DNA of 46,715 bases from Prevotella sp. (GTDB taxonomy: Bacteria > Bacteroidota > Bacteroidia > Bacteroidales > Bacteroidaceae). Position numbers and translations under genes: made by a program. Below are positions 1 through 46,715 of the stretch, piece after piece. Numbering within the stretch: position 1 is the first letter of the stretch; the number at the start of each line of letters is the position of its first letter. The notes under the pieces were generated by a model. That model worked only from the letters and a program-made list of their open reading frames with translations, made no database searches and was not told the origin of the DNA. The stretch spans positions 1-46,715 of the forward strand of contig JAGCDO010000025.1 in assembly GCA_017651265.1 (NCBI GenBank). Direction: 5' to 3'.

Positions 1-160
1 AATGGTCGAAGGAATTGACATCATCAACAACAGTACGGATTTGTCTGACGAAGGTCTGGGAAAGGAGAACAATCTCCTCTTTGAAGATGATGCCTTCGGA
101 AACATCTGGGGAGACGGGGACAGCAGCTCCAACCCCTACGACCTCTGGGGAGAGAATTAG
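1..160 (+). CDS. 3' end of small acidic Trp/Asp-rich protein (partial)
   Basis: The open frame (codons in register with position 2) enters from the left edge and ends at TAG 158-160. Its 52 visible residues align with residues 22-73 of the complete small protein at 7286-7507, with only a few substitutions (for example FGNIWGDGDSSSNPYDLWGEN against FGDIWGDTDNSSNPYDMWGEN). The ATG at position 2 is therefore internal (Met22) and the true start lies outside the window. By analogy with 7286 and 12729, a large exported protein gene should lie just upstream. No domain is recognised and the function is unknown. The coding call rests on conservation of the reading frame between two diverged DNA copies. 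Confidence 0.75.
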   Translation, partial: MVEGIDIINNSTDLSDEGLGKENNLLFEDDAFGNIWGDGDSSSNPYDLWGEN

Positions 161-757
161 GCCGAAGGCCTGAAGGCTGCAAGCAGCGTTCAAGGGCAAA
201 GCCCGTTCAAAAGCGGCTACAGCCACGTTCAAGAGCGCTGATGCGCGTTCAAGCTAAAGACGAACACGGATTGCACAGATGCAACGGATAAAATAAGACA
301 AATAGTAGTTTCTGCTATCTCTGCAATTTGGCTTCCCCTAAAGCGCCGACCGTTGGTTCTGCGGGACATAAAAAATCCGTGAGATCCGAAAGATCCGTGG
401 TCAGTAAAAAAAAGAAAGTAAATGGATAGTTTTCATTTATAGTGTTAGTATTTAGAAGTAAATAGTTTTTCATGGAAACGGGGGACGTCGTGAGACGCCT
501 CCCGCTTTTTTCGCTACGAATTAGACAAATTAGACGAATTGTCGGAGCAGTGAGCGCCAAAGATACTTGTATCAATTTGGCCGAGTCGTGACGATAATCG
601 CTGAAAGTCAATTAGGCCAAAGGGCCAAAGGATTTAATGTTTAATGTTTAATCTTTAATCTGGTAAATCCGCGGTCGCTTTAGTTCAGAAAGAAATTATC
701 ATAATTATCCCAGAAATATTATTTAATACGGAATCATAACCTTTTCCGTGTTTCCGT
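2..757. repeat. Long direct repeat, copy 1 (small-ORF 3' half plus downstream region)
   Basis: This stretch is repeated at 7350-8183. The match starts inside the small acidic ORF, runs through its stop codon and continues for about 600 nt of noncoding DNA. That DNA includes ACGGAT-type motifs (264-290, 370-402), a segment ATTTGGCTTCCCCTAAAGCG near 326-345, and a GUGA-capped hairpin at 480-511. Copy 2 has an extra block of about 95 nt just after the stop codon (around 7509-7604). I see no gene in 161-888 on either strand. Similarity returns at 785-862 against about 8625-8697. Confidence 0.85.
480..511 (+). terminator. GUGA-loop hairpin terminator (imperfect stem)
   Basis: GGGGGACGTC (480-489) pairs imperfectly with GACGCCTCCC (494-503) around a GTGA tetraloop, followed by GC and six T. 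It lies about 320 nt after the small ORF stop and is the counterpart of the perfect hairpin at 7895-7926. It probably ends the transcript of the cassette that enters from the left edge. Confidence 0.6.
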
Positions 758-888
758 CTATTTGTCCGTTTCTTCCGCTGCAAAACTACATTTTGTTCTT
801 TTGTCTAAAAACAATTATATGTTCTTATGTTATTATGTCTAATCCTTGGTCCTTTTGTCTGTAATAATGGTAGATTCTCCCTCTTTTA

Positions 889-920
889 TTTGCTACTTTC
901 ATTTGAAAAGTGTATTTTTG
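889..920 (+). promoter_or_regulatory. Bacteroidota-type promoter of the toxin-antitoxin pair
   Basis: A -33 box TTTG (889-892) is followed after 20 nt by a -7 box TATTTTTG (913-920), matching TTTG-N19-21-TAnnTTTG. The implied transcription start near 925 lies upstream of ATG 943, which supports that antitoxin start and excludes the GTG at 910. Confidence 0.7.
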
Positions 921-942
921 CAGCACGAAAATAATGTATTAT

Positions 943-1194
943 ATGGAAACACAAGATAAGAAGTACAAACAGCACGAAACGGAGCAACAAATGGCTTCCG
1001 AGCCAGTAGCCTATGCTGAGTATGGTATTCCTGAAGTTGCTATTCAAAGCATGCCTGAAGGAGTACCCCATTCTTTTGATGAAGCTATTAAAGAGATTGA
1101 AGAAGGAGAGAAAGAGTTTGAACGTGGTGAAGTGTTTACGCATCAGGAAATGATGCAAATGATCTGGGACAAGATTGAAAACTATGCAGGTTGA
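943..1194 (+). CDS. Putative antitoxin of a ParE/RelE-type module
   Basis: This 83-aa acidic protein starts METQDKKYKQHE and ends in the helix-rich GEVFTHQEMMQMIWDKIENYAG. ATG 943 is preferred because the promoter -7 box ends at 920; ATG 934, in the same frame, is the alternative. I do not recognise its DNA-binding fold from sequence. The antitoxin role is inferred from its position: short, acidic, first in the pair, with its stop (TGA 1192-1194) overlapping the toxin start by 11 nt. The usual role would be to bind and neutralise the downstream toxin and to repress the shared promoter. The pair sits alone within repeat-rich DNA, as expected for a mobile or recently gained module. Confidence 0.65.
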   Translation: METQDKKYKQHETEQQMASEPVAYAEYGIPEVAIQSMPEGVPHSFDEAIKEIEEGEKEFERGEVFTHQEMMQMIWDKIENYAG

Positions 1195-1492
1195 GTATAA
1201 TTCAAAGGCTATAAAACACATAAGCAGCACCTTCGATTACTATCTCCTAAACTATGGGAAACAAGCTTGCAAGAACCTTGCTTTGGCCATAGACAAAAAA
1301 GTTAATAGACTCGTTCGTTTCCCGGAAATTGGACACCCTGAGCCACTTTTGCGAAACAAACACATATTGTACCGCTCTATTATCATTGACAAGAACCACA
1401 AGCTTGTCTATTATATAAAAGGAAATACGATTAGAATAGCAGCTTTATGGGACATGAGGATGCATCCTAACCGATTAAGCAAGAAAATATAA
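1184..1492 (+). CDS. ParE/RelE-family toxin
   Basis: This is a 102-aa protein. Its layout is that of the ParE/RelE toxin superfamily: an N-terminal MQVEYNSKAIKHISS strand-helix, a central helical pair with NRLVRFPEIGHPEPLL, and C-terminal strands with YRSIIIDKNHKLVYYI and IRIAALWDMRMHPNRL. The motif 'RFPEIGHPEPLLRNKHILYRSIIID..HKLVYYI' is typical of Bacteroidota plasmid-stabilisation-type members. ATG 1184 is chosen over TTG 1175 because it gives the compact overlap with the antitoxin and a standard codon. Whether it acts on gyrase (ParE-like) or on mRNA at the ribosome (RelE-like) cannot be told from sequence alone. Confidence 0.8.
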   Translation: MQVEYNSKAIKHISSTFDYYLLNYGKQACKNLALAIDKKVNRLVRFPEIGHPEPLLRNKHILYRSIIIDKNHKLVYYIKGNTIRIAALWDMRMHPNRLSKKI

Positions 1493-2242
1493 TTCTCACA
1501 CTGATAACACAGATTTCTGTGTTCCCGATATTATTGACTATTGTCTTCCTCCATCACGACTCTGCAAACCCCAAACCTGCTTGGTTCTGCTCTCGCTGCT
1601 CTGTCGGTTCCGTTTCTTCCGCTATAAAACTACATTTTGTTCAATTTGAATCAAATTCTGTTCAATGTCTCGCCGAAGGCGATCCAAAAATTAACGACCA
1701 CGGATCTACCGGATCCCACGGATAACTATACATCTTGTCTAAGGACTCTATGGACTCCAAGGACTATCCGTACAATCCGTGTCATCCGTGGTCAAGTATT
1801 TATGTGTGAGATTAATTTCCGTTATTCTGATTCTTTTGACTATCGTCTTCCTCCATCACGACTTGGCAAAGCTCAAGCCTGCTTGGTTCTGCTCTCGCTG
1901 CTCTGTCGTTTCCGCTTATTCTGTTGTGAATATAATACGACCACGGATCTACCAGATTCAACGGATATATTCCTTAGTTCTTTGGTTCCTTGGTCTTAAT
2001 TAACTTTGGTCCCTTGGTTCTTTTGTCTAATTTGTTCCAATTTCTTTTACAACCACGGATTAACCTAATCTAATGGATAAAAACAAATGACAAATTAAAG
2101 GACTTTGTGATTTCCGCATTCTTTTGTGTGACCTGATTATCCGCCTGATCAGCTCAATCCGTGCTCAGTTCCCCTTTAACCTTATTATAAAAGTGCTTCT
2201 TACTGCAAGAATATTAAAATAATATAAAAAACTCATCGATTT
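1493..2242. repeat. Noncoding mosaic of short repeats upstream of the 1613-aa protein gene
   Basis: I find no convincing gene here. The stretch holds two plus-oriented copies of a repeat containing CTTCCTCCATCACGACT...GCTTGGTTCTGCTCTCGCTG (about 1531-1645 and 1811-1998). A third plus copy lies at 8451-8625, and reverse-oriented relatives lie at 528-603 and 7930-8015. ACGGAT-type motifs occur at 1691-1725, 1766-1793, 1941-1966 and 2054-2080. Runs such as CTTTGGTTCCTTGGTC recur at 1975-2030. Short open frames covering the repeat are judged chance. Confidence 0.75.
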
Positions 2243-2275
2243 TTTGGAGTTTACAAAAAAAAATATTTATATTTG
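2243..2275 (+). promoter_or_regulatory. Promoter of the large exported protein gene
   Basis: TTTG (2243-2246), a 21-nt spacer and TATATTTG (2268-2275) match the Bacteroidota consensus. The leader to ATG 2410 is about 130 nt. It contains two small hairpins: GCCTA/TAGGC at 2288-2302 and CCCC/GGGG around 2332-2342. Confidence 0.7.
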
Positions 2276-2409
2276 CCGCCGAAATATGCCTAGACTATAG
2301 GCAAGTTTATAGCGGAACATGATCATCACCCCCCAAAAGGGGAACATCATTAACTCAGTTATTGATAATAAAAATTTAATAAGAACAACTAATAACAACT
2401 CAAAGTATT

Positions 2410-5400
2410 ATGAAGAGATTATTTACTTTAATCGCACTAGTCTGTCTGGTGGGTGTTAATCTACTGGCACAGGAAACTGTAACAATAGATTTCCGTGATT
2501 TCAGTGTTTCATATTATGGTGATTCTCAACTTGAAATTGACGAAAACGGTTATCTCGTATCCTTATCAGAGGAAGGCAAGGAAACTAGGTATTTCCCTGA
2601 GGGCAGTATTTCTGTGGAAGACCCCAATGCTTGGCAGATTGGACACGACCAAGGCCATAATAACGCTTCTTACTTACAGAGAAAAGCAAATGTCGGTGAC
2701 CAGTCTGTATTTATCCATAACTTGAATCTTGGTGACAAGGTATACTTATATGTAACCAACGACAATTGTTACAATGTATCACGTATTACCGATCTAGCAC
2801 CAAATAGAGTATTAACGTATGGCAACTTTGTTACCGTGAACGTTCCTGGCACCATGGAGATTTCCATGAGAGCAGACTATGCTGGTATAGATTATATAAG
2901 GATTGAAAAGGCAGCGCAATCGAGCAATAATAATGTTGCTGAATATACCTACGACCCTGGCATTGAGTCGTACGACTTATATTGGGTTAATAGGTATGTT
3001 AATAATAGTGATATTGATTATACTGACTTGTACGCATCTTTCCCTCTGGACTACAATGACTTAGATGCTATTATCATTACGAACCTGACTGATGGTACAC
3101 CGCTGAACAAGCGAATCGCTATCAGCGAAGCGAAAGATGGTGATAACACTTTAAGGCCATGGACTTTTACTTGGCGAAATGAATTACAAAACCAAAACGG
3201 AAATGAAAGCCAAGGTTTACTGAACCGTTGGTCATGGCACAACTTCAGTATATGTGATCTGAAAGCAGGCGACCGTGTGGTTCTTACCCTCTACAATCGA
3301 GATTATAATGGTGAAGGTAATGTTGGTCATGCCAAGATCGGAAGTAAACAGAATGGTGGTAATGTAGATGGAACGATTGAATACCGTGGCTGTGCAGGTT
3401 TCATGGATCTCAACGACAACGGTGTTCAAGATGAAGGTGAACCAACTATATCAGCAGGAATGAACCTCGAAGGTAATGAAACACAGTATCATGATCTTAT
3501 AACCTATCCTATTACAGTGACGGAAGACGGACACCTGGACTTTGCCTTTGATGAAAACGTACTTCTTAAAAAAGTAGAGATCTATTCTGACCATAAGGCA
3601 TCGATGGTTCACAAATACAACGGTTCTCTTGAGGCTGGCTATACATCCTATTTCAATATTACCGGTCAGTTAGAGACTAAACAGCATGTTATTCCCGGTG
3701 GCTTGCAGGTGCATGTGGGTAATGATGATGAGGATCAGCACGCCACTGTGGTGGCTTCTGCCTACACACCAGTGGTAAGTATCTACGACGAGAACCACTA
3801 CAAGATCGCAAGGAACGACAATAGTACGGGACTTTTCAGTGGAGATCTCACCACCAACCTTCCTACTAATGGAACCTACTACAAATTTGTTCCTGAAATA
3901 AGTGGTTCCATGGATATTAAATTCTATACATCGAGTATCAATTACCTATGGTATGGAGCGGATGGTCTCTACCGCGACGGCTCTAATACTTCCAATGAGT
4001 ATGCAAGTAATGCATCATGTCCGTACTATCTGATAGATGTTGATGAAAATGGAATTACGAGCATTAAGAAACAGTTTTTCTATAATGGTAATCAGTTGAT
4101 AGATAATGATAATTGGAGTAATATCAACGTAGTAGCCGGACACACCTACTACTTGTTTGGTGGCTGGCAAAATGGGGCAACGGCATCCAACTACACCGAC
4201 TGGGTTCCTAATGAAAATAAAAAATCCCGGTATTTCGCAGGTGTACCCAAGTTGCTTGAAGTAACCTACAGAGCTGAAAAGTTGGTGTATCCGCTTGCCA
4301 AGTGGGTGCCGGAAAGAACTGGTGCTGATGACGATCTTGCCACTGTTAAGGGCTACAGTAATGTGAAAGTGAAGAAGATGTCGGACAATATCCAGTCTTG
4401 TGAACCATACCTTCAAGATGGGAAATTAAAGATCAAAAACATAGTGCTTAAGGATAATAGTATTGGCGGCGGTGTCATCCTTATCGAGGTGACAGATAAC
4501 CCCAACAGCTATAACCGTGCCGACCCCGTATTCGCACTTACCGTGGCTTACGATGCCTCATATAACTCAGCTTCTAACATACCTGAGGCACAAAGAGGTC
4601 ATACGTGGGACTTCTCAACCAAACAGCTGAACGGACTGCAGTGGAAGAACACCTATAGCACCTATGCTGTCGTGACTCCGTTCGGTACCAGCGATGATCC
4701 GAATTCACTTCTCAACGACGAAATGAACTGGACAGACAGTCACGGAATTCAAAACTCCGACTGGACATTCAACTACCGCTTAAGGACTCAAGATAACAAC
4801 TACGACCCGCAGTTCGTGAACAACTACGACATGGTTGGCGACAACGCTGATATGGTGTGGGACTCTGAGGGTATGGTCATTCTGGCCAACTTCACCAAGA
4901 ACAGTATCTATAACGAATTTACTAATAGCAATAATAATGAAGTTCAGCACACCGAGGAAACCGACCCCGACCGTTACGTGGGTATTTGGCCTAACGCTGG
5001 TGATGGTCTCGAGAGTGAGTTCTTGATTCCATGGCTTAACAAGGACGACCGCGTGATTATATACATGGGTAGCGGTACAGGTCCTGAAAGTGAGACAAAA
5101 GAGATGGTGTTCAACATCACCAATGCCCTCGATGCTGAGCATAATGAAATCTCTGCAACAGATAACTATGTGGCAGGCGGTTCCCATTGGGATGGTGCTA
5201 CGGGTGATCCATACTACCGTGGCTGCTACCACTTCTTCGCAAAAGAAGATGGCGACATGCGTTTCAAACTGGTGGGCGGTACTATGTGCAAGATCTACAA
5301 GATCCAGATCTACCACGGTGACCGCATCAACACCAATGAAATCAAGGGTGCAACTGCTACCGACAAGTTCCTGCTGTGGAGCAGGGATAACGATCCCAAC

Positions 5401-7251
5401 GACAACACAGGTAAAGACATCGGTCCCACCTACAACTGGACGCTGAACTACTTCGGTAAGGATCAGAAAATTGCAGACGGATCCAATGGCGTGAAGAACG
5501 GAATCGTTGAGCTTCAAGCTACCAAGATCAAGAGTGGAGCCAACATTAATGACAATGGGTTCACCACCAGTAATGTTACCGATCCGACTCAACCACTATA
5601 CAACACCTTCACCTATCAGCATGACTATGGTCAGATAGGTACATTCCGTATGCGTGGCAAGGACATGGAGAAGAACATGAAGTACGTGGCCGACTACGGT
5701 GACCATAACGTGACCGTTGCCTATCAGGAGACACAGACGTATCCCTACACTTGGGACTTCATGGATATGATTGGCTATAGTGTTTCTCACTTCTCTAATG
5801 AAGATGCAATTGGTATAGGATCTTCCATTACAACTAATAAACCCACCTGGTTTATCAGCGATGATGATTGGAATCTATCTTATGAGAAGAGTTCAACAGA
5901 CCTCTCTCTCTGGGAAAAACTTTCCGGTAATAATCCCGCCTACGACCTGCGCCTGAACAGTCAGAAGGAACAAGGAGATGGTGATCTGAAGGAGAAAGAC
6001 AATATCTTTGAGACGGCCAAGGACATTCCTCTCGGCGGTGGTAACCAGGTATGGGCAAACGGAGCTGTGGTTCCCGAAACACAAGGTCTCTGGTTCTACT
6101 CATATAATAACAACCAGAACAATGGTAAATGGGGTATTAACAGCGACGGTATGGATTTTGGCGGAACCAGTAAAGATGTTCTGAAGGTAGTGGTTCCGAA
6201 TGTTCCTGCTAATGCGGCAGTATATCTGCGCATGGTGAAGAATAGAGAAGTAGGTCCTGATTATGCCTATGAGTTCAAGGGTGGAAATACAAATCTCGAA
6301 ACCTACGGACCCATTCAGGTTGATGGAACCAACGAGTATATCCTGGCCATCATGAATAAGGGAACAGCCAAGCGGCACCTCACCCTCTCCATTGCCGGCT
6401 ATAGACTGAAGAAGCTCGCTGTATCTACCGATCCTAAGAAAATTGGTTCTACCGGCTACGCTACCGAGAGTCGTGCAGAGGGAGTTGGTATCGACCATAA
6501 CCTGACCGCCTACCTGACTGGTAAGGATATCAAGGCTTATACGGGTGCCATCAATGCTGATAACACCCAGCTCGTGATGACGCAGTTCGGTGCTACCGAG
6601 ACGAGTGCCAAGATTCTGCCTGCTGCTACTGACGGCGACAGCAACGGTTGCATCCTGCATCACAGCGACGGGGCTGTAAGCATTCTCAACGGCGGTTTCC
6701 ATGTGTTCGTTCCAGATATGCACGACAAGATCAATTCCGACAGAATGGTGAACACCACTACTAATGTGATGAAGTCGTTCCTGCCCGGAACCACCGATGC
6801 CTCCACCAAGGGTTTTCTGGGTGCAACAGCTGGTGATAACACGAACCTGGTGCTGACTGCAAAGAAGTACAGCTATGGTACAAATGGCTCGACGGTTCAA
6901 TCGGGTACTGAAGTGAACTTCGTACGTGTCGATCCTAACGGTAATAATAATCAAGGTGCTTCACTGAGCTACTGCAGCGCCTACCTGCAGCTACCTACCA
7001 GCGTGATGGTTCCTCTTACTGGCAGTAGTAACGGTGGTAACGCTAAGCTGAGCATTGTGTTCGTGGATGAACTGTTCGGCGAGGTTAGCCAGGGTATTGC
7101 AACAGGAATTGTAGATCTGTCGCCTGCTACCGGCAACAACCCAGCTGCAATGGAGGCCGAGTGGTATAACCTGAGCGGTCAGAAACTCAACGGACAGCCC
7201 ACCGAGAAGGGCATGTACATCGTGAACGGTAAGAAAGTGTTAGTGAAATAA
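2410..7251 (+). CDS. Very large exported protein with Por-type C-terminal sorting-like tail
   Basis: This 1613-aa protein starts with a signal peptide (MKRLFTLIALVCLVGVNLLAQ, cleavage expected near residue 21). Its C-terminus (about residues 1580-1613) reads WYNLSGQKLNGQ..EKGMYIVNGKKVLVK, the short beta-rich tail common on Prevotella surface proteins and often annotated as a type IX secretion target region. The body is rich in Asn, Asp, Gly and Tyr and shows repeated beta-sandwich-like modules with TWDFSTKQ (around residue 731) and YTWDFMDM (around residue 1112). I see no catalytic motif. It has its own promoter, and the small acidic ORF follows 34 nt after the stop. An adhesin, matrix or glycan-binding role is plausible but unproven. 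Long antisense open frames inside it are shadows. Confidence 0.9.
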   Translation: MKRLFTLIALVCLVGVNLLAQETVTIDFRDFSVSYYGDSQLEIDENGYLVSLSEEGKETRYFPEGSISVEDPNAWQIGHDQGHNNASYLQRKANVGDQSVFIHNLNLGDKVYLYVTNDNCYNVSRITDLAPNRVLTYGNFVTVNVPGTMEISMRADYAGIDYIRIEKAAQSSNNNVAEYTYDPGIESYDLYWVNRYVNNSDIDYTDLYASFPLDYNDLDAIIITNLTDGTPLNKRIAISEAKDGDNTLRPWTFTWRNELQNQNGNESQGLLNRWSWHNFSICDLKAGDRVVLTLYNRDYNGEGNVGHAKIGSKQNGGNVDGTIEYRGCAGFMDLNDNGVQDEGEPTISAGMNLEGNETQYHDLITYPITVTEDGHLDFAFDENVLLKKVEIYSDHKASMVHKYNGSLEAGYTSYFNITGQLETKQHVIPGGLQVHVGNDDEDQHATVVASAYTPVVSIYDENHYKIARNDNSTGLFSGDLTTNLPTNGTYYKFVPEISGSMDIKFYTSSINYLWYGADGLYRDGSNTSNEYASNASCPYYLIDVDENGITSIKKQFFYNGNQLIDNDNWSNINVVAGHTYYLFGGWQNGATASNYTDWVPNENKKSRYFAGVPKLLEVTYRAEKLVYPLAKWVPERTGADDDLATVKGYSNVKVKKMSDNIQSCEPYLQDGKLKIKNIVLKDNSIGGGVILIEVTDNPNSYNRADPVFALTVAYDASYNSASNIPEAQRGHTWDFSTKQLNGLQWKNTYSTYAVVTPFGTSDDPNSLLNDEMNWTDSHGIQNSDWTFNYRLRTQDNNYDPQFVNNYDMVGDNADMVWDSEGMVILANFTKNSIYNEFTNSNNNEVQHTEETDPDRYVGIWPNAGDGLESEFLIPWLNKDDRVIIYMGSGTGPESETKEMVFNITNALDAEHNEISATDNYVAGGSHWDGATGDPYYRGCYHFFAKEDGDMRFKLVGGTMCKIYKIQIYHGDRINTNEIKGATATDKFLLWSRDNDPNDNTGKDIGPTYNWTLNYFGKDQKIADGSNGVKNGIVELQATKIKSGANINDNGFTTSNVTDPTQPLYNTFTYQHDYGQIGTFRMRGKDMEKNMKYVADYGDHNVTVAYQETQTYPYTWDFMDMIGYSVSHFSNEDAIGIGSSITTNKPTWFISDDDWNLSYEKSSTDLSLWEKLSGNNPAYDLRLNSQKEQGDGDLKEKDNIFETAKDIPLGGGNQVWANGAVVPETQGLWFYSYNNNQNNGKWGINSDGMDFGGTSKDVLKVVVPNVPANAAVYLRMVKNREVGPDYAYEFKGGNTNLETYGPIQVDGTNEYILAIMNKGTAKRHLTLSIAGYRLKKLAVSTDPKKIGSTGYATESRAEGVGIDHNLTAYLTGKDIKAYTGAINADNTQLVMTQFGATETSAKILPAATDGDSNGCILHHSDGAVSILNGGFHVFVPDMHDKINSDRMVNTTTNVMKSFLPGTTDASTKGFLGATAGDNTNLVLTAKKYSYGTNGSTVQSGTEVNFVRVDPNGNNNQGASLSYCSAYLQLPTSVMVPLTGSSNGGNAKLSIVFVDELFGEVSQGIATGIVDLSPATGNNPAAMEAEWYNLSGQKLNGQPTEKGMYIVNGKKVLVK

Positions 7252-7285
7252 GTAACGGTATAAATATAAGGAAAGGAACAGAACA

Positions 7286-7507
7286 ATGAAAAAGATATAT
7301 TTAAGTCCCGTTACTGAAACGGTCAACGTGAAACTCTTCGGGTCTGTAATGGACGAAGGCATTGACATCATCAACAACAGTACGGATGTGTCTGACGAAG
7401 GTCTGGGAAAGGAGAACAACCTCCTCTTTGAAGATGATGCCTTCGGAGACATCTGGGGAGACACAGACAACAGCTCCAACCCCTACGACATGTGGGGAGA
7501 GAATTAG
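7286..7507 (+). CDS. Small acidic Trp/Asp-rich protein paired with the upstream large protein
   Basis: This 73-aa protein begins MKKIYLSPVTETVNVKLFGSV and ends DNSSNPYDMWGEN. The basic N-terminus with PVTE, followed by a strongly acidic tail ending in Trp-Gly-Glu-Asn, resembles the separate small protein at 12729-12968 (MKKYVKPVTELFRTDMENFV ... WGDLWDWD). Its residues 22-73 are nearly repeated at the window start. It has no convincing signal peptide or known domain. Its place 34 nt behind a large exported protein gene, with A/G-rich sequence before the ATG, implies co-transcription. Possible roles are a chaperone or secretion partner, or a secreted peptide precursor; none can be shown here. 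Confidence 0.85.
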   Translation: MKKIYLSPVTETVNVKLFGSVMDEGIDIINNSTDVSDEGLGKENNLLFEDDAFGDIWGDTDNSSNPYDMWGEN

Positions 7508-7508
7508 G

Positions 7509-7604
7509 CTACGCCAGTTGACAGTTCTTCGCGAAGCGAAGCGGCAGAGCCGAGCGGACAATTGACAGTTGACAGTTGTTCGCAAAGTGAAGCGGCAGAG
7601 CCGA
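7509..7604. repeat. Two tandem copies of a TTGACAGTT/AAGCGGCAGAGCCGAG element
   Basis: Two copies of a roughly 45-nt element (about 7518-7563 and 7568-7604) contain TTGACAGTT, TTCGC, an AGCGAAGCGG-like core and GCAGAGCCGAG. A third copy follows the metF stop codon at 25777-25825. The core TTCGCGAAGCGAAG can fold back on itself. It is a dispersed intergenic repeat absent from copy 1 of the long direct repeat. Confidence 0.7.
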
Positions 7605-7894
7605 GAGGCCGAAGGCTGCAAGCAGCGTTCAAGGGCAAAGCCCGTTCAAAAGCGCTGATGCGCGTTCAAGTCAAAGACGAACACGGATTGCACAGATGCA
7701 ACGGATAAAATAAGACAAATAGTAGTTTCTGCTATCTCTGCAATTTGGCTTCCCCTAAAGCGCCGACCGTTGGTTCTGCGGGACATAAAAATCCGTAAGA
7801 TCCGAAAGATCCGTGGTCAGTAATAAAAGAAAGTAAATGGATAGTTTTCATTTATAGTGTTAGTATTTAGAAGTAAATAGTTTTTCATGGAAGT

Positions 7895-7926
7895 GGGGAC
7901 GTCGTGATGACGTCCCCCGCTTTTTT
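7895..7926 (+). terminator. Strong hairpin terminator of the large/small protein unit
   Basis: GGGGACGTC (7895-7903) pairs perfectly with GACGTCCCC (7909-7917) around GTGAT, followed by CGC and six T (7921-7926). It lies about 390 nt after the small ORF stop, implying an unusually long 3' untranslated region. It is the counterpart of the imperfect hairpin at 480-511. Confidence 0.75.
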
Positions 7927-8183
7927 CGCTACGAATTAGACTAATTAGACGAATTGTCGGAGCAGTGAGCGCCAAAGATACTTGTATCAATTTGGCCGAG
8001 TCGTGACGATAATCGCTGAAAGTCAATTAGGCCAAAGGGCCAAAGGATTTAATGTTTAATCTTTAATCTGGTAAATTCGTGGTCGCTTTAGTTCAGAAAG
8101 AAATTATCATAATTATCATAATTATCCCAGAAATATTATTTAATACGGAATACATAGCCTTTTCCGTGTTTCCGATATTATTC

Positions 8184-8750
8184 CGTTTCTTCCGATGTAT
8201 AACTACATTTTGTTCAATTTGGATCAAATTCTGTTCAATTCTTCTTTTGATCGCCTGCGGCGAGACATCTTACAAAATCAGATACAAAATCATACAAATT
8301 TCTGCTATATCTGCCATTTCTGCGGGACTGATAAAAACCTCACACAGATCTTAACCATCTCACAGAATTATTATTTCCCACAGAACCAACGGTCGACGCT
8401 TTAGGGGAAGCCAAATCGCAGAAACATGATTCAACTGATAATTTCCGTGTTTCCGTTCATTTTGACTATCGTCTTCCTCCATCACGACTTGGCAAAGTTC
8501 AAGCCTGCTTGGTTCTGCTCTCGCTGCTCTGTCGTTTCCGTTTATTCCGCTGTGAATATAATACGACCACGGATCACTCAGATCAAACGGATCTATCTCT
8601 TAGTTCTTTGGTTCCTTGGTCTTTAATTATGTTCTTTTGTCTAAAACAATTATATGTCCTTTTGTTATTATGTCTAATCCTTAGTTCTTTTGTCTGTTAA
8701 ATAATCTTAAACAACACACCCTCTTGCATGCATATTCAAAGAATATGTTG
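8184..8750. repeat. Mosaic of inverted and direct repeats before the LRR protein gene
   Basis: No gene is seen. 8377-8417 is the inverted copy of 7743-7782 (and of about 325-365), with two mismatches over about 40 nt. 8451-8625 is a plus-oriented copy of the CCATCACGACT...CTCGCTGCTC repeat. 8297-8327 carries TTCTGC-AT motifs like those near 307 and 7724. 8566-8592 is an ACGGAT-type motif. 8625-8697 repeats 785-862. Confidence 0.8.
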
Positions 8751-8758
8751 TATATTTG
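8751..8758 (+). promoter_or_regulatory. -7 promoter box for the LRR protein gene
   Basis: TATATTTG matches TAnnTTTG and is followed by GCTGCG, a context common at Bacteroidota start sites. No good TTTG lies 19-21 nt upstream (only CTTG at about 24 nt), so the -33 box is weak. The resulting leader to ATG 9032 is about 265 nt and contains a short open frame (8847-8966) and a GGCGG/CCGCC hairpin near 8943-8955. Confidence 0.5.
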
Positions 8759-9031
8759 CTGCGATAAATAATAGTATTGAAAGCTCGACAAGATATAGGG
8801 AGCAACTACAAACAGACAACTACAACATAATTAATTTAGAAATATAATGACGGATTTACTACTACTGTATGATAACTTGACCACCCGTACCATACACTCA
8901 CGGTTCCGGTCACGTATAGACCCTTCTCCCCCACTCTACGGAGGCGGCATCCGCCATGTATCCTAATCTATCGTACACAAATAAGCATATATTTAACAGA
9001 ATAAAAATAAAAACAAATAATTAACTCCAAA

Positions 9032-12000
9032 ATGAAAAGAATTTTACTACTAATGTGGGTGCTTTTGCTGGGCATCAGTGTTCAAGCACAGACAACCATT
9101 AATGTCAGCAGTGATACCCCCCTTGCAAATCAGCTTGCTAACCTTAGCACCATTCAAAGCTCCTTGATTATCACAGGAACGCTAACTGCCGAGGATTTCG
9201 AAGCACTGAACTCCAACACCTATTCTCAACTGGCCAGCGTCACTAAGTTGGATCTTAGCGGAGCAACCGTTGCGAGCATCTCCGACATGTCGGGTATGAA
9301 CCTGAGCGCGATGGAATACCTGCAGCTGCCCAATGGGATGACCAGTGCCGATGATGTGGAAGCCATGGCAAACCTGCATTCAAGTTCCAAAAATACTGCG
9401 CTGAAGATGGCGGGAGCACAAAGTAACACTGTTACCTTCAATGGTGTGACAACCAATAATAAAGAGGTGGCGGTCTATTCATTTGTACCCAATAGCGCAG
9501 GTAAATACAAGAATGCATTCCCCATCTTAGAAGGTGCCAAAAGTGTTCGTATGGCAGGAGCCTTCGGAAATAACGACCTGGTTGATCACTCAGATAACAA
9601 TAAGCCAATCTTCGGATATAATGGTCCTGTGGCTCTATGGGATTTCACTGGTGCATCATTTACCGACTGCACAATACCCAGTTATACATTTCAATACCAA
9701 ACAGAAAGTGGAGACAAGCGCCATTTTGACCTTGATGATCCCTTCAAGGAAACAGAAGGCTTTACAAGTCTTCCCGACAACTATCAAACCAATTCTTTCT
9801 ACTATTTCTGCGAAGCCGATATGTCAACCTATGTCGTAGATATAAAGCTTCCAACAGGAATCGAATCCCTGCCACCCAAAAGCCTTTTAAGATTAGGCTC
9901 TCAAAACAAGGCGAACTACATGTCTGTTAATGGGATGAGTGATGATGATTTCGCAACAGCCTTTAGTTATGTGGAGAATGGTCAGACAAAAGTTCCAGAA
10001 TATGGCCCCATCGAGACCTTGGTCATTCCCAATAACTACGAGATTCTCGACCATGAGTGCGCGCTTGAAGCAAGAATTCAACATCTGTATATTGGCAATG
10101 GCGTTAAGGAGATTAGAGGTGGCGCATTTGTACATAGCGAAACGTTAGAGGACCTGGATTTTGCTGCAGGTATTAGTGATTGCTATATTGGTAATCTCGC
10201 ATTCGGTGAATGTAAGAGTATGAAGCACATTGCTCTTGCAGAGGGTATCGTTTCCTTAGGTGCCAACGCATTCTCTAACAGTCAGCACTTGGAGTCCATC
10301 CGACTGCCTGAGTCTTTGATATACATAGGTAACGAAGCATTCAACAACTGTCTGGCTTTGAACAGTATTACTATTCCGAGCAATGTGGAGAAAATCGGAC
10401 AGAAAGCATTCTGCTTATGTCCTTTCACAGACATTTTCCTTACCACCACCAATCCTGACAAGATTCCGTATATATGGTCGGCTGGTTTATTCGGCGATAA
10501 TAGTGGTGGCAGTTTCGATGGCAATGCCTCGTTCGGTAGCGGTCATTTCTGGGGCTGGGGAGGCTTTTCCGACGATTTTGGTACTAAAGTAGAAGGTATG
10601 TCTTGGGACGAAGCGGCAGCTTGGTATTATACACATGCCAATGGTATTCCTGTACTCCACTACCCTACCCAGCTTGCAGACAAGGTAAAGGCGGCCATCT
10701 CTGCTAATTATGATGCCACCTCATCCGATGGCTATGGACTGCCTGCCAACCGTAGTGACATGTCGAGTCGTTCGGCAGATCAGATTATGAGTAATTATCC
10801 CGATGTTACAGATCTCTTAGACGGCACCAATGGTAAATATACTCAAAACGGATGGGCACAGTTTGTGCTGATGAAGGAATATGTGCCAGGCGAAGAAGAT
10901 GTGGTGTTCACCAAGGAATACAGCGACGTATGGTACACCATGTGCTTCCCCTTCGACCTGACCGACGAACAGTTGGCTGCTGCATTCAATGAGACGTTCA
11001 ATATTGCCGACTTCAGTGGTGTGGAAGTAGTGGAAAAGACTGAGACCGACCCGCTGAAGTTAATACTCCATTTCAACAAAGTGGCTGTTACTTATTACAA
11101 AGATACAAATGATAAGATTTACTATCGCTTGTGTAATGATGGGCAAACTATCTATAGAGGAGAACCAGGGCAGACTGTTTGGAGGGAGCAGCATGGTAAC
11201 TTTGAGTATAATGTTTATGTAGATCCTGATAATCCTGGTGTTCAGTATCACCATGTGCATCCTATAGGCGGCAAATTAGACCAAAACAAGACCAAGACAT
11301 TTGCCATTAGTACTGAAGCTGGTCAAGGAAATGCAGAAGAAGCTATTCTCATCGACGGTATCCTTGCCGAGGCTGGTCATCCTTATATGATTCACCCTGC
11401 TATCGGCGTGAATCCTGGTCAGCCCAAGAAGGCTTGTAACATGGCTGGTATCTCCTGGAAAAACAGTCCAAATGAAAAGGAACAATCTTCTGCCGACTAT
11501 ACGCTTTCAGGAGACCCATCTGTAGATGACTACCGAGACTGGTTATATAATCACATGGCGCGCACCGTTGATCTGGGTCACGAAAGCACGCAGCAGGAGA
11601 AGTGGGATAATTACGATCAGGCAAACTATACAAGTCTTGGTTATGCAGGTAACACCTATACCTTTAAGGGTAATCATAGGGAGTTAAAAAAGGGTATTGA
11701 CGTGTCATCGTTACCTGCGAAGCCAGTTCAGATTGATAAGCCGAAAGAACCTGTAGCACCACCAGAACCTGAAGTGGTGCCAGAGCCTTCGACTGTAGAG
11801 GATCCAGGAATCACGCTGTCGGATGAGGATATCGCTCTTTATAAAAATCAGTTAACAGACGGTACTGACCAGTATAATCGTGGTATATGGTTCGATTATA
11901 AAGGTACTGAAATTACGGCTGAATATAATGATAATTCGGCTCAGTGGAATGCTTATAATAGCAAGTGCCATCTTATTCAGAACACCATTTCTGGTTTAAA

Positions 12001-12712
12001 TCCTTATGGTGACGACGCAACTAAGGAATATACTTTCAACTACTGCAAGAACCTCTTCAACAACTACAGCAAGGTGGCAGCATACCAACAGTATCTGAAA
12101 GATTATGCCAAGTATCAACAGTATCTAGCCGACTTGGAGGCATACCAGAATTATGATCCCGCACAGGCACAAATAGATTACGAAAATGCTTTGAATCAAT
12201 ATAATAACTATCCCACTGAATACAACAATTGGAAGAGTCAAGTTGGAGCACTGGGTGCTTTCGTAGTCATCCCGGAATACGCCTACTTCTTAGGTACGCC
12301 AGCCGGGGCAATCTATCCCAAGTACTTCCGTGAGAGGGAAAGTAATCCTAAACGTTCTACTGGACTTTGGACCCAGTATTCTGCAATTATCATTCCGAAC
12401 GCTACAGCGTTAGCTGGACTTGAAACAGATCTTGGCGGTGTAACCAGCTCAAGCGGTACTGGTAGCACACCAGGAGCTAAGAGTCATGACATTGCCTTCG
12501 ACGAGGATTATTTCTTCATCAACGACACTCCACAGGGCATCGCTACCCTCATCGAGAAGATCGAGAAGGAAGAGGGTAAGGCTCCCGAAGTGGAATATAT
12601 GGATATCGTGGTGAGCATCGACGGTAAGATCGTCAGTCGCGACAAGACCACCTTCGAAGGACTGCCCAAGGGCGTATATATCATCAATGGTAAGAAGTAT
12701 TACGTAAAGTAA
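9032..12712 (+). CDS. BspA-type leucine-rich-repeat exported protein
   Basis: This 1226-aa protein has a signal peptide (MKRILLLMWVLLLGISVQAQ). Residues about 330-480 contain LRR_5/BspA-type repeats such as IVSLGANAFSNSQHLESIRL and LIYIGNEAFNNCLALNSITI. A Pro/Glu-rich linker (about 898-926) and a Tyr/Gln-rich, probably helical segment with repeated YQQYL-type units (about 1018-1080) follow. The C-terminus (about 1190-1226) ends GLPKGVYIINGKKYYVK, the same sorting-like tail as the protein at 2410. BspA-family proteins in oral and gut Bacteroidota bind host matrix or other cells; an adhesin role here is inferred. The small protein at 12729 follows 16 nt downstream. Confidence 0.92.
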   Translation: MKRILLLMWVLLLGISVQAQTTINVSSDTPLANQLANLSTIQSSLIITGTLTAEDFEALNSNTYSQLASVTKLDLSGATVASISDMSGMNLSAMEYLQLPNGMTSADDVEAMANLHSSSKNTALKMAGAQSNTVTFNGVTTNNKEVAVYSFVPNSAGKYKNAFPILEGAKSVRMAGAFGNNDLVDHSDNNKPIFGYNGPVALWDFTGASFTDCTIPSYTFQYQTESGDKRHFDLDDPFKETEGFTSLPDNYQTNSFYYFCEADMSTYVVDIKLPTGIESLPPKSLLRLGSQNKANYMSVNGMSDDDFATAFSYVENGQTKVPEYGPIETLVIPNNYEILDHECALEARIQHLYIGNGVKEIRGGAFVHSETLEDLDFAAGISDCYIGNLAFGECKSMKHIALAEGIVSLGANAFSNSQHLESIRLPESLIYIGNEAFNNCLALNSITIPSNVEKIGQKAFCLCPFTDIFLTTTNPDKIPYIWSAGLFGDNSGGSFDGNASFGSGHFWGWGGFSDDFGTKVEGMSWDEAAAWYYTHANGIPVLHYPTQLADKVKAAISANYDATSSDGYGLPANRSDMSSRSADQIMSNYPDVTDLLDGTNGKYTQNGWAQFVLMKEYVPGEEDVVFTKEYSDVWYTMCFPFDLTDEQLAAAFNETFNIADFSGVEVVEKTETDPLKLILHFNKVAVTYYKDTNDKIYYRLCNDGQTIYRGEPGQTVWREQHGNFEYNVYVDPDNPGVQYHHVHPIGGKLDQNKTKTFAISTEAGQGNAEEAILIDGILAEAGHPYMIHPAIGVNPGQPKKACNMAGISWKNSPNEKEQSSADYTLSGDPSVDDYRDWLYNHMARTVDLGHESTQQEKWDNYDQANYTSLGYAGNTYTFKGNHRELKKGIDVSSLPAKPVQIDKPKEPVAPPEPEVVPEPSTVEDPGITLSDEDIALYKNQLTDGTDQYNRGIWFDYKGTEITAEYNDNSAQWNAYNSKCHLIQNTISGLNPYGDDATKEYTFNYCKNLFNNYSKVAAYQQYLKDYAKYQQYLADLEAYQNYDPAQAQIDYENALNQYNNYPTEYNNWKSQVGALGAFVVIPEYAYFLGTPAGAIYPKYFRERESNPKRSTGLWTQYSAIIIPNATALAGLETDLGGVTSSSGTGSTPGAKSHDIAFDEDYFFINDTPQGIATLIEKIEKEEGKAPEVEYMDIVVSIDGKIVSRDKTTFEGLPKGVYIINGKKYYVK

Positions 12713-12728
12713 GGAAGGAGGACCTACC

Positions 12729-12968
12729 ATGAAGAAATATGTAAAACCTGTAACGGAGCTTTTCCGCACAGATATGGAGAACTTCGTATGCGCTAGTCCT
12801 ACTGGTGAACGTGAAGGACAATGGGGTGCTGGACAATCGGGGTCCGAACATGCTGATCCCAACTGGGATAATGAGGGCTACAATTATCCTACAGAGCCCA
12901 TTGAAGACGATTATGGCTTGATCGACTCTCAGGGCAAGGCCTGGGGCGATCTCTGGGACTGGGATTAA
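12729..12968 (+). CDS. Small acidic Trp-rich protein paired with the LRR protein
   Basis: This 79-aa protein begins MKKYVKPVTELFRTDMENFV and ends GKAWGDLWDWD. A GGAGG-like ribosome site lies 7 nt before the ATG (GGAGGACCTACC), stronger than is usual for this phylum. The MKK-aromatic-xxPxTE start and the acidic W-containing end match the design of the protein at 7286, but the middle differs (EGQWGAGQSGSEHADPNW). Spacing of 16 nt to the LRR gene and the terminator at 13032 place both in one transcript. No known domain is recognised and the function is unknown. Many Bacteroidota loci have such MKKxYxxPxxE small proteins; their role is generally undefined. Confidence 0.85.
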   Translation: MKKYVKPVTELFRTDMENFVCASPTGEREGQWGAGQSGSEHADPNWDNEGYNYPTEPIEDDYGLIDSQGKAWGDLWDWD

Positions 12969-13031
12969 GATGTAAGAAATATGAATTGTAAACCTTAATA
13001 TCCCAACAAACTTGAGTTAATTATGTTACAG

Positions 13032-13062
13032 AAAGGGCGAGCCGTGAGGCCCGCCCTTTTTT
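13032..13062 (+). terminator. Hairpin terminator of the LRR/small protein unit
   Basis: AAAGGGCG (13032-13039) pairs with CGCCCTTT (13052-13059), with an inner GCC-GTGA-GGC stem-loop and a T-run to 13062. It is another GUGA-capped terminator. Confidence 0.8.
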
Positions 13063-13317
13063 GTTATGTATACATGTTTGCCGCAATTAAACGATTACCG
13101 ATTGCAAGCATCTAACTTATAAAAGCCCATCTTTGCCCGGCAAATCCAAAGAATGCATCAAGGAAAATATACGTGGAAACAGGGGAAAATGGGGCAAAAC
13201 AAGTGGAAAAGTTGTGCAGATGTAGCACAGAGGGGTTTCATTTGTAGAAAATCGACAGTTTACACTAAAAATAAAGTTGCTGTAACAAGAAATGAAGAAT
13301 AGTTTGGAAAATGTTGC
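13063..13317. other. Noncoding stretch, nothing recognised
   Basis: AT-rich DNA between the LRR unit terminator and the next promoter. I see no gene, no repeat shared with the neighbouring intergenic regions and no clear binding site. Confidence 0.5.
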
Positions 13318-13325
13318 TATCTTTG
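13318..13325 (+). promoter_or_regulatory. -7 promoter box upstream of the TPR-HTH regulator
   Basis: TATCTTTG followed by GCAGCGG matches the Bacteroidota -7 box and start context. The nearest TTTG (13303-13306) is only 11 nt upstream, so the -33 element is not convincing. The start codon at 13559 is about 230 nt away, beyond a terminator-like hairpin. Confidence 0.5.
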
Positions 13326-13451
13326 CAGCGGAATTCTAAGAGAAGAGTTCAATATGAAGATTGTTTAGCAGTTAGTTATATATGTTATGTTTTGGTTTTT
13401 AAATTATATTTAGAAGTTTTTATTAGGTTATTTTGTTAGTTATGTTGTATC

Positions 13452-13484
13452 CAGCGTGGGCCGTGAGGTCGACGCTGTTTTTTT
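13452..13484 (+). terminator. Terminator-like hairpin in the leader of the TPR-HTH gene
   Basis: CAGCGT (13452-13457) pairs with ACGCTG (13472-13477) around GGCC-GTGA-GGTC, followed by seven T (13478-13484). It lies between the promoter (13318) and ATG 13559. It could be an attenuator, or the end of an independent short RNA of about 150 nt. Confidence 0.6.
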
Positions 13485-13558
13485 CGACTTTTTACGATGG
13501 GCCTCGTGCCTGTCACAACTATTTACGCAAATATTACCATTATATAAATAAATGTAAG

Positions 13559-15127
13559 ATGAATAAGAAAAGATTGTTTATGACATTGTTTGCAGCGGCA
13601 ACACTATTCCTCCTCGTGGGCTGTAGGACCGACCGCGAACAACTCACGGAGATCAACCGTCTTTTGAACGTCAACAAGCTCGACTCGGCACAGATGTGTC
13701 TGAACCGCATCACCCTCTCCGACCTGTCGGAAGAGGACAAGCCACTGTACCTTCTGTCCACAGTCAAGCTGAACCACCTGCAGTACCGCCCCATCGTCTC
13801 CGACACGATCATCCGCTATTGCATCGACGAGTTCACGAGAACGGGCGATAAGGAGCGACTGGCTGAGAGTTTGTATTACCAGGCTGTGACTGATTATGAG
13901 GACGGTCATGTGGCAAAAGCCTTCGAGGAGATGAAGAAGGCCGAGAACGAAGCCCAGGGCATTTCTGACCTCACCGTGCGCCACAAGATCATCGAGTGCC
14001 TCACCGACTGGAACATGTCCGAGCACCAGTACCAGCTGGCCATGGAATACGGTCGCCAGAACCTCACCCTGTCGTCCATGTCGGGTAACAACAACTGGAT
14101 TGCCTATGCTCTGGTGTTCATCTCCCAGATCCATGCCGGCTTGGGCCAACGCGACAGCGCCAGTCACTACCTCAACAAGTGCATCTCGTATATCTCTGAG
14201 GTGCCCGATTCCCAGCGCGTGGATTTCTATAACTACATCGCCGCCCTCACCATGAAAGACGATCTCCCCACCGCGCAGTCGTATGCCATGAAGAGTAACG
14301 CCATCCGTCCCAACAGCGTGGGGTATATCACGCTGGCGCAGATTCACCACCGCGAGGGCAACCAAGCAGCCGCCGACAGTCTGTGTTCAAAGGCCTACGA
14401 TCTGGCCAAAACCTCAGAAGAGCGCATCTATGTACTGCAAACTACCATGAAACTTTTTGAGTTGCAGAAACGTTACGACCGCGCTTATTTCACCTCCAGA
14501 ACCCTGATGGATGACAAGAGTAACGAGGCACGGCTCCGCGAAGAGCACGATGTGCGCAATGTGCAGAACTCGTTCGACAACAAGATCAAGGACCTGCGTT
14601 TCCGTCAGACCATCTTCTACGCCTTTCTCCTCGCCGTCCTCCTTGCCCTCATCTTCCTCGCCCGCAGCATCCAGCACCGATTCCGTCTGAACAAAAAGAG
14701 TAGTCAGATCATGCAGAACCAGCTGCTCATAAACCACTACGAGGAGAAGATTCACCAGATGGAACAGTCGGACAAGGGTAAGAGCGAAGAATTACAAGCT
14801 CTCAACAAGGAGTTAGCAGAAGTCAGGAAGCGTCAAACTCTCCAGCTTGCAAAAGGCAAACAATATTACGACCATATTATCAATGGCGGAACGGCCTATC
14901 AGTGGAACAAACCCGAATATACCGATTTTATCGAGTATTACAAGGTTCTCGACATCGCTTTTGTCTCGAAATTGGAAAAAGAGTATAAAAACTTATCAGA
15001 GCGTCAGAAATTATACCTGATTTTGTTTGAGATGGGGAAGGATAGTATGGAGGTAAAAAGAATTTTGGGAGTAGCCGATGGAACGATGAGATCGATAAAA
15101 TCAAGAGTAAAATCTCAAAAACTATAG
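13559..15127 (+). CDS. TPR lipoprotein sensor with transmembrane helix and C-terminal HTH-like domain
   Basis: This is a 522-aa protein. ATG 13559 gives a lipoprotein signal (MNKKRLFMTLFAAATLFLLVGC, lipobox Cys22), so the longer frame from 13433 is rejected. Residues about 30-340 hold TPR-like helical repeats (SLYYQAVTDYEDGHVAKAFEEMKKAENEA; AEYGRQNL region). A transmembrane helix lies at about 350-372 (TIFYAFLLAVLLALIFL). A coiled coil follows (about 385-440). The last 60 residues (LSERQKLYLILFEMGKDS then VKRILGVADGTMRSIKSRVK) look like a LuxR/sigma-4-type helix-turn-helix. This TPR-TM-HTH layout is a known Bacteroidota regulator type, sensing in the periplasm and binding DNA at the membrane. 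Its target is unknown; the next gene is a candidate. Confidence 0.85.
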   Translation: MNKKRLFMTLFAAATLFLLVGCRTDREQLTEINRLLNVNKLDSAQMCLNRITLSDLSEEDKPLYLLSTVKLNHLQYRPIVSDTIIRYCIDEFTRTGDKERLAESLYYQAVTDYEDGHVAKAFEEMKKAENEAQGISDLTVRHKIIECLTDWNMSEHQYQLAMEYGRQNLTLSSMSGNNNWIAYALVFISQIHAGLGQRDSASHYLNKCISYISEVPDSQRVDFYNYIAALTMKDDLPTAQSYAMKSNAIRPNSVGYITLAQIHHREGNQAAADSLCSKAYDLAKTSEERIYVLQTTMKLFELQKRYDRAYFTSRTLMDDKSNEARLREEHDVRNVQNSFDNKIKDLRFRQTIFYAFLLAVLLALIFLARSIQHRFRLNKKSSQIMQNQLLINHYEEKIHQMEQSDKGKSEELQALNKELAEVRKRQTLQLAKGKQYYDHIINGGTAYQWNKPEYTDFIEYYKVLDIAFVSKLEKEYKNLSERQKLYLILFEMGKDSMEVKRILGVADGTMRSIKSRVKSQKL

Positions 15128-15241
15128 GCTTACACGTTGCATATCCATGATTTATTCGCATGGAATACAAACGAAACATCTTAGTTTAGAGCAAATTACA
15201 CAATATTACCATGCAACACCTCATTAAAAAAAGATGAGGAA

Positions 15242-15276
15242 TTTGTTGCATGGTATTATTATTGGTTGTACTTTTG
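15242..15276 (+). promoter_or_regulatory. Promoter of the DUF3244-like gene
   Basis: The -7 box TACTTTTG (15269-15276) is followed by TCGGCG. TTTG at 15242-15245 lies 23 nt upstream, a little long. ATG 15323 lies about 40 nt beyond the predicted start site. Confidence 0.5.
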
Positions 15277-15322
15277 TCGGCGTAAACTATAAACCTACTT
15301 TTATTATTAATTAATTATTGTA

Positions 15323-15712
15323 ATGAAAAGAACAATTGTATGTGCTGCTGTGGCAGCTATGATTGCTTTCCCAATGAGTGCATTGGCAAGCGCACCCTTT
15401 ATGGGTCCTACTGATGGTGATGATGAAATACCTATTATTGTGCACGGTCCGCACAGAGGACCGCGCATCGCACCTGCGGTAAGAGTTGAATTTAACGAGG
15501 ATGCCGGAACGGTAGTTGTAACATTCAACAAAGCTGCAACTGACGTGACAATGTTAGTTTGCAAGAACGACGTAGGAGTAATGGACTACTATATAGGAGA
15601 CACTTCGGCAGGAAGTGAATACGAAATTCCGCTTTATGACGAGGACACAGAGGGAATGGTTCTCTATTTCGTTTCTGCAGGAGAGGTCTTTTTTGTCAAT
15701 TCCTTGGATTAA
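15323..15712 (+). CDS. Small secreted DUF3244-like protein
   Basis: This 129-aa protein has a signal peptide (MKRTIVCAAVAAMIAFPMSALA). The rest is predicted beta-rich: RVEFNEDAGTVVVTFNKAAT, VGVMDYYIGDTSAG, then EIPLYDEDTEGMVLYFVSAGEVFFVNSL. The pattern of an Arg-containing N-terminal strand, a D-x-G-x-V-x-Y strand and a final 'G..FFV' strand resembles the DUF3244 family of small secreted Bacteroidota proteins. It is monocistronic, with its own promoter and a strong terminator at 15755. It lies directly behind the TPR-HTH regulator, which might control it. Biochemical function is unknown. Confidence 0.75.
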   Translation: MKRTIVCAAVAAMIAFPMSALASAPFMGPTDGDDEIPIIVHGPHRGPRIAPAVRVEFNEDAGTVVVTFNKAATDVTMLVCKNDVGVMDYYIGDTSAGSEYEIPLYDEDTEGMVLYFVSAGEVFFVNSLD

Positions 15713-15754
15713 ATTCTATTAAAAACACCAGCATCCTCAATGGATGAACGCGGG

Positions 15755-15793
15755 GTGTGCCATGATTGAGACAGTCATTGGCACACTTTTTTT
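15755..15793 (+). terminator. Terminator of the DUF3244-like gene
   Basis: GTGTGCCA (15755-15762) pairs with TGGCACAC (15779-15786), extended by TGA/TCA, followed by seven T. Confidence 0.85.
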
Positions 15794-15818
15794 GTTTCTA
15801 TTTGTTTCGTGGGGTAAA

Positions 15819-15918
15819 CAAAAAATAAGGAGCAATGTCTCACGACATTGCCCCCCCAGTAGAATCTATAACAATTTTACTACTGATCACAAGTTTATGA
15901 TTTCTCAAGAACTGTGAA
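15819..15918 (-). ncRNA. Candidate small intergenic RNA ending in a GUGA hairpin
   Basis: On the minus strand a -7-like box TAATTTTG (plus 15925-15932) precedes about 65 nt of noncoding sequence. This ends in a hairpin GCAATGTC-GTGA-GACATTGC (plus 15832-15851, extended by GG/CC) and a T-rich tail (TTATTTTTTG, plus 15819-15828). No -33 TTTG is seen. The unit lies between a plus-strand terminator and the plus-strand hybrid two-component gene, so it is not the terminator of any visible gene. Transcription is inferred only. Confidence 0.35.
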
Positions 15919-16079
15919 CGAGTGCAAAATTACGATTTATTTTGATATGTTTCTTCATCATAAGTTACATGCTCTTTGTTTTTTCGACAGATTTTATTAA
16001 AAACAGGGCAAAAATGGGGGAAAATACACAAAAACGAAAAAAAATGAAACATTTATAAAAGTATTCGACTTTTTTTCCA

Positions 16080-16087
16080 TAACTTTG
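16080..16087 (+). promoter_or_regulatory. -7 promoter box of the hybrid two-component gene
   Basis: TAACTTTG followed by CAGCATTC lies 23 nt before ATG 16111, a very short leader. No TTTG is present at the usual -33 distance. Confidence 0.5.
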
Positions 16088-16110
16088 CAGCATTCAATTT
16101 TACTACATCC

Positions 16111-19100
16111 ATGAGACGGAATATATTTATAGTTATGTTGTTTCTTGCCGTTGGTGTGTTTGCACAGACGGGAAGACTCTTTACTACGAGCGATAAACTA
16201 TCGAGCAGCGTTATCAACCAGGTGTTCCAAGACCAAAAGGGACGCATCTGGATTACGACACTGAACGGACTGAACGTTTATGATGGTTACACCTTCCGCA
16301 CCTTTAAGAAATCAAGGGGACTGGCCAACAACAGCGTGAACTGCATCATGCAGACGCGTAAGGGCGCTATATATATAGGTATGGCCAACGCACTGCAGCG
16401 CTACGAGAGCAGCGGGTTTACCGATATCCCCATGATTGACCGCTCAGGACAGAAGGTGGCGGCGTTTGTGACAGACATCATAGAACGTACCAACGGCGAG
16501 ATATTGATTACCACCTCGGGCTACGGCATCTACCGCATGGACGACGACATGAAGAAGGCACACCAGCTGGAAGGCGTGTTTGCCGACTTGAAACACTCGC
16601 ACCGCATTGCCGAAGACAACGGTAAGCGCCTTTGGGTGGTGACCGAAGATAACGGGGTGTTTATGTTCAACGAGGCCAGCCGACGACAGTTTATGCACAT
16701 GGGCGACCAGAAACGGCAGCTGACATCGGTGTGCGTGGATATGAACAACCGGGTATATGTGGGCAGCAGTAACAACGGTTTATACCGCTTTGAGCCGCAT
16801 AGCAGCGAGGGATTCTTCCAGATTCCCTCAACCGCAGGGCTCCATATTGCCACGATTACCCTGAAACGCGACGGCAGTCTGCTGTTAGGCTGCGACGGTC
16901 AGGGCGTGAAGCAATACAACGTGAAAGACGGGGCAGTGGGCACAATCTCGTATGTAAGCTCAGAGATCGACCTGAACAAGAGCAAGGCCGTGAGCGTGTT
17001 AGAGGACATGAGCGGTAACCTATGGATTGGTTTGCTGCAGAAGGGTGTGTATATGCAGCCCGTGCGTCCGAACAGCTTTGGCTACTTAGGTAGGAAGATC
17101 GGTGCGAAGAACACCATTGGCGACGCCTGCGTGATGTGCGTGATGAAGACCCGCGACGGAATCCTATGGGTGGCCGGCGACAACGACGGACTGTATGCCA
17201 TATCGCCCGATAACCAACAGGTGCGGCATTTCCGACTGGAGCAACCGGGTGAGCCCCCCGTAACGGTGTTGGGCATGGCCGAAGACAGTAAGGGGCGCCT
17301 CTGGGTGGGCACCTACCGCAACGGCGCAGGATGGGTTGACAAGCAGAGCGGTACCTACCACCGACTGCCATCGACGCAGAACGAGATGGAGAGTGTGTTC
17401 GACGTGGTGATAGGAAGGGATGACGTGTTGTGGATTGGCAGCATGGGCAGCGGACTGAAGCGCGTGGATTTGAAGAACAACGAGGAAAGGACATACCGGT
17501 CGCAGCTGAGCACCAACAGCGACAGTCTAAGCAACTGTCTGATGAACGACTATATCGCCCAGCTACAGCTGTCGCCCGACGGCAAGCGCCTGTATGTGGG
17601 CACCTGTATCGGACTGGCCTGTCTTGACCTGCCCTCGAACAACTGGACCAATGTGTTCAACACCAACGGTATTATACGCGACATACAAATCAACACTATC
17701 CAGGAGGATGCGAAAGGAAGGATATGGGCAGGAACGAGCGAAGGACTATACTGCTACGACCTGAAGTCGCGGAAGATAGAGGTGTATAACAAGCGGTCGG
17801 GATTGGCCGATGAGTATATCGCAGGTATCGAGATATCGCCCAAGGGTAAGATATGGGTGAGCACCGGACACGGACTGAGTCAGATGGACCCCGAGACGGG
17901 CAAGACCATCAACTACTTCGCCGACGACGGTCTGCAGGACAATGAGTTCTCGGAGGGTGTATCGTTTGCCGACAACAACGGGAACCTGATCTTCGGCGGT
18001 ATGCAGGGTATTACCTGGTTCAAGCCAGCCGACCTCCACCCCATCAAGCGGAATTTCTCGGTACACATCACCGGCATGCGCATCAACGGCATCGATGTGC
18101 GCGCAGGACAGAAGTCGGGCAGCTACGTCATCACCGACAGTACGGTGATCAATTCGAACCGCTTCGAGCTGGACCATCAGGACAACTCGTTCTCGCTGAA
18201 CCTCTCAACCCTGACGTTCGACTATCCCGACCATATCACCTACGAATACAGCATCAACGGCGAGCCGTGGATTACCATGCCCCCGGGCACCCACGAACTC
18301 ACATTCAGTCATATGCCTTCGGGCACTTACCGTTTCCGCGTGAAGGCCATCATCAGCGACACCGAATCTGAGATCAAGGAGTTCACGGTGAAGATACACC
18401 CCGTGTGGTATCTCTCCACCTGGGCCCGTCTGCTCTACTTCCTGCTGTTGGCTTTGGGAGCATATCTGTATCTTACCTACCGCCGCCGCCAGGAACAGGC
18501 TCACCTGCGCCTGCAGGAGCATATCCATGCCGAGGAGATGAGCGAGGCCAAGCTGCGGTTCTTCATGAATATCAGTCATGAGATACGTACCCCGATGACC
18601 TTGATCCTCACGCCGATTATGTCGCTGATCAAGGAGGACACTGATCCACACCGCCACGGGGTGTATAAGACCGTTCAGCGCAATGCGGAGCGTATTCTGC
18701 ACCTGATTAACCAGATGATGGACCTGCGGAAGATTGAGAAGGGACAGATGATGATGCGCATGAGCGAGACCGATTTCGTGTCGTTCGTGCAGGATCTGTA
18801 CTCGCTCTTCGAGGTGCAGGCCCGCAGTAAGAATATCCAACTGAGCTATGTGCACGACACCGACCGTCTGCCGGTATGGATCGACCGGAAGAACTTCGAC
18901 AAGGTGGTGGTGAACCTGCTGTCGAACGCCTTTAAGTTCACGCCCCCGGGAGGAAAGGTGGAGATCAGGGTAGAGCACAACGAGAAAGAGGCGAAACTGT
19001 TTATCAAGGACACGGGCGAGGGTATTCCAGCTGATAAGATGGAGAAGATCTTCGAACGCTTCTACCAGACCACTTCGACGGTGAACGACATGAATATCGG

Positions 19101-20121
19101 TACGGGTATCGGACTCGACCTGACGCGGTCGTTGGTGGAGCTGCACCACGGTAATATCAGCGTGAAGAACAACACCGACGGTAAGGGCTGCGAGTTCACC
19201 GTGACCATCCCCTTAGGGAACAGTCATCTGAAACCCGAGGAAATGATCATGGAGAGTCAGCAGGACGAGGAGACGCTGCACGAGCTGGAGAGCATCATGG
19301 AGCCGCAGGACACCGAACTGGAGGCGATGCTACAGAACCGTAAGGATCTGTTCGTGGTGGTAGTGGAGGATGACAACGAGATTGCCGAATACCTGCGCAC
19401 CGAACTGGAGCGCGACTACACCGTGAGGACATTCACCAACGGTAAGGAGGCCTTGCCTGTGATTCTAACTCAAGTGCCTGATGTGGTGATTAGCGACGTG
19501 ATGATGCCCGAGATGGACGGTAATACGCTCTGTTCGCGCATCAAAGCGAACGTGAACACCAACCATGTACCCGTAGTGCTACTCACCGCCAAGAACCGCG
19601 ACGAGGACCGTCTGCAGGGCTTGGAAACAGGTGCCGACGCCTACTTGGTGAAGCCGTTCAACATGGAGATTCTCAGACGTACCATCATTAACCTGACTGA
19701 AGCGCGCAAGGTGATGCGGTTCAAGTACACCGGGAACGAGAGTCAGGAGAATATGGTGGAAGACGTGAAGATGAAGTCGCCCGATGAGAAGCTACTGGAG
19801 CGCGTAATGAACGTGATTAACAAGAATATCAACAACTCCGACCTGAGTGTGGACATGATTGCCGACGAGGTGGGTATCAGTCGTGTACACCTGCACCGGA
19901 AGATGAAGGAGCTGACGAACCAGACACCGCACGACTTTATCCGTAACCTGCGACTGAAGCAGGCGGCTAACCTGCTGGCTAACCAGCACCAGAACGTCAC
20001 CGAGGTGATGTACGCCTGCGGATTCAGTAATGCGGCCTCGTTCTCCACCATCTTCAAGAAGTTCTACGGTATGTCGCCGAGGGATTATATGAAGGAGCAT
20101 TCGGAGATGAAGGAGGATTAA
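16111..20121 (+). CDS. Hybrid two-component system sensor/regulator (HTCS)
   Basis: This 1336-aa protein has a signal peptide (to about residue 19, VFAQ) and a periplasmic Reg_prop/beta-propeller sensor (about 25-650) with repeated 'GxLWVG/GRIWAGT' blades. A Y_Y_Y domain (about 690-760, ending SGTYRFRVKA) and a transmembrane helix (about 768-790) follow. The HisKA domain has phospho-acceptor His823 in FFMNISHEIRTPM. The HATPase domain shows the N-box NLLSNAFKF near 935-943 and GTGIGLDLTRSLVELHHG. The receiver domain has VVVEDDNEIAEYL and Asp1129 in ISDVMMPEMDG. An AraC-type DNA-binding domain closes it (about 1235-1330). All key residues are present. HTCS proteins sense glycan fragments and activate polysaccharide-use genes; no SusC/SusD pair is adjacent, so the targets are unknown. 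The downstream PIG-L gene starts 3 nt later. Confidence 0.95.
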   Translation: MRRNIFIVMLFLAVGVFAQTGRLFTTSDKLSSSVINQVFQDQKGRIWITTLNGLNVYDGYTFRTFKKSRGLANNSVNCIMQTRKGAIYIGMANALQRYESSGFTDIPMIDRSGQKVAAFVTDIIERTNGEILITTSGYGIYRMDDDMKKAHQLEGVFADLKHSHRIAEDNGKRLWVVTEDNGVFMFNEASRRQFMHMGDQKRQLTSVCVDMNNRVYVGSSNNGLYRFEPHSSEGFFQIPSTAGLHIATITLKRDGSLLLGCDGQGVKQYNVKDGAVGTISYVSSEIDLNKSKAVSVLEDMSGNLWIGLLQKGVYMQPVRPNSFGYLGRKIGAKNTIGDACVMCVMKTRDGILWVAGDNDGLYAISPDNQQVRHFRLEQPGEPPVTVLGMAEDSKGRLWVGTYRNGAGWVDKQSGTYHRLPSTQNEMESVFDVVIGRDDVLWIGSMGSGLKRVDLKNNEERTYRSQLSTNSDSLSNCLMNDYIAQLQLSPDGKRLYVGTCIGLACLDLPSNNWTNVFNTNGIIRDIQINTIQEDAKGRIWAGTSEGLYCYDLKSRKIEVYNKRSGLADEYIAGIEISPKGKIWVSTGHGLSQMDPETGKTINYFADDGLQDNEFSEGVSFADNNGNLIFGGMQGITWFKPADLHPIKRNFSVHITGMRINGIDVRAGQKSGSYVITDSTVINSNRFELDHQDNSFSLNLSTLTFDYPDHITYEYSINGEPWITMPPGTHELTFSHMPSGTYRFRVKAIISDTESEIKEFTVKIHPVWYLSTWARLLYFLLLALGAYLYLTYRRRQEQAHLRLQEHIHAEEMSEAKLRFFMNISHEIRTPMTLILTPIMSLIKEDTDPHRHGVYKTVQRNAERILHLINQMMDLRKIEKGQMMMRMSETDFVSFVQDLYSLFEVQARSKNIQLSYVHDTDRLPVWIDRKNFDKVVVNLLSNAFKFTPPGGKVEIRVEHNEKEAKLFIKDTGEGIPADKMEKIFERFYQTTSTVNDMNIGTGIGLDLTRSLVELHHGNISVKNNTDGKGCEFTVTIPLGNSHLKPEEMIMESQQDEETLHELESIMEPQDTELEAMLQNRKDLFVVVVEDDNEIAEYLRTELERDYTVRTFTNGKEALPVILTQVPDVVISDVMMPEMDGNTLCSRIKANVNTNHVPVVLLTAKNRDEDRLQGLETGADAYLVKPFNMEILRRTIINLTEARKVMRFKYTGNESQENMVEDVKMKSPDEKLLERVMNVINKNINNSDLSVDMIADEVGISRVHLHRKMKELTNQTPHDFIRNLRLKQAANLLANQHQNVTEVMYACGFSNAASFSTIFKKFYGMSPRDYMKEHSEMKED

Positions 20122-20123
20122 AA

Positions 20124-21266
20124 ATGAACCTAAACCTAACTGCAAACATCAAGATGCCCGAACACACGCTGCGACGACAGGTGATCGCACTGTGTGAGAA
20201 GGTGGGAAAGCCGCTATTGAAGCTCTCCACCAAGGACTATGTGGATAATGGAATGATGCACCTCGTGGAACAGTTCGAGGGGAAGGCAGGATTGGTGAAC
20301 ATCGAGGTGTTCAACGAACTGCAGCACACCATCACGGGATGGCCGGGCGGAAAGCCTGAGGCCGACGACTCCACACGTCCTGAACGGGCATTCCCCTACC
20401 CCAAGCGGGTTCTGGTGTTCTCGCCACATCCCGACGATGATGTAATCTCCATGGGAGGAACCATACGCCGACTGATGCAGCAGGGGCACAACGTGCATGT
20501 GGCCTACGAGACATCGGGGAACATCGCCGTGGGTGATGAGGAGGTGCGGCGTTTCATGCACTTCACCAACGGTTTCAACACCATCTTCGCCAATGGCTCT
20601 GACGAGGTGATCAAACACTACTATAAGTGGGTGAAGGAGTTCCTGAACAATAAGCAGGAAGGTGATGTGGATGCGGAACAGATTCTCCGACTGAAGGGTT
20701 TGATACGCAGGGGCGAGGCACGACTGGCTTGCGAATACAACGGTATTGACAGTAAGCATATCCATTTCCTCGACCTGCCCTTCTATGAGAGCGGACGGAT
20801 TGAGAAGCTACCGATGACGGAAGCGGATGTGAAGCCTATCATCGCACTGATACAGGAAATTAAACCGCACCAGATCTATGTGGCGGCCGACCTGGCTGAT
20901 CCTCATGGTACGCACCGTAAGTGCACCGATGCCGTACTGGCGGCTATCGATGAGGAACGGAAGGCGGGAGCTACCTGGCTAAACGACTGCCGTGTATGGA
21001 TGTACCGCGGGGCGTGGGCGGAATGGGATGTGGCCGACATCGAAATGTGCGTGCCGATGAGTCCTGAGGAGCTGCGTGAGAAACGCAACGCCATCCTGCG
21101 CCACCAGAGTCAGATGGAGAGTGCCCCGTTCTTGGGTAACGACGAACGACTGTTCTGGCAACGGGCGGAGGACCGTAACCGTGACACGGCAAAGAAATAC
21201 GATGCGCTGGGATTGGCCTGCTATGAGGCCATGGAGGCGTTTGTGGAGTACCGATTCTGGGAGTGA
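20124..21266 (+). CDS. PIG-L/LmbE-family deacetylase (standalone C-terminal half of a NagB-type fusion)
   Basis: This 380-aa protein has the PIG-L metal site: SPHPDDDVISMGG (His102, Asp104, Asp105) and ADPHGTH (His of the HxxTH motif). The fold acts as a zinc-dependent N-deacetylase on amino sugars. The sequence FNELQHTITGWPGGKP..DDSTRPERA..PYPKRV matches, from memory, the C-terminal half of the long (about 660 aa) NagB-like proteins of Bacteroidales. Here the isomerase/deaminase half is absent, and the protein starts in the linker (about residue 15). The start is supported by GGAGGATTAAAA upstream of the ATG. It is 3 nt behind the HTCS gene and probably co-transcribed. It has no signal peptide, so is cytoplasmic. 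The substrate is not deducible. Confidence 0.85.
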   Translation: MNLNLTANIKMPEHTLRRQVIALCEKVGKPLLKLSTKDYVDNGMMHLVEQFEGKAGLVNIEVFNELQHTITGWPGGKPEADDSTRPERAFPYPKRVLVFSPHPDDDVISMGGTIRRLMQQGHNVHVAYETSGNIAVGDEEVRRFMHFTNGFNTIFANGSDEVIKHYYKWVKEFLNNKQEGDVDAEQILRLKGLIRRGEARLACEYNGIDSKHIHFLDLPFYESGRIEKLPMTEADVKPIIALIQEIKPHQIYVAADLADPHGTHRKCTDAVLAAIDEERKAGATWLNDCRVWMYRGAWAEWDVADIEMCVPMSPEELREKRNAILRHQSQMESAPFLGNDERLFWQRAEDRNRDTAKKYDALGLACYEAMEAFVEYRFWE

Positions 21267-21290
21267 AACACCCCCACCCCCCAAAGAGGT

Positions 21291-21407
21291 CCCGCAGAAA
21301 TGGCAGAAATCACCGAAAGGGCTGCGCCCGCCATGCGGCATGATTATCAATAGACATTAGAATCAAGTAGTAATTAAAATTTCTGCCATTTCTGCTATTT
21401 CTGCGGG
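21291..21407. repeat. Inverted repeat of TTCTGC/GCAGAA motifs
   Basis: GCAGAAATGGCAGAAAT (21294-21310) is exactly complementary to ATTTCTGCCATTTCTGC (21379-21395), and CCCGCAGAAA (21291-21300) can also pair with TTTCTGCGGG (21398-21407). The 68-nt loop is noncoding. The same TTCTGC-AT units appear at 307-330, 7724-7747 and 8297-8327. It could fold as a long hairpin between the PIG-L gene and the esterase gene. Confidence 0.7.
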
Positions 21408-21464
21408 AAATAAAAAAAAACAAGTTTTCTGTGAGAAATGAAATCTGTGTGAAATAGAAAGAAT

Positions 21465-22565
21465 ATGAAAAGAATAGTAATCATCTTTTGTTTCATGGCA
21501 ATAACTGCCATAGCAGCAATAGCCTCAACAACGATTCCACTGAAGGGAACAGTGATTAAAGCATCCGACCCACGGATTGTCTATACCGGTCGCATCAGCT
21601 TTGCAAACCCTGATGCGCCCACGTTCTCGTACCCGGGAACGCAGATCATGGCGTGCTTCGAAGGCACATCGCTCAAGGTGATGGCCAAGCCCATGAGCGG
21701 GTATTTCATGGCGCAGATTGATCAGGCGGAGCCGTTCAAGGTGGGGTTCATGGCACCCAAAGACTCGGTAGTGACCGTAGCTACGGCGCTTGCTGACGGC
21801 AGACATCTGGTGAAGCTGATGTACGTCGTGGAGGGACTCGACCTGAAACCTGTGTTCAAGGGATTCATCCTCGACGAGGGACGACAATTAGCACCACCGC
21901 CTGCCCTACCCCAACGAAAGATCGAGTTCATCGGGAACTCCATTACCTGCGGCTATGGTAACGAGAGCATCGAACGCAGCGACCCGTTTGAATATGAGAC
22001 AGAGAACCACTACTACGCCTATGCGGCCATCACTGCACGGAACCTGCATGCGCAGCACTGGGTGGTGGCCCGCAGCGGTATCGGCATATACAGAAACTAT
22101 AACGGTCCGAGGACCGGTAACCCCGATAACATGCCGGCACTGTATGAGTACACGCTGTTTAACGACAAGCGCGAGCAATGGGATTTCTCTCGCTATCAGC
22201 CCGATTTGGTGTGCATCAACTTAGGCACCAATGACCTCTCCACGCCGAACTTCGACATCAAACTGTTTACCGAGGCGTACAGGAAGTTCCTGAAGACCGT
22301 ACGCGGGCATTACCCCAACGCGAAGATCGTACTGCTGACGGGCTCTATGCTTAACGGTAAGGAGATGGAGCTGCAGCAGAAAACGCTCAACGAGCTGAGG
22401 GACGAGGCGCGGAAGAACGGTGACCACGAGGTGTACCGCTTCGATTTCACCCCGCAGACGGGTGAGCTATACTACGGCGCCAGCTGGCATCCCAGCATCT
22501 GGCAGCACGAAAAAATGGCGGGGGAACTCACTGCGTTCCTCAGGATGCTGATGAAGTGGTGGTAG
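21465..22565 (+). CDS. CE2-type SGNH acetyl esterase, exported
   Basis: This 366-aa protein has a signal peptide (MKRIVIIFCFMAITAIAAIAS). An N-terminal jelly-roll-like domain (about 25-145, with MACFEGTSLKVM) is followed by an SGNH hydrolase domain with Ser159 in FIGNSITCGYGNE, NLGTNDLS, and His342 in YYGASWHPS. This two-domain order and the GNSITCGYG/NLGTND/WHPS set define carbohydrate esterase family 2, whose members remove acetyl groups from xylan, mannan or other glycans, often at O-6. Export suggests action on plant or other glycans in the periplasm or outside. A sugar symporter and an HTCS are nearby, which suggests glycan use. No promoter with good -33 and -7 boxes was found. Confidence 0.9.
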   Translation: MKRIVIIFCFMAITAIAAIASTTIPLKGTVIKASDPRIVYTGRISFANPDAPTFSYPGTQIMACFEGTSLKVMAKPMSGYFMAQIDQAEPFKVGFMAPKDSVVTVATALADGRHLVKLMYVVEGLDLKPVFKGFILDEGRQLAPPPALPQRKIEFIGNSITCGYGNESIERSDPFEYETENHYYAYAAITARNLHAQHWVVARSGIGIYRNYNGPRTGNPDNMPALYEYTLFNDKREQWDFSRYQPDLVCINLGTNDLSTPNFDIKLFTEAYRKFLKTVRGHYPNAKIVLLTGSMLNGKEMELQQKTLNELRDEARKNGDHEVYRFDFTPQTGELYYGASWHPSIWQHEKMAGELTAFLRMLMKWW

Positions 22566-23025
22566 TTCTCCCCCCTAGCCACCTCCGTTTCGAGGAAGGA
22601 CGAAGGAGGAAGGAGTAAGGAGAAATGATTTGTGGAGTGAGGAGTGTGGAGTGCGGAATGAGAATACCACAAAATCTCGGTGGCACGGGGGTGCGGTGGC
22701 GCGGTGGCGCGAGATGACCACAAAGGTTTCGTAATTTCGGGATCATGTAATTACGACATACCAGCATCACGACATCACGCGCCAACGACCTGGCGTAAGC
22801 CGAAAAAAAATCACGCCAGGGCTTTGATGCCCTGAGCGTACCTTAGTGAACGAGCGACGAGTAGAAGCGGTTAAGCCTTCCCATATAGGGGAAGGTTTGG
22901 TTAGGGTGGATGTCTCTTTTGCCTCTTTTCTCTGCGCCAGAGAAAAAGAGGAGAAGAGAGGTTTCTTTTCTTTGCGCCAAAGAAAAAGAGGGAGAAAAAT
23001 AGATTCCTTTACAAAGAAAAATTGA
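22566..23025. repeat. Noncoding stretch with GTGGAGTG repeats and twin hairpins
   Basis: I see no gene. 22632-22667 contains GTGGAGTGAGGAGTGTGGAG and a close copy lies at 24727-24761. Around 22679-22713 there is a run of GGTGGC/GCGGTGGCG units. Two related hairpins stand in tandem: 22922-22951 (CCTCTTTTCTCTG, CGC, CAGAGAAAAAGAGG) and 22962-22990 (TTTCTTTTCTTTG, CGC, CAAAGAAAAAG). Confidence 0.7.
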
Positions 23026-23062
23026 TAATATAAAAGAGGGTTCTTGTTGTTAAGAACCCTCT
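23026..23062 (-). terminator. Terminator of the sugar symporter gene
   Basis: AGAGGGTTCTT and AAGAACCCTCT (plus 23035-23062) form an 11-bp stem with a 6-nt loop. On the minus strand it follows the stop codon by 6 nt and is trailed by TTTTATATT. Confidence 0.85.
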
Positions 23063-23068
23063 CTATTT

Positions 23069-24538
23069 TTATTTGCGATTTTTCCACAACTTCGTCATGT
23101 CCTCCAAGGTCTTACCCTTTGTCTCCGGTACCAACTTCCAAACGAAGATGGCGGCGATGACGCAGATGAGACCATAGAGACCGTAAGTGAACCAGTGACC
23201 GAAGTCGTCACCCTCGGAGAGATGCATGTTGAACATCGGTACGAAGGTAGAGCTGACGATGAAGTTGAAGATCCACTGGAAGGCCACGGCGATGGCTACG
23301 GCTGCACCACGGATGGTGTTGGGGAAGATCTCGGCGATGAGCACCCAAGTGATGGGGCCCCAAGAGAACATGAACGATGCGGAGTAGAGCAGCAGTGATG
23401 CGGCTGTGAAGAACTCCATACCGGCATGTCCGAAGGTGAGAGCAACACCAAAGGCACCCAGAGCCATACCTAATGAGCCCCAGATGAGCAACGGCTTACG
23501 ACCCCATTTCTCTACGGTGAAGATGGCCACGAGGGTGAACAGGATATTGATAATACCCATGAATACGGTGATCATCATCGGGTTGTCCATACCCATGTCA
23601 CCGAAAATACGCGGAGCGTAGTAGAGCACGGCATTGATACCCACAGCCTGCTGGAACACGCTGAGCATGATACCGATGAAGATACACATGGCACCGTAGG
23701 TCATGATCTTCTCGGTTCTTACAGTCATGGTATCCTTGATATCCTGCAGGATCTGAGCAGCCTTTTCGCTGCCGTTGATCTTCGACAGGATACCCAGCGC
23801 CTTGTTGTCCTGGTTGATGCTCACCAGGTAACGCGGAGTCTCAGGAACGAAGCAGATGAGCAGGGCAAAGAGTCCTGCGGGTACAGCCTCGGAACCGAAC
23901 ATATAGCGCCATCCTGTAGTAACGGTCCACTGTGCGGCGGGGTTGATGGCGGCAAGACCCTTGCCCATCTCCTCCACCAGCGGCTGGATATGGTCGCCCA
24001 GGATGAAGAAATTCACGAAATACACCACCAGCTGACCGAAGATAATGGCGAACTGGTTCCAGCTAACGAGCATACCGCGGATATTCGACGGAGCCACCTC
24101 ACCGATGTACATCGGACAGATAGCCGAAGCCAGTCCTACACCGATACCACCGATAACGCGGTAGATGTTGAACATGATGAGCAGCGAGAAGGTAGGTGTG
24201 CCATGCTCGAAGAACAGGAACTCGGGATCCATGGAGCCCAGAGCGGAGATGAAGAAGAGGATACCCGCGATGATGAGCGACTTCTTACGACCGAGGTTGG
24301 TGGCTAAGAAGCCTGAGAGGGCAGAGCCGATGATACAGCCGATGAGGGCCGAAGCAGAGGTGAAGCCGTGCCACCCGTCGGTGTAGGAGAAATCCTTGGC
24401 TTCCATGAAAAACGCCTGGAGACCTTTTTCGGCTCCAGAGATCACTGCGGTGTCATAACCGAAGAGCAGACCGCCGAGTACGGCGACCATCACGATTGAA
24501 ATAAGGTAGGCCTTGCTACCAGCTTGATTTTGTTGCAT
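23069..24538 (-). CDS. xylE: XylE-like MFS sugar/H+ symporter
   Basis: This 489-aa protein has about 12 membrane segments. It shows the sugar-porter signatures: GGLLFGYDTAVISGA (TM1), NLGRKKSLI after TM2, YRVIGGIGVGLASAICPMYI (TM4), PETPRYLV at the centre, QQAVGINAVLYYAPRIF (TM7), VEKWGRKPLLI, and PETKGKTLEDM at the end. The inner-membrane sugar porter family imports monosaccharides such as xylose, glucose or arabinose with protons. The sequence resembles E. coli XylE and Bacteroidota 'D-xylose transporter' proteins, but the exact sugar is not proven. It is transcribed alone on the minus strand, convergent with the CE2 gene. A partial -7-like TATTTTG lies upstream on the minus strand. Confidence 0.88.
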   Translation of the reverse strand: MQQNQAGSKAYLISIVMVAVLGGLLFGYDTAVISGAEKGLQAFFMEAKDFSYTDGWHGFTSASALIGCIIGSALSGFLATNLGRKKSLIIAGILFFISALGSMDPEFLFFEHGTPTFSLLIMFNIYRVIGGIGVGLASAICPMYIGEVAPSNIRGMLVSWNQFAIIFGQLVVYFVNFFILGDHIQPLVEEMGKGLAAINPAAQWTVTTGWRYMFGSEAVPAGLFALLICFVPETPRYLVSINQDNKALGILSKINGSEKAAQILQDIKDTMTVRTEKIMTYGAMCIFIGIMLSVFQQAVGINAVLYYAPRIFGDMGMDNPMMITVFMGIINILFTLVAIFTVEKWGRKPLLIWGSLGMALGAFGVALTFGHAGMEFFTAASLLLYSASFMFSWGPITWVLIAEIFPNTIRGAAVAIAVAFQWIFNFIVSSTFVPMFNMHLSEGDDFGHWFTYGLYGLICVIAAIFVWKLVPETKGKTLEDMTKLWKNRK

Positions 24539-24625
24539 ATTAGTAAGATTATATTACTTTCTCTAATTAAATTACGTTTAATAAACTCTTTTCCCCGCAA
24601 AATATTGTAAAACGAAGAAAAATTT

Positions 24626-24661
24626 GTACCTCTGGCTACGCCGAAGGTACTTCCGCTCGAC
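24626..24661. repeat. Palindromic GTACCT-TGGCTACGCCG-AGGTAC element, single copy
   Basis: GTACCTCTGGCTACGCCGAAGGTAC (written here in two parts: GTACCTCTGG, then CTACGCCGAAGGTAC) spans 24626-24650. It is followed by TTCCGCTCG and, about 60 nt later, by the metF -7 box in the context CGCTTATTCG-TACCTTTG. Two close relatives stand in tandem at 36117-36266, also just before a promoter. Confidence 0.75.
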
Positions 24662-24687
24662 AAAACAAAAGAAAAACATGTTTTTAT

Positions 24688-24718
24688 TTTGCTTTGTGCT
24701 CGCTTATTCGTACCTTTG
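24688..24718 (+). promoter_or_regulatory. Promoter of the metF-holB-ricT-gldH operon
   Basis: TTTG (24688-24691), 19 nt, TACCTTTG (24711-24718). The leader to ATG 24820 is about 95 nt and includes the GTGGAGTG repeat and a CTCACCTCT run. Confidence 0.7.
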
Positions 24719-24819
24719 CCAAAGAAATGTGGAATGAGGAGTGTGGAGTGTGGAGTGAGAATAGTACTAATCTCTTGCCTCTCACCTCTTGCTTCTCACC
24801 TCTCACCTCTTTAATAACA

Positions 24820-25776
24820 ATGAATGTAACAGAAATTCTGAAACAAGATAAAAGCGGGAAGCAACGCTTCTCGTTCGAGGTGTTGCCACCCCTGAAAGGA
24901 AGCGGTACGGCAGCACTGTTCAACACCATCGACCTGCTGAAGGATTACAACCCATTGTTCATCAATATCACTACCCACCACTCGGAGTATGTGTATAAGG
25001 AACTGGAGAACGGACAGTTTGAACGGCAGCGCATCCGTCGCCGTCCGGGCACCATTGCCATGGCTGCCGCCATCCAGAACCGCTACGGCATCACCGTCAT
25101 CCCGCATATCATCTGCAGCGGCATCACGGCCGAGGATATTGAATATGAACTGATTGACCTGCAGTTCTTAGGTATCGAGAACCTGTTGCTGCTCCGAGGC
25201 GACAAGGCCAAGGAGGACAGGCAGTTTACTCCCATCAAAGGGGGCTATTCGCATACCACGGAGCTGATCAAGCAGGTGCAGCGGTTCAACGAGGGTTTTT
25301 TCCTCGACGGTACACCGATTAAACAACCGGGTGTTCCTTTTGGCTTCGGTGTGGCTTGCTATCCTGAGAAGCATGAGGAGGCTCCGAATCTGGAGATGGA
25401 TCTGCGGTATCTGAAGGAGAAGCAGGACTTGGGGGCACAGTATGCGGTGACGCAACTGTTCTACGACAACCAGAAATATTTTGACTTCGTAGCGAAGGCT
25501 CGGGAGATGGGCATTACCATACCTATCATACCCGGACTGAAGCCCTTTGCGAAGCTGTCGCAGCTGACCATGGTGCCCAAGACATTCCATTGCGACATCC
25601 CCGAGGAACTGGCCAAGGAGGTGGTGAAATGCAAGACCGATGACGACGCCCGACAACTGGGTATCGAATGGGGACTGCAGCAGTGTCGCGACTTAGCGGC
25701 TCATGGGGTGCAGAATATTCACTTCTACACGGTGTCGGCGGTGGAGTCGGTACAGGAGATTGTGAAACAGATTTAG
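24820..25776 (+). CDS. metF: Methylenetetrahydrofolate reductase
   Basis: This 318-aa protein shows the MTHFR TIM-barrel motifs: RFSFEVLPPLKG with the catalytic Glu, FINITTHHSEYV, ENLLLLRGDKAKE, AQYAVTQLFYDNQKYFDF and IPIIPGLKPFAKLSQL. It reduces 5,10-methylene-THF to 5-methyl-THF for methionine synthesis, using FAD. The frame extends upstream to 24694, but the promoter -7 box at 24711-24718 and the low-complexity leader rule that out; ATG 24820 gives a normal length and the usual MNVTEIL start. It is the first gene of a plus-strand run with holB, ricT and gldH. Confidence 0.95.
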   Translation: MNVTEILKQDKSGKQRFSFEVLPPLKGSGTAALFNTIDLLKDYNPLFINITTHHSEYVYKELENGQFERQRIRRRPGTIAMAAAIQNRYGITVIPHIICSGITAEDIEYELIDLQFLGIENLLLLRGDKAKEDRQFTPIKGGYSHTTELIKQVQRFNEGFFLDGTPIKQPGVPFGFGVACYPEKHEEAPNLEMDLRYLKEKQDLGAQYAVTQLFYDNQKYFDFVAKAREMGITIPIIPGLKPFAKLSQLTMVPKTFHCDIPEELAKEVVKCKTDDDARQLGIEWGLQQCRDLAAHGVQNIHFYTVSAVESVQEIVKQI

Positions 25777-25825
25777 TTGACAGTTCTTCGCATAGCGAAG
25801 CGGCAAAGCCGAGCGGATAGTTGAT
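25777..25825. repeat. TTGACAGTT/AAGCGGCAAAGCCGAG dispersed repeat
   Basis: It starts directly after the metF stop codon and matches the two tandem units at 7509-7604. It contains TTCGCATAGCGAAGCGG, which can fold into a small hairpin between metF and holB. Confidence 0.7.
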
Positions 25826-25839
25826 AGGCATTATAAATT

Positions 25840-26967
25840 ATGAACTGGAATGAGGTGATAGGACAAGAAGAGACGAAAGCACGGTTGATGCAGCTGATGG
25901 AGGAAAAGCGACTGCCGCATGCGCTGCTGTTCTGCGGTCCTGCGGGCTGCGGGAAGATGGCCATGGCCATGGCGTTCGCCTCATATCTGCTTACCTCAAC
26001 AGCTAACAACGAGAATGCTAAGCGCAATGCCGAGGCTTTGCTGGCGCAATGGCAACATCCCGACCTGCACTTCACTTACCCTGTGATCAGACCCACGGGT
26101 ACCAGTGCCGACCATAAGATGGTGAGCGATGACTTCGCCAAGGAGTGGCATGCGATGCTGATGGAAGGACCGTACTTCTCGATCGACCAGTGGCTCAGTC
26201 GCATGAAAGCCGCCAACCAGCAGGCTATCATCTATGCCAGCGAGAGCGATGACATCATCCGTAAGCTGTCACTGAAATCCAGTCAGGGCGGCTATAAGGT
26301 GAGTATCATCTGGCTACCGGAACGCATGAACGGCGAATGCGCGAACAAGCTACTGAAGATCATCGAGGAACCGCCACAACAGACGGTGTTCCTGATGGTG
26401 AGCGAGGAGCCGGAGAAACTGCTGGAGACCATCCGCAGCAGAACACAGCGCATCGATATGAAGAAGACTGCCACGGAGGCCATTGAGCAAGCGCTCGTGG
26501 AACGAAGGGGCATCAACGAGCCGACAGCTCACCGCATTGCCCGCGTGGCGAATGGCGACTGGCTGAAAGCGTTGGAGGAGCTGGATGCGGGAAACGAGAA
26601 CCGCTTGTTCCTGGATATGTTCATCACACTGATGCGACTGGCCTACCTGCGGAACATCAAGGAGCTGAAGCAATGGGGTGAGACCGTTACGGGTTTCGGG
26701 CGCGAGAAACAGAAGAGGATGATGACCTATTTCCTCAGACTCGTCCGCGAGAACTTTATGTATAACTTCCAGAATCCCGATCTGGTGTATATGACGCAAG
26801 AGGAAGAGGATTTCGCCAAGAACTTCGCACGGTTCATCAACGAAGAGAACGTGGTGGAGCTCTCGGAGCTGTTCACAAGGATCATCCGAGACATCGCTCA
26901 GAATGCGAACCCCCGTATCGTGTTCTTCGATATGGCGCTGAAGGTGATCATGCTGTTGAAAAATTGA
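25840..26967 (+). CDS. holB: DNA polymerase III delta' subunit
   Basis: This 375-aa AAA+ clamp-loader subunit begins WNEVIGQEETKARLMQLMEEKRLPHALLF with a Walker A-like GPAGCGKM (Lys39). The sequence VSIIWLPERMNGECANKLLKIIEEPPQQT...SRTQRIDM is the delta-prime/DnaX core. In most bacteria delta' has four zinc-binding Cys shortly after Walker A; those are not seen here (LLTSTANNENAKRNAEALL...). The SRC-like motif reads SRT. It works with delta and tau/gamma to load the sliding clamp. It lies 63 nt after metF and 30 nt before ricT, so the three are probably one transcript. Confidence 0.92.
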   Translation: MNWNEVIGQEETKARLMQLMEEKRLPHALLFCGPAGCGKMAMAMAFASYLLTSTANNENAKRNAEALLAQWQHPDLHFTYPVIRPTGTSADHKMVSDDFAKEWHAMLMEGPYFSIDQWLSRMKAANQQAIIYASESDDIIRKLSLKSSQGGYKVSIIWLPERMNGECANKLLKIIEEPPQQTVFLMVSEEPEKLLETIRSRTQRIDMKKTATEAIEQALVERRGINEPTAHRIARVANGDWLKALEELDAGNENRLFLDMFITLMRLAYLRNIKELKQWGETVTGFGREKQKRMMTYFLRLVRENFMYNFQNPDLVYMTQEEEDFAKNFARFINEENVVELSELFTRIIRDIAQNANPRIVFFDMALKVIMLLKN

Positions 26968-26997
26968 AAATTGAGAATTGAAAATTGAGAATTTGAA

Positions 26998-28221
26998 ATG
27001 GATTATAAAAACTTGAAATACAAGATCAGCACGGGATGCGACCGCGGCCTATGCAAAAAGGCATGCGGACGCCAAGACCGTCAGCTGAACACCTACGACT
27101 GGCTGGCCGACGTGCCGGGCAATCAGGAGAGTACCGACTTGGTGGAGGTGCAGTTCAAGAACACCCGCAAAGGGTACTACCATAACGTGAACAACCTCGA
27201 CCTAAAGAAGGGCGACGTGGTAGCCGTGGAGGCTAATCCAGGTCACGACATCGGCGTGGTGACACTGACCGGCAGACTGGTTAAGCTGCAGATCAAAAAG
27301 GCGAACCTGAAATCAGCCGACGACATCAAGCGTGTGTATCGACTGGCCAAGCCGGTGGACATGGACAAATACCACGAGGCCAAGAAAAGGGAGCACGGTA
27401 CGATGATACAAAGCCGACAGATTGCCAAAGACCTCGGTCTGGACATGAAGATCGGTGACGTGGAGTACCAGGGCGACGGTAACAAAGCTATCTTCTACTA
27501 CATCGCCGACGAGCGTGTGGACTTCCGTCAGCTGATCAAAGACCTTGCCGCCACCTTCCATGTACGCATCGAGATGAAACAGATTGGTGCACGACAGGAG
27601 GCGGGACGCATCGGTGGTACGGGTCCTTGCGGAAGAGAGCTCTGCTGTGCCACATGGATGAAGAACTTCGTGAGCGTGAGCACCAACGCTGCCCGCTTCC
27701 AAGATATATCACTGAATCCGCAGAAGCTGGCGGGTATGTGCGCCAAGCTGAAATGCTGTCTGAACTACGAGGTGGACAACTACATCGAAGCAGGGAAGAA
27801 GCTACCGGGTAAGGAAGTGGTGCTGCAGACACAAGACAGCGACTACTATGTATTCAAGGCCGATGCCCTTGCTGGAATGGTTACCTACTCTACCGACAAG
27901 CGTCTCGCAGCTAACCTGGAGACCATCTCGGCCGAACGCGCCATGGAGATCGGGGAGATGAACAAACGGGGTGAGAAACCCGTATCGCTCACCGACGACC
28001 ACGAGCAGAAGGCGGCTTCTCATCCTATCGACCTGCTGGCAGGCGAGAATATCGCCCGTTTCGACAAGAGCAAGAAAAAGAAGAAGGGGAAGAACCGTCA
28101 GGGCAAGAACCCGCAGAACGCTAAACCGAAGGGACCCGAGAACGGGAACAAGGGAAACCGTCAGGGTGGTTCTCAAGGCAGAGAAGGCAAGGACAACAAG
28201 GAGCAGAAGAAACCGTCATGA
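26998..28221 (+). CDS. ricT: PSP1-domain protein RicT (YaaT family)
   Basis: This 407-aa protein has Cys-rich motifs near the N-terminus (GCDRGLCKKACG) and the PSP1 core VEVQFKNTRKGYYHNVNN. The RicT block is GGTGPCGRELCC..., then MCAKLKCCLNYE with conserved cysteines. The last 70 residues are Lys/Gly/Asn-rich and basic, likely disordered. In Bacillus the homologue joins an Fe-S complex affecting RNA maturation and phosphorelay; its role in Bacteroidota is less clear. The order holB-ricT-gldH is common in this phylum. Its stop overlaps the gldH start as ATGA (28218-28221), indicating translational coupling. Confidence 0.9.
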   Translation: MDYKNLKYKISTGCDRGLCKKACGRQDRQLNTYDWLADVPGNQESTDLVEVQFKNTRKGYYHNVNNLDLKKGDVVAVEANPGHDIGVVTLTGRLVKLQIKKANLKSADDIKRVYRLAKPVDMDKYHEAKKREHGTMIQSRQIAKDLGLDMKIGDVEYQGDGNKAIFYYIADERVDFRQLIKDLAATFHVRIEMKQIGARQEAGRIGGTGPCGRELCCATWMKNFVSVSTNAARFQDISLNPQKLAGMCAKLKCCLNYEVDNYIEAGKKLPGKEVVLQTQDSDYYVFKADALAGMVTYSTDKRLAANLETISAERAMEIGEMNKRGEKPVSLTDDHEQKAASHPIDLLAGENIARFDKSKKKKKGKNRQGKNPQNAKPKGPENGNKGNRQGGSQGREGKDNKEQKKPS

Positions 28222-28694
28222 GACATTCCTTTCACCTTTTTATGATACTGATGACTGTGGCTTTTGCCACAGTCGTGGTTTCTGCATGTGAAGAGAATAC
28301 CGTCTATGACAGCTATGAGCATACACCCCTGAATGGGTGGGAGAAGAACGATACCCTGTTCTTTTCCGTTTCACCGTTACGCGACTCAGGTTCGTTCCAG
28401 GAAACAATAGGATTAAGAATCAACAGAAACTACCCCTTCACCAGTCTGTCGTTGGTGGTGGAGCAACGTATCCTGCCCGGTTTCCGTTTCCACAGAGATA
28501 CGCTGCGTTGCCAGTTCCTACCCAATGATAACCTTCGCGGACAGGCGGTGAGTTATTCGCAATACGATTTCCCGTTGCGCAACCTCGACCTACGGCGTGG
28601 CGACTCATTGGCAGTAACCATCCGTCATGCCATGAAGAGAGAGATTCTACTTGGAATCTCCGACATCGGGTTTAAGATGACCAAGAAACGTTAG
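28218..28694 (+). CDS. gldH: Gliding motility lipoprotein GldH
   Basis: This 158-aa protein has a lipoprotein signal (MRHSFHLFMILMTVAFATVVVSAC, Cys24). It is followed by CEENTVYDSYEHTPLNGWEKNDTLFF, typical of the GldH start, then beta-rich sequence with NRNYPFTSLSLVVEQ and DFPLRNLDLRRGDSLAVTIRH. GldH is an outer-envelope lipoprotein needed for gliding in Flavobacterium and widely kept in non-gliding Bacteroidota. The stop codon (TAG 28692-28694) overlaps the rodA stop on the other strand, so the two operons abut with no space for a terminator. Confidence 0.9.
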   Translation: MRHSFHLFMILMTVAFATVVVSACEENTVYDSYEHTPLNGWEKNDTLFFSVSPLRDSGSFQETIGLRINRNYPFTSLSLVVEQRILPGFRFHRDTLRCQFLPNDNLRGQAVSYSQYDFPLRNLDLRRGDSLAVTIRHAMKREILLGISDIGFKMTKKR

Positions 28695-30160
28695 GTGCGT
28701 ACCAGATTCCTTCCGGCATCGATGCGGAGGAAGATGAACAATAGTAAGGTGAAGCCCCACAACGAGGAGCCTCCATAGCTGAAGAACGGCAACGGGATAC
28801 CGATTACAGGAGTTAAGCCCAACACCATACCCACGTTAATGAACACGTGGAAGAGGAATATGCCCAGCACGCAATAGCCGTATACCCTTCCGAACTTGAA
28901 CGGTTGTCGTTCGGACAACTTGATGAGCCTGAGAATCAATGCCAGGAAAAGCAGCAGCACAACCGCACACCCCACAAATCCTTCCTCCTCGCCAACGGTA
29001 CAGAAGATAAAGTCGGTATCCTGCTCAGGTACGAACTTCAACTTGGTCTGCGTACCATTCAGGAAGCCTTTTCCCGTGATACCACCTGAGCCGATGGCTA
29101 TCTGACTCTGGTGCACGTTATATCCCGTCTTCTTGATATCTTTGTCGATACCCAGCAACACATTGATACGGGTGCGCTGATGGGGCTCCAGCGTATTATT
29201 CAGGATATGGTCTGACAGGTTGAACAACGCCACCGAGCCAATGGCAAACAGGGCTATAAAATAATAGGTACGTATGCGCGTACTCAGTCCGAGGTAAATC
29301 AGATAACCGATCATTCCCGCTGTGAGCGCCATCTGCAGCCAGACGATATCGAACGGGATGACATACTTGGAGAACAAAAGTGCCAAGATGGTAATACCAA
29401 TGGTGTAGGCAATGATATGCCAGAACTGTTTCTTGTTGCGCAGATAGACATACAGCATACCAGCCGTGAACAACTGTACCATGACCAGTACGGAGAACTT
29501 ACCCACCGAGGTGGGGGTATCCCATAACATCACCTCCTCGAAACGGATGCCCACCACGAAGTAGATGACCATAGCCACGGCCGTGAACAGGATACTTCCC
29601 GGCATACCCTCACGGTAAAGCATCAGGGAGAAGGCGAGATAGACCAGTGCCGAACCCGTTTCCTTCTGTAAGACGATGCACAGCATCGGTAACAATAGCA
29701 TACCCACCGCCAAGGCGAAATCCTTCATCTTGTTCAGCGAGAAGCCATAGGTGCTCATCAGCTTCGCCAAGGCAAGGGCCGTGACGAACTTCGAGAACTC
29801 TGCCGGCTGGATATGAACAGGACCCAATACGAGCCACGATCGCGATCCTTTGATCTCATGAGGATTGAAGATGGTGGCAATGAGGGCGATGATCATCAGT
29901 CCGTAAAGCAGGTATGCCACATACTCGTAGAGACGGTCATCGAGCATCAGCAAGATGAAGCCCAGTACGATAGACGTACCGATCCACACGATCTGCATCC
30001 CTGAACGGGAGTCGAGACTGAAGATATCGGTATCGCCATAGGTGTAGCTGGCACCGCACACGCTGACCCACCCGAACACGAGGAGTGCCAGGTATATCGC
30101 AATCGTTAACCAATCGATGGAACGAAGTACGCTGGGTTGTTTATCTACTTGTGCTGCCAT
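28691..30160 (-). CDS. rodA: Rod-shape SEDS peptidoglycan polymerase RodA
   Basis: This 489-aa protein has about ten membrane segments. SEDS motifs include KGSRSWLVLGPVHIQPAEFSK, GIDKDIKKTGYNVHQSQIAIGSGGITGKGF and PEQDTDFIFCTVGEEEGFVG. The end VLGLTPVIGIPLPFFSYGGSS carries the signature of the family. RodA polymerises lipid II glycan strands together with PBP2 in the elongation machinery. ATG 30160 (MAAQVDKQPSVLRSIDW) is preferred over the longer frame from 30238. It overlaps the mrdA 3' end by 20 nt. It is last in the minus operon. Confidence 0.93.
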   Translation of the reverse strand: MAAQVDKQPSVLRSIDWLTIAIYLALLVFGWVSVCGASYTYGDTDIFSLDSRSGMQIVWIGTSIVLGFILLMLDDRLYEYVAYLLYGLMIIALIATIFNPHEIKGSRSWLVLGPVHIQPAEFSKFVTALALAKLMSTYGFSLNKMKDFALAVGMLLLPMLCIVLQKETGSALVYLAFSLMLYREGMPGSILFTAVAMVIYFVVGIRFEEVMLWDTPTSVGKFSVLVMVQLFTAGMLYVYLRNKKQFWHIIAYTIGITILALLFSKYVIPFDIVWLQMALTAGMIGYLIYLGLSTRIRTYYFIALFAIGSVALFNLSDHILNNTLEPHQRTRINVLLGIDKDIKKTGYNVHQSQIAIGSGGITGKGFLNGTQTKLKFVPEQDTDFIFCTVGEEEGFVGCAVVLLLFLALILRLIKLSERQPFKFGRVYGYCVLGIFLFHVFINVGMVLGLTPVIGIPLPFFSYGGSSLWGFTLLLFIFLRIDAGRNLVRT

Positions 30161-31997
30161 AAGCAATTCTTCTATGTTGGAATGCTGCTGCCCGAGCCTC
30201 AGAGCCTGGTGAGAGCTTTCCGTGCAGATACTGTTCAATCATCAGACCTCCGATAGGCACACCGAAGTCGGCACCGAAGCCACCATTCTCCACATATACG
30301 GCAATGGCTATCTTCGGTTTGTCCATCGGGGCAAAGCCCATGAATACCGAATGGTCGCGACCGCGGTTCTGCGCCGTACCGGTCTTACCACAGATAATGA
30401 TGTCGCCACGGTTCAGGTGCTTACAGGTACCGCCCAGTACTGAAGCACGCATACCCTGTACGATATAATCATATGCCGTGCGGTTGGCCATGGTGAAATG
30501 CTTCTCGGTGAACTCCTTCTTCAAGGGTTCGCCCTCCACCTTGCGCACCACATGCGGCGTGATGTAATAGCCACGGTTGGCAATGGTGGCACCCAGGTTA
30601 GCAATCTGCAGCGGTGTGAGCGTTACCTCACCCTGACCGATGGAGATACTGATGACACTCAGTCCGCTCCACCCTTTCGAGAGGTATTTATCGTAATAGT
30701 CGGCATTGGGAATCATACCACGCTTCTCACCAGGCAGATCGATGCCGAGGGGATAGCCAAAGCCCATGCTTTTCATATAGTCGCGCCAGGTATTCATAGC
30801 CTCCTGCACATTCTTGTACTTCTGTCGGTTACCCAACATGTGGTACAATCCCCAGCAGAAATAACCGTTGCACGAGGTACTGATGGCGGGTACTAAGGAA
30901 AGCGGTGAGGCATGACCGTGACAGCCCACGTGCAGACCTTTGTAATAAAAGCCTCGATGACAAGAGTAGGCGGTGTTCTTCGGGTGGATAATACCCTCGG
31001 AGAGAAAGGTCAGACCCTGTGAGGTCTTGAAAGTAGATCCCGGCGGATAGGCACCCATGATGGCACGATTCAGCAAGGGCTTCCACGGGTCCTTCATCAG
31101 TTCATGATGGTTCTTACCGCGCTGTTTACCCACCATCATCCTTGGATCGAAGGTAGGAGCCGATACCATACACAGCACCTCGCCTGTTTCGGGCTCTATC
31201 GCCACGATACTACCCATCTTCCCTTCCATCAGCCGTTCACCTAAAGCCTGCAGGTTGATGTCAATACTCAGTTCCAACGACTTACCCGACTTCGGTTTGG
31301 TATCCAGGGCACCGTCTTGATAGCGGCCTTTGATTCTACCATGGGCATCGCGAAGTAATATCTGCACACCTTTCTCGCCGCGCAACTCCTGTTCATACGA
31401 ACGCTCAATGCCCTGCTTACCAATATAGTCGCCTGCCTGGTAGTAATCGTCTTTCTCGATATCACTGGGAGACACCTCGGCCACATCGCCCAAAAGGTGG
31501 GCAGCATAGGGATAGACATACTGACGAAGGGTTCGATGTTGGACATAGAAGCCCGGGAAGCGGAACATCTTTTCTTGGAAGATACGGAAATCCTCTTCAG
31601 ACAGCTGACTCATGAAGAGTTGCTGGGTAAAACGTGAGTAACCAGGGTTCTTGTTACGGTCCTTGATCTCCTCCATGCGCTTGATATAATCCTCCTTGGT
31701 GATACCCAACGTCTTACAGAACTCCATGGTGTCGATACGGTCTTTCTGCTCGTTCATCACCACCATCAGGTCGTAGGCGTTCTGATTATATACCAGAAGG
31801 TCGCCATGGCGATCACGCATCACACCACGCGCCGGGAACTCTATCTTCTTCAGGAAAGCATTACTATCTGCGTTTTTCTTATAGTCGTCGCTCAGGATCT
31901 GGAGTGTGAACAGACGGATCAGGTAGATGACTATAATCAATACAGCCACGCCACCAATCACATACTGCCGTTTATCCAGTCCGTAGTCGCCTTTCAT
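30141..31997 (-). CDS. mrdA: Penicillin-binding protein 2 (transpeptidase)
   Basis: This 618-aa protein has an N-terminal membrane anchor (YVIGGVAVLIIVIYLIRLF) and a PBP dimer domain (FPARGVMRDRHGDLLVYN). The transpeptidase domain carries all three catalytic motifs: STFK (Ser near residue 321), SCN in STSCNGYF, and KTG in ICGKTGTAQNRG. It cross-links peptidoglycan with RodA during elongation. The ATG at 31997 overlaps the mreD stop as TGATG, so GTG 32000 is not needed. PBP2 and RodA follow mreBCD in the usual Bacteroidota order. Confidence 0.94.
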   Translation of the reverse strand: MKGDYGLDKRQYVIGGVAVLIIVIYLIRLFTLQILSDDYKKNADSNAFLKKIEFPARGVMRDRHGDLLVYNQNAYDLMVVMNEQKDRIDTMEFCKTLGITKEDYIKRMEEIKDRNKNPGYSRFTQQLFMSQLSEEDFRIFQEKMFRFPGFYVQHRTLRQYVYPYAAHLLGDVAEVSPSDIEKDDYYQAGDYIGKQGIERSYEQELRGEKGVQILLRDAHGRIKGRYQDGALDTKPKSGKSLELSIDINLQALGERLMEGKMGSIVAIEPETGEVLCMVSAPTFDPRMMVGKQRGKNHHELMKDPWKPLLNRAIMGAYPPGSTFKTSQGLTFLSEGIIHPKNTAYSCHRGFYYKGLHVGCHGHASPLSLVPAISTSCNGYFCWGLYHMLGNRQKYKNVQEAMNTWRDYMKSMGFGYPLGIDLPGEKRGMIPNADYYDKYLSKGWSGLSVISISIGQGEVTLTPLQIANLGATIANRGYYITPHVVRKVEGEPLKKEFTEKHFTMANRTAYDYIVQGMRASVLGGTCKHLNRGDIIICGKTGTAQNRGRDHSVFMGFAPMDKPKIAIAVYVENGGFGADFGVPIGGLMIEQYLHGKLSPGSEARAAAFQHRRIAYGSTSR

Positions 31998-32497
31998 CAC
32001 TTGCTCCTCAGGTTCTCAATCACCAGAATAAACAGATAGGTCATGGCGGTGCTACCACCGATGCACATCAGCCACTGCTGCCAGTTGTAGAAGCTGAATG
32101 CCTCCAGGGTGAAGAACACCGCGACATAGACCACGACAAGGAGGAATGACAGGGAAGCGAACTTCCCCCACCCCAATGAACGGACTGACACCTTCAAATC
32201 GTCGGTACTGTCACGGGGAACAAAAGGCTCAAGAAGATAGGGCTGCAGCAGAGCTACCAAGGTCATGGATGCTGCCGCCACACCAGGGGTGTTCGAGAAG
32301 CTGTCAAGGCACAAGCCCAAAAGGAAGCTCCAAATAAGGATAGCCCACTTGGGATATCCGCGATGGAATGTGATAACGAAATACACGGGTAGCAGCGGTG
32401 TAGCAAAGCCAAACAAACGGATACGGTTCAGTATCAGCGCCTGAACGAGGCACAGCAGCACGAAAGCCAACAGTCGTTTCAGTATCTCCGTATTCAT
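31997..32497 (-). CDS. mreD: Rod shape-determining protein MreD
   Basis: This 166-aa protein has about five membrane helices (LKRLLAFVLLCLVQALIL; LLPVYFVITFHRGYPKWAIL; FASLSFLLVVVYVAVFF; ending TAMTYLFILVIENLRSK). It is recognised by position between mreC and mrdA and by the FxxFxxPLLxVYFxI / GLCLDSFSNTPG pattern of MreD. It links MreC to the elongasome. ATG 32497 (MNTEILKRLL) is chosen because the longer frame overlaps mreC heavily. Confidence 0.9.
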   Translation of the reverse strand: MNTEILKRLLAFVLLCLVQALILNRIRLFGFATPLLPVYFVITFHRGYPKWAILIWSFLLGLCLDSFSNTPGVAAASMTLVALLQPYLLEPFVPRDSTDDLKVSVRSLGWGKFASLSFLLVVVYVAVFFTLEAFSFYNWQQWLMCIGGSTAMTYLFILVIENLRSK

Positions 32498-32504
32498 GAC
32501 AGCT

Positions 32505-33365
32505 TTAGTTTCTAGGTTTGATGGAATCCTGGGCAGCACGCATCAGGTCAATACGTTCCTTCATCTTCGCATCATCGATGATGCACACATCACGGAGCGT
32601 ACTGAAATCCGTGCTCAGTCGGACCTGCAACTGCAGGGATAGACCATCAAGCGACTTAAACACATACAGCACCTTACCCACCTGCATTCCCGGAGGGAAG
32701 ATGCTGGAATAGCCGCTGGTTACAACCTGATCACCAGGCAGTACCTTGGCATGCAAGGGAATATCGTTCACGTAAGCCTTGTCAGGACGTCTTCCTAACC
32801 AGTGCAAATAACCGAAATAGCCACGCTTATCGACAGTCACACTGATGTTGGAATGACTGTTCAGTACAGGTATCACCACACAGTATTTCTTGGAGACCAT
32901 ATAGACAATGCCTACCACGCCATTGCCACAGGCCACGCCCATATCCACGCGGACACCATCATCACTGCCCTTGTTGAGCGTGATGAGGTTATCGCGTTGA
33001 TTGATTGAATTGGTGACTACCTTGGCGGGAATCAACTTGTAGCTGCTAAGCATCTCCAACTGACTGCGTTTGGTGTAGTTCGTATCATTCGTTAGCTCCA
33101 CCATACGCTCGTTCAGTTCCTTCACCTGCTCTTCCAGATACAAGTTACGTTGCGTCAACTGCTCGTTCACCTTCGTCAGACTGAAGAAGGATTTAGCCTG
33201 TGCATCGAACTCGTACACCTTCCCAACCGCCACGTTGGCCGATGAGAAGAATACGCTGCCCTGGTAGCTGTTATAACGGAACAGCAGTACCACACAGATC
33301 ACCTCCAGGATGACGAAGAGAAACCAATGGTTATATTTCGCGATGAACGCCAGCAGATTCCGCAT
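32505..33365 (-). CDS. mreC: Rod shape-determining protein MreC
   Basis: This 286-aa protein has an N-terminal membrane segment (HWFLFVILEVICVVLLF) and a coiled coil at about 60-100 (QLTQRNLYLEEQVKELNERM). The MreC beta domain includes ITLNKGSDDGVRVDMGVACGNGVVG, GRRPDKAYVNDIPLHAKVLPGDQVVTSGYSSIFPPG-type sequence and VGKVL. It scaffolds PBP2 in the periplasm. It lies 22 nt after mreB. Confidence 0.93.
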   Translation of the reverse strand: MRNLLAFIAKYNHWFLFVILEVICVVLLFRYNSYQGSVFFSSANVAVGKVYEFDAQAKSFFSLTKVNEQLTQRNLYLEEQVKELNERMVELTNDTNYTKRSQLEMLSSYKLIPAKVVTNSINQRDNLITLNKGSDDGVRVDMGVACGNGVVGIVYMVSKKYCVVIPVLNSHSNISVTVDKRGYFGYLHWLGRRPDKAYVNDIPLHAKVLPGDQVVTSGYSSIFPPGMQVGKVLYVFKSLDGLSLQLQVRLSTDFSTLRDVCIIDDAKMKERIDLMRAAQDSIKPRN

Positions 33366-33387
33366 GTATCTCCCCCCGTTATCGTGT

Positions 33388-34410
33388 TTATCGCATCAGG
33401 AATGAGAAGCGATCAACATTGTTCAAGGCGATACCAGCTCCCTTCGCTACGCAATGGAGCGGATCCTCGGCTACGATGAAACGGATGTTGATCTTGTCGG
33501 ACAAACGCTTGTCCAGACCGCGAAGCAAGGCACCACCACCTGTCAGGTAGATACCGTTCTTCACGATGTCGGCATACAGTTCAGGAGGAGTGCTCTCCAA
33601 AGCGTTGAGCACAGCCGTCTCGATGCGTGCCACGGTCTTATCCAGACAATGGGCGATCTCCTGATAGCATACAGGCACCTCCATGGGCAGAGCAGTGATA
33701 CGGTTCGGACCCACAACGACAAAATCTTCCGGTCCTTCTTCACCGAGATCAGTCAAGGCAGAACCTACACCGATCTTGATACGCTCAGCCATACGCTCAG
33801 ATACCTTCACGTTATGCTGACGTGACATATATTCCTGGATATCGGCTGTCAGATCATCACCTGCCACCTTGATGGAGTTGTTGGCCACGATACCTCCGAG
33901 AGAAATCACGGCAATCTCAGTGGTACCACCACCGATATCTACGATCATGTTTCCTTCCGGAGCCTCAACATCGAGACCGATACCAATAGCTGCAGCCATC
34001 GGTTCAAAGATCAGATACACATCACGTCCACCGGCATGCTCAGCACTGTCACGTACAGCACGAAGCTCCACCTCGGTTGATCCGGAGGGTACACCAATGA
34101 CCATCCTGAGGGAAGAACTGAAAAGGCGTGATCCGGAGTGAACCATCTTGATAAGACCGCGCATCATCTGCTCGCAAGCGGTGAAGTCGGCAATCACACC
34201 GTCACGCAACGGGCGAATCGTACGAATGCCCGGGTTCTCCTTTTCATACATCATCTTTGCCTTCTCGCCAACGGCAATCATCTTGTCAGTACGACGGTCG
34301 AGGGCAACTACAGAAGGTTCGTCCACCACAATCTTATCATCACTGATGATGATCGTGTTGGCCGTACCAAGGTCCATTGCAATTTCCTGAATAAATGAAA
34401 AAAATCCCAT
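33388..34410 (-). CDS. mreB: Rod shape-determining actin homologue MreB
   Basis: This 340-aa protein shows actin-fold nucleotide motifs: phosphate 1 AMDLGTANTIII, phosphate 2 MIVDIGGGTTEIAVISLGG, and adenosine motif IYLTGGGALLRGLDK. An N-terminal MGFFSFIQE stretch is amphipathic and likely contacts the membrane. It forms cytoplasmic filaments that guide cell-wall elongation. It follows the purH N-terminal domain gene by 56 nt; that gap carries four CTAG sites at exact 9-nt spacing. Confidence 0.95.
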   Translation of the reverse strand: MGFFSFIQEIAMDLGTANTIIISDDKIVVDEPSVVALDRRTDKMIAVGEKAKMMYEKENPGIRTIRPLRDGVIADFTACEQMMRGLIKMVHSGSRLFSSSLRMVIGVPSGSTEVELRAVRDSAEHAGGRDVYLIFEPMAAAIGIGLDVEAPEGNMIVDIGGGTTEIAVISLGGIVANNSIKVAGDDLTADIQEYMSRQHNVKVSERMAERIKIGVGSALTDLGEEGPEDFVVVGPNRITALPMEVPVCYQEIAHCLDKTVARIETAVLNALESTPPELYADIVKNGIYLTGGGALLRGLDKRLSDKINIRFIVAEDPLHCVAKGAGIALNNVDRFSFLMR

Positions 34411-34431
34411 ATTCTCTATTTTATTTCTTTG

Positions 34432-34462
34432 CTAGTTGAACTAGAAATACTAGTAATACTAG
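34432..34462. repeat. CTAG-N5 9-bp periodic repeat between purH and mreB
   Basis: CTAG occurs at 34432, 34441, 34450 and 34459, each separated by exactly five A/T-rich bases (plus TTGAA, AAATA, TAATA). It fills the spacer between two operon genes. Confidence 0.8.
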
Positions 34463-34466
34463 ATTA

Positions 34467-35066
34467 TTATTTCGCTGAAACGAACCAATTGTGAATGGCT
34501 GTATCGTAGTGGCTGCTCACGCCGAAAGCCCTTGTGGCAAACATCTTACGATCTTCGATATCGGTTTCAGCCCCTTTCTTGTTGAGAATATCCAGCAGTA
34601 CGCTGTATTCTGCCTTGCTGGGAACGATAACCACATCCTTGAAATTCTTGGCTCCAGCACGGATGAGTGAGATACCACCGATATCGATCTTCTCGATGAT
34701 ATCTGCTTCGCTGGCACCACTGGCCACTGTCTGCTCAAAAGGATAGAGGTCAACAACAACAAGGTCGATGGAAGGAATCTCATACTCCTTCATCTGAGCC
34801 TGATCGCCCTCGTTGTCACGACGAGCCAAAATACCTCCGAACACCTTCGGGTGTAAGGTCTTCACTCTACCTCCCAGAATAGAGGGATAGGTTGTTACAC
34901 TCTCTACGGTCTGACACTCGTAGCCCAGCGATTCAATAAACTTCTGAGTTCCTCCTGTTGACAAGAACTTCACGCCCTCTGCATTCAGTTTGGCGAGCAG
35001 TTCGTCTAATCCATCCTTGTGGAATACCGATACCAATGCGGTCTTGATTTTCTTTGTTCCAGCCAT
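34467..35066 (-). CDS. purH: IMP cyclohydrolase domain of PurH, standing alone
   Basis: This 199-aa protein contains the MGS-like domain: KTALVSVFHKDGLDELLAKL, KFLSTGGTQKFIE, PSILGGRVKTLHPKVFGGIL, IDLVVVDLYPFEQTV and IEKIDIGGISLIRAGAKN. It ends after ATRAFGVSSHYDTAIHNWF at the point where the C-terminal AICAR formyltransferase domain begins in the usual roughly 500-aa PurH. The N-terminal domain closes FAICAR to IMP. The stop is clean and no formyltransferase remnant follows, so this looks like a real domain split with the other half elsewhere. ATG 35066 (MAGTKK) suits the predicted start site better than ATG 35081. It is the first gene of the mre operon. Confidence 0.9.
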   Translation of the reverse strand: MAGTKKIKTALVSVFHKDGLDELLAKLNAEGVKFLSTGGTQKFIESLGYECQTVESVTTYPSILGGRVKTLHPKVFGGILARRDNEGDQAQMKEYEIPSIDLVVVDLYPFEQTVASGASEADIIEKIDIGGISLIRAGAKNFKDVVIVPSKAEYSVLLDILNKKGAETDIEDRKMFATRAFGVSSHYDTAIHNWFVSAK

Positions 35067-35094
35067 ATCTTTATTATACATTACTATAGGGGTG

Positions 35095-35102
35095 CAAAAT
35101 TA
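35095..35102 (-). promoter_or_regulatory. -7 box of the purH-mreB operon
   Basis: On the minus strand TAATTTTG followed by CACCCC. The expected start site, about 22 nt before ATG 35066, decides the start codon. No TTTG is found at the -33 position. Confidence 0.5.
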
Positions 35103-35204
35103 CAAAAATTAAGTGAATGTCCCGAAGAAAATCCCGTAAAATTTTCCTAATGGGCTATTAATTTATCACAAATCAAACCGCCAGCGTTTTTTTTGCCGAA
35201 AAAG

Positions 35205-35236
35205 TTTGGCGGTCTGCTTGATTTGTACTACCTTTG
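35205..35236 (+). promoter_or_regulatory. Promoter of tRNA-Val
   Basis: TTTG (35205-35208), 20 nt, TACCTTTG (35229-35236): a full match to the Bacteroidota consensus, 15 nt before the tRNA 5' end. Confidence 0.75.
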
Positions 35237-35251
35237 CATCCGCAAAACTTC

Positions 35252-35326
35252 AGGGGCGTAGCTCAGCTGGTTTAGAGCGCTTCAGTCACATTGAAGAGGT
35301 CATCGGTTCGAACCCGATCGTCCCTA
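35252..35326 (+). tRNA. tRNA-Val (CAC)
   Basis: A 75-nt cloverleaf. Acceptor AGGGGCG pairs with CGTCCCT (one G-U), D-stem GCTC/GAGC, anticodon stem CTTCA/TGAAG with loop GTCACAT (anticodon CAC), T-arm ATCGG-TTCGAAC-CCGAT, discriminator A. CCA is not encoded. It reads GUG. Confidence 0.92.
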
Positions 35327-35351
35327 CCCTTCCCCCATTTTCTTCATTCAC

Positions 35352-35388
35352 AAAACCCGCATTACTCCATTTCGTGGAGCAAGGTTTT
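35352..35388 (+). terminator. Possible terminator of tRNA-Val
   Basis: AAAACC/GGTTTT outer and CTCCA/TGGAG inner pairs form a hairpin about 25 nt after the tRNA. The T-run is within the stem only, so the call is weak. Confidence 0.35.
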
Positions 35389-35392
35389 CACG

Positions 35393-35433
35393 TGTAAAAA
35401 CAACATGCGGAAAGCCTTCCGACTCTCCGCATG
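35393..35433 (-). terminator. Terminator of tRNA-Met
   Basis: On the minus strand CATGCGGA (plus 35426-35433) pairs with TCCGCATG (plus 35404-35411), with an inner GGAAGGC/CTTTCC fold, followed by TTGTTTTT. Confidence 0.65.
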
Positions 35434-35436
35434 AAG

Positions 35437-35510
35437 TAGCGGGGGTGGGTCACGATCCCACGACCTCCGGATTATGAATCCGACGCTCTAACCAGCTGAG
35501 CTACCCCGCC
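35437..35510 (-). tRNA. tRNA-Met (CAU), elongator type
   Basis: A 74-nt cloverleaf. Acceptor GGCGGGG/CCCCGCT (terminal G-U), D-stem GCTC/GAGC, anticodon stem TCGGA/TCCGG with loop TTCATAA (anticodon CAT), T-arm GTGGG-ATCGTGA-CCCAC, discriminator A. The paired position 1 rules out an initiator. A lysidine-modified tRNA-Ile2 also has CAT and cannot be fully excluded. Confidence 0.88.
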
Positions 35511-35540
35511 AACAAGTGTCCTTAACTCGTTTTGCGGGTG

Positions 35541-35571
35541 CAAAGGTACATAAAATATTTAAATGGCCAAA
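35541..35571 (-). promoter_or_regulatory. Promoter of tRNA-Met
   Basis: On the minus strand TTTG (plus 35568-35571), 19 nt, TACCTTTG (plus 35541-35548), about 30 nt before the tRNA 5' end. Confidence 0.7.
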
Positions 35572-35720
35572 AATAATTGAGAATAATTTTCCGATATCCC
35601 GATTTTTTTTGTAAATTTGCCAACAAGTTAGCAAAATACAACTTTCGTAAGTAAAGAACATCAAGAACATGGAGGGGAAGTTGGGAAATGCGACAATTGA
35701 GTTAGCGAAATAGCCAGCTT

Positions 35721-36116
35721 ATGGAGAAACGAAGATTTAGCATTGAAAAAGAGTTAAGATGCAAAAGTGCAAATATCATCTGGCCCTTGCTGAGTACGCC
35801 TGAGGGACTGGCAAAATGGATTGCCAACGAGGTGGAAAGGAATGGCGACCAGCTGCAGTTCACATGGGGAGAAGTGTGGAGCCACCACGAAATCAGAACA
35901 GCCTCAGTAGTGGAAGAAGCCCGAGGTGAATATATCCGTTATTCCTGGGAGAATGATTCCTCGGAGGATTTCTGGGAACTGCGCATAGAGAAAAGTGACA
36001 TCACTGGTGACTATATCCTGATTATCACGGACCATGCCTTGCCGGAAGATGTTGAGAGTTTGGAGACCATCTGGGAGAGTAACCTGGAAAGGCTGCACCA
36101 TACCACAGGATTGTAG
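35721..36116 (+). CDS. START-like (SRPBCC-fold) domain protein
   Basis: This 131-aa protein begins MEKRRFSIEKELRCKSANIIWPLLSTPEGLAKWIANEVE. The pattern 'IW..LSTPEGLAKWIAD.V' and the later LQFTWGEVWSHHEIRTA, YIRYSWENDS and EFWELRIEKSD-like sequence match the Bacteroidota START-like family related to AHSA1. It is probably a small-ligand-binding or chaperone-associated cytoplasmic protein; the true ligand is unknown. A -7 box TAAATTTG lies at 35612-35619. The first copy of the tandem repeat begins right at its stop codon. Confidence 0.85.
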   Translation: MEKRRFSIEKELRCKSANIIWPLLSTPEGLAKWIANEVERNGDQLQFTWGEVWSHHEIRTASVVEEARGEYIRYSWENDSSEDFWELRIEKSDITGDYILIITDHALPEDVESLETIWESNLERLHHTTGL

Positions 36117-36266
36117 GAACTTTGGCTACGCCGAAATTACTCACGTTCGGAAAAACCCTAATAAATTTGGTTAGGTTTGCGCTCGTTTATCCGTAACTTT
36201 GGCTACGCCGAAGTTACTCACGTTCGGAAAAACCCAAATAAATTTGGTTTTTCGCTCACTTAATCG
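36117..36266. repeat. Tandem 73-76 bp repeat with internal palindrome and promoter box
   Basis: Two units start at 36117 and 36193 with GTAACTTTGGCTACGCCGAA-type palindromes (the second spans 36193-36217 and pairs GTAACTT with AAGTTAC). Each continues with CTCACGTTCGGAAAAACCC, AATAAATTTGG and CGCTC..TTATCCG / TTAATCG. The next TAACTTTG after the second unit (36267) is the lptF/G-type promoter -7 box. A related single element is at 24626. Confidence 0.85.
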
Positions 36267-36274
36267 TAACTTTG
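36243..36274 (+). promoter_or_regulatory. Promoter of the permease-ribBA operon
   Basis: TTTG (36243-36246), 20 nt, TAACTTTG (36267-36274). Both boxes belong to the repeated unit upstream, so the repeat supplies the promoter. Confidence 0.75.
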
Positions 36275-36302
36275 CACCCCGTATTAGTGTGTAAGGTATT
36301 AT

Positions 36303-38198
36303 ATGTTCAGAATCAAGAAACTCGACATCTTCATCACGAAGCAGTTCTGTCTGCTATTTGTGGGTACGTTCTTCGTCAGTCTGTTCGTACTCATGATGCA
36401 GTTTCTTTGGCGTTATATCGAAGAACTCATCGGCAAAGGACTGTCGATGGAGGTGATGGCACAGTTCTTCTGGTATATGAGTCTGATGCTGATACCACAG
36501 GCTCTGCCGCTTGCCATCCTTCTTTCATCGTTGATTACCTACGGAAATCTGGGTGAAAGCAGCGAGCTCACTGCCATCAAGGCGGCAGGAATATCCCTAT
36601 TGCAGTCGTTCCGTTCCCTGATCTTCCTTTCGGTTCTCATTATGCTGGGTTCGTTCTATTTCCAGAATGTGATCGGTCCGCAGGCAAACAAGTCGTTTGC
36701 CCAACTGCTGATATCCATGAAGCAGAAGAGTCCGGAACTGGAGATTCCCGAAGGAATATTCTATGACGGTATTCCCAAGACGAACCTGTACGTGCAGAAG
36801 AAGGATACGCAGACCGGTATGCTCTATGGTATGATGATCTACCGTATGACCGACAGTTTCGAAGATGCGGCCATCATCCTGGCCGACTCGGGTATGCTGC
36901 AGAGCACGGCTGAGAAGAAACACCTGCTGTTAACCCTATACAGCGGTGAGTGGTTCGAGAACATGAAAGCCACAGGACTTACCGTTCCCTATCGTCGTGA
37001 GACCTTTGCCCAGAAGCGTATCGTACTGGATTTCGATGCGGATTTCAACATCGCTGATGCCGGTGTCTTGGCCAACGACGCCCGTGGAAAGAGTCTGAAG
37101 CAGATATGGAGTGACGTGGATTCACTGAACCATGAATACGACAGTATCGGCAGAGCTTTCTACAACGACGTGAAACGCGCCTTCTACGCACCTGGTAACC
37201 TGTCGAAAAGCGACTCGCTGAGGGCCATCAAGATGGCGGGCACCAAGACCTTCAACATCGATACGATCATCAACAAACTGTCATCCGACGAACGTCAGCG
37301 GGCCATGTCGATATCGCGAGGCAGGATTCTGACGGAGAAGTCGAACATGGAATTCAAATCCCTTATCACGTCAGAAGGTGACAGGGTTATACGCCAGCAT
37401 CACATCTGGGCCATCGATAAGTTTACCCTGTCGCTCTCCTGTCTGCTGTTCTTCTTCATCGGAGCCCCCTTGGGAGCCATCATCCGGAAAGGAGGACTGG
37501 GTATTCCCGTCATCATCTCAGTATTGGTATTCATCATCTACTATATCCTCGACAATACAGGATACCAGATGTCACGTCGTGGTATATGGGCCATCTGGTT
37601 CGGCAAGGGTATCGCCACAGCCGTACTGGCGCCTATGGCCGTGTTCTTCACCTATAAGGCGAACAACGACTCGGTGGTGTTCAACCTCGACCTCTATCGC
37701 ACCTTCGCTATGAAGATGCTGGGCTTACGACTGAAACGGCATGTTACAGCCAAGGAGGTGATCATCGAAGATCCTCATTATAGGGAGGATGCAGAGAAAC
37801 TGACTCGTATCAATGAAGAGATCACGACGTATGCACATCAACATAAGCTCTATCGCCTGCCGAATCCCATCAAGGTGTTCTTTAAGTATGAGCCCGACCA
37901 TGAGATTGAGCGTATCAGCGACGAGATGGAAATGGTGATCGACGATCTGGCCAATACCCGCGATAAGGTGATCATGACAGAGCTGAACAACTTCCCGGTA
38001 GTATCTACAAAGGCACATACGCGACCTTTTGAGCACCGCTGGATGAACATTGTAGCAGCAATCATCATCCCTGTAGGTCTCTTCCTCTACCTGAGAATGT
38101 GGTCGTTCCGACTACGATTGTACAGAGACCTGAAGACCATCAAGCAGACAAGTACGAAAATCGTGAACAGGATCCATGAAATGGTCCGCACTGAATGA
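36303..38198 (+). CDS. LptF/LptG-family (YjgP/YjgQ) lipopolysaccharide export permease
   Basis: This 631-aa protein begins MFRIKKLDIFITKQFCLLFVGTFFVSLFVLMMQFLW, the typical YjgP/YjgQ start. It has SSLITYGNLGESSELTAIKAAGISLLQS, the cytoplasmic coupling helix found in LptF/LptG, and a periplasmic beta-jellyroll (about 110-330). C-terminal helices GAPLGAIIRKGGLGIPVIISVLVFIIYYIL follow. It moves LPS from the inner membrane toward LptC/LptA. Bacteroidota members are longer than E. coli LptF/G (about 360 aa) because of an extra charged region and a last membrane helix (about 590-610). ribBA follows after 22 nt. Confidence 0.9.
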   Translation: MFRIKKLDIFITKQFCLLFVGTFFVSLFVLMMQFLWRYIEELIGKGLSMEVMAQFFWYMSLMLIPQALPLAILLSSLITYGNLGESSELTAIKAAGISLLQSFRSLIFLSVLIMLGSFYFQNVIGPQANKSFAQLLISMKQKSPELEIPEGIFYDGIPKTNLYVQKKDTQTGMLYGMMIYRMTDSFEDAAIILADSGMLQSTAEKKHLLLTLYSGEWFENMKATGLTVPYRRETFAQKRIVLDFDADFNIADAGVLANDARGKSLKQIWSDVDSLNHEYDSIGRAFYNDVKRAFYAPGNLSKSDSLRAIKMAGTKTFNIDTIINKLSSDERQRAMSISRGRILTEKSNMEFKSLITSEGDRVIRQHHIWAIDKFTLSLSCLLFFFIGAPLGAIIRKGGLGIPVIISVLVFIIYYILDNTGYQMSRRGIWAIWFGKGIATAVLAPMAVFFTYKANNDSVVFNLDLYRTFAMKMLGLRLKRHVTAKEVIIEDPHYREDAEKLTRINEEITTYAHQHKLYRLPNPIKVFFKYEPDHEIERISDEMEMVIDDLANTRDKVIMTELNNFPVVSTKAHTRPFEHRWMNIVAAIIIPVGLFLYLRMWSFRLRLYRDLKTIKQTSTKIVNRIHEMVRTE

Positions 38199-38220
38199 TA
38201 TATATAATAAGGTATAAGAC

Positions 38221-39429
38221 ATGGACGATTGGAAACTCAATAGTATAGACGAAGCGATTCAAGATATCAGAGACGGGAAATTCGTCATCGTGGTGGATGA
38301 TGAGGACCGTGAGAACGAAGGAGACCTGATCTGCGCGGCAGAGAAGATCACCCCCGAGATGGTGAACTTCATGCTGAAGGAAGCGCGGGGTATCCTTTGC
38401 GCACCTATCACCATCTCACGATGTGAAGAACTCGATCTGCCCCACCAGGTGGTGGAGAACACCTCCGTTTTAGGTACCCCCTTCACCATTACCGTTGACA
38501 AGCTCGAAGGATGCACAACAGGCGTATCGGCTCACGACCGCGCTGCAACCATCCGTGCCTTGGCCGATCCCACATCCACACCGCAGACATTCGGTCGACC
38601 AGGGCATGTCAATCCGCTCTATGCCCAGGAGAATGGCGTGTTGAAACGAAGCGGACACACAGAAGCGGCTATCGACCTTTGTAAGATGGCCGGTCTATAC
38701 CCTGCTGGTGCCCTCATGGAAATCATGAACGAAGATGGCTCGATGGCTCGCATGCCCCAACTGATGGCGTTTGCCCGTCAGCACAACATGAAGATCATCA
38801 CCATCAAGGACATGATAGCCTACCGACTGAAACAAGACTCACTGGTAGAAATGGGCGAAGAGGTGGATATGCCTACCGCCTACGGACATTTCCGGTTGAT
38901 ACCGTTCAGACAGATCAGTAACGGACTGGAACACTTCGCATTGATTAAAGGGGAATGGCAAGAGGGAGAGCCCATTATGGTACGCGTTCACTCTTCGTGT
39001 GCCACCGGTGATATCCTCGGCAGTATGCGCTGCGATTGCGGCGAACAACTCCACAAGGCCATGCAGATGATCGACAAGGAAGGAAAGGGCGTAGTGGTCT
39101 ATATGCAGCAGGAAGGAAGGGGTATCGGACTGATGAACAAGATCGCTGCCTATAAGCTGCAGGAGGAAGGACTGGACACCGTAGAGGCCAATGTGCACCT
39201 GGGATTCAAGCCCGACGAACGCGACTACGGCTGCGGAGCTCAGATCCTGGCCAAGCTGGGTGTGAGAAAGATGCGCCTGCTTACTAATAATCCCGTAAAG
39301 CGCGTAGGATTAGAGGCATACGGTTTAGAGATTGTGGAGAATGTCCCCATCGAAGTAAAGCCCAATGAATACAACCTTCGCTATTTGAAGACGAAGAAAG
39401 ACAGAATGGGACATATTCTGCATCTTTAA
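38221..39429 (+). CDS. ribBA: Bifunctional DHBP synthase / GTP cyclohydrolase II
   Basis: This 402-aa protein has an N-terminal RibB domain with [19 protein letters not shown] and [16 protein letters not shown]. The C-terminal RibA domain has zinc-binding Cys in [18 protein letters not shown] and the catalytic segment [18 protein letters not shown]. Both halves keep the key residues. It makes both early riboflavin precursors, from ribulose-5-phosphate and GTP. The 22-nt spacing to the permease gene suggests one transcript. Confidence 0.95.
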
Positions 39430-39473
39430 TTAAAAAAATGTCACTTTCTTTCGTTTTTCACGAATAAATTGAT

Positions 39474-39481
39474 TACTTTTG
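39474..39481 (+). promoter_or_regulatory. -7 promoter box of the aminotransferase gene
   Basis: TACTTTTG followed by CACG, about 26 nt before ATG 39507. No clear -33 TTTG. Confidence 0.5.
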
Positions 39482-39506
39482 CACGAATTTATTAGAATAC
39501 GTTAAT

Positions 39507-40700
39507 ATGGCTCAATTATCCAGTCGCCTAAACAGGCTCGCAGCGTCAGCTACGCTGGCCATGTCTCAGAAGAGCAGCGAGATGAAAGCCCAAGGCATCG
39601 ATGTGATCAATATGAGTGTGGGGGAACCAGACTTCAACACACCCGACCATATCAAGACTGCTGCCAAACAGGCTATCGACAACAACTACTCCAAGTATTC
39701 CCCCGTGGCAGGCTATCCTGATCTGCGCAAGGCCATCGTTGCCAAGCTGAAGAACGAGAATGGTCTCGACTATACGGCTGCCGAGATATCTGTCAGCAAT
39801 GGTGCCAAGCAATGCGTGTGCAATGCCGTCCTGGCCTTGGTGGACGACGGTGATGAGGTAATCATCCCCGCCCCATACTGGGTGAGCTATCCGCAGATGG
39901 TAAAACTGGCTGGAGGTAATCCTGTTATCGTACCTGCCGGATTTGAGCAGGACTTCAAGATGACTGCCCAGCAACTGGAGAAAGCTATCACACCCAAGAC
40001 ACGTATGCTGATTCTCTGCTCTCCGAGTAATCCTACAGGAAGTGTTTACACCGCAGAGGAACTGGCAGCTCTTGCCGAAGTGATTCTCAAGCATGATGAC
40101 CTCTTCGTATTGGCCGATGAGATTTACGAGCATATCAACTATACGGGTAAGCATGCCAGCATCGCATCCATTCCGGGCATGAAAGAGCGCTCCATCATCA
40201 TCAACGGAGTGAGTAAGGCATACGCCATGACTGGATGGCGCATCGGTTTCGCCGCTGCTCCTGAATGGATCGTCAAGGGTCTTAACAAGCTCCAGGGACA
40301 ATATACCAGCGGACCATGCAGTGTGAGTCAGAAAGCAGCCGAAGAAGCCTATGTGGCTTCGCAGCAGTGCGTTGAAGACATGCGAATTGCCTTTGAGCGC
40401 CGCCGTAACCTGATTGTGGAACTGGCAAAAGACATCCCCGGACTGGAAGTAAATGTGCCGCAAGGAGCCTTCTACCTATTCCCCAAATGCAGCAGTTTCT
40501 TTGGGAAGACCGATGGAAAGAGAGTGATCAACACCTCGTCCGACTTGGCCATGTACCTGTTGGAAGAAGGACATGTTGCCACAGTAGGAGGCGATGCCTT
40601 CGGAGACCCTGAGTGTTTCCGCATGAGCTACGCCACCAGCGATGACAATATCCGCGAGGCCATGAAGAGGATCAAATCCTGTTTGTCAAAACTGAAATAA
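39507..40700 (+). CDS. aspC: Aspartate aminotransferase (class I, PLP-dependent)
   Basis: This 397-aa protein has the type I aminotransferase motifs: GEPDFNTPDHIK, SNGAKQCVCNAVLAL, CSPSNPTGSVY, LADEIYEHINY (PLP-binding Asp and Tyr) and the Schiff-base Lys in NGVSKAYAMTGWRIGF. It is close to the bacterial Ib group (AspC/AspAT of Bacillus and Thermus type), exchanging amino groups between aspartate and glutamate. Monocistronic. Confidence 0.92.
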   Translation: MAQLSSRLNRLAASATLAMSQKSSEMKAQGIDVINMSVGEPDFNTPDHIKTAAKQAIDNNYSKYSPVAGYPDLRKAIVAKLKNENGLDYTAAEISVSNGAKQCVCNAVLALVDDGDEVIIPAPYWVSYPQMVKLAGGNPVIVPAGFEQDFKMTAQQLEKAITPKTRMLILCSPSNPTGSVYTAEELAALAEVILKHDDLFVLADEIYEHINYTGKHASIASIPGMKERSIIINGVSKAYAMTGWRIGFAAAPEWIVKGLNKLQGQYTSGPCSVSQKAAEEAYVASQQCVEDMRIAFERRRNLIVELAKDIPGLEVNVPQGAFYLFPKCSSFFGKTDGKRVINTSSDLAMYLLEEGHVATVGGDAFGDPECFRMSYATSDDNIREAMKRIKSCLSKLK

Positions 40701-40800
40701 GGACACTCCATAGTACTTCCATAGGAAGGTATAAGGACAAAGAAATCAAAAATCCGTAGTTAAATCTTCTTAATTGTTCGGCTAGTTCTCGTTTTATTGC

Positions 40801-40808
40801 TATCTTTG
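40801..40808 (+). promoter_or_regulatory. -7 promoter box of the exb-tonB operon
   Basis: TATCTTTG followed by CCAAG, preceded by TTGTTCG at the expected -33 distance. A roughly 110-nt leader with a GCAGGGTGGTCTTATTGGGA stretch leads to ATG 40920. Confidence 0.5.
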
Positions 40809-40919
40809 CCAAGTCTATGTGACAATTTCGGCAGGGTGGTCTTATTGGGAAGGCCCTGAGGATTAAAAAAAGAGAATTTTAAACTTAATTTTTTAATAAC
40901 TAAAATTTAATTCAAAATT

Positions 40920-41759
40920 ATGGCAACTACACAAGCAAAAGCAGCGAATCCTAAGAAAAAGTCAGGATTCCAGGGAGTTCAAGCAGCTATTTGGATCATT
41001 GTTATCTGTTTCATTTTGGCTGTATGTTTCTACAAATTCGTGCTCGGTAACCCGGCAAACTTCGTTGACGGTAATCCTGAGAACGCCGTTAAGGACGGTA
41101 GCCTCTTAGGTCTCGTGTACAAAGGTGGTATCGTGGTGCCTGTGATCATCACATTGCTGTTCACCGTTATCGCACTGAGCATCGAGCGCTGGCTCGCTCT
41201 CCGCACTGCATTTGGTAAGGGCAAGCTCCCCAAGTTCGTGACTAACATCAAGGCCGCTCTGAAGGCTAACGATTTCGCAAAGGCTCAGAAGCTCTGCGAC
41301 GAGCAGAAGGGTTCTGTTGCTAACGTGATCGGTGCTACACTTGCAACTTACAAGAAGATGGAAGAGACCACTGGTATGAACAAGGAAGAGAAGATCGCTA
41401 AGATCCAGGCAGCTTACGACGAGGCTACACAGCTCGAGATGCCGACTCTGCAGATGAACATGCCTATCCTCGCAACCATCGTTACTCTGGGTACCCTTAC
41501 CGCTCTGTTCGGTACTGTGGTTGGTATGATCCGTTCATTCGCCGCTCTGGCAGCCGGTGGTGGTGGTGACTCACTCGCTCTGTCTCAAGGTATTTCTGAG
41601 GCCCTTGTGAACACCGCATCTGGTATTTTGACATCATGGGGTGCTGTGATCGCCTATAACTATTACACCAACAAGATCGACAAGCTTACTTACGCTCTCG
41701 ACGAGGTTAACTACACCATCGCCCAGACCTACGCAGACAACCACAAGGATGAGGCTTAA
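40920..41759 (+). CDS. exbB: MotA/TolQ/ExbB proton channel protein
   Basis: This 279-aa protein has an N-terminal helix (VQAAIWIIVICFILAVCFYKF), a second helix (VPVIITLLFTVIALSIERWLAL) and the conserved pair LATIVTLGTLTALFGTVVGMIRSF and ISEALVNTASGILTSWGAVIAYN that line the proton pore. It powers TonB together with ExbD. It is the first gene of a six-gene operon. Confidence 0.94.
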   Translation: MATTQAKAANPKKKSGFQGVQAAIWIIVICFILAVCFYKFVLGNPANFVDGNPENAVKDGSLLGLVYKGGIVVPVIITLLFTVIALSIERWLALRTAFGKGKLPKFVTNIKAALKANDFAKAQKLCDEQKGSVANVIGATLATYKKMEETTGMNKEEKIAKIQAAYDEATQLEMPTLQMNMPILATIVTLGTLTALFGTVVGMIRSFAALAAGGGGDSLALSQGISEALVNTASGILTSWGAVIAYNYYTNKIDKLTYALDEVNYTIAQTYADNHKDEA

Positions 41760-41792
41760 TTTTTGCTAACCCTTTTAAAACATTTATCAATT

Positions 41793-42410
41793 ATGGGTAA
41801 AGTAAAAGTTAAGAAATCGGACGTCTGGATAGACATGACTCCTATGTCTGACGTGATGGTCCTCTTGCTGACCTTCTTCATGATGACATCTACGTTCGTC
41901 AAGAATGAGGCAGTCAAGGTGATGACCCCTATGTCAGTATCGGAGATCAAGGTTCCAGAGACCAATGTCCTGACGGTCCTCGTTGACAAAGAAGGAAAAG
42001 TCTTTGTCGGCTTGGACACGCCGCAGAAGCAGGAGGCCCTGCTGAGCGACATGGCTGCCAAATATGGTATCAGCCTGACAGGACAGCAGCTGGAGAATGG
42101 TCGTGGCTCCGCTAATATCGGTGTCGCGATGAAGGATTTGAGTGAGTTCCTCAACCAGCCTAACGAAAAGCTCAACGACTTCCAGCAGACACGCGGTATT
42201 CCTACCGACAGTGTGAATGGTGGTATGAGCGAGTTCCAGGACTGGGTGACGGCAGCTTATGATGCGAACGGTGAGGACATGAAGCTGGCCATCAAGGCCG
42301 ATTCAGATACCCCGTACAAGACCATCAAGAAGATGATGTCTGAGTTACAGGATATGAACCGCAACCGTTACTACCTGATTACGTCTTACAAAACTAACTC
42401 GGAGGATTAA
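41793..42410 (+). CDS. exbD: ExbD/TolR-family protein (first copy)
   Basis: This 205-aa protein: MGKVKVKKSDVWIDMTPMSDVMVLLLTFFMMTS holds the proton-relay Asp in the membrane helix. The periplasmic part follows. ATG 41793 is preferred over TTG 41763. Bacteroidota ExbD is longer than that of E. coli (141 aa). It pairs with a second ExbD 3 nt downstream. Confidence 0.92.
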   Translation: MGKVKVKKSDVWIDMTPMSDVMVLLLTFFMMTSTFVKNEAVKVMTPMSVSEIKVPETNVLTVLVDKEGKVFVGLDTPQKQEALLSDMAAKYGISLTGQQLENGRGSANIGVAMKDLSEFLNQPNEKLNDFQQTRGIPTDSVNGGMSEFQDWVTAAYDANGEDMKLAIKADSDTPYKTIKKMMSELQDMNRNRYYLITSYKTNSED

Positions 42411-42413
42411 GTC

Positions 42414-43064
42414 ATGGCAAAGAAAAAGGAAAGCAAGCAGAAAAAGATGAATGTCCGCGTTGACTTCACGCCAATGGTGGATATGATGATGCTTCTTATC
42501 ACGTTCTTCATGCTCTGTACATCTCTTGCCAAACCGCAGACGATGAACCTGACCATGCCGAGTAATGATAAGAATCTGCAAGACAATCAGAAGAACGAGT
42601 CAAAGGCTTCTCAGACTATTACCATCTACGTATGTGGTAACGACAAGATCTACCACATCGATGGTATCCCCAACTATGATGATCCTACCTGTATGAAGGA
42701 GACAACATGGGGCAAGGACGGTATTCGCAAGGTGCTCATCGAGCACGTTACCGAGGACGGTTCTACTCCTGTTGCCGAGATCATGAGGGCAAAGGCCGAG
42801 TTGGACAAGAAGAAGCTGGAGAATCCATCCCAGTATCCCGACAGCATCTACGACAAGGAATTGTCAAAGATCAAGAAGGGTGAGCTGGCTAACGGAGCCA
42901 AGGTTCCTACGATGACCATCGTCATCAAGTGTACTGATGAGGCTTCTTATAAGAATATGGTGGATGCTCTCGATGAGATGACGATTTGTAGCATTGGTAC
43001 CTACGTGATCGATAAGATCAACGAAGACGACCAGAAACTTCTGAGTAAGTTGGGTATCAAATAA
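42414..43064 (+). CDS. exbD: ExbD/TolR-family protein (second copy)
   Basis: This 216-aa protein starts MAKKKESKQKKMNVRVDFTPMVDMMMLLITFFMLC, with the relay Asp in the helix. The periplasmic part differs from the first copy and includes IYVCGNDKIYHIDG. Tandem exbD genes are usual in Bacteroidota. The two may form a heteromeric stator. Confidence 0.92.
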   Translation: MAKKKESKQKKMNVRVDFTPMVDMMMLLITFFMLCTSLAKPQTMNLTMPSNDKNLQDNQKNESKASQTITIYVCGNDKIYHIDGIPNYDDPTCMKETTWGKDGIRKVLIEHVTEDGSTPVAEIMRAKAELDKKKLENPSQYPDSIYDKELSKIKKGELANGAKVPTMTIVIKCTDEASYKNMVDALDEMTICSIGTYVIDKINEDDQKLLSKLGIK

Positions 43065-43090
43065 TCACTAATTAAGGAAAGGAAAGAACT

Positions 43091-43921
43091 ATGTCAAAAA
43101 TTGATTTGGTATCCCATGATTGGGCGGATATAGTCTTTGAAGGAAGAAACCAGAAATACGGAGGTTATGTACTTCGTAAGAATACTTCAAAGAGAAATGT
43201 CGCTGCCATTCTGTTAGTGATTGCTGCAGGCGTTCTTACTTATCTTGGTCTGACTATCGCTCGTACTATTGAGGCCAACCGCCAGGTGGAGAACACCCAG
43301 GCTATTGAGCTCTCTGCTTTGAACGAGAAGAAGAAGGAAGCCAAGAAGATCGAGAAGGAAGTCGTAAAGGTGGAGCCTGAGAAAGTCGTCGAGAAGGTGA
43401 AGAGCTCAGTGAAGTTCACCCCTCCTGTCATCAAGAAGGATGAAGATGTGAAGGAAGACAACCAGCTCGACCTCGAGAAAGTTGAGAAGACTAATGTCAC
43501 CATCGGTGCCTTCGACGTACAGGGTAACGATGAAGTAGGCGGTGAGGTGCTTAAGGCTAAGGAAGAGATTGCTCAGCCCGAGCCCCCGAAGCACGAGGAA
43601 GAGAACAAGGTGTTCGATGTGGTAGAGCAGATGCCTTCATTCCCTGGTGGCCAGGCTGCGTTGATGCAGTGGCTTAACAGCAACATGAAGTATCCGACCA
43701 TCGCTGCTGAGAACGGTGTTCAGGGTCGTGTAATCGTTCAGTTCGTGGTTGAGAAGGACGGTTCCGTAACCGACGTGCATGTAGCTAAGTCTGTTGACCC
43801 GTCACTCGACAAGGAAGCTTCCCGCGTGGTGAAAGCCATGCCGAAGTGGATTCCTGGTAAGCAGAACGGTTCCGCCGTACGTGTGAAGTATACAGTTCCT
43901 GTAACATTCAAACTTCAGTAA
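43091..43921 (+). CDS. tonB: TonB energy transducer
   Basis: This 276-aa protein has a cytoplasmic N-terminus with NQKYGGYVLRKNTSKR and a helix (AAILLVIAAGVLTYLGLTI). A Lys/Glu/Val-rich spacer (about 80-165) follows, in place of the Pro-rich spacer of E. coli. The TonB C-terminal domain (about 185-276) has FPGGQAALMQWLNSNMKYP, GVQGRVIVQFVVEKDGSVTDV and KAMPKWIPGKQNGSAVRVKY. It transmits the proton force to outer-membrane receptors. Confidence 0.93.
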   Translation: MSKIDLVSHDWADIVFEGRNQKYGGYVLRKNTSKRNVAAILLVIAAGVLTYLGLTIARTIEANRQVENTQAIELSALNEKKKEAKKIEKEVVKVEPEKVVEKVKSSVKFTPPVIKKDEDVKEDNQLDLEKVEKTNVTIGAFDVQGNDEVGGEVLKAKEEIAQPEPPKHEEENKVFDVVEQMPSFPGGQAALMQWLNSNMKYPTIAAENGVQGRVIVQFVVEKDGSVTDVHVAKSVDPSLDKEASRVVKAMPKWIPGKQNGSAVRVKYTVPVTFKLQ

Positions 43922-43930
43922 TTACAGCAA

Positions 43931-44887
43931 ATGTATAAGAACCTATTCTACATTTTCGTAGGATTAACCATGTTTTTCGGTTTGTCTTCCTGTGAAGACA
44001 AACCGAAAGATGGTAGAACAGATACTTACTCGTCAGGAGCGGCACAGTTCGCTTCTGACGAAAGTTTTAGTCCTATACTGGACGAACTGGTGCAGGTATT
44101 TGAGGCCACCTACCCCAAGGCCGACCTCACGCCTATCTACACCAATGAAATCGATGGTGTCAACCTGTTGCTCAACGACAGTATCTACTTAGCCATCGCA
44201 GCAAGAAACTTTACGCAAAAGGAGTTCGACAACCTTAAGGAGCGCGGTTTCCAGCCCAAAGCGATTCCTTTGGCATACGACGGCCTTGCGCTTATCTGCA
44301 ATAACCAGAACACCGACTCATGTATCAGCGTGAAGGATGTGAAACGCATCCTCAGCGGTGAAGTGAAGAACTGGAACGAGATCAATCCCGGTTCCAAGCG
44401 AGGTGAAATCTGGGTATGCTTCGACAACAAGCAGTCGAGCACGGTACACTATTGTGTTGATTCCATCCTTGGAGGAAAGCCCATCAATAGTCCGAACATC
44501 TTTGCAGCCAAGACCAGCAAGGAAGTGATTGAATATGTCGAGAAGACACCGAATGCCATCGGTGTTATCGGTAGTAACTGGCTTAATGATAAGCGCGACA
44601 CTACCAACACTACCTTTAAGAAGAACATCACAGTGATGTCAGTCAGCAAGTTAGACGAAGCCAACGAAATGAACAGTTGGAAGCCTTATCAAGTATGGCT
44701 GCTGAACAACAGATATCCGTTCGTCAGAACAATCTATGCCCTGCTGAACGATCCGCGTCGCGGATTACCCTGGGGCTTTGCCCATTTCATCGAACAGCCT
44801 ACAGGTCAGCTCATCATCTTGAAATCCGGTCTGTTGCCCGTAAGGGGTGAGATTATGATTCGTGATGTGAACGTGAAAAGCGAATAA
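43931..44887 (+). CDS. PstS-like substrate-binding lipoprotein in the TonB operon
   Basis: This 318-aa lipoprotein (Cys21 in MYKNLFYIFVGLTMFFGLSSC) has the PstS-type periplasmic binding fold: ASDESFSPILDELVQVFEATYP, LAIAARNFTQKEF, PLAYDGLALICNNQN, VKRILSGEVKNWNEINPGS and NAIGVIGSNWL. PstS binds phosphate for an ABC transporter, but no pstC/pstA/pstB lies here; instead it sits 10 nt after tonB. Known Bacteroidota operons have this order. The ligand and partner are unclear: it may feed an outer-membrane uptake system or help TonB. Confidence 0.85.
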   Translation: MYKNLFYIFVGLTMFFGLSSCEDKPKDGRTDTYSSGAAQFASDESFSPILDELVQVFEATYPKADLTPIYTNEIDGVNLLLNDSIYLAIAARNFTQKEFDNLKERGFQPKAIPLAYDGLALICNNQNTDSCISVKDVKRILSGEVKNWNEINPGSKRGEIWVCFDNKQSSTVHYCVDSILGGKPINSPNIFAAKTSKEVIEYVEKTPNAIGVIGSNWLNDKRDTTNTTFKKNITVMSVSKLDEANEMNSWKPYQVWLLNNRYPFVRTIYALLNDPRRGLPWGFAHFIEQPTGQLIILKSGLLPVRGEIMIRDVNVKSE

Positions 44888-44978
44888 ACTTTTTTAACGA
44901 AATAGGGTTAAACGAAAAGAACAAAGTATCATCTTATTTGTGACAAAGAAAATACGAACCATTTAAAAGTTTAGAATT

Positions 44979-46394
44979 ATGAAAGCAATTAAATATTTCT
45001 TCGTAGGAGCATTGATGCTTGGCTTCTCTGCTCAGGTAATGGCTCAGGACGTAAAGTCCAAGATTGACGCCATCACAAAAGTAATCGTTAGTAACAATGG
45101 TGCAGGTCCTGCTGTGAAGGATGCCGTTAAGGTATTCATCAAGGAGAACAAGAAGAACGCCGAGGCTCTTGCAGGCTTAGGACGCGCTTATCTTGACATC
45201 AAGGATCAGACCAATGCCCTGAAGTATGCCGACATGGCTATCAAGGCTAACAAGAACAATGCAGCAGGCTATCTGCTGAAGGGCGACATGGCTGCCATCA
45301 ACGACAATGGTGGTGAGGCTGCTATGTGGTATCAGACAGCTACACAGTTAGACCCGAAGAACCCGCTGGGCTATATCAAGTATGCCCGTGTTTATCAGAA
45401 GGTGGATGCTGCTGGTGCTGAGGAGATGCTGCGCAAGCTGACCTCTATCGATCCGAACTATCCGGTAGATGCTGAGATTGCCCACATGTACTATGCAAAC
45501 AACAAGTTCGCCAAGGCTTTGGAGAACTACCAGAAGGTGAACAAGGCTAAGTTGGAAGATGACAAGCTCACCGAGTATGCCCTTGCAGCTTACTTCCTGG
45601 GTAAGTCGGCTGAGAGTCTGGAAGCAGCCGAGTACGGTGCTAACAAGTTCCCCCGCAGTGCTGGTCTGAACCGTCTGTCGTTCTATAACCACACCGACCT
45701 GAAGAACTACGACAAGGCGCTCCAGTTTGCTGACAGACTGTTCAACAAGAGCGACAGTGCCAAGTTCGTGGGACGTGACTACCTCTACTTCGGTCATGCC
45801 CTGAAGGGTGGTGGCAGATTTGCTGAGGCTATCCAGAACTTCCAGAAGACCTACGACCTTGACAACACACAGAACGATGTGCTGAAGCTGATCTCTGATT
45901 CTTATCTTGAGAGCAAGGATCACAACAAGGCTGTGGAGTACTATCAGAAGTATCTCAACACTCAGGAGAAGAAGAAGGCCAGCGACTACGAAGCCATCGC
46001 TCATATCTATATGGATCAGGCAGAGAATGAAACCACACAGGCCGCTAAGGAAGCTGCTATGCAGAAGGCTGATCAGGCTTATGCCGACCTGGCTACTGCC
46101 ATGCCGACAAATGAAGGCTACGCTGCTTTCCGTCGTGCTTCCATCCACCACATGCTCAATAGCGACATCAAGAAAGGCGCTGCCAAGCCATTTTATGAGA
46201 AATGTGCTCAGATTCTTGAGGCAAAGGCCGACAAAGATAATGCCGAGAATGCTCAGCTCGCTGTTTGCTACAACTACCTGACCGTTTACTACATCCAGAA
46301 CGACCAGGTGTCTAAGGCTAAGGAGTATGCTGCCAAGCTGCAAGCTATCCAGCCCGACAACGAAACTGCTAAGCAGGTGCTCAGTCTGAAATAA
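44979..46394 (+). CDS. TPR-repeat exported protein at the end of the TonB operon
   Basis: This 471-aa protein has a signal peptide (MKAIKYFFVGALMLGFSAQVMAQ). Multiple TPR units follow, e.g. AEALAGLGRAYLDIKDQTNALKYADMAIKAN, AGYLLKGDMAAINDNGGEAAMWY and KYYLYFGHALKGGGRFAEAIQ-like repeats. It probably is a periplasmic scaffold for protein contacts, perhaps with the TonB complex. It lies 91 nt after the PstS-like gene and is followed by a strong terminator (46421). Confidence 0.88.
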   Translation: MKAIKYFFVGALMLGFSAQVMAQDVKSKIDAITKVIVSNNGAGPAVKDAVKVFIKENKKNAEALAGLGRAYLDIKDQTNALKYADMAIKANKNNAAGYLLKGDMAAINDNGGEAAMWYQTATQLDPKNPLGYIKYARVYQKVDAAGAEEMLRKLTSIDPNYPVDAEIAHMYYANNKFAKALENYQKVNKAKLEDDKLTEYALAAYFLGKSAESLEAAEYGANKFPRSAGLNRLSFYNHTDLKNYDKALQFADRLFNKSDSAKFVGRDYLYFGHALKGGGRFAEAIQNFQKTYDLDNTQNDVLKLISDSYLESKDHNKAVEYYQKYLNTQEKKKASDYEAIAHIYMDQAENETTQAAKEAAMQKADQAYADLATAMPTNEGYAAFRRASIHHMLNSDIKKGAAKPFYEKCAQILEAKADKDNAENAQLAVCYNYLTVYYIQNDQVSKAKEYAAKLQAIQPDNETAKQVLSLK

Positions 46395-46420
46395 GATTTG
46401 GTTTATCTAACATAAACGAA

Positions 46421-46449
46421 TGAGGGTTGCCGTGGCAACCCTCATTTTA
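46421..46449 (+). terminator. Terminator of the exb-tonB operon
   Basis: TGAGGGTTGCC pairs with GGCAACCCTCA around GT (46421-46444), followed by TTTTATTTG. Confidence 0.88.
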
Positions 46450-46470
46450 TTTGTCGTCAGCTTATAGGAC

Positions 46471-46502
46471 ACAAAAAAGCGGCTCATGTGATGAGCCGCT
46501 TT
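46471..46502 (-). terminator. Terminator of the ferredoxin gene
   Basis: AAAGCGGCTCAT/ATGAGCCGCTTT (plus 46476-46502) forms a 12-bp stem with a 3-nt loop. On the minus strand it is trailed by TTTTTTGTG, 21 nt after the ferredoxin stop. The stem may also act on the plus strand. Confidence 0.85.
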
Positions 46503-46522
46503 ATCTTTTCGCATGTAACTGA

Positions 46523-46693
46523 TTACTCAGGCAGCGTGATTGCCTCAGAAGGACAAACACCTGCACATGTGCCACACTCTGTGCAAGCATCAGCATCAAT
46601 TGAATAACGTTCGCCCTCAGAGATAGCTCCTACCGGACATTCATCGATACATGTACCACATGCGATACAATCTTCGCCAATTACGTAAGCCAT
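46523..46693 (-). CDS. 2[4Fe-4S] ferredoxin
   Basis: This 56-aa protein, MAYVIGEDCIACGTCIDECP then VGAISEGERYSIDADACTEC then GTCAGVCPSEAITLPE, has two CxxCxxCxxxCP clusters (Cys9,12,15,19 and Cys37,40,43,47). It is a clostridial-type low-potential electron carrier for anaerobic redox enzymes. A typical A-rich leader precedes the ATG at 46691-46693; the promoter is probably beyond the window. Confidence 0.95.
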   Translation of the reverse strand: MAYVIGEDCIACGTCIDECPVGAISEGERYSIDADACTECGTCAGVCPSEAITLPE

Positions 46694-46715
46694 AATGTTG
46701 TTTTATTCGTTAATA

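Follow-up and report, generated by a model that had tools for sequence, protein, structure and literature searches.

Linear polyphosphorylated peptides (LPPs) have been described in Bacillota, where the precursors are encoded inside the cluster, the core enzyme types are an RRE, a SpI-like peptidase and an HprK-like kinase, and in the precursor 18 positions separate the leader Tyr from core Ser3 (Popov et al. 2026, PMC13381572). The lasso B1 proteins TfuB1, TbiB1 and PbaB1 belong to the same RRE fold family and recognize YxxP or WxxP leaders. In the available part of a rumen lasso survey (PMC7533575), HprK is given for ~58%, PqqD for ~46% and nucleotidyltransferase for ~30% of the rumen genomes analysed, and Prevotella does not occur in that part. 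The small-gene/RRE layout reported below is not described in the available portions of that survey, of a Bacteroidales RiPP survey (PMC10352776) or of an RRE survey (PMC12710340), and literature searches, with subscription papers and preprints outside their scope, returned no report of a peptide system that joins small genes to surface-protein genes.

Small-gene cassettes in the window

The window, that is, the whole stretch of DNA analysed, is the complete contig C22 of its own genome (G000; 46,715 bases). Its cassettes comprise the following features.

2-160, + strand: third small precursor-like gene, 3' part, cut by the contig end; 88% identity over 52 aa to the 73-aa copy
2410-7251, + strand: ORF for a large exported partner, 1,613 aa; nothing in Pfam at E ≤ 1; its relatives are paired with the same small subtype
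7147-7248, + strand: short C-terminal tail, T9SS-CTD-like, of the 1,613-aa protein (tail query; no TIGR04183 match)
7286-7507, + strand: ORF for a small precursor-like protein, 73 aa; profile E 1.5e-18, itself 1 of the 11 profile rows
7298-7309, + strand: YxxP motif (YLSP) in the sequence of the 73-aa protein
9032-12712, + strand: ORF for a large exported partner, 1,226 aa, with BspA-type leucine-rich repeats (PF13306, E 3.9e-25)
12641-12709, + strand: short C-terminal tail of the 1,226-aa protein (tail query, weak, E 0.22; no TIGR04183 match)
12729-12968, + strand: ORF for a small precursor-like protein, 79 aa; profile E 2.9e-17, itself 1 of the 11 profile rows
12738-12749, + strand: YxxP motif (YVKP) in the sequence of the 79-aa protein
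12795-12797, + strand: candidate phosphorylation Ser of the 79-aa protein, 19 residues after the motif Tyr, a position analogous to LPP core Ser3

The initial annotation had proposed a repeated cassette of a large exported protein with a small partner, and the ORFs are present as proposed, separated by 34 nt (1,613 to 73 aa) and 16 nt (1,226 to 79 aa). Because window position 1 is contig position 1, the third small-protein tail that it placed at the window start is the 3' part of a gene truncated by the contig end; DNA of this copy and pieces of its 3' flank recur at 7348-8697, the pieces being 81-98% identical. Both large proteins have signal-peptide-like N-termini by eye, and they end in ...GMYIVNGKKVLVK (1,613 aa) and ...GVYIINGKKYYVK (1,226 aa). 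They had been called unrelated, with the large partner changing completely while the small one is kept. This is correct in that the alignment of the two is confined to about the last 88 residues (BLASTP E 2e-4); it goes too far in that small proteins of the KENN type track relatives of the 1,613-aa protein (66%, 29% and 29% identity in L241, L242 and L192). The Prevotella MAG contig JAEEWT010000012.1 keeps both the 1,613-aa-type gene (66% over 1,340 aa) and the small gene (76%), and the next gene there encodes a large exported protein related to the 1,226-aa one.

Both small window proteins are acidic, and a profile unites them despite a pairwise match that is not significant (E 0.065). Against curated small-protein families, the two small window proteins matched 0 Pfam or NCBIfam families at E ≤ 1, and an Rfam scan of positions 1-16,200 gave no match. 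Promoter-like sites numbered 35, versus 28.6 (s.d. 5.3) in shuffles, and terminator-like sites 5, versus 9.7, so that scan was not used.

A conserved small-protein family beside surface-protein genes

A 34-aa tail query matched at least 80 places in G000, the weakest with E near 0.9. All 80 listed places were checked for a gene behind the tail; one of them (C58:9143) holds an internal stop, and its true gene end was left out. At 11 of the 80, a complete 47-84-aa ORF with YxxP follows 3-54 nt downstream. The profile built from these 11 ORFs (A1) recovered, genome-wide in G000, the same 11 and the cut copy (E ≤ 1.1e-7), together with one weaker match, C44:28513 (E 0.058), which no tail gene precedes. 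From other genomes we assembled 98 members, which are top-scoring matches and no random draw: 29 loci of one search, 59 of 60 places fetched from its match list and 10 further loci, L170 and L181 having been removed beforehand as the same places as L182 and L129.

Scoring the genes upstream of these members, a check that the initial annotation had suggested, found the tail in 70/98 at E < 0.05 (66/98 at E < 0.001) with a model trained on 79 G000 tails, against 2 of 204 background ORFs. The proposal of a dedicated partner, conserved in plan and tied to exported-surface-protein genes, is supported. The gap between tail gene and small gene ranges from -4 to 363 nt (median 28.5) and is at most 60 nt in 52 of the 70. 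Among the 28 tail-less members, 15 by rule and L187 by eye instead lie upstream of a lipoprotein gene; by eye, L111, L118 and L127 carry tail variants; a contig end is no more than about 350 nt away from L136, L145, L158, L165 and L172; and L095, L131, L146 and L153 are other cases. The small genes are under purifying selection, the lack of which the initial annotation had named as refuting its proposal: dN/dS is 0.09-0.48 for 25 of the 26 close pairs compared, some of which are not independent of one another, and is undefined for the remaining pair.

A scan of 53 members against curated families returned 0 NCBIfam matches at E ≤ 0.1 and three single weak matches in Pfam. At the level of the order, A1 was positive in 5/344 genomes; five loci of G932 and G752 lie behind tail genes by eye, and the G726 locus does not. 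At the level of the phylum, the broad profile A5 (53 rows), which is less sensitive than A1 (7 versus 12 matches in G000), was positive in 3/345 genomes (G000, G302 and G522). The three G302 loci are upstream of lipoprotein-like genes. The G522 match was discarded as chance: by eye, it falls in the first part of a longer frame that looks enzyme-like.

The members share a residue plan. An N-terminal YxxP is present in 98/98 members from other genomes and 11/11 in G000, a count partly built in, as every row of the search profile has this Tyr and Pro. Ser occurs at +18 to +20 from the Tyr in 92/98 (4-9% Ser at flanking positions) and in only 5/11 G000 members; the 73-aa window protein and two G000 relatives lack a Ser anywhere near this position, which weighs against the LPP-like reading set out below. 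An acidic linker leads to a C-terminal Trp motif, often W-G/D-N/D-L/I-W: 96/98 members have Trp within the last 12 residues, and WxxxW is found near the C terminus in 47/98 (shuffles, mean 1.0, maximum 4).

An RRE, peptidase and kinase block

Far from the cassettes, G000 encodes an RRE (PqqD), an S24/S26-like peptidase and an HprK-fold kinase in one block on the minus strand (G000:C8:6884-8578), and the three genes are likewise contiguous in 14 of 22 distinct loci examined. The RRE scores 56.4 bits with PF05402 (cut-off 23.4), and its profile matches the lasso and LPP RREs TfuB1, TbiB1, PbaB1 and LppB. Five of its seven invariant columns align with the YxxP-contacting LppB residues N33, I56, Y60, V67 and D70. 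The peptidase scores 24.1 bits with PF00717 (cut-off 23.3); its Ser40, His78 and Asp93 are invariant in 19 rows, with a His-Asp spacing of 15 versus 25 in LppS, and Foldseek places LexA first and signal peptidases lower. By its predicted model (pLDDT 93.7), the kinase has the PEPCK/HprK fold (Foldseek, PEPCK 9.7e-8 and HprK 1knx 1.7e-6). HprK is absent among the 50 VIA-align matches listed for it, which are all PEPCK or unlabelled as such, and the kinase profile, searched against PDB sequences, retrieved ABC transporters only. An NTP transferase had no tblastn match in the 18-kb G000 locus and was found in G140, G036, G154, G013, G249 and G182.

The RRE is present in 262 of 301 sampled genomes of the family, which would make the system widespread there and no isolated oddity. 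The kinase is also missing in 19 of 20 genomes without the RRE, which indicates that the enzymes go together. A precursor gene lies at most 7 kb from the RRE in G140, G036, G154 and G013, and in G182 and G249 YxxP ORFs adjoin RRE, peptidase and kinase-like genes.

Taken together, the leader, the Ser, the acidic linker and the Trp-end plan, along with the conserved enzyme set, point to a processed peptide. From these sequence comparisons, we consider it probable that the small partners serve as precursor peptides in a RiPP-type, LPP-like system of Bacteroidota. The leader would dock as a β-strand in the RRE, the HprK-fold kinase would phosphorylate the Ser, and the peptidase would cleave the chain a few residues N-terminal to this Ser. 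Once released, the acidic, Trp-tailed core may act together with the surface protein encoded in its operon, or may act on that protein. One central enzyme set would serve numerous precursor genes dispersed over the genome, each adjoining a gene for a surface protein: tail-type cargo upstream or a lipoprotein downstream. It is possible, though we put this forward tentatively, that roughly a dozen different Trp-tailed peptides, every one encoded together with a surface protein of its own, are matured genome-wide by a single RRE-peptidase-kinase set, and that the modified peptide is a partner-specific tag, ligand or capping group at the cell surface; this would add a post-translational layer to tail-type cargo and fimbrillin-like proteins.

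Alternative readings and comparison with known systems

The tight pairing of small and large genes, pairs that diverge together, and the association of precursor presence with SprA (odds ratio 5.1, p 3.6e-7, uncorrected for kinship) would also be expected if the small protein escorted, chaperoned or anchored its large exported neighbour and only happened to look like a RiPP leader. Escort and anchoring were among the roles offered by the initial annotation, and for T9SS cargo they are disfavoured because 15/98 members (16 by eye) precede lipoprotein genes, and five of these 16 come from genomes in which SprA was not detected; SprA negatives may be false, since the search scored at most two candidates per genome (G010, with 37 TIGR04183 matches, is an example). 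A partner at only 11 of the 80 listed tail places in G000, and precursors near RRE genes in relatives, also speak against such a role, which we hold to be improbable; a processed peptide comes nearest to the last role offered, a secreted signal. The earlier interpretation of the small partner is in this respect partly supported.

We also think it improbable that the enzyme block has another substrate, the small proteins being unrelated acidic interaction or regulatory peptides with a convergent YxxP start. In its favour, and counting against the LPP-like reading, the G000 block (locus L210) has no precursor gene, across the family the presence of a precursor shows no significant association with that of the RRE (p 0.08), and 11 of 127 precursor-positive genomes lack the RRE, 10 of them also the kinase (G067 and G079, in this group, are 94% and 93% complete). 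Against this stand the linkage in four genomes, the YxxP ORFs inside two enzyme clusters and the conserved YxxP-contact residues of the RRE, as well as a control over 24 RRE loci in which 5 of 1,306 small ORFs matched the precursor model at E < 1e-7, four being the linked precursors and the fifth (L214) lying behind a tail gene. Unlikely, in our assessment, is membership of another RRE-using RiPP class, either a lasso peptide or a C-terminal W-x-N/D motif cross-linked by a radical SAM enzyme. In its favour, TfuB1 and TbiB1, both lasso RREs, are the nearest to the RRE by E-value; across the 98 members, 77 Trp are followed two positions later by Asn or Asp, a pattern resembling cyclophane motifs; and radical-SAM-like genes were seen by eye in the G182 and G249 clusters; at the G000 block, however, neither a radical SAM enzyme nor a lasso cyclase was seen by eye, and a kinase with an S24/S26-like peptidase fits LPP better.

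If the LPP-like reading holds, an unnamed, widespread small-protein family beside surface-protein genes acquires a concrete, testable biochemical hypothesis, and LPP-like RiPPs would extend from Bacillota to Bacteroidota, with one enzyme set for many precursors and RiPP chemistry tied to surface proteins. RiPP mining for precursors adjoining enzymes would miss such a system.

The tails share a GxYI..GKK..VK ending with the T9SS type A sorting domain TIGR04183 and, at about 30 aa, are much shorter. The large window proteins gave no TIGR04183 match in the NCBIfam scan (E ≤ 1) and are absent from its 22 places in G000 (E ≤ 10). Four of the 80 listed tails overlap TIGR04183 matches, all weak (E 0.07-1.7), overlaps that prove little since TIGR04183 at E ≤ 10 also matches in 13 of 14 control genomes. 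The T9SS translocon itself is represented in G000 by SprA (TIGR04189, over cut-off or E 0). The kinase shares the general fold of HprK, although Foldseek ranks PEPCK first; its matches to HprK-related TIGR04352 (E 2.8e-4) and ScmC TIGR04249 (E 1.7e-5) are weak and far under the curated cut-offs (20 bits against a threshold of 200, and 24 against 125, respectively). Unlike lasso systems, the G000 block has no B2 peptidase or cyclase seen by eye. Unlike LPP clusters, it lacks the NTP transferase and, by eye, the exporter, which is MsbA-like in LPP. With LPP the G000 system has in common a YxxP leader, a discrete RRE, a peptidase, an HprK-like kinase and a Ser ~18 residues after the Tyr, and some relatives add capsule-type loci to the likeness. 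Judged from gene order, it is the layout, with Trp-tailed precursors scattered beside surface-protein genes and one central enzyme set, that appears to set this system apart from described LPP clusters.

Cassettes of a large exported and a small acidic protein

The Prevotella sp. genome spans 3.16 Mb in 69 contigs, of which the window is one entire contig (C22). Two cassettes lie near its start:

2410–7251, large protein gene (1,613 aa), signal-peptide-like start and GxYI(V/I)NGKKxxVK end
7286–7507, small acidic protein gene (73 aa), 34 nt past the former
9032–12712, large protein gene (1,226 aa), signal-peptide-like start and GxYI(V/I)NGKKxxVK end
12729–12968, small acidic protein gene (79 aa), 16 nt past the former

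The large proteins resemble each other only over about their last 88 residues. The 9032–12712 product contains BspA-type leucine-rich repeats (PF13306), while a Pfam scan returned no match for the other. The contig starts within a third small gene, recognized in the initial annotation from its tail and confirmed here as a truncated near copy of the 73-aa gene, duplicated together with pieces of downstream DNA. Duplicated intergenic DNA surrounds the cassettes (1–862 with 7348–8697; 1513–1997 with 8439–8623; pieces 81–98% identical) and probably accounts for the contig breaking off within a small gene.

Between two repeat blocks (region 910–1492) lies a ParE/YoeB-like toxin gene (1175–1492, PF05016), overlapped by an upstream 94-aa ORF that could encode an antitoxin. 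A hybrid two-component system protein (16111–20121; Reg_prop propeller, histidine kinase, receiver and AraC domains) is encoded ahead of PIG-L and CE2/GDSL esterase genes, and the minus strand carries a cell-shape cluster (28691–34410; RodA/FtsW, PBP2-like transpeptidase, MreC and MreB).

A 34-aa tail query located 80 tail places in the genome, one with a stop inside the tail. Inspection of the DNA downstream of all 80 revealed a complete 47–84-aa ORF of the same plan 3–54 nt after 11 of them. A profile of these 11 members recovered them and the cut copy genome-wide at E ≤ 1.1e-7, plus one weaker match elsewhere. That weaker match (E 0.058), a 39-aa YxxP ORF (L091; C44:28513–28602, minus strand) with a leader-like start and no upstream tail gene, is possibly a lone or decayed precursor. 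One small protein of this genome has as its large partner a CotH-kinase-like protein with a lamin-tail domain (L198:319–3282, on C60).

The profile matched 127 of 301 genomes in the family sample (E ≤ 1e-3). Among 98 members from other genomes, taken as the best-scoring matches rather than a random draw, 70 were preceded by a tail gene (69 at E < 0.01, 66 at E < 0.001) using a model trained on 79 own-genome tails, versus 2 of 204 among background ORFs whichever threshold was applied, with 28.5 nt as the median gap. The proposed pairing extends to other genomes. The purifying selection it presupposed was likewise borne out: dN/dS was 0.09–0.48 in 25 of 26 close pairs, so the small genes are real and selected. 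The nearest named relative found, Prevotella MAG JAEEWT010000012.1, has a 76% identical small protein. Relatives of the 1,613-aa protein in three loci (L241, L242 and L192; 66, 29 and 29% identity) each accompany the same small subtype; the small protein tracks its large partner.

A second arrangement was found in 15 of the 98 members (16 by eye), located 16–51 nt ahead of a gene whose product starts like a lipoprotein; under the two rules, no member of the 98 had both a tail gene upstream and a lipoprotein gene downstream. Beyond the family, tail genes precede five loci in G932 and G752, and three loci in G302 stand before lipoprotein-like genes. One precursor-like ORF (L153, G132:C33) lies 28 nt ahead of an exported protein without a lipobox, a third kind of neighbour.

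SprA is present in the own genome, and TIGR04183 gave 22 matches there at E ≤ 10 (8 over the cut-off), neither window large protein among them. Four of the 80 short tails overlapped TIGR04183 matches, each of them a weak one, and at E ≤ 10 TIGR04183 also matched in 13 of 14 control genomes. We describe the tail as CTD-like and do not treat it as an established CTD. SprA was detected in 116 of 127 precursor-bearing versus 117 of 174 other genomes (odds ratio 5.1, p 3.6e-7, kinship ignored), and the lipoprotein-linked form occurs in genomes where SprA was undetected.

Precursor-like plan of the small proteins

The 98 members were aligned on the motif Tyr. All contain YxxP, a result partly built in as the search profile has invariant Tyr and Pro. 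Glu follows at +6 in 59, Leu, Ile or Met at +16 in 88, and Ser at +18 to +20 in 92, compared with a Ser rate of 4–9% at flanking positions. An acidic, Gly-rich linker then leads to a Trp-rich end, with Trp within the last 12 residues in 96 members and WxxxW near the end in 47 (shuffles: mean 1.0, maximum 4), most commonly as WGNLW. Median length is 58 residues and median pI 4.4. Pfam and NCBIfam scans yielded no model covering these proteins. Judged from sequence, this succession of leader, Ser, linker and terminal motif is that of a RiPP precursor. Among the 11 own-genome members, Ser is at +18 to +20 in five, +21 in two and +22 in one; the 73-aa protein of the window lacks it, as do that protein's relatives at C49 and C2:50999.

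A candidate enzyme set and its linkage to precursors

Discrete RREs of lasso peptides and linear polyphosphorylated peptides (LPPs) hold leaders through YxxP, according to PMC13381572. A PqqD-type RRE was found in 262 of 301 family genomes, mostly with one or two matches each. The own-genome block contains, besides the RRE, a 161-aa S24/S26-like peptidase and a 300-aa kinase-like protein:

C8:6884–7156, minus strand, RRE gene, downstream of the peptidase and kinase-like genes on the same strand

Enzyme loci were sampled non-randomly (ten top RRE matches plus fourteen chosen, two places twice). A contiguous kinase, peptidase and RRE trio occurs in 14 of the 22 distinct loci, the own one counted; four more have the same parts reordered or interrupted, and four others have an RRE, an NTP transferase and a kinase among glycosyltransferase- and capsule-export-like genes. 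Against the PDB, the RRE profile matched TfuB1 (E 6e-8), TbiB1 (6e-5), PbaB1 (2e-4) and LppB (0.017). Of the seven columns that are invariant in this profile, five (N35, L60, Y64, A71 and D74) align, with numbering matched by hand on the printed alignment, with LppB N33, I56, Y60, V67 and D70, which contact YxxP in the account of PMC13381572. The kinase model (pLDDT 93.7) has a PEPCK/HprK fold, and the P-loop is invariant in the alignment. Ser40, His78 and Asp93 of the peptidase are invariant, and its predicted model is S24-type, with LexA as the top match and signal peptidases ranking below it. Immediately upstream of the kinase is a 155-aa exported-looking protein (L210, 8585–9052, minus strand), with matches beside the block in two loci of the same genus (L214 and L221).

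Precursors lie away from this block in the own genome. In four others (G140, G036, G154 and G013), none with detectable SprA, the sole precursor detected is within 7 kb of an RRE, an NTP transferase and a kinase. A lipoprotein-like gene comes after each of these precursors, and the one in G140 matches fimbrillin-like PF13149. A control scan of 1,306 small ORFs in the 24 enzyme loci gave five matches at E < 1e-7: these four precursors and a fifth ORF, in L214, that follows a tail gene. Longer YxxP ORFs, four in G182 and two in G249, share loci with RRE, peptidase, kinase-like and NTP-transferase genes, as well as genes judged by eye to be radical-SAM-like and ABC-transporter-like; the four from G182 scored weakly in the scan (E 0.01–0.36). 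These RiPP-like loci (L223, 1737–17979, and L222; names partly by eye) have two RREs, two radical-SAM-like genes and capsule export genes, and several of the G182 ORFs are 129–141 aa long.

The RRE was present in 116 of 127 precursor-bearing and 146 of 174 other genomes, an association that is not significant (p 0.08) because the RRE is so common. It was absent from 11 precursor-bearing genomes, ten of which also lacked the kinase; eight are 63–86% complete, the others being G067 (94%), G079 (93%) and G142 (95%, kinase present).

Comparison with linear polyphosphorylated peptides

The sequences themselves show the pairing, selection on the small genes, their precursor-like plan, the enzyme set, conservation of the residues that contact YxxP, and linkage in relatives. 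By this reading, the RRE would bind the precursor leader, the Ser would become phosphorylated and the leader would be cleaved off; as a guess that we favour, the acidic peptide with its Trp tail would, once released, act on its partner, or together with it, at the cell surface. We favour a system that works like LPP biosynthesis, with moderate confidence, a level that takes into account the lowered own-genome support for the Ser site (five of 11 members at +18 to +20). The non-significant association with the RRE, the RRE-less precursor genomes, the patchy own-genome Ser and a block with no NTP transferase and, by eye, no exporter lead us not to claim LPP membership.

Our literature search, which covered few subscription papers and no bioRxiv preprints, returned no report of such a system in Bacteroidota. 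The discussion of PMC13381572 restricts LPPs to Bacillota, and neither 'Bacteroid' nor 'Prevotella' appears in its main text. In LPP biosynthesis, as outlined there, proteins of the same three kinds bind the leader, cleave it and add phosphate to core Ser3. The own block differs in having no NTP transferase and, by eye, no exporter. LPP Ser3 falls 18 positions after the leader Tyr, comparable with the +18 to +20 Ser of most of the small proteins.
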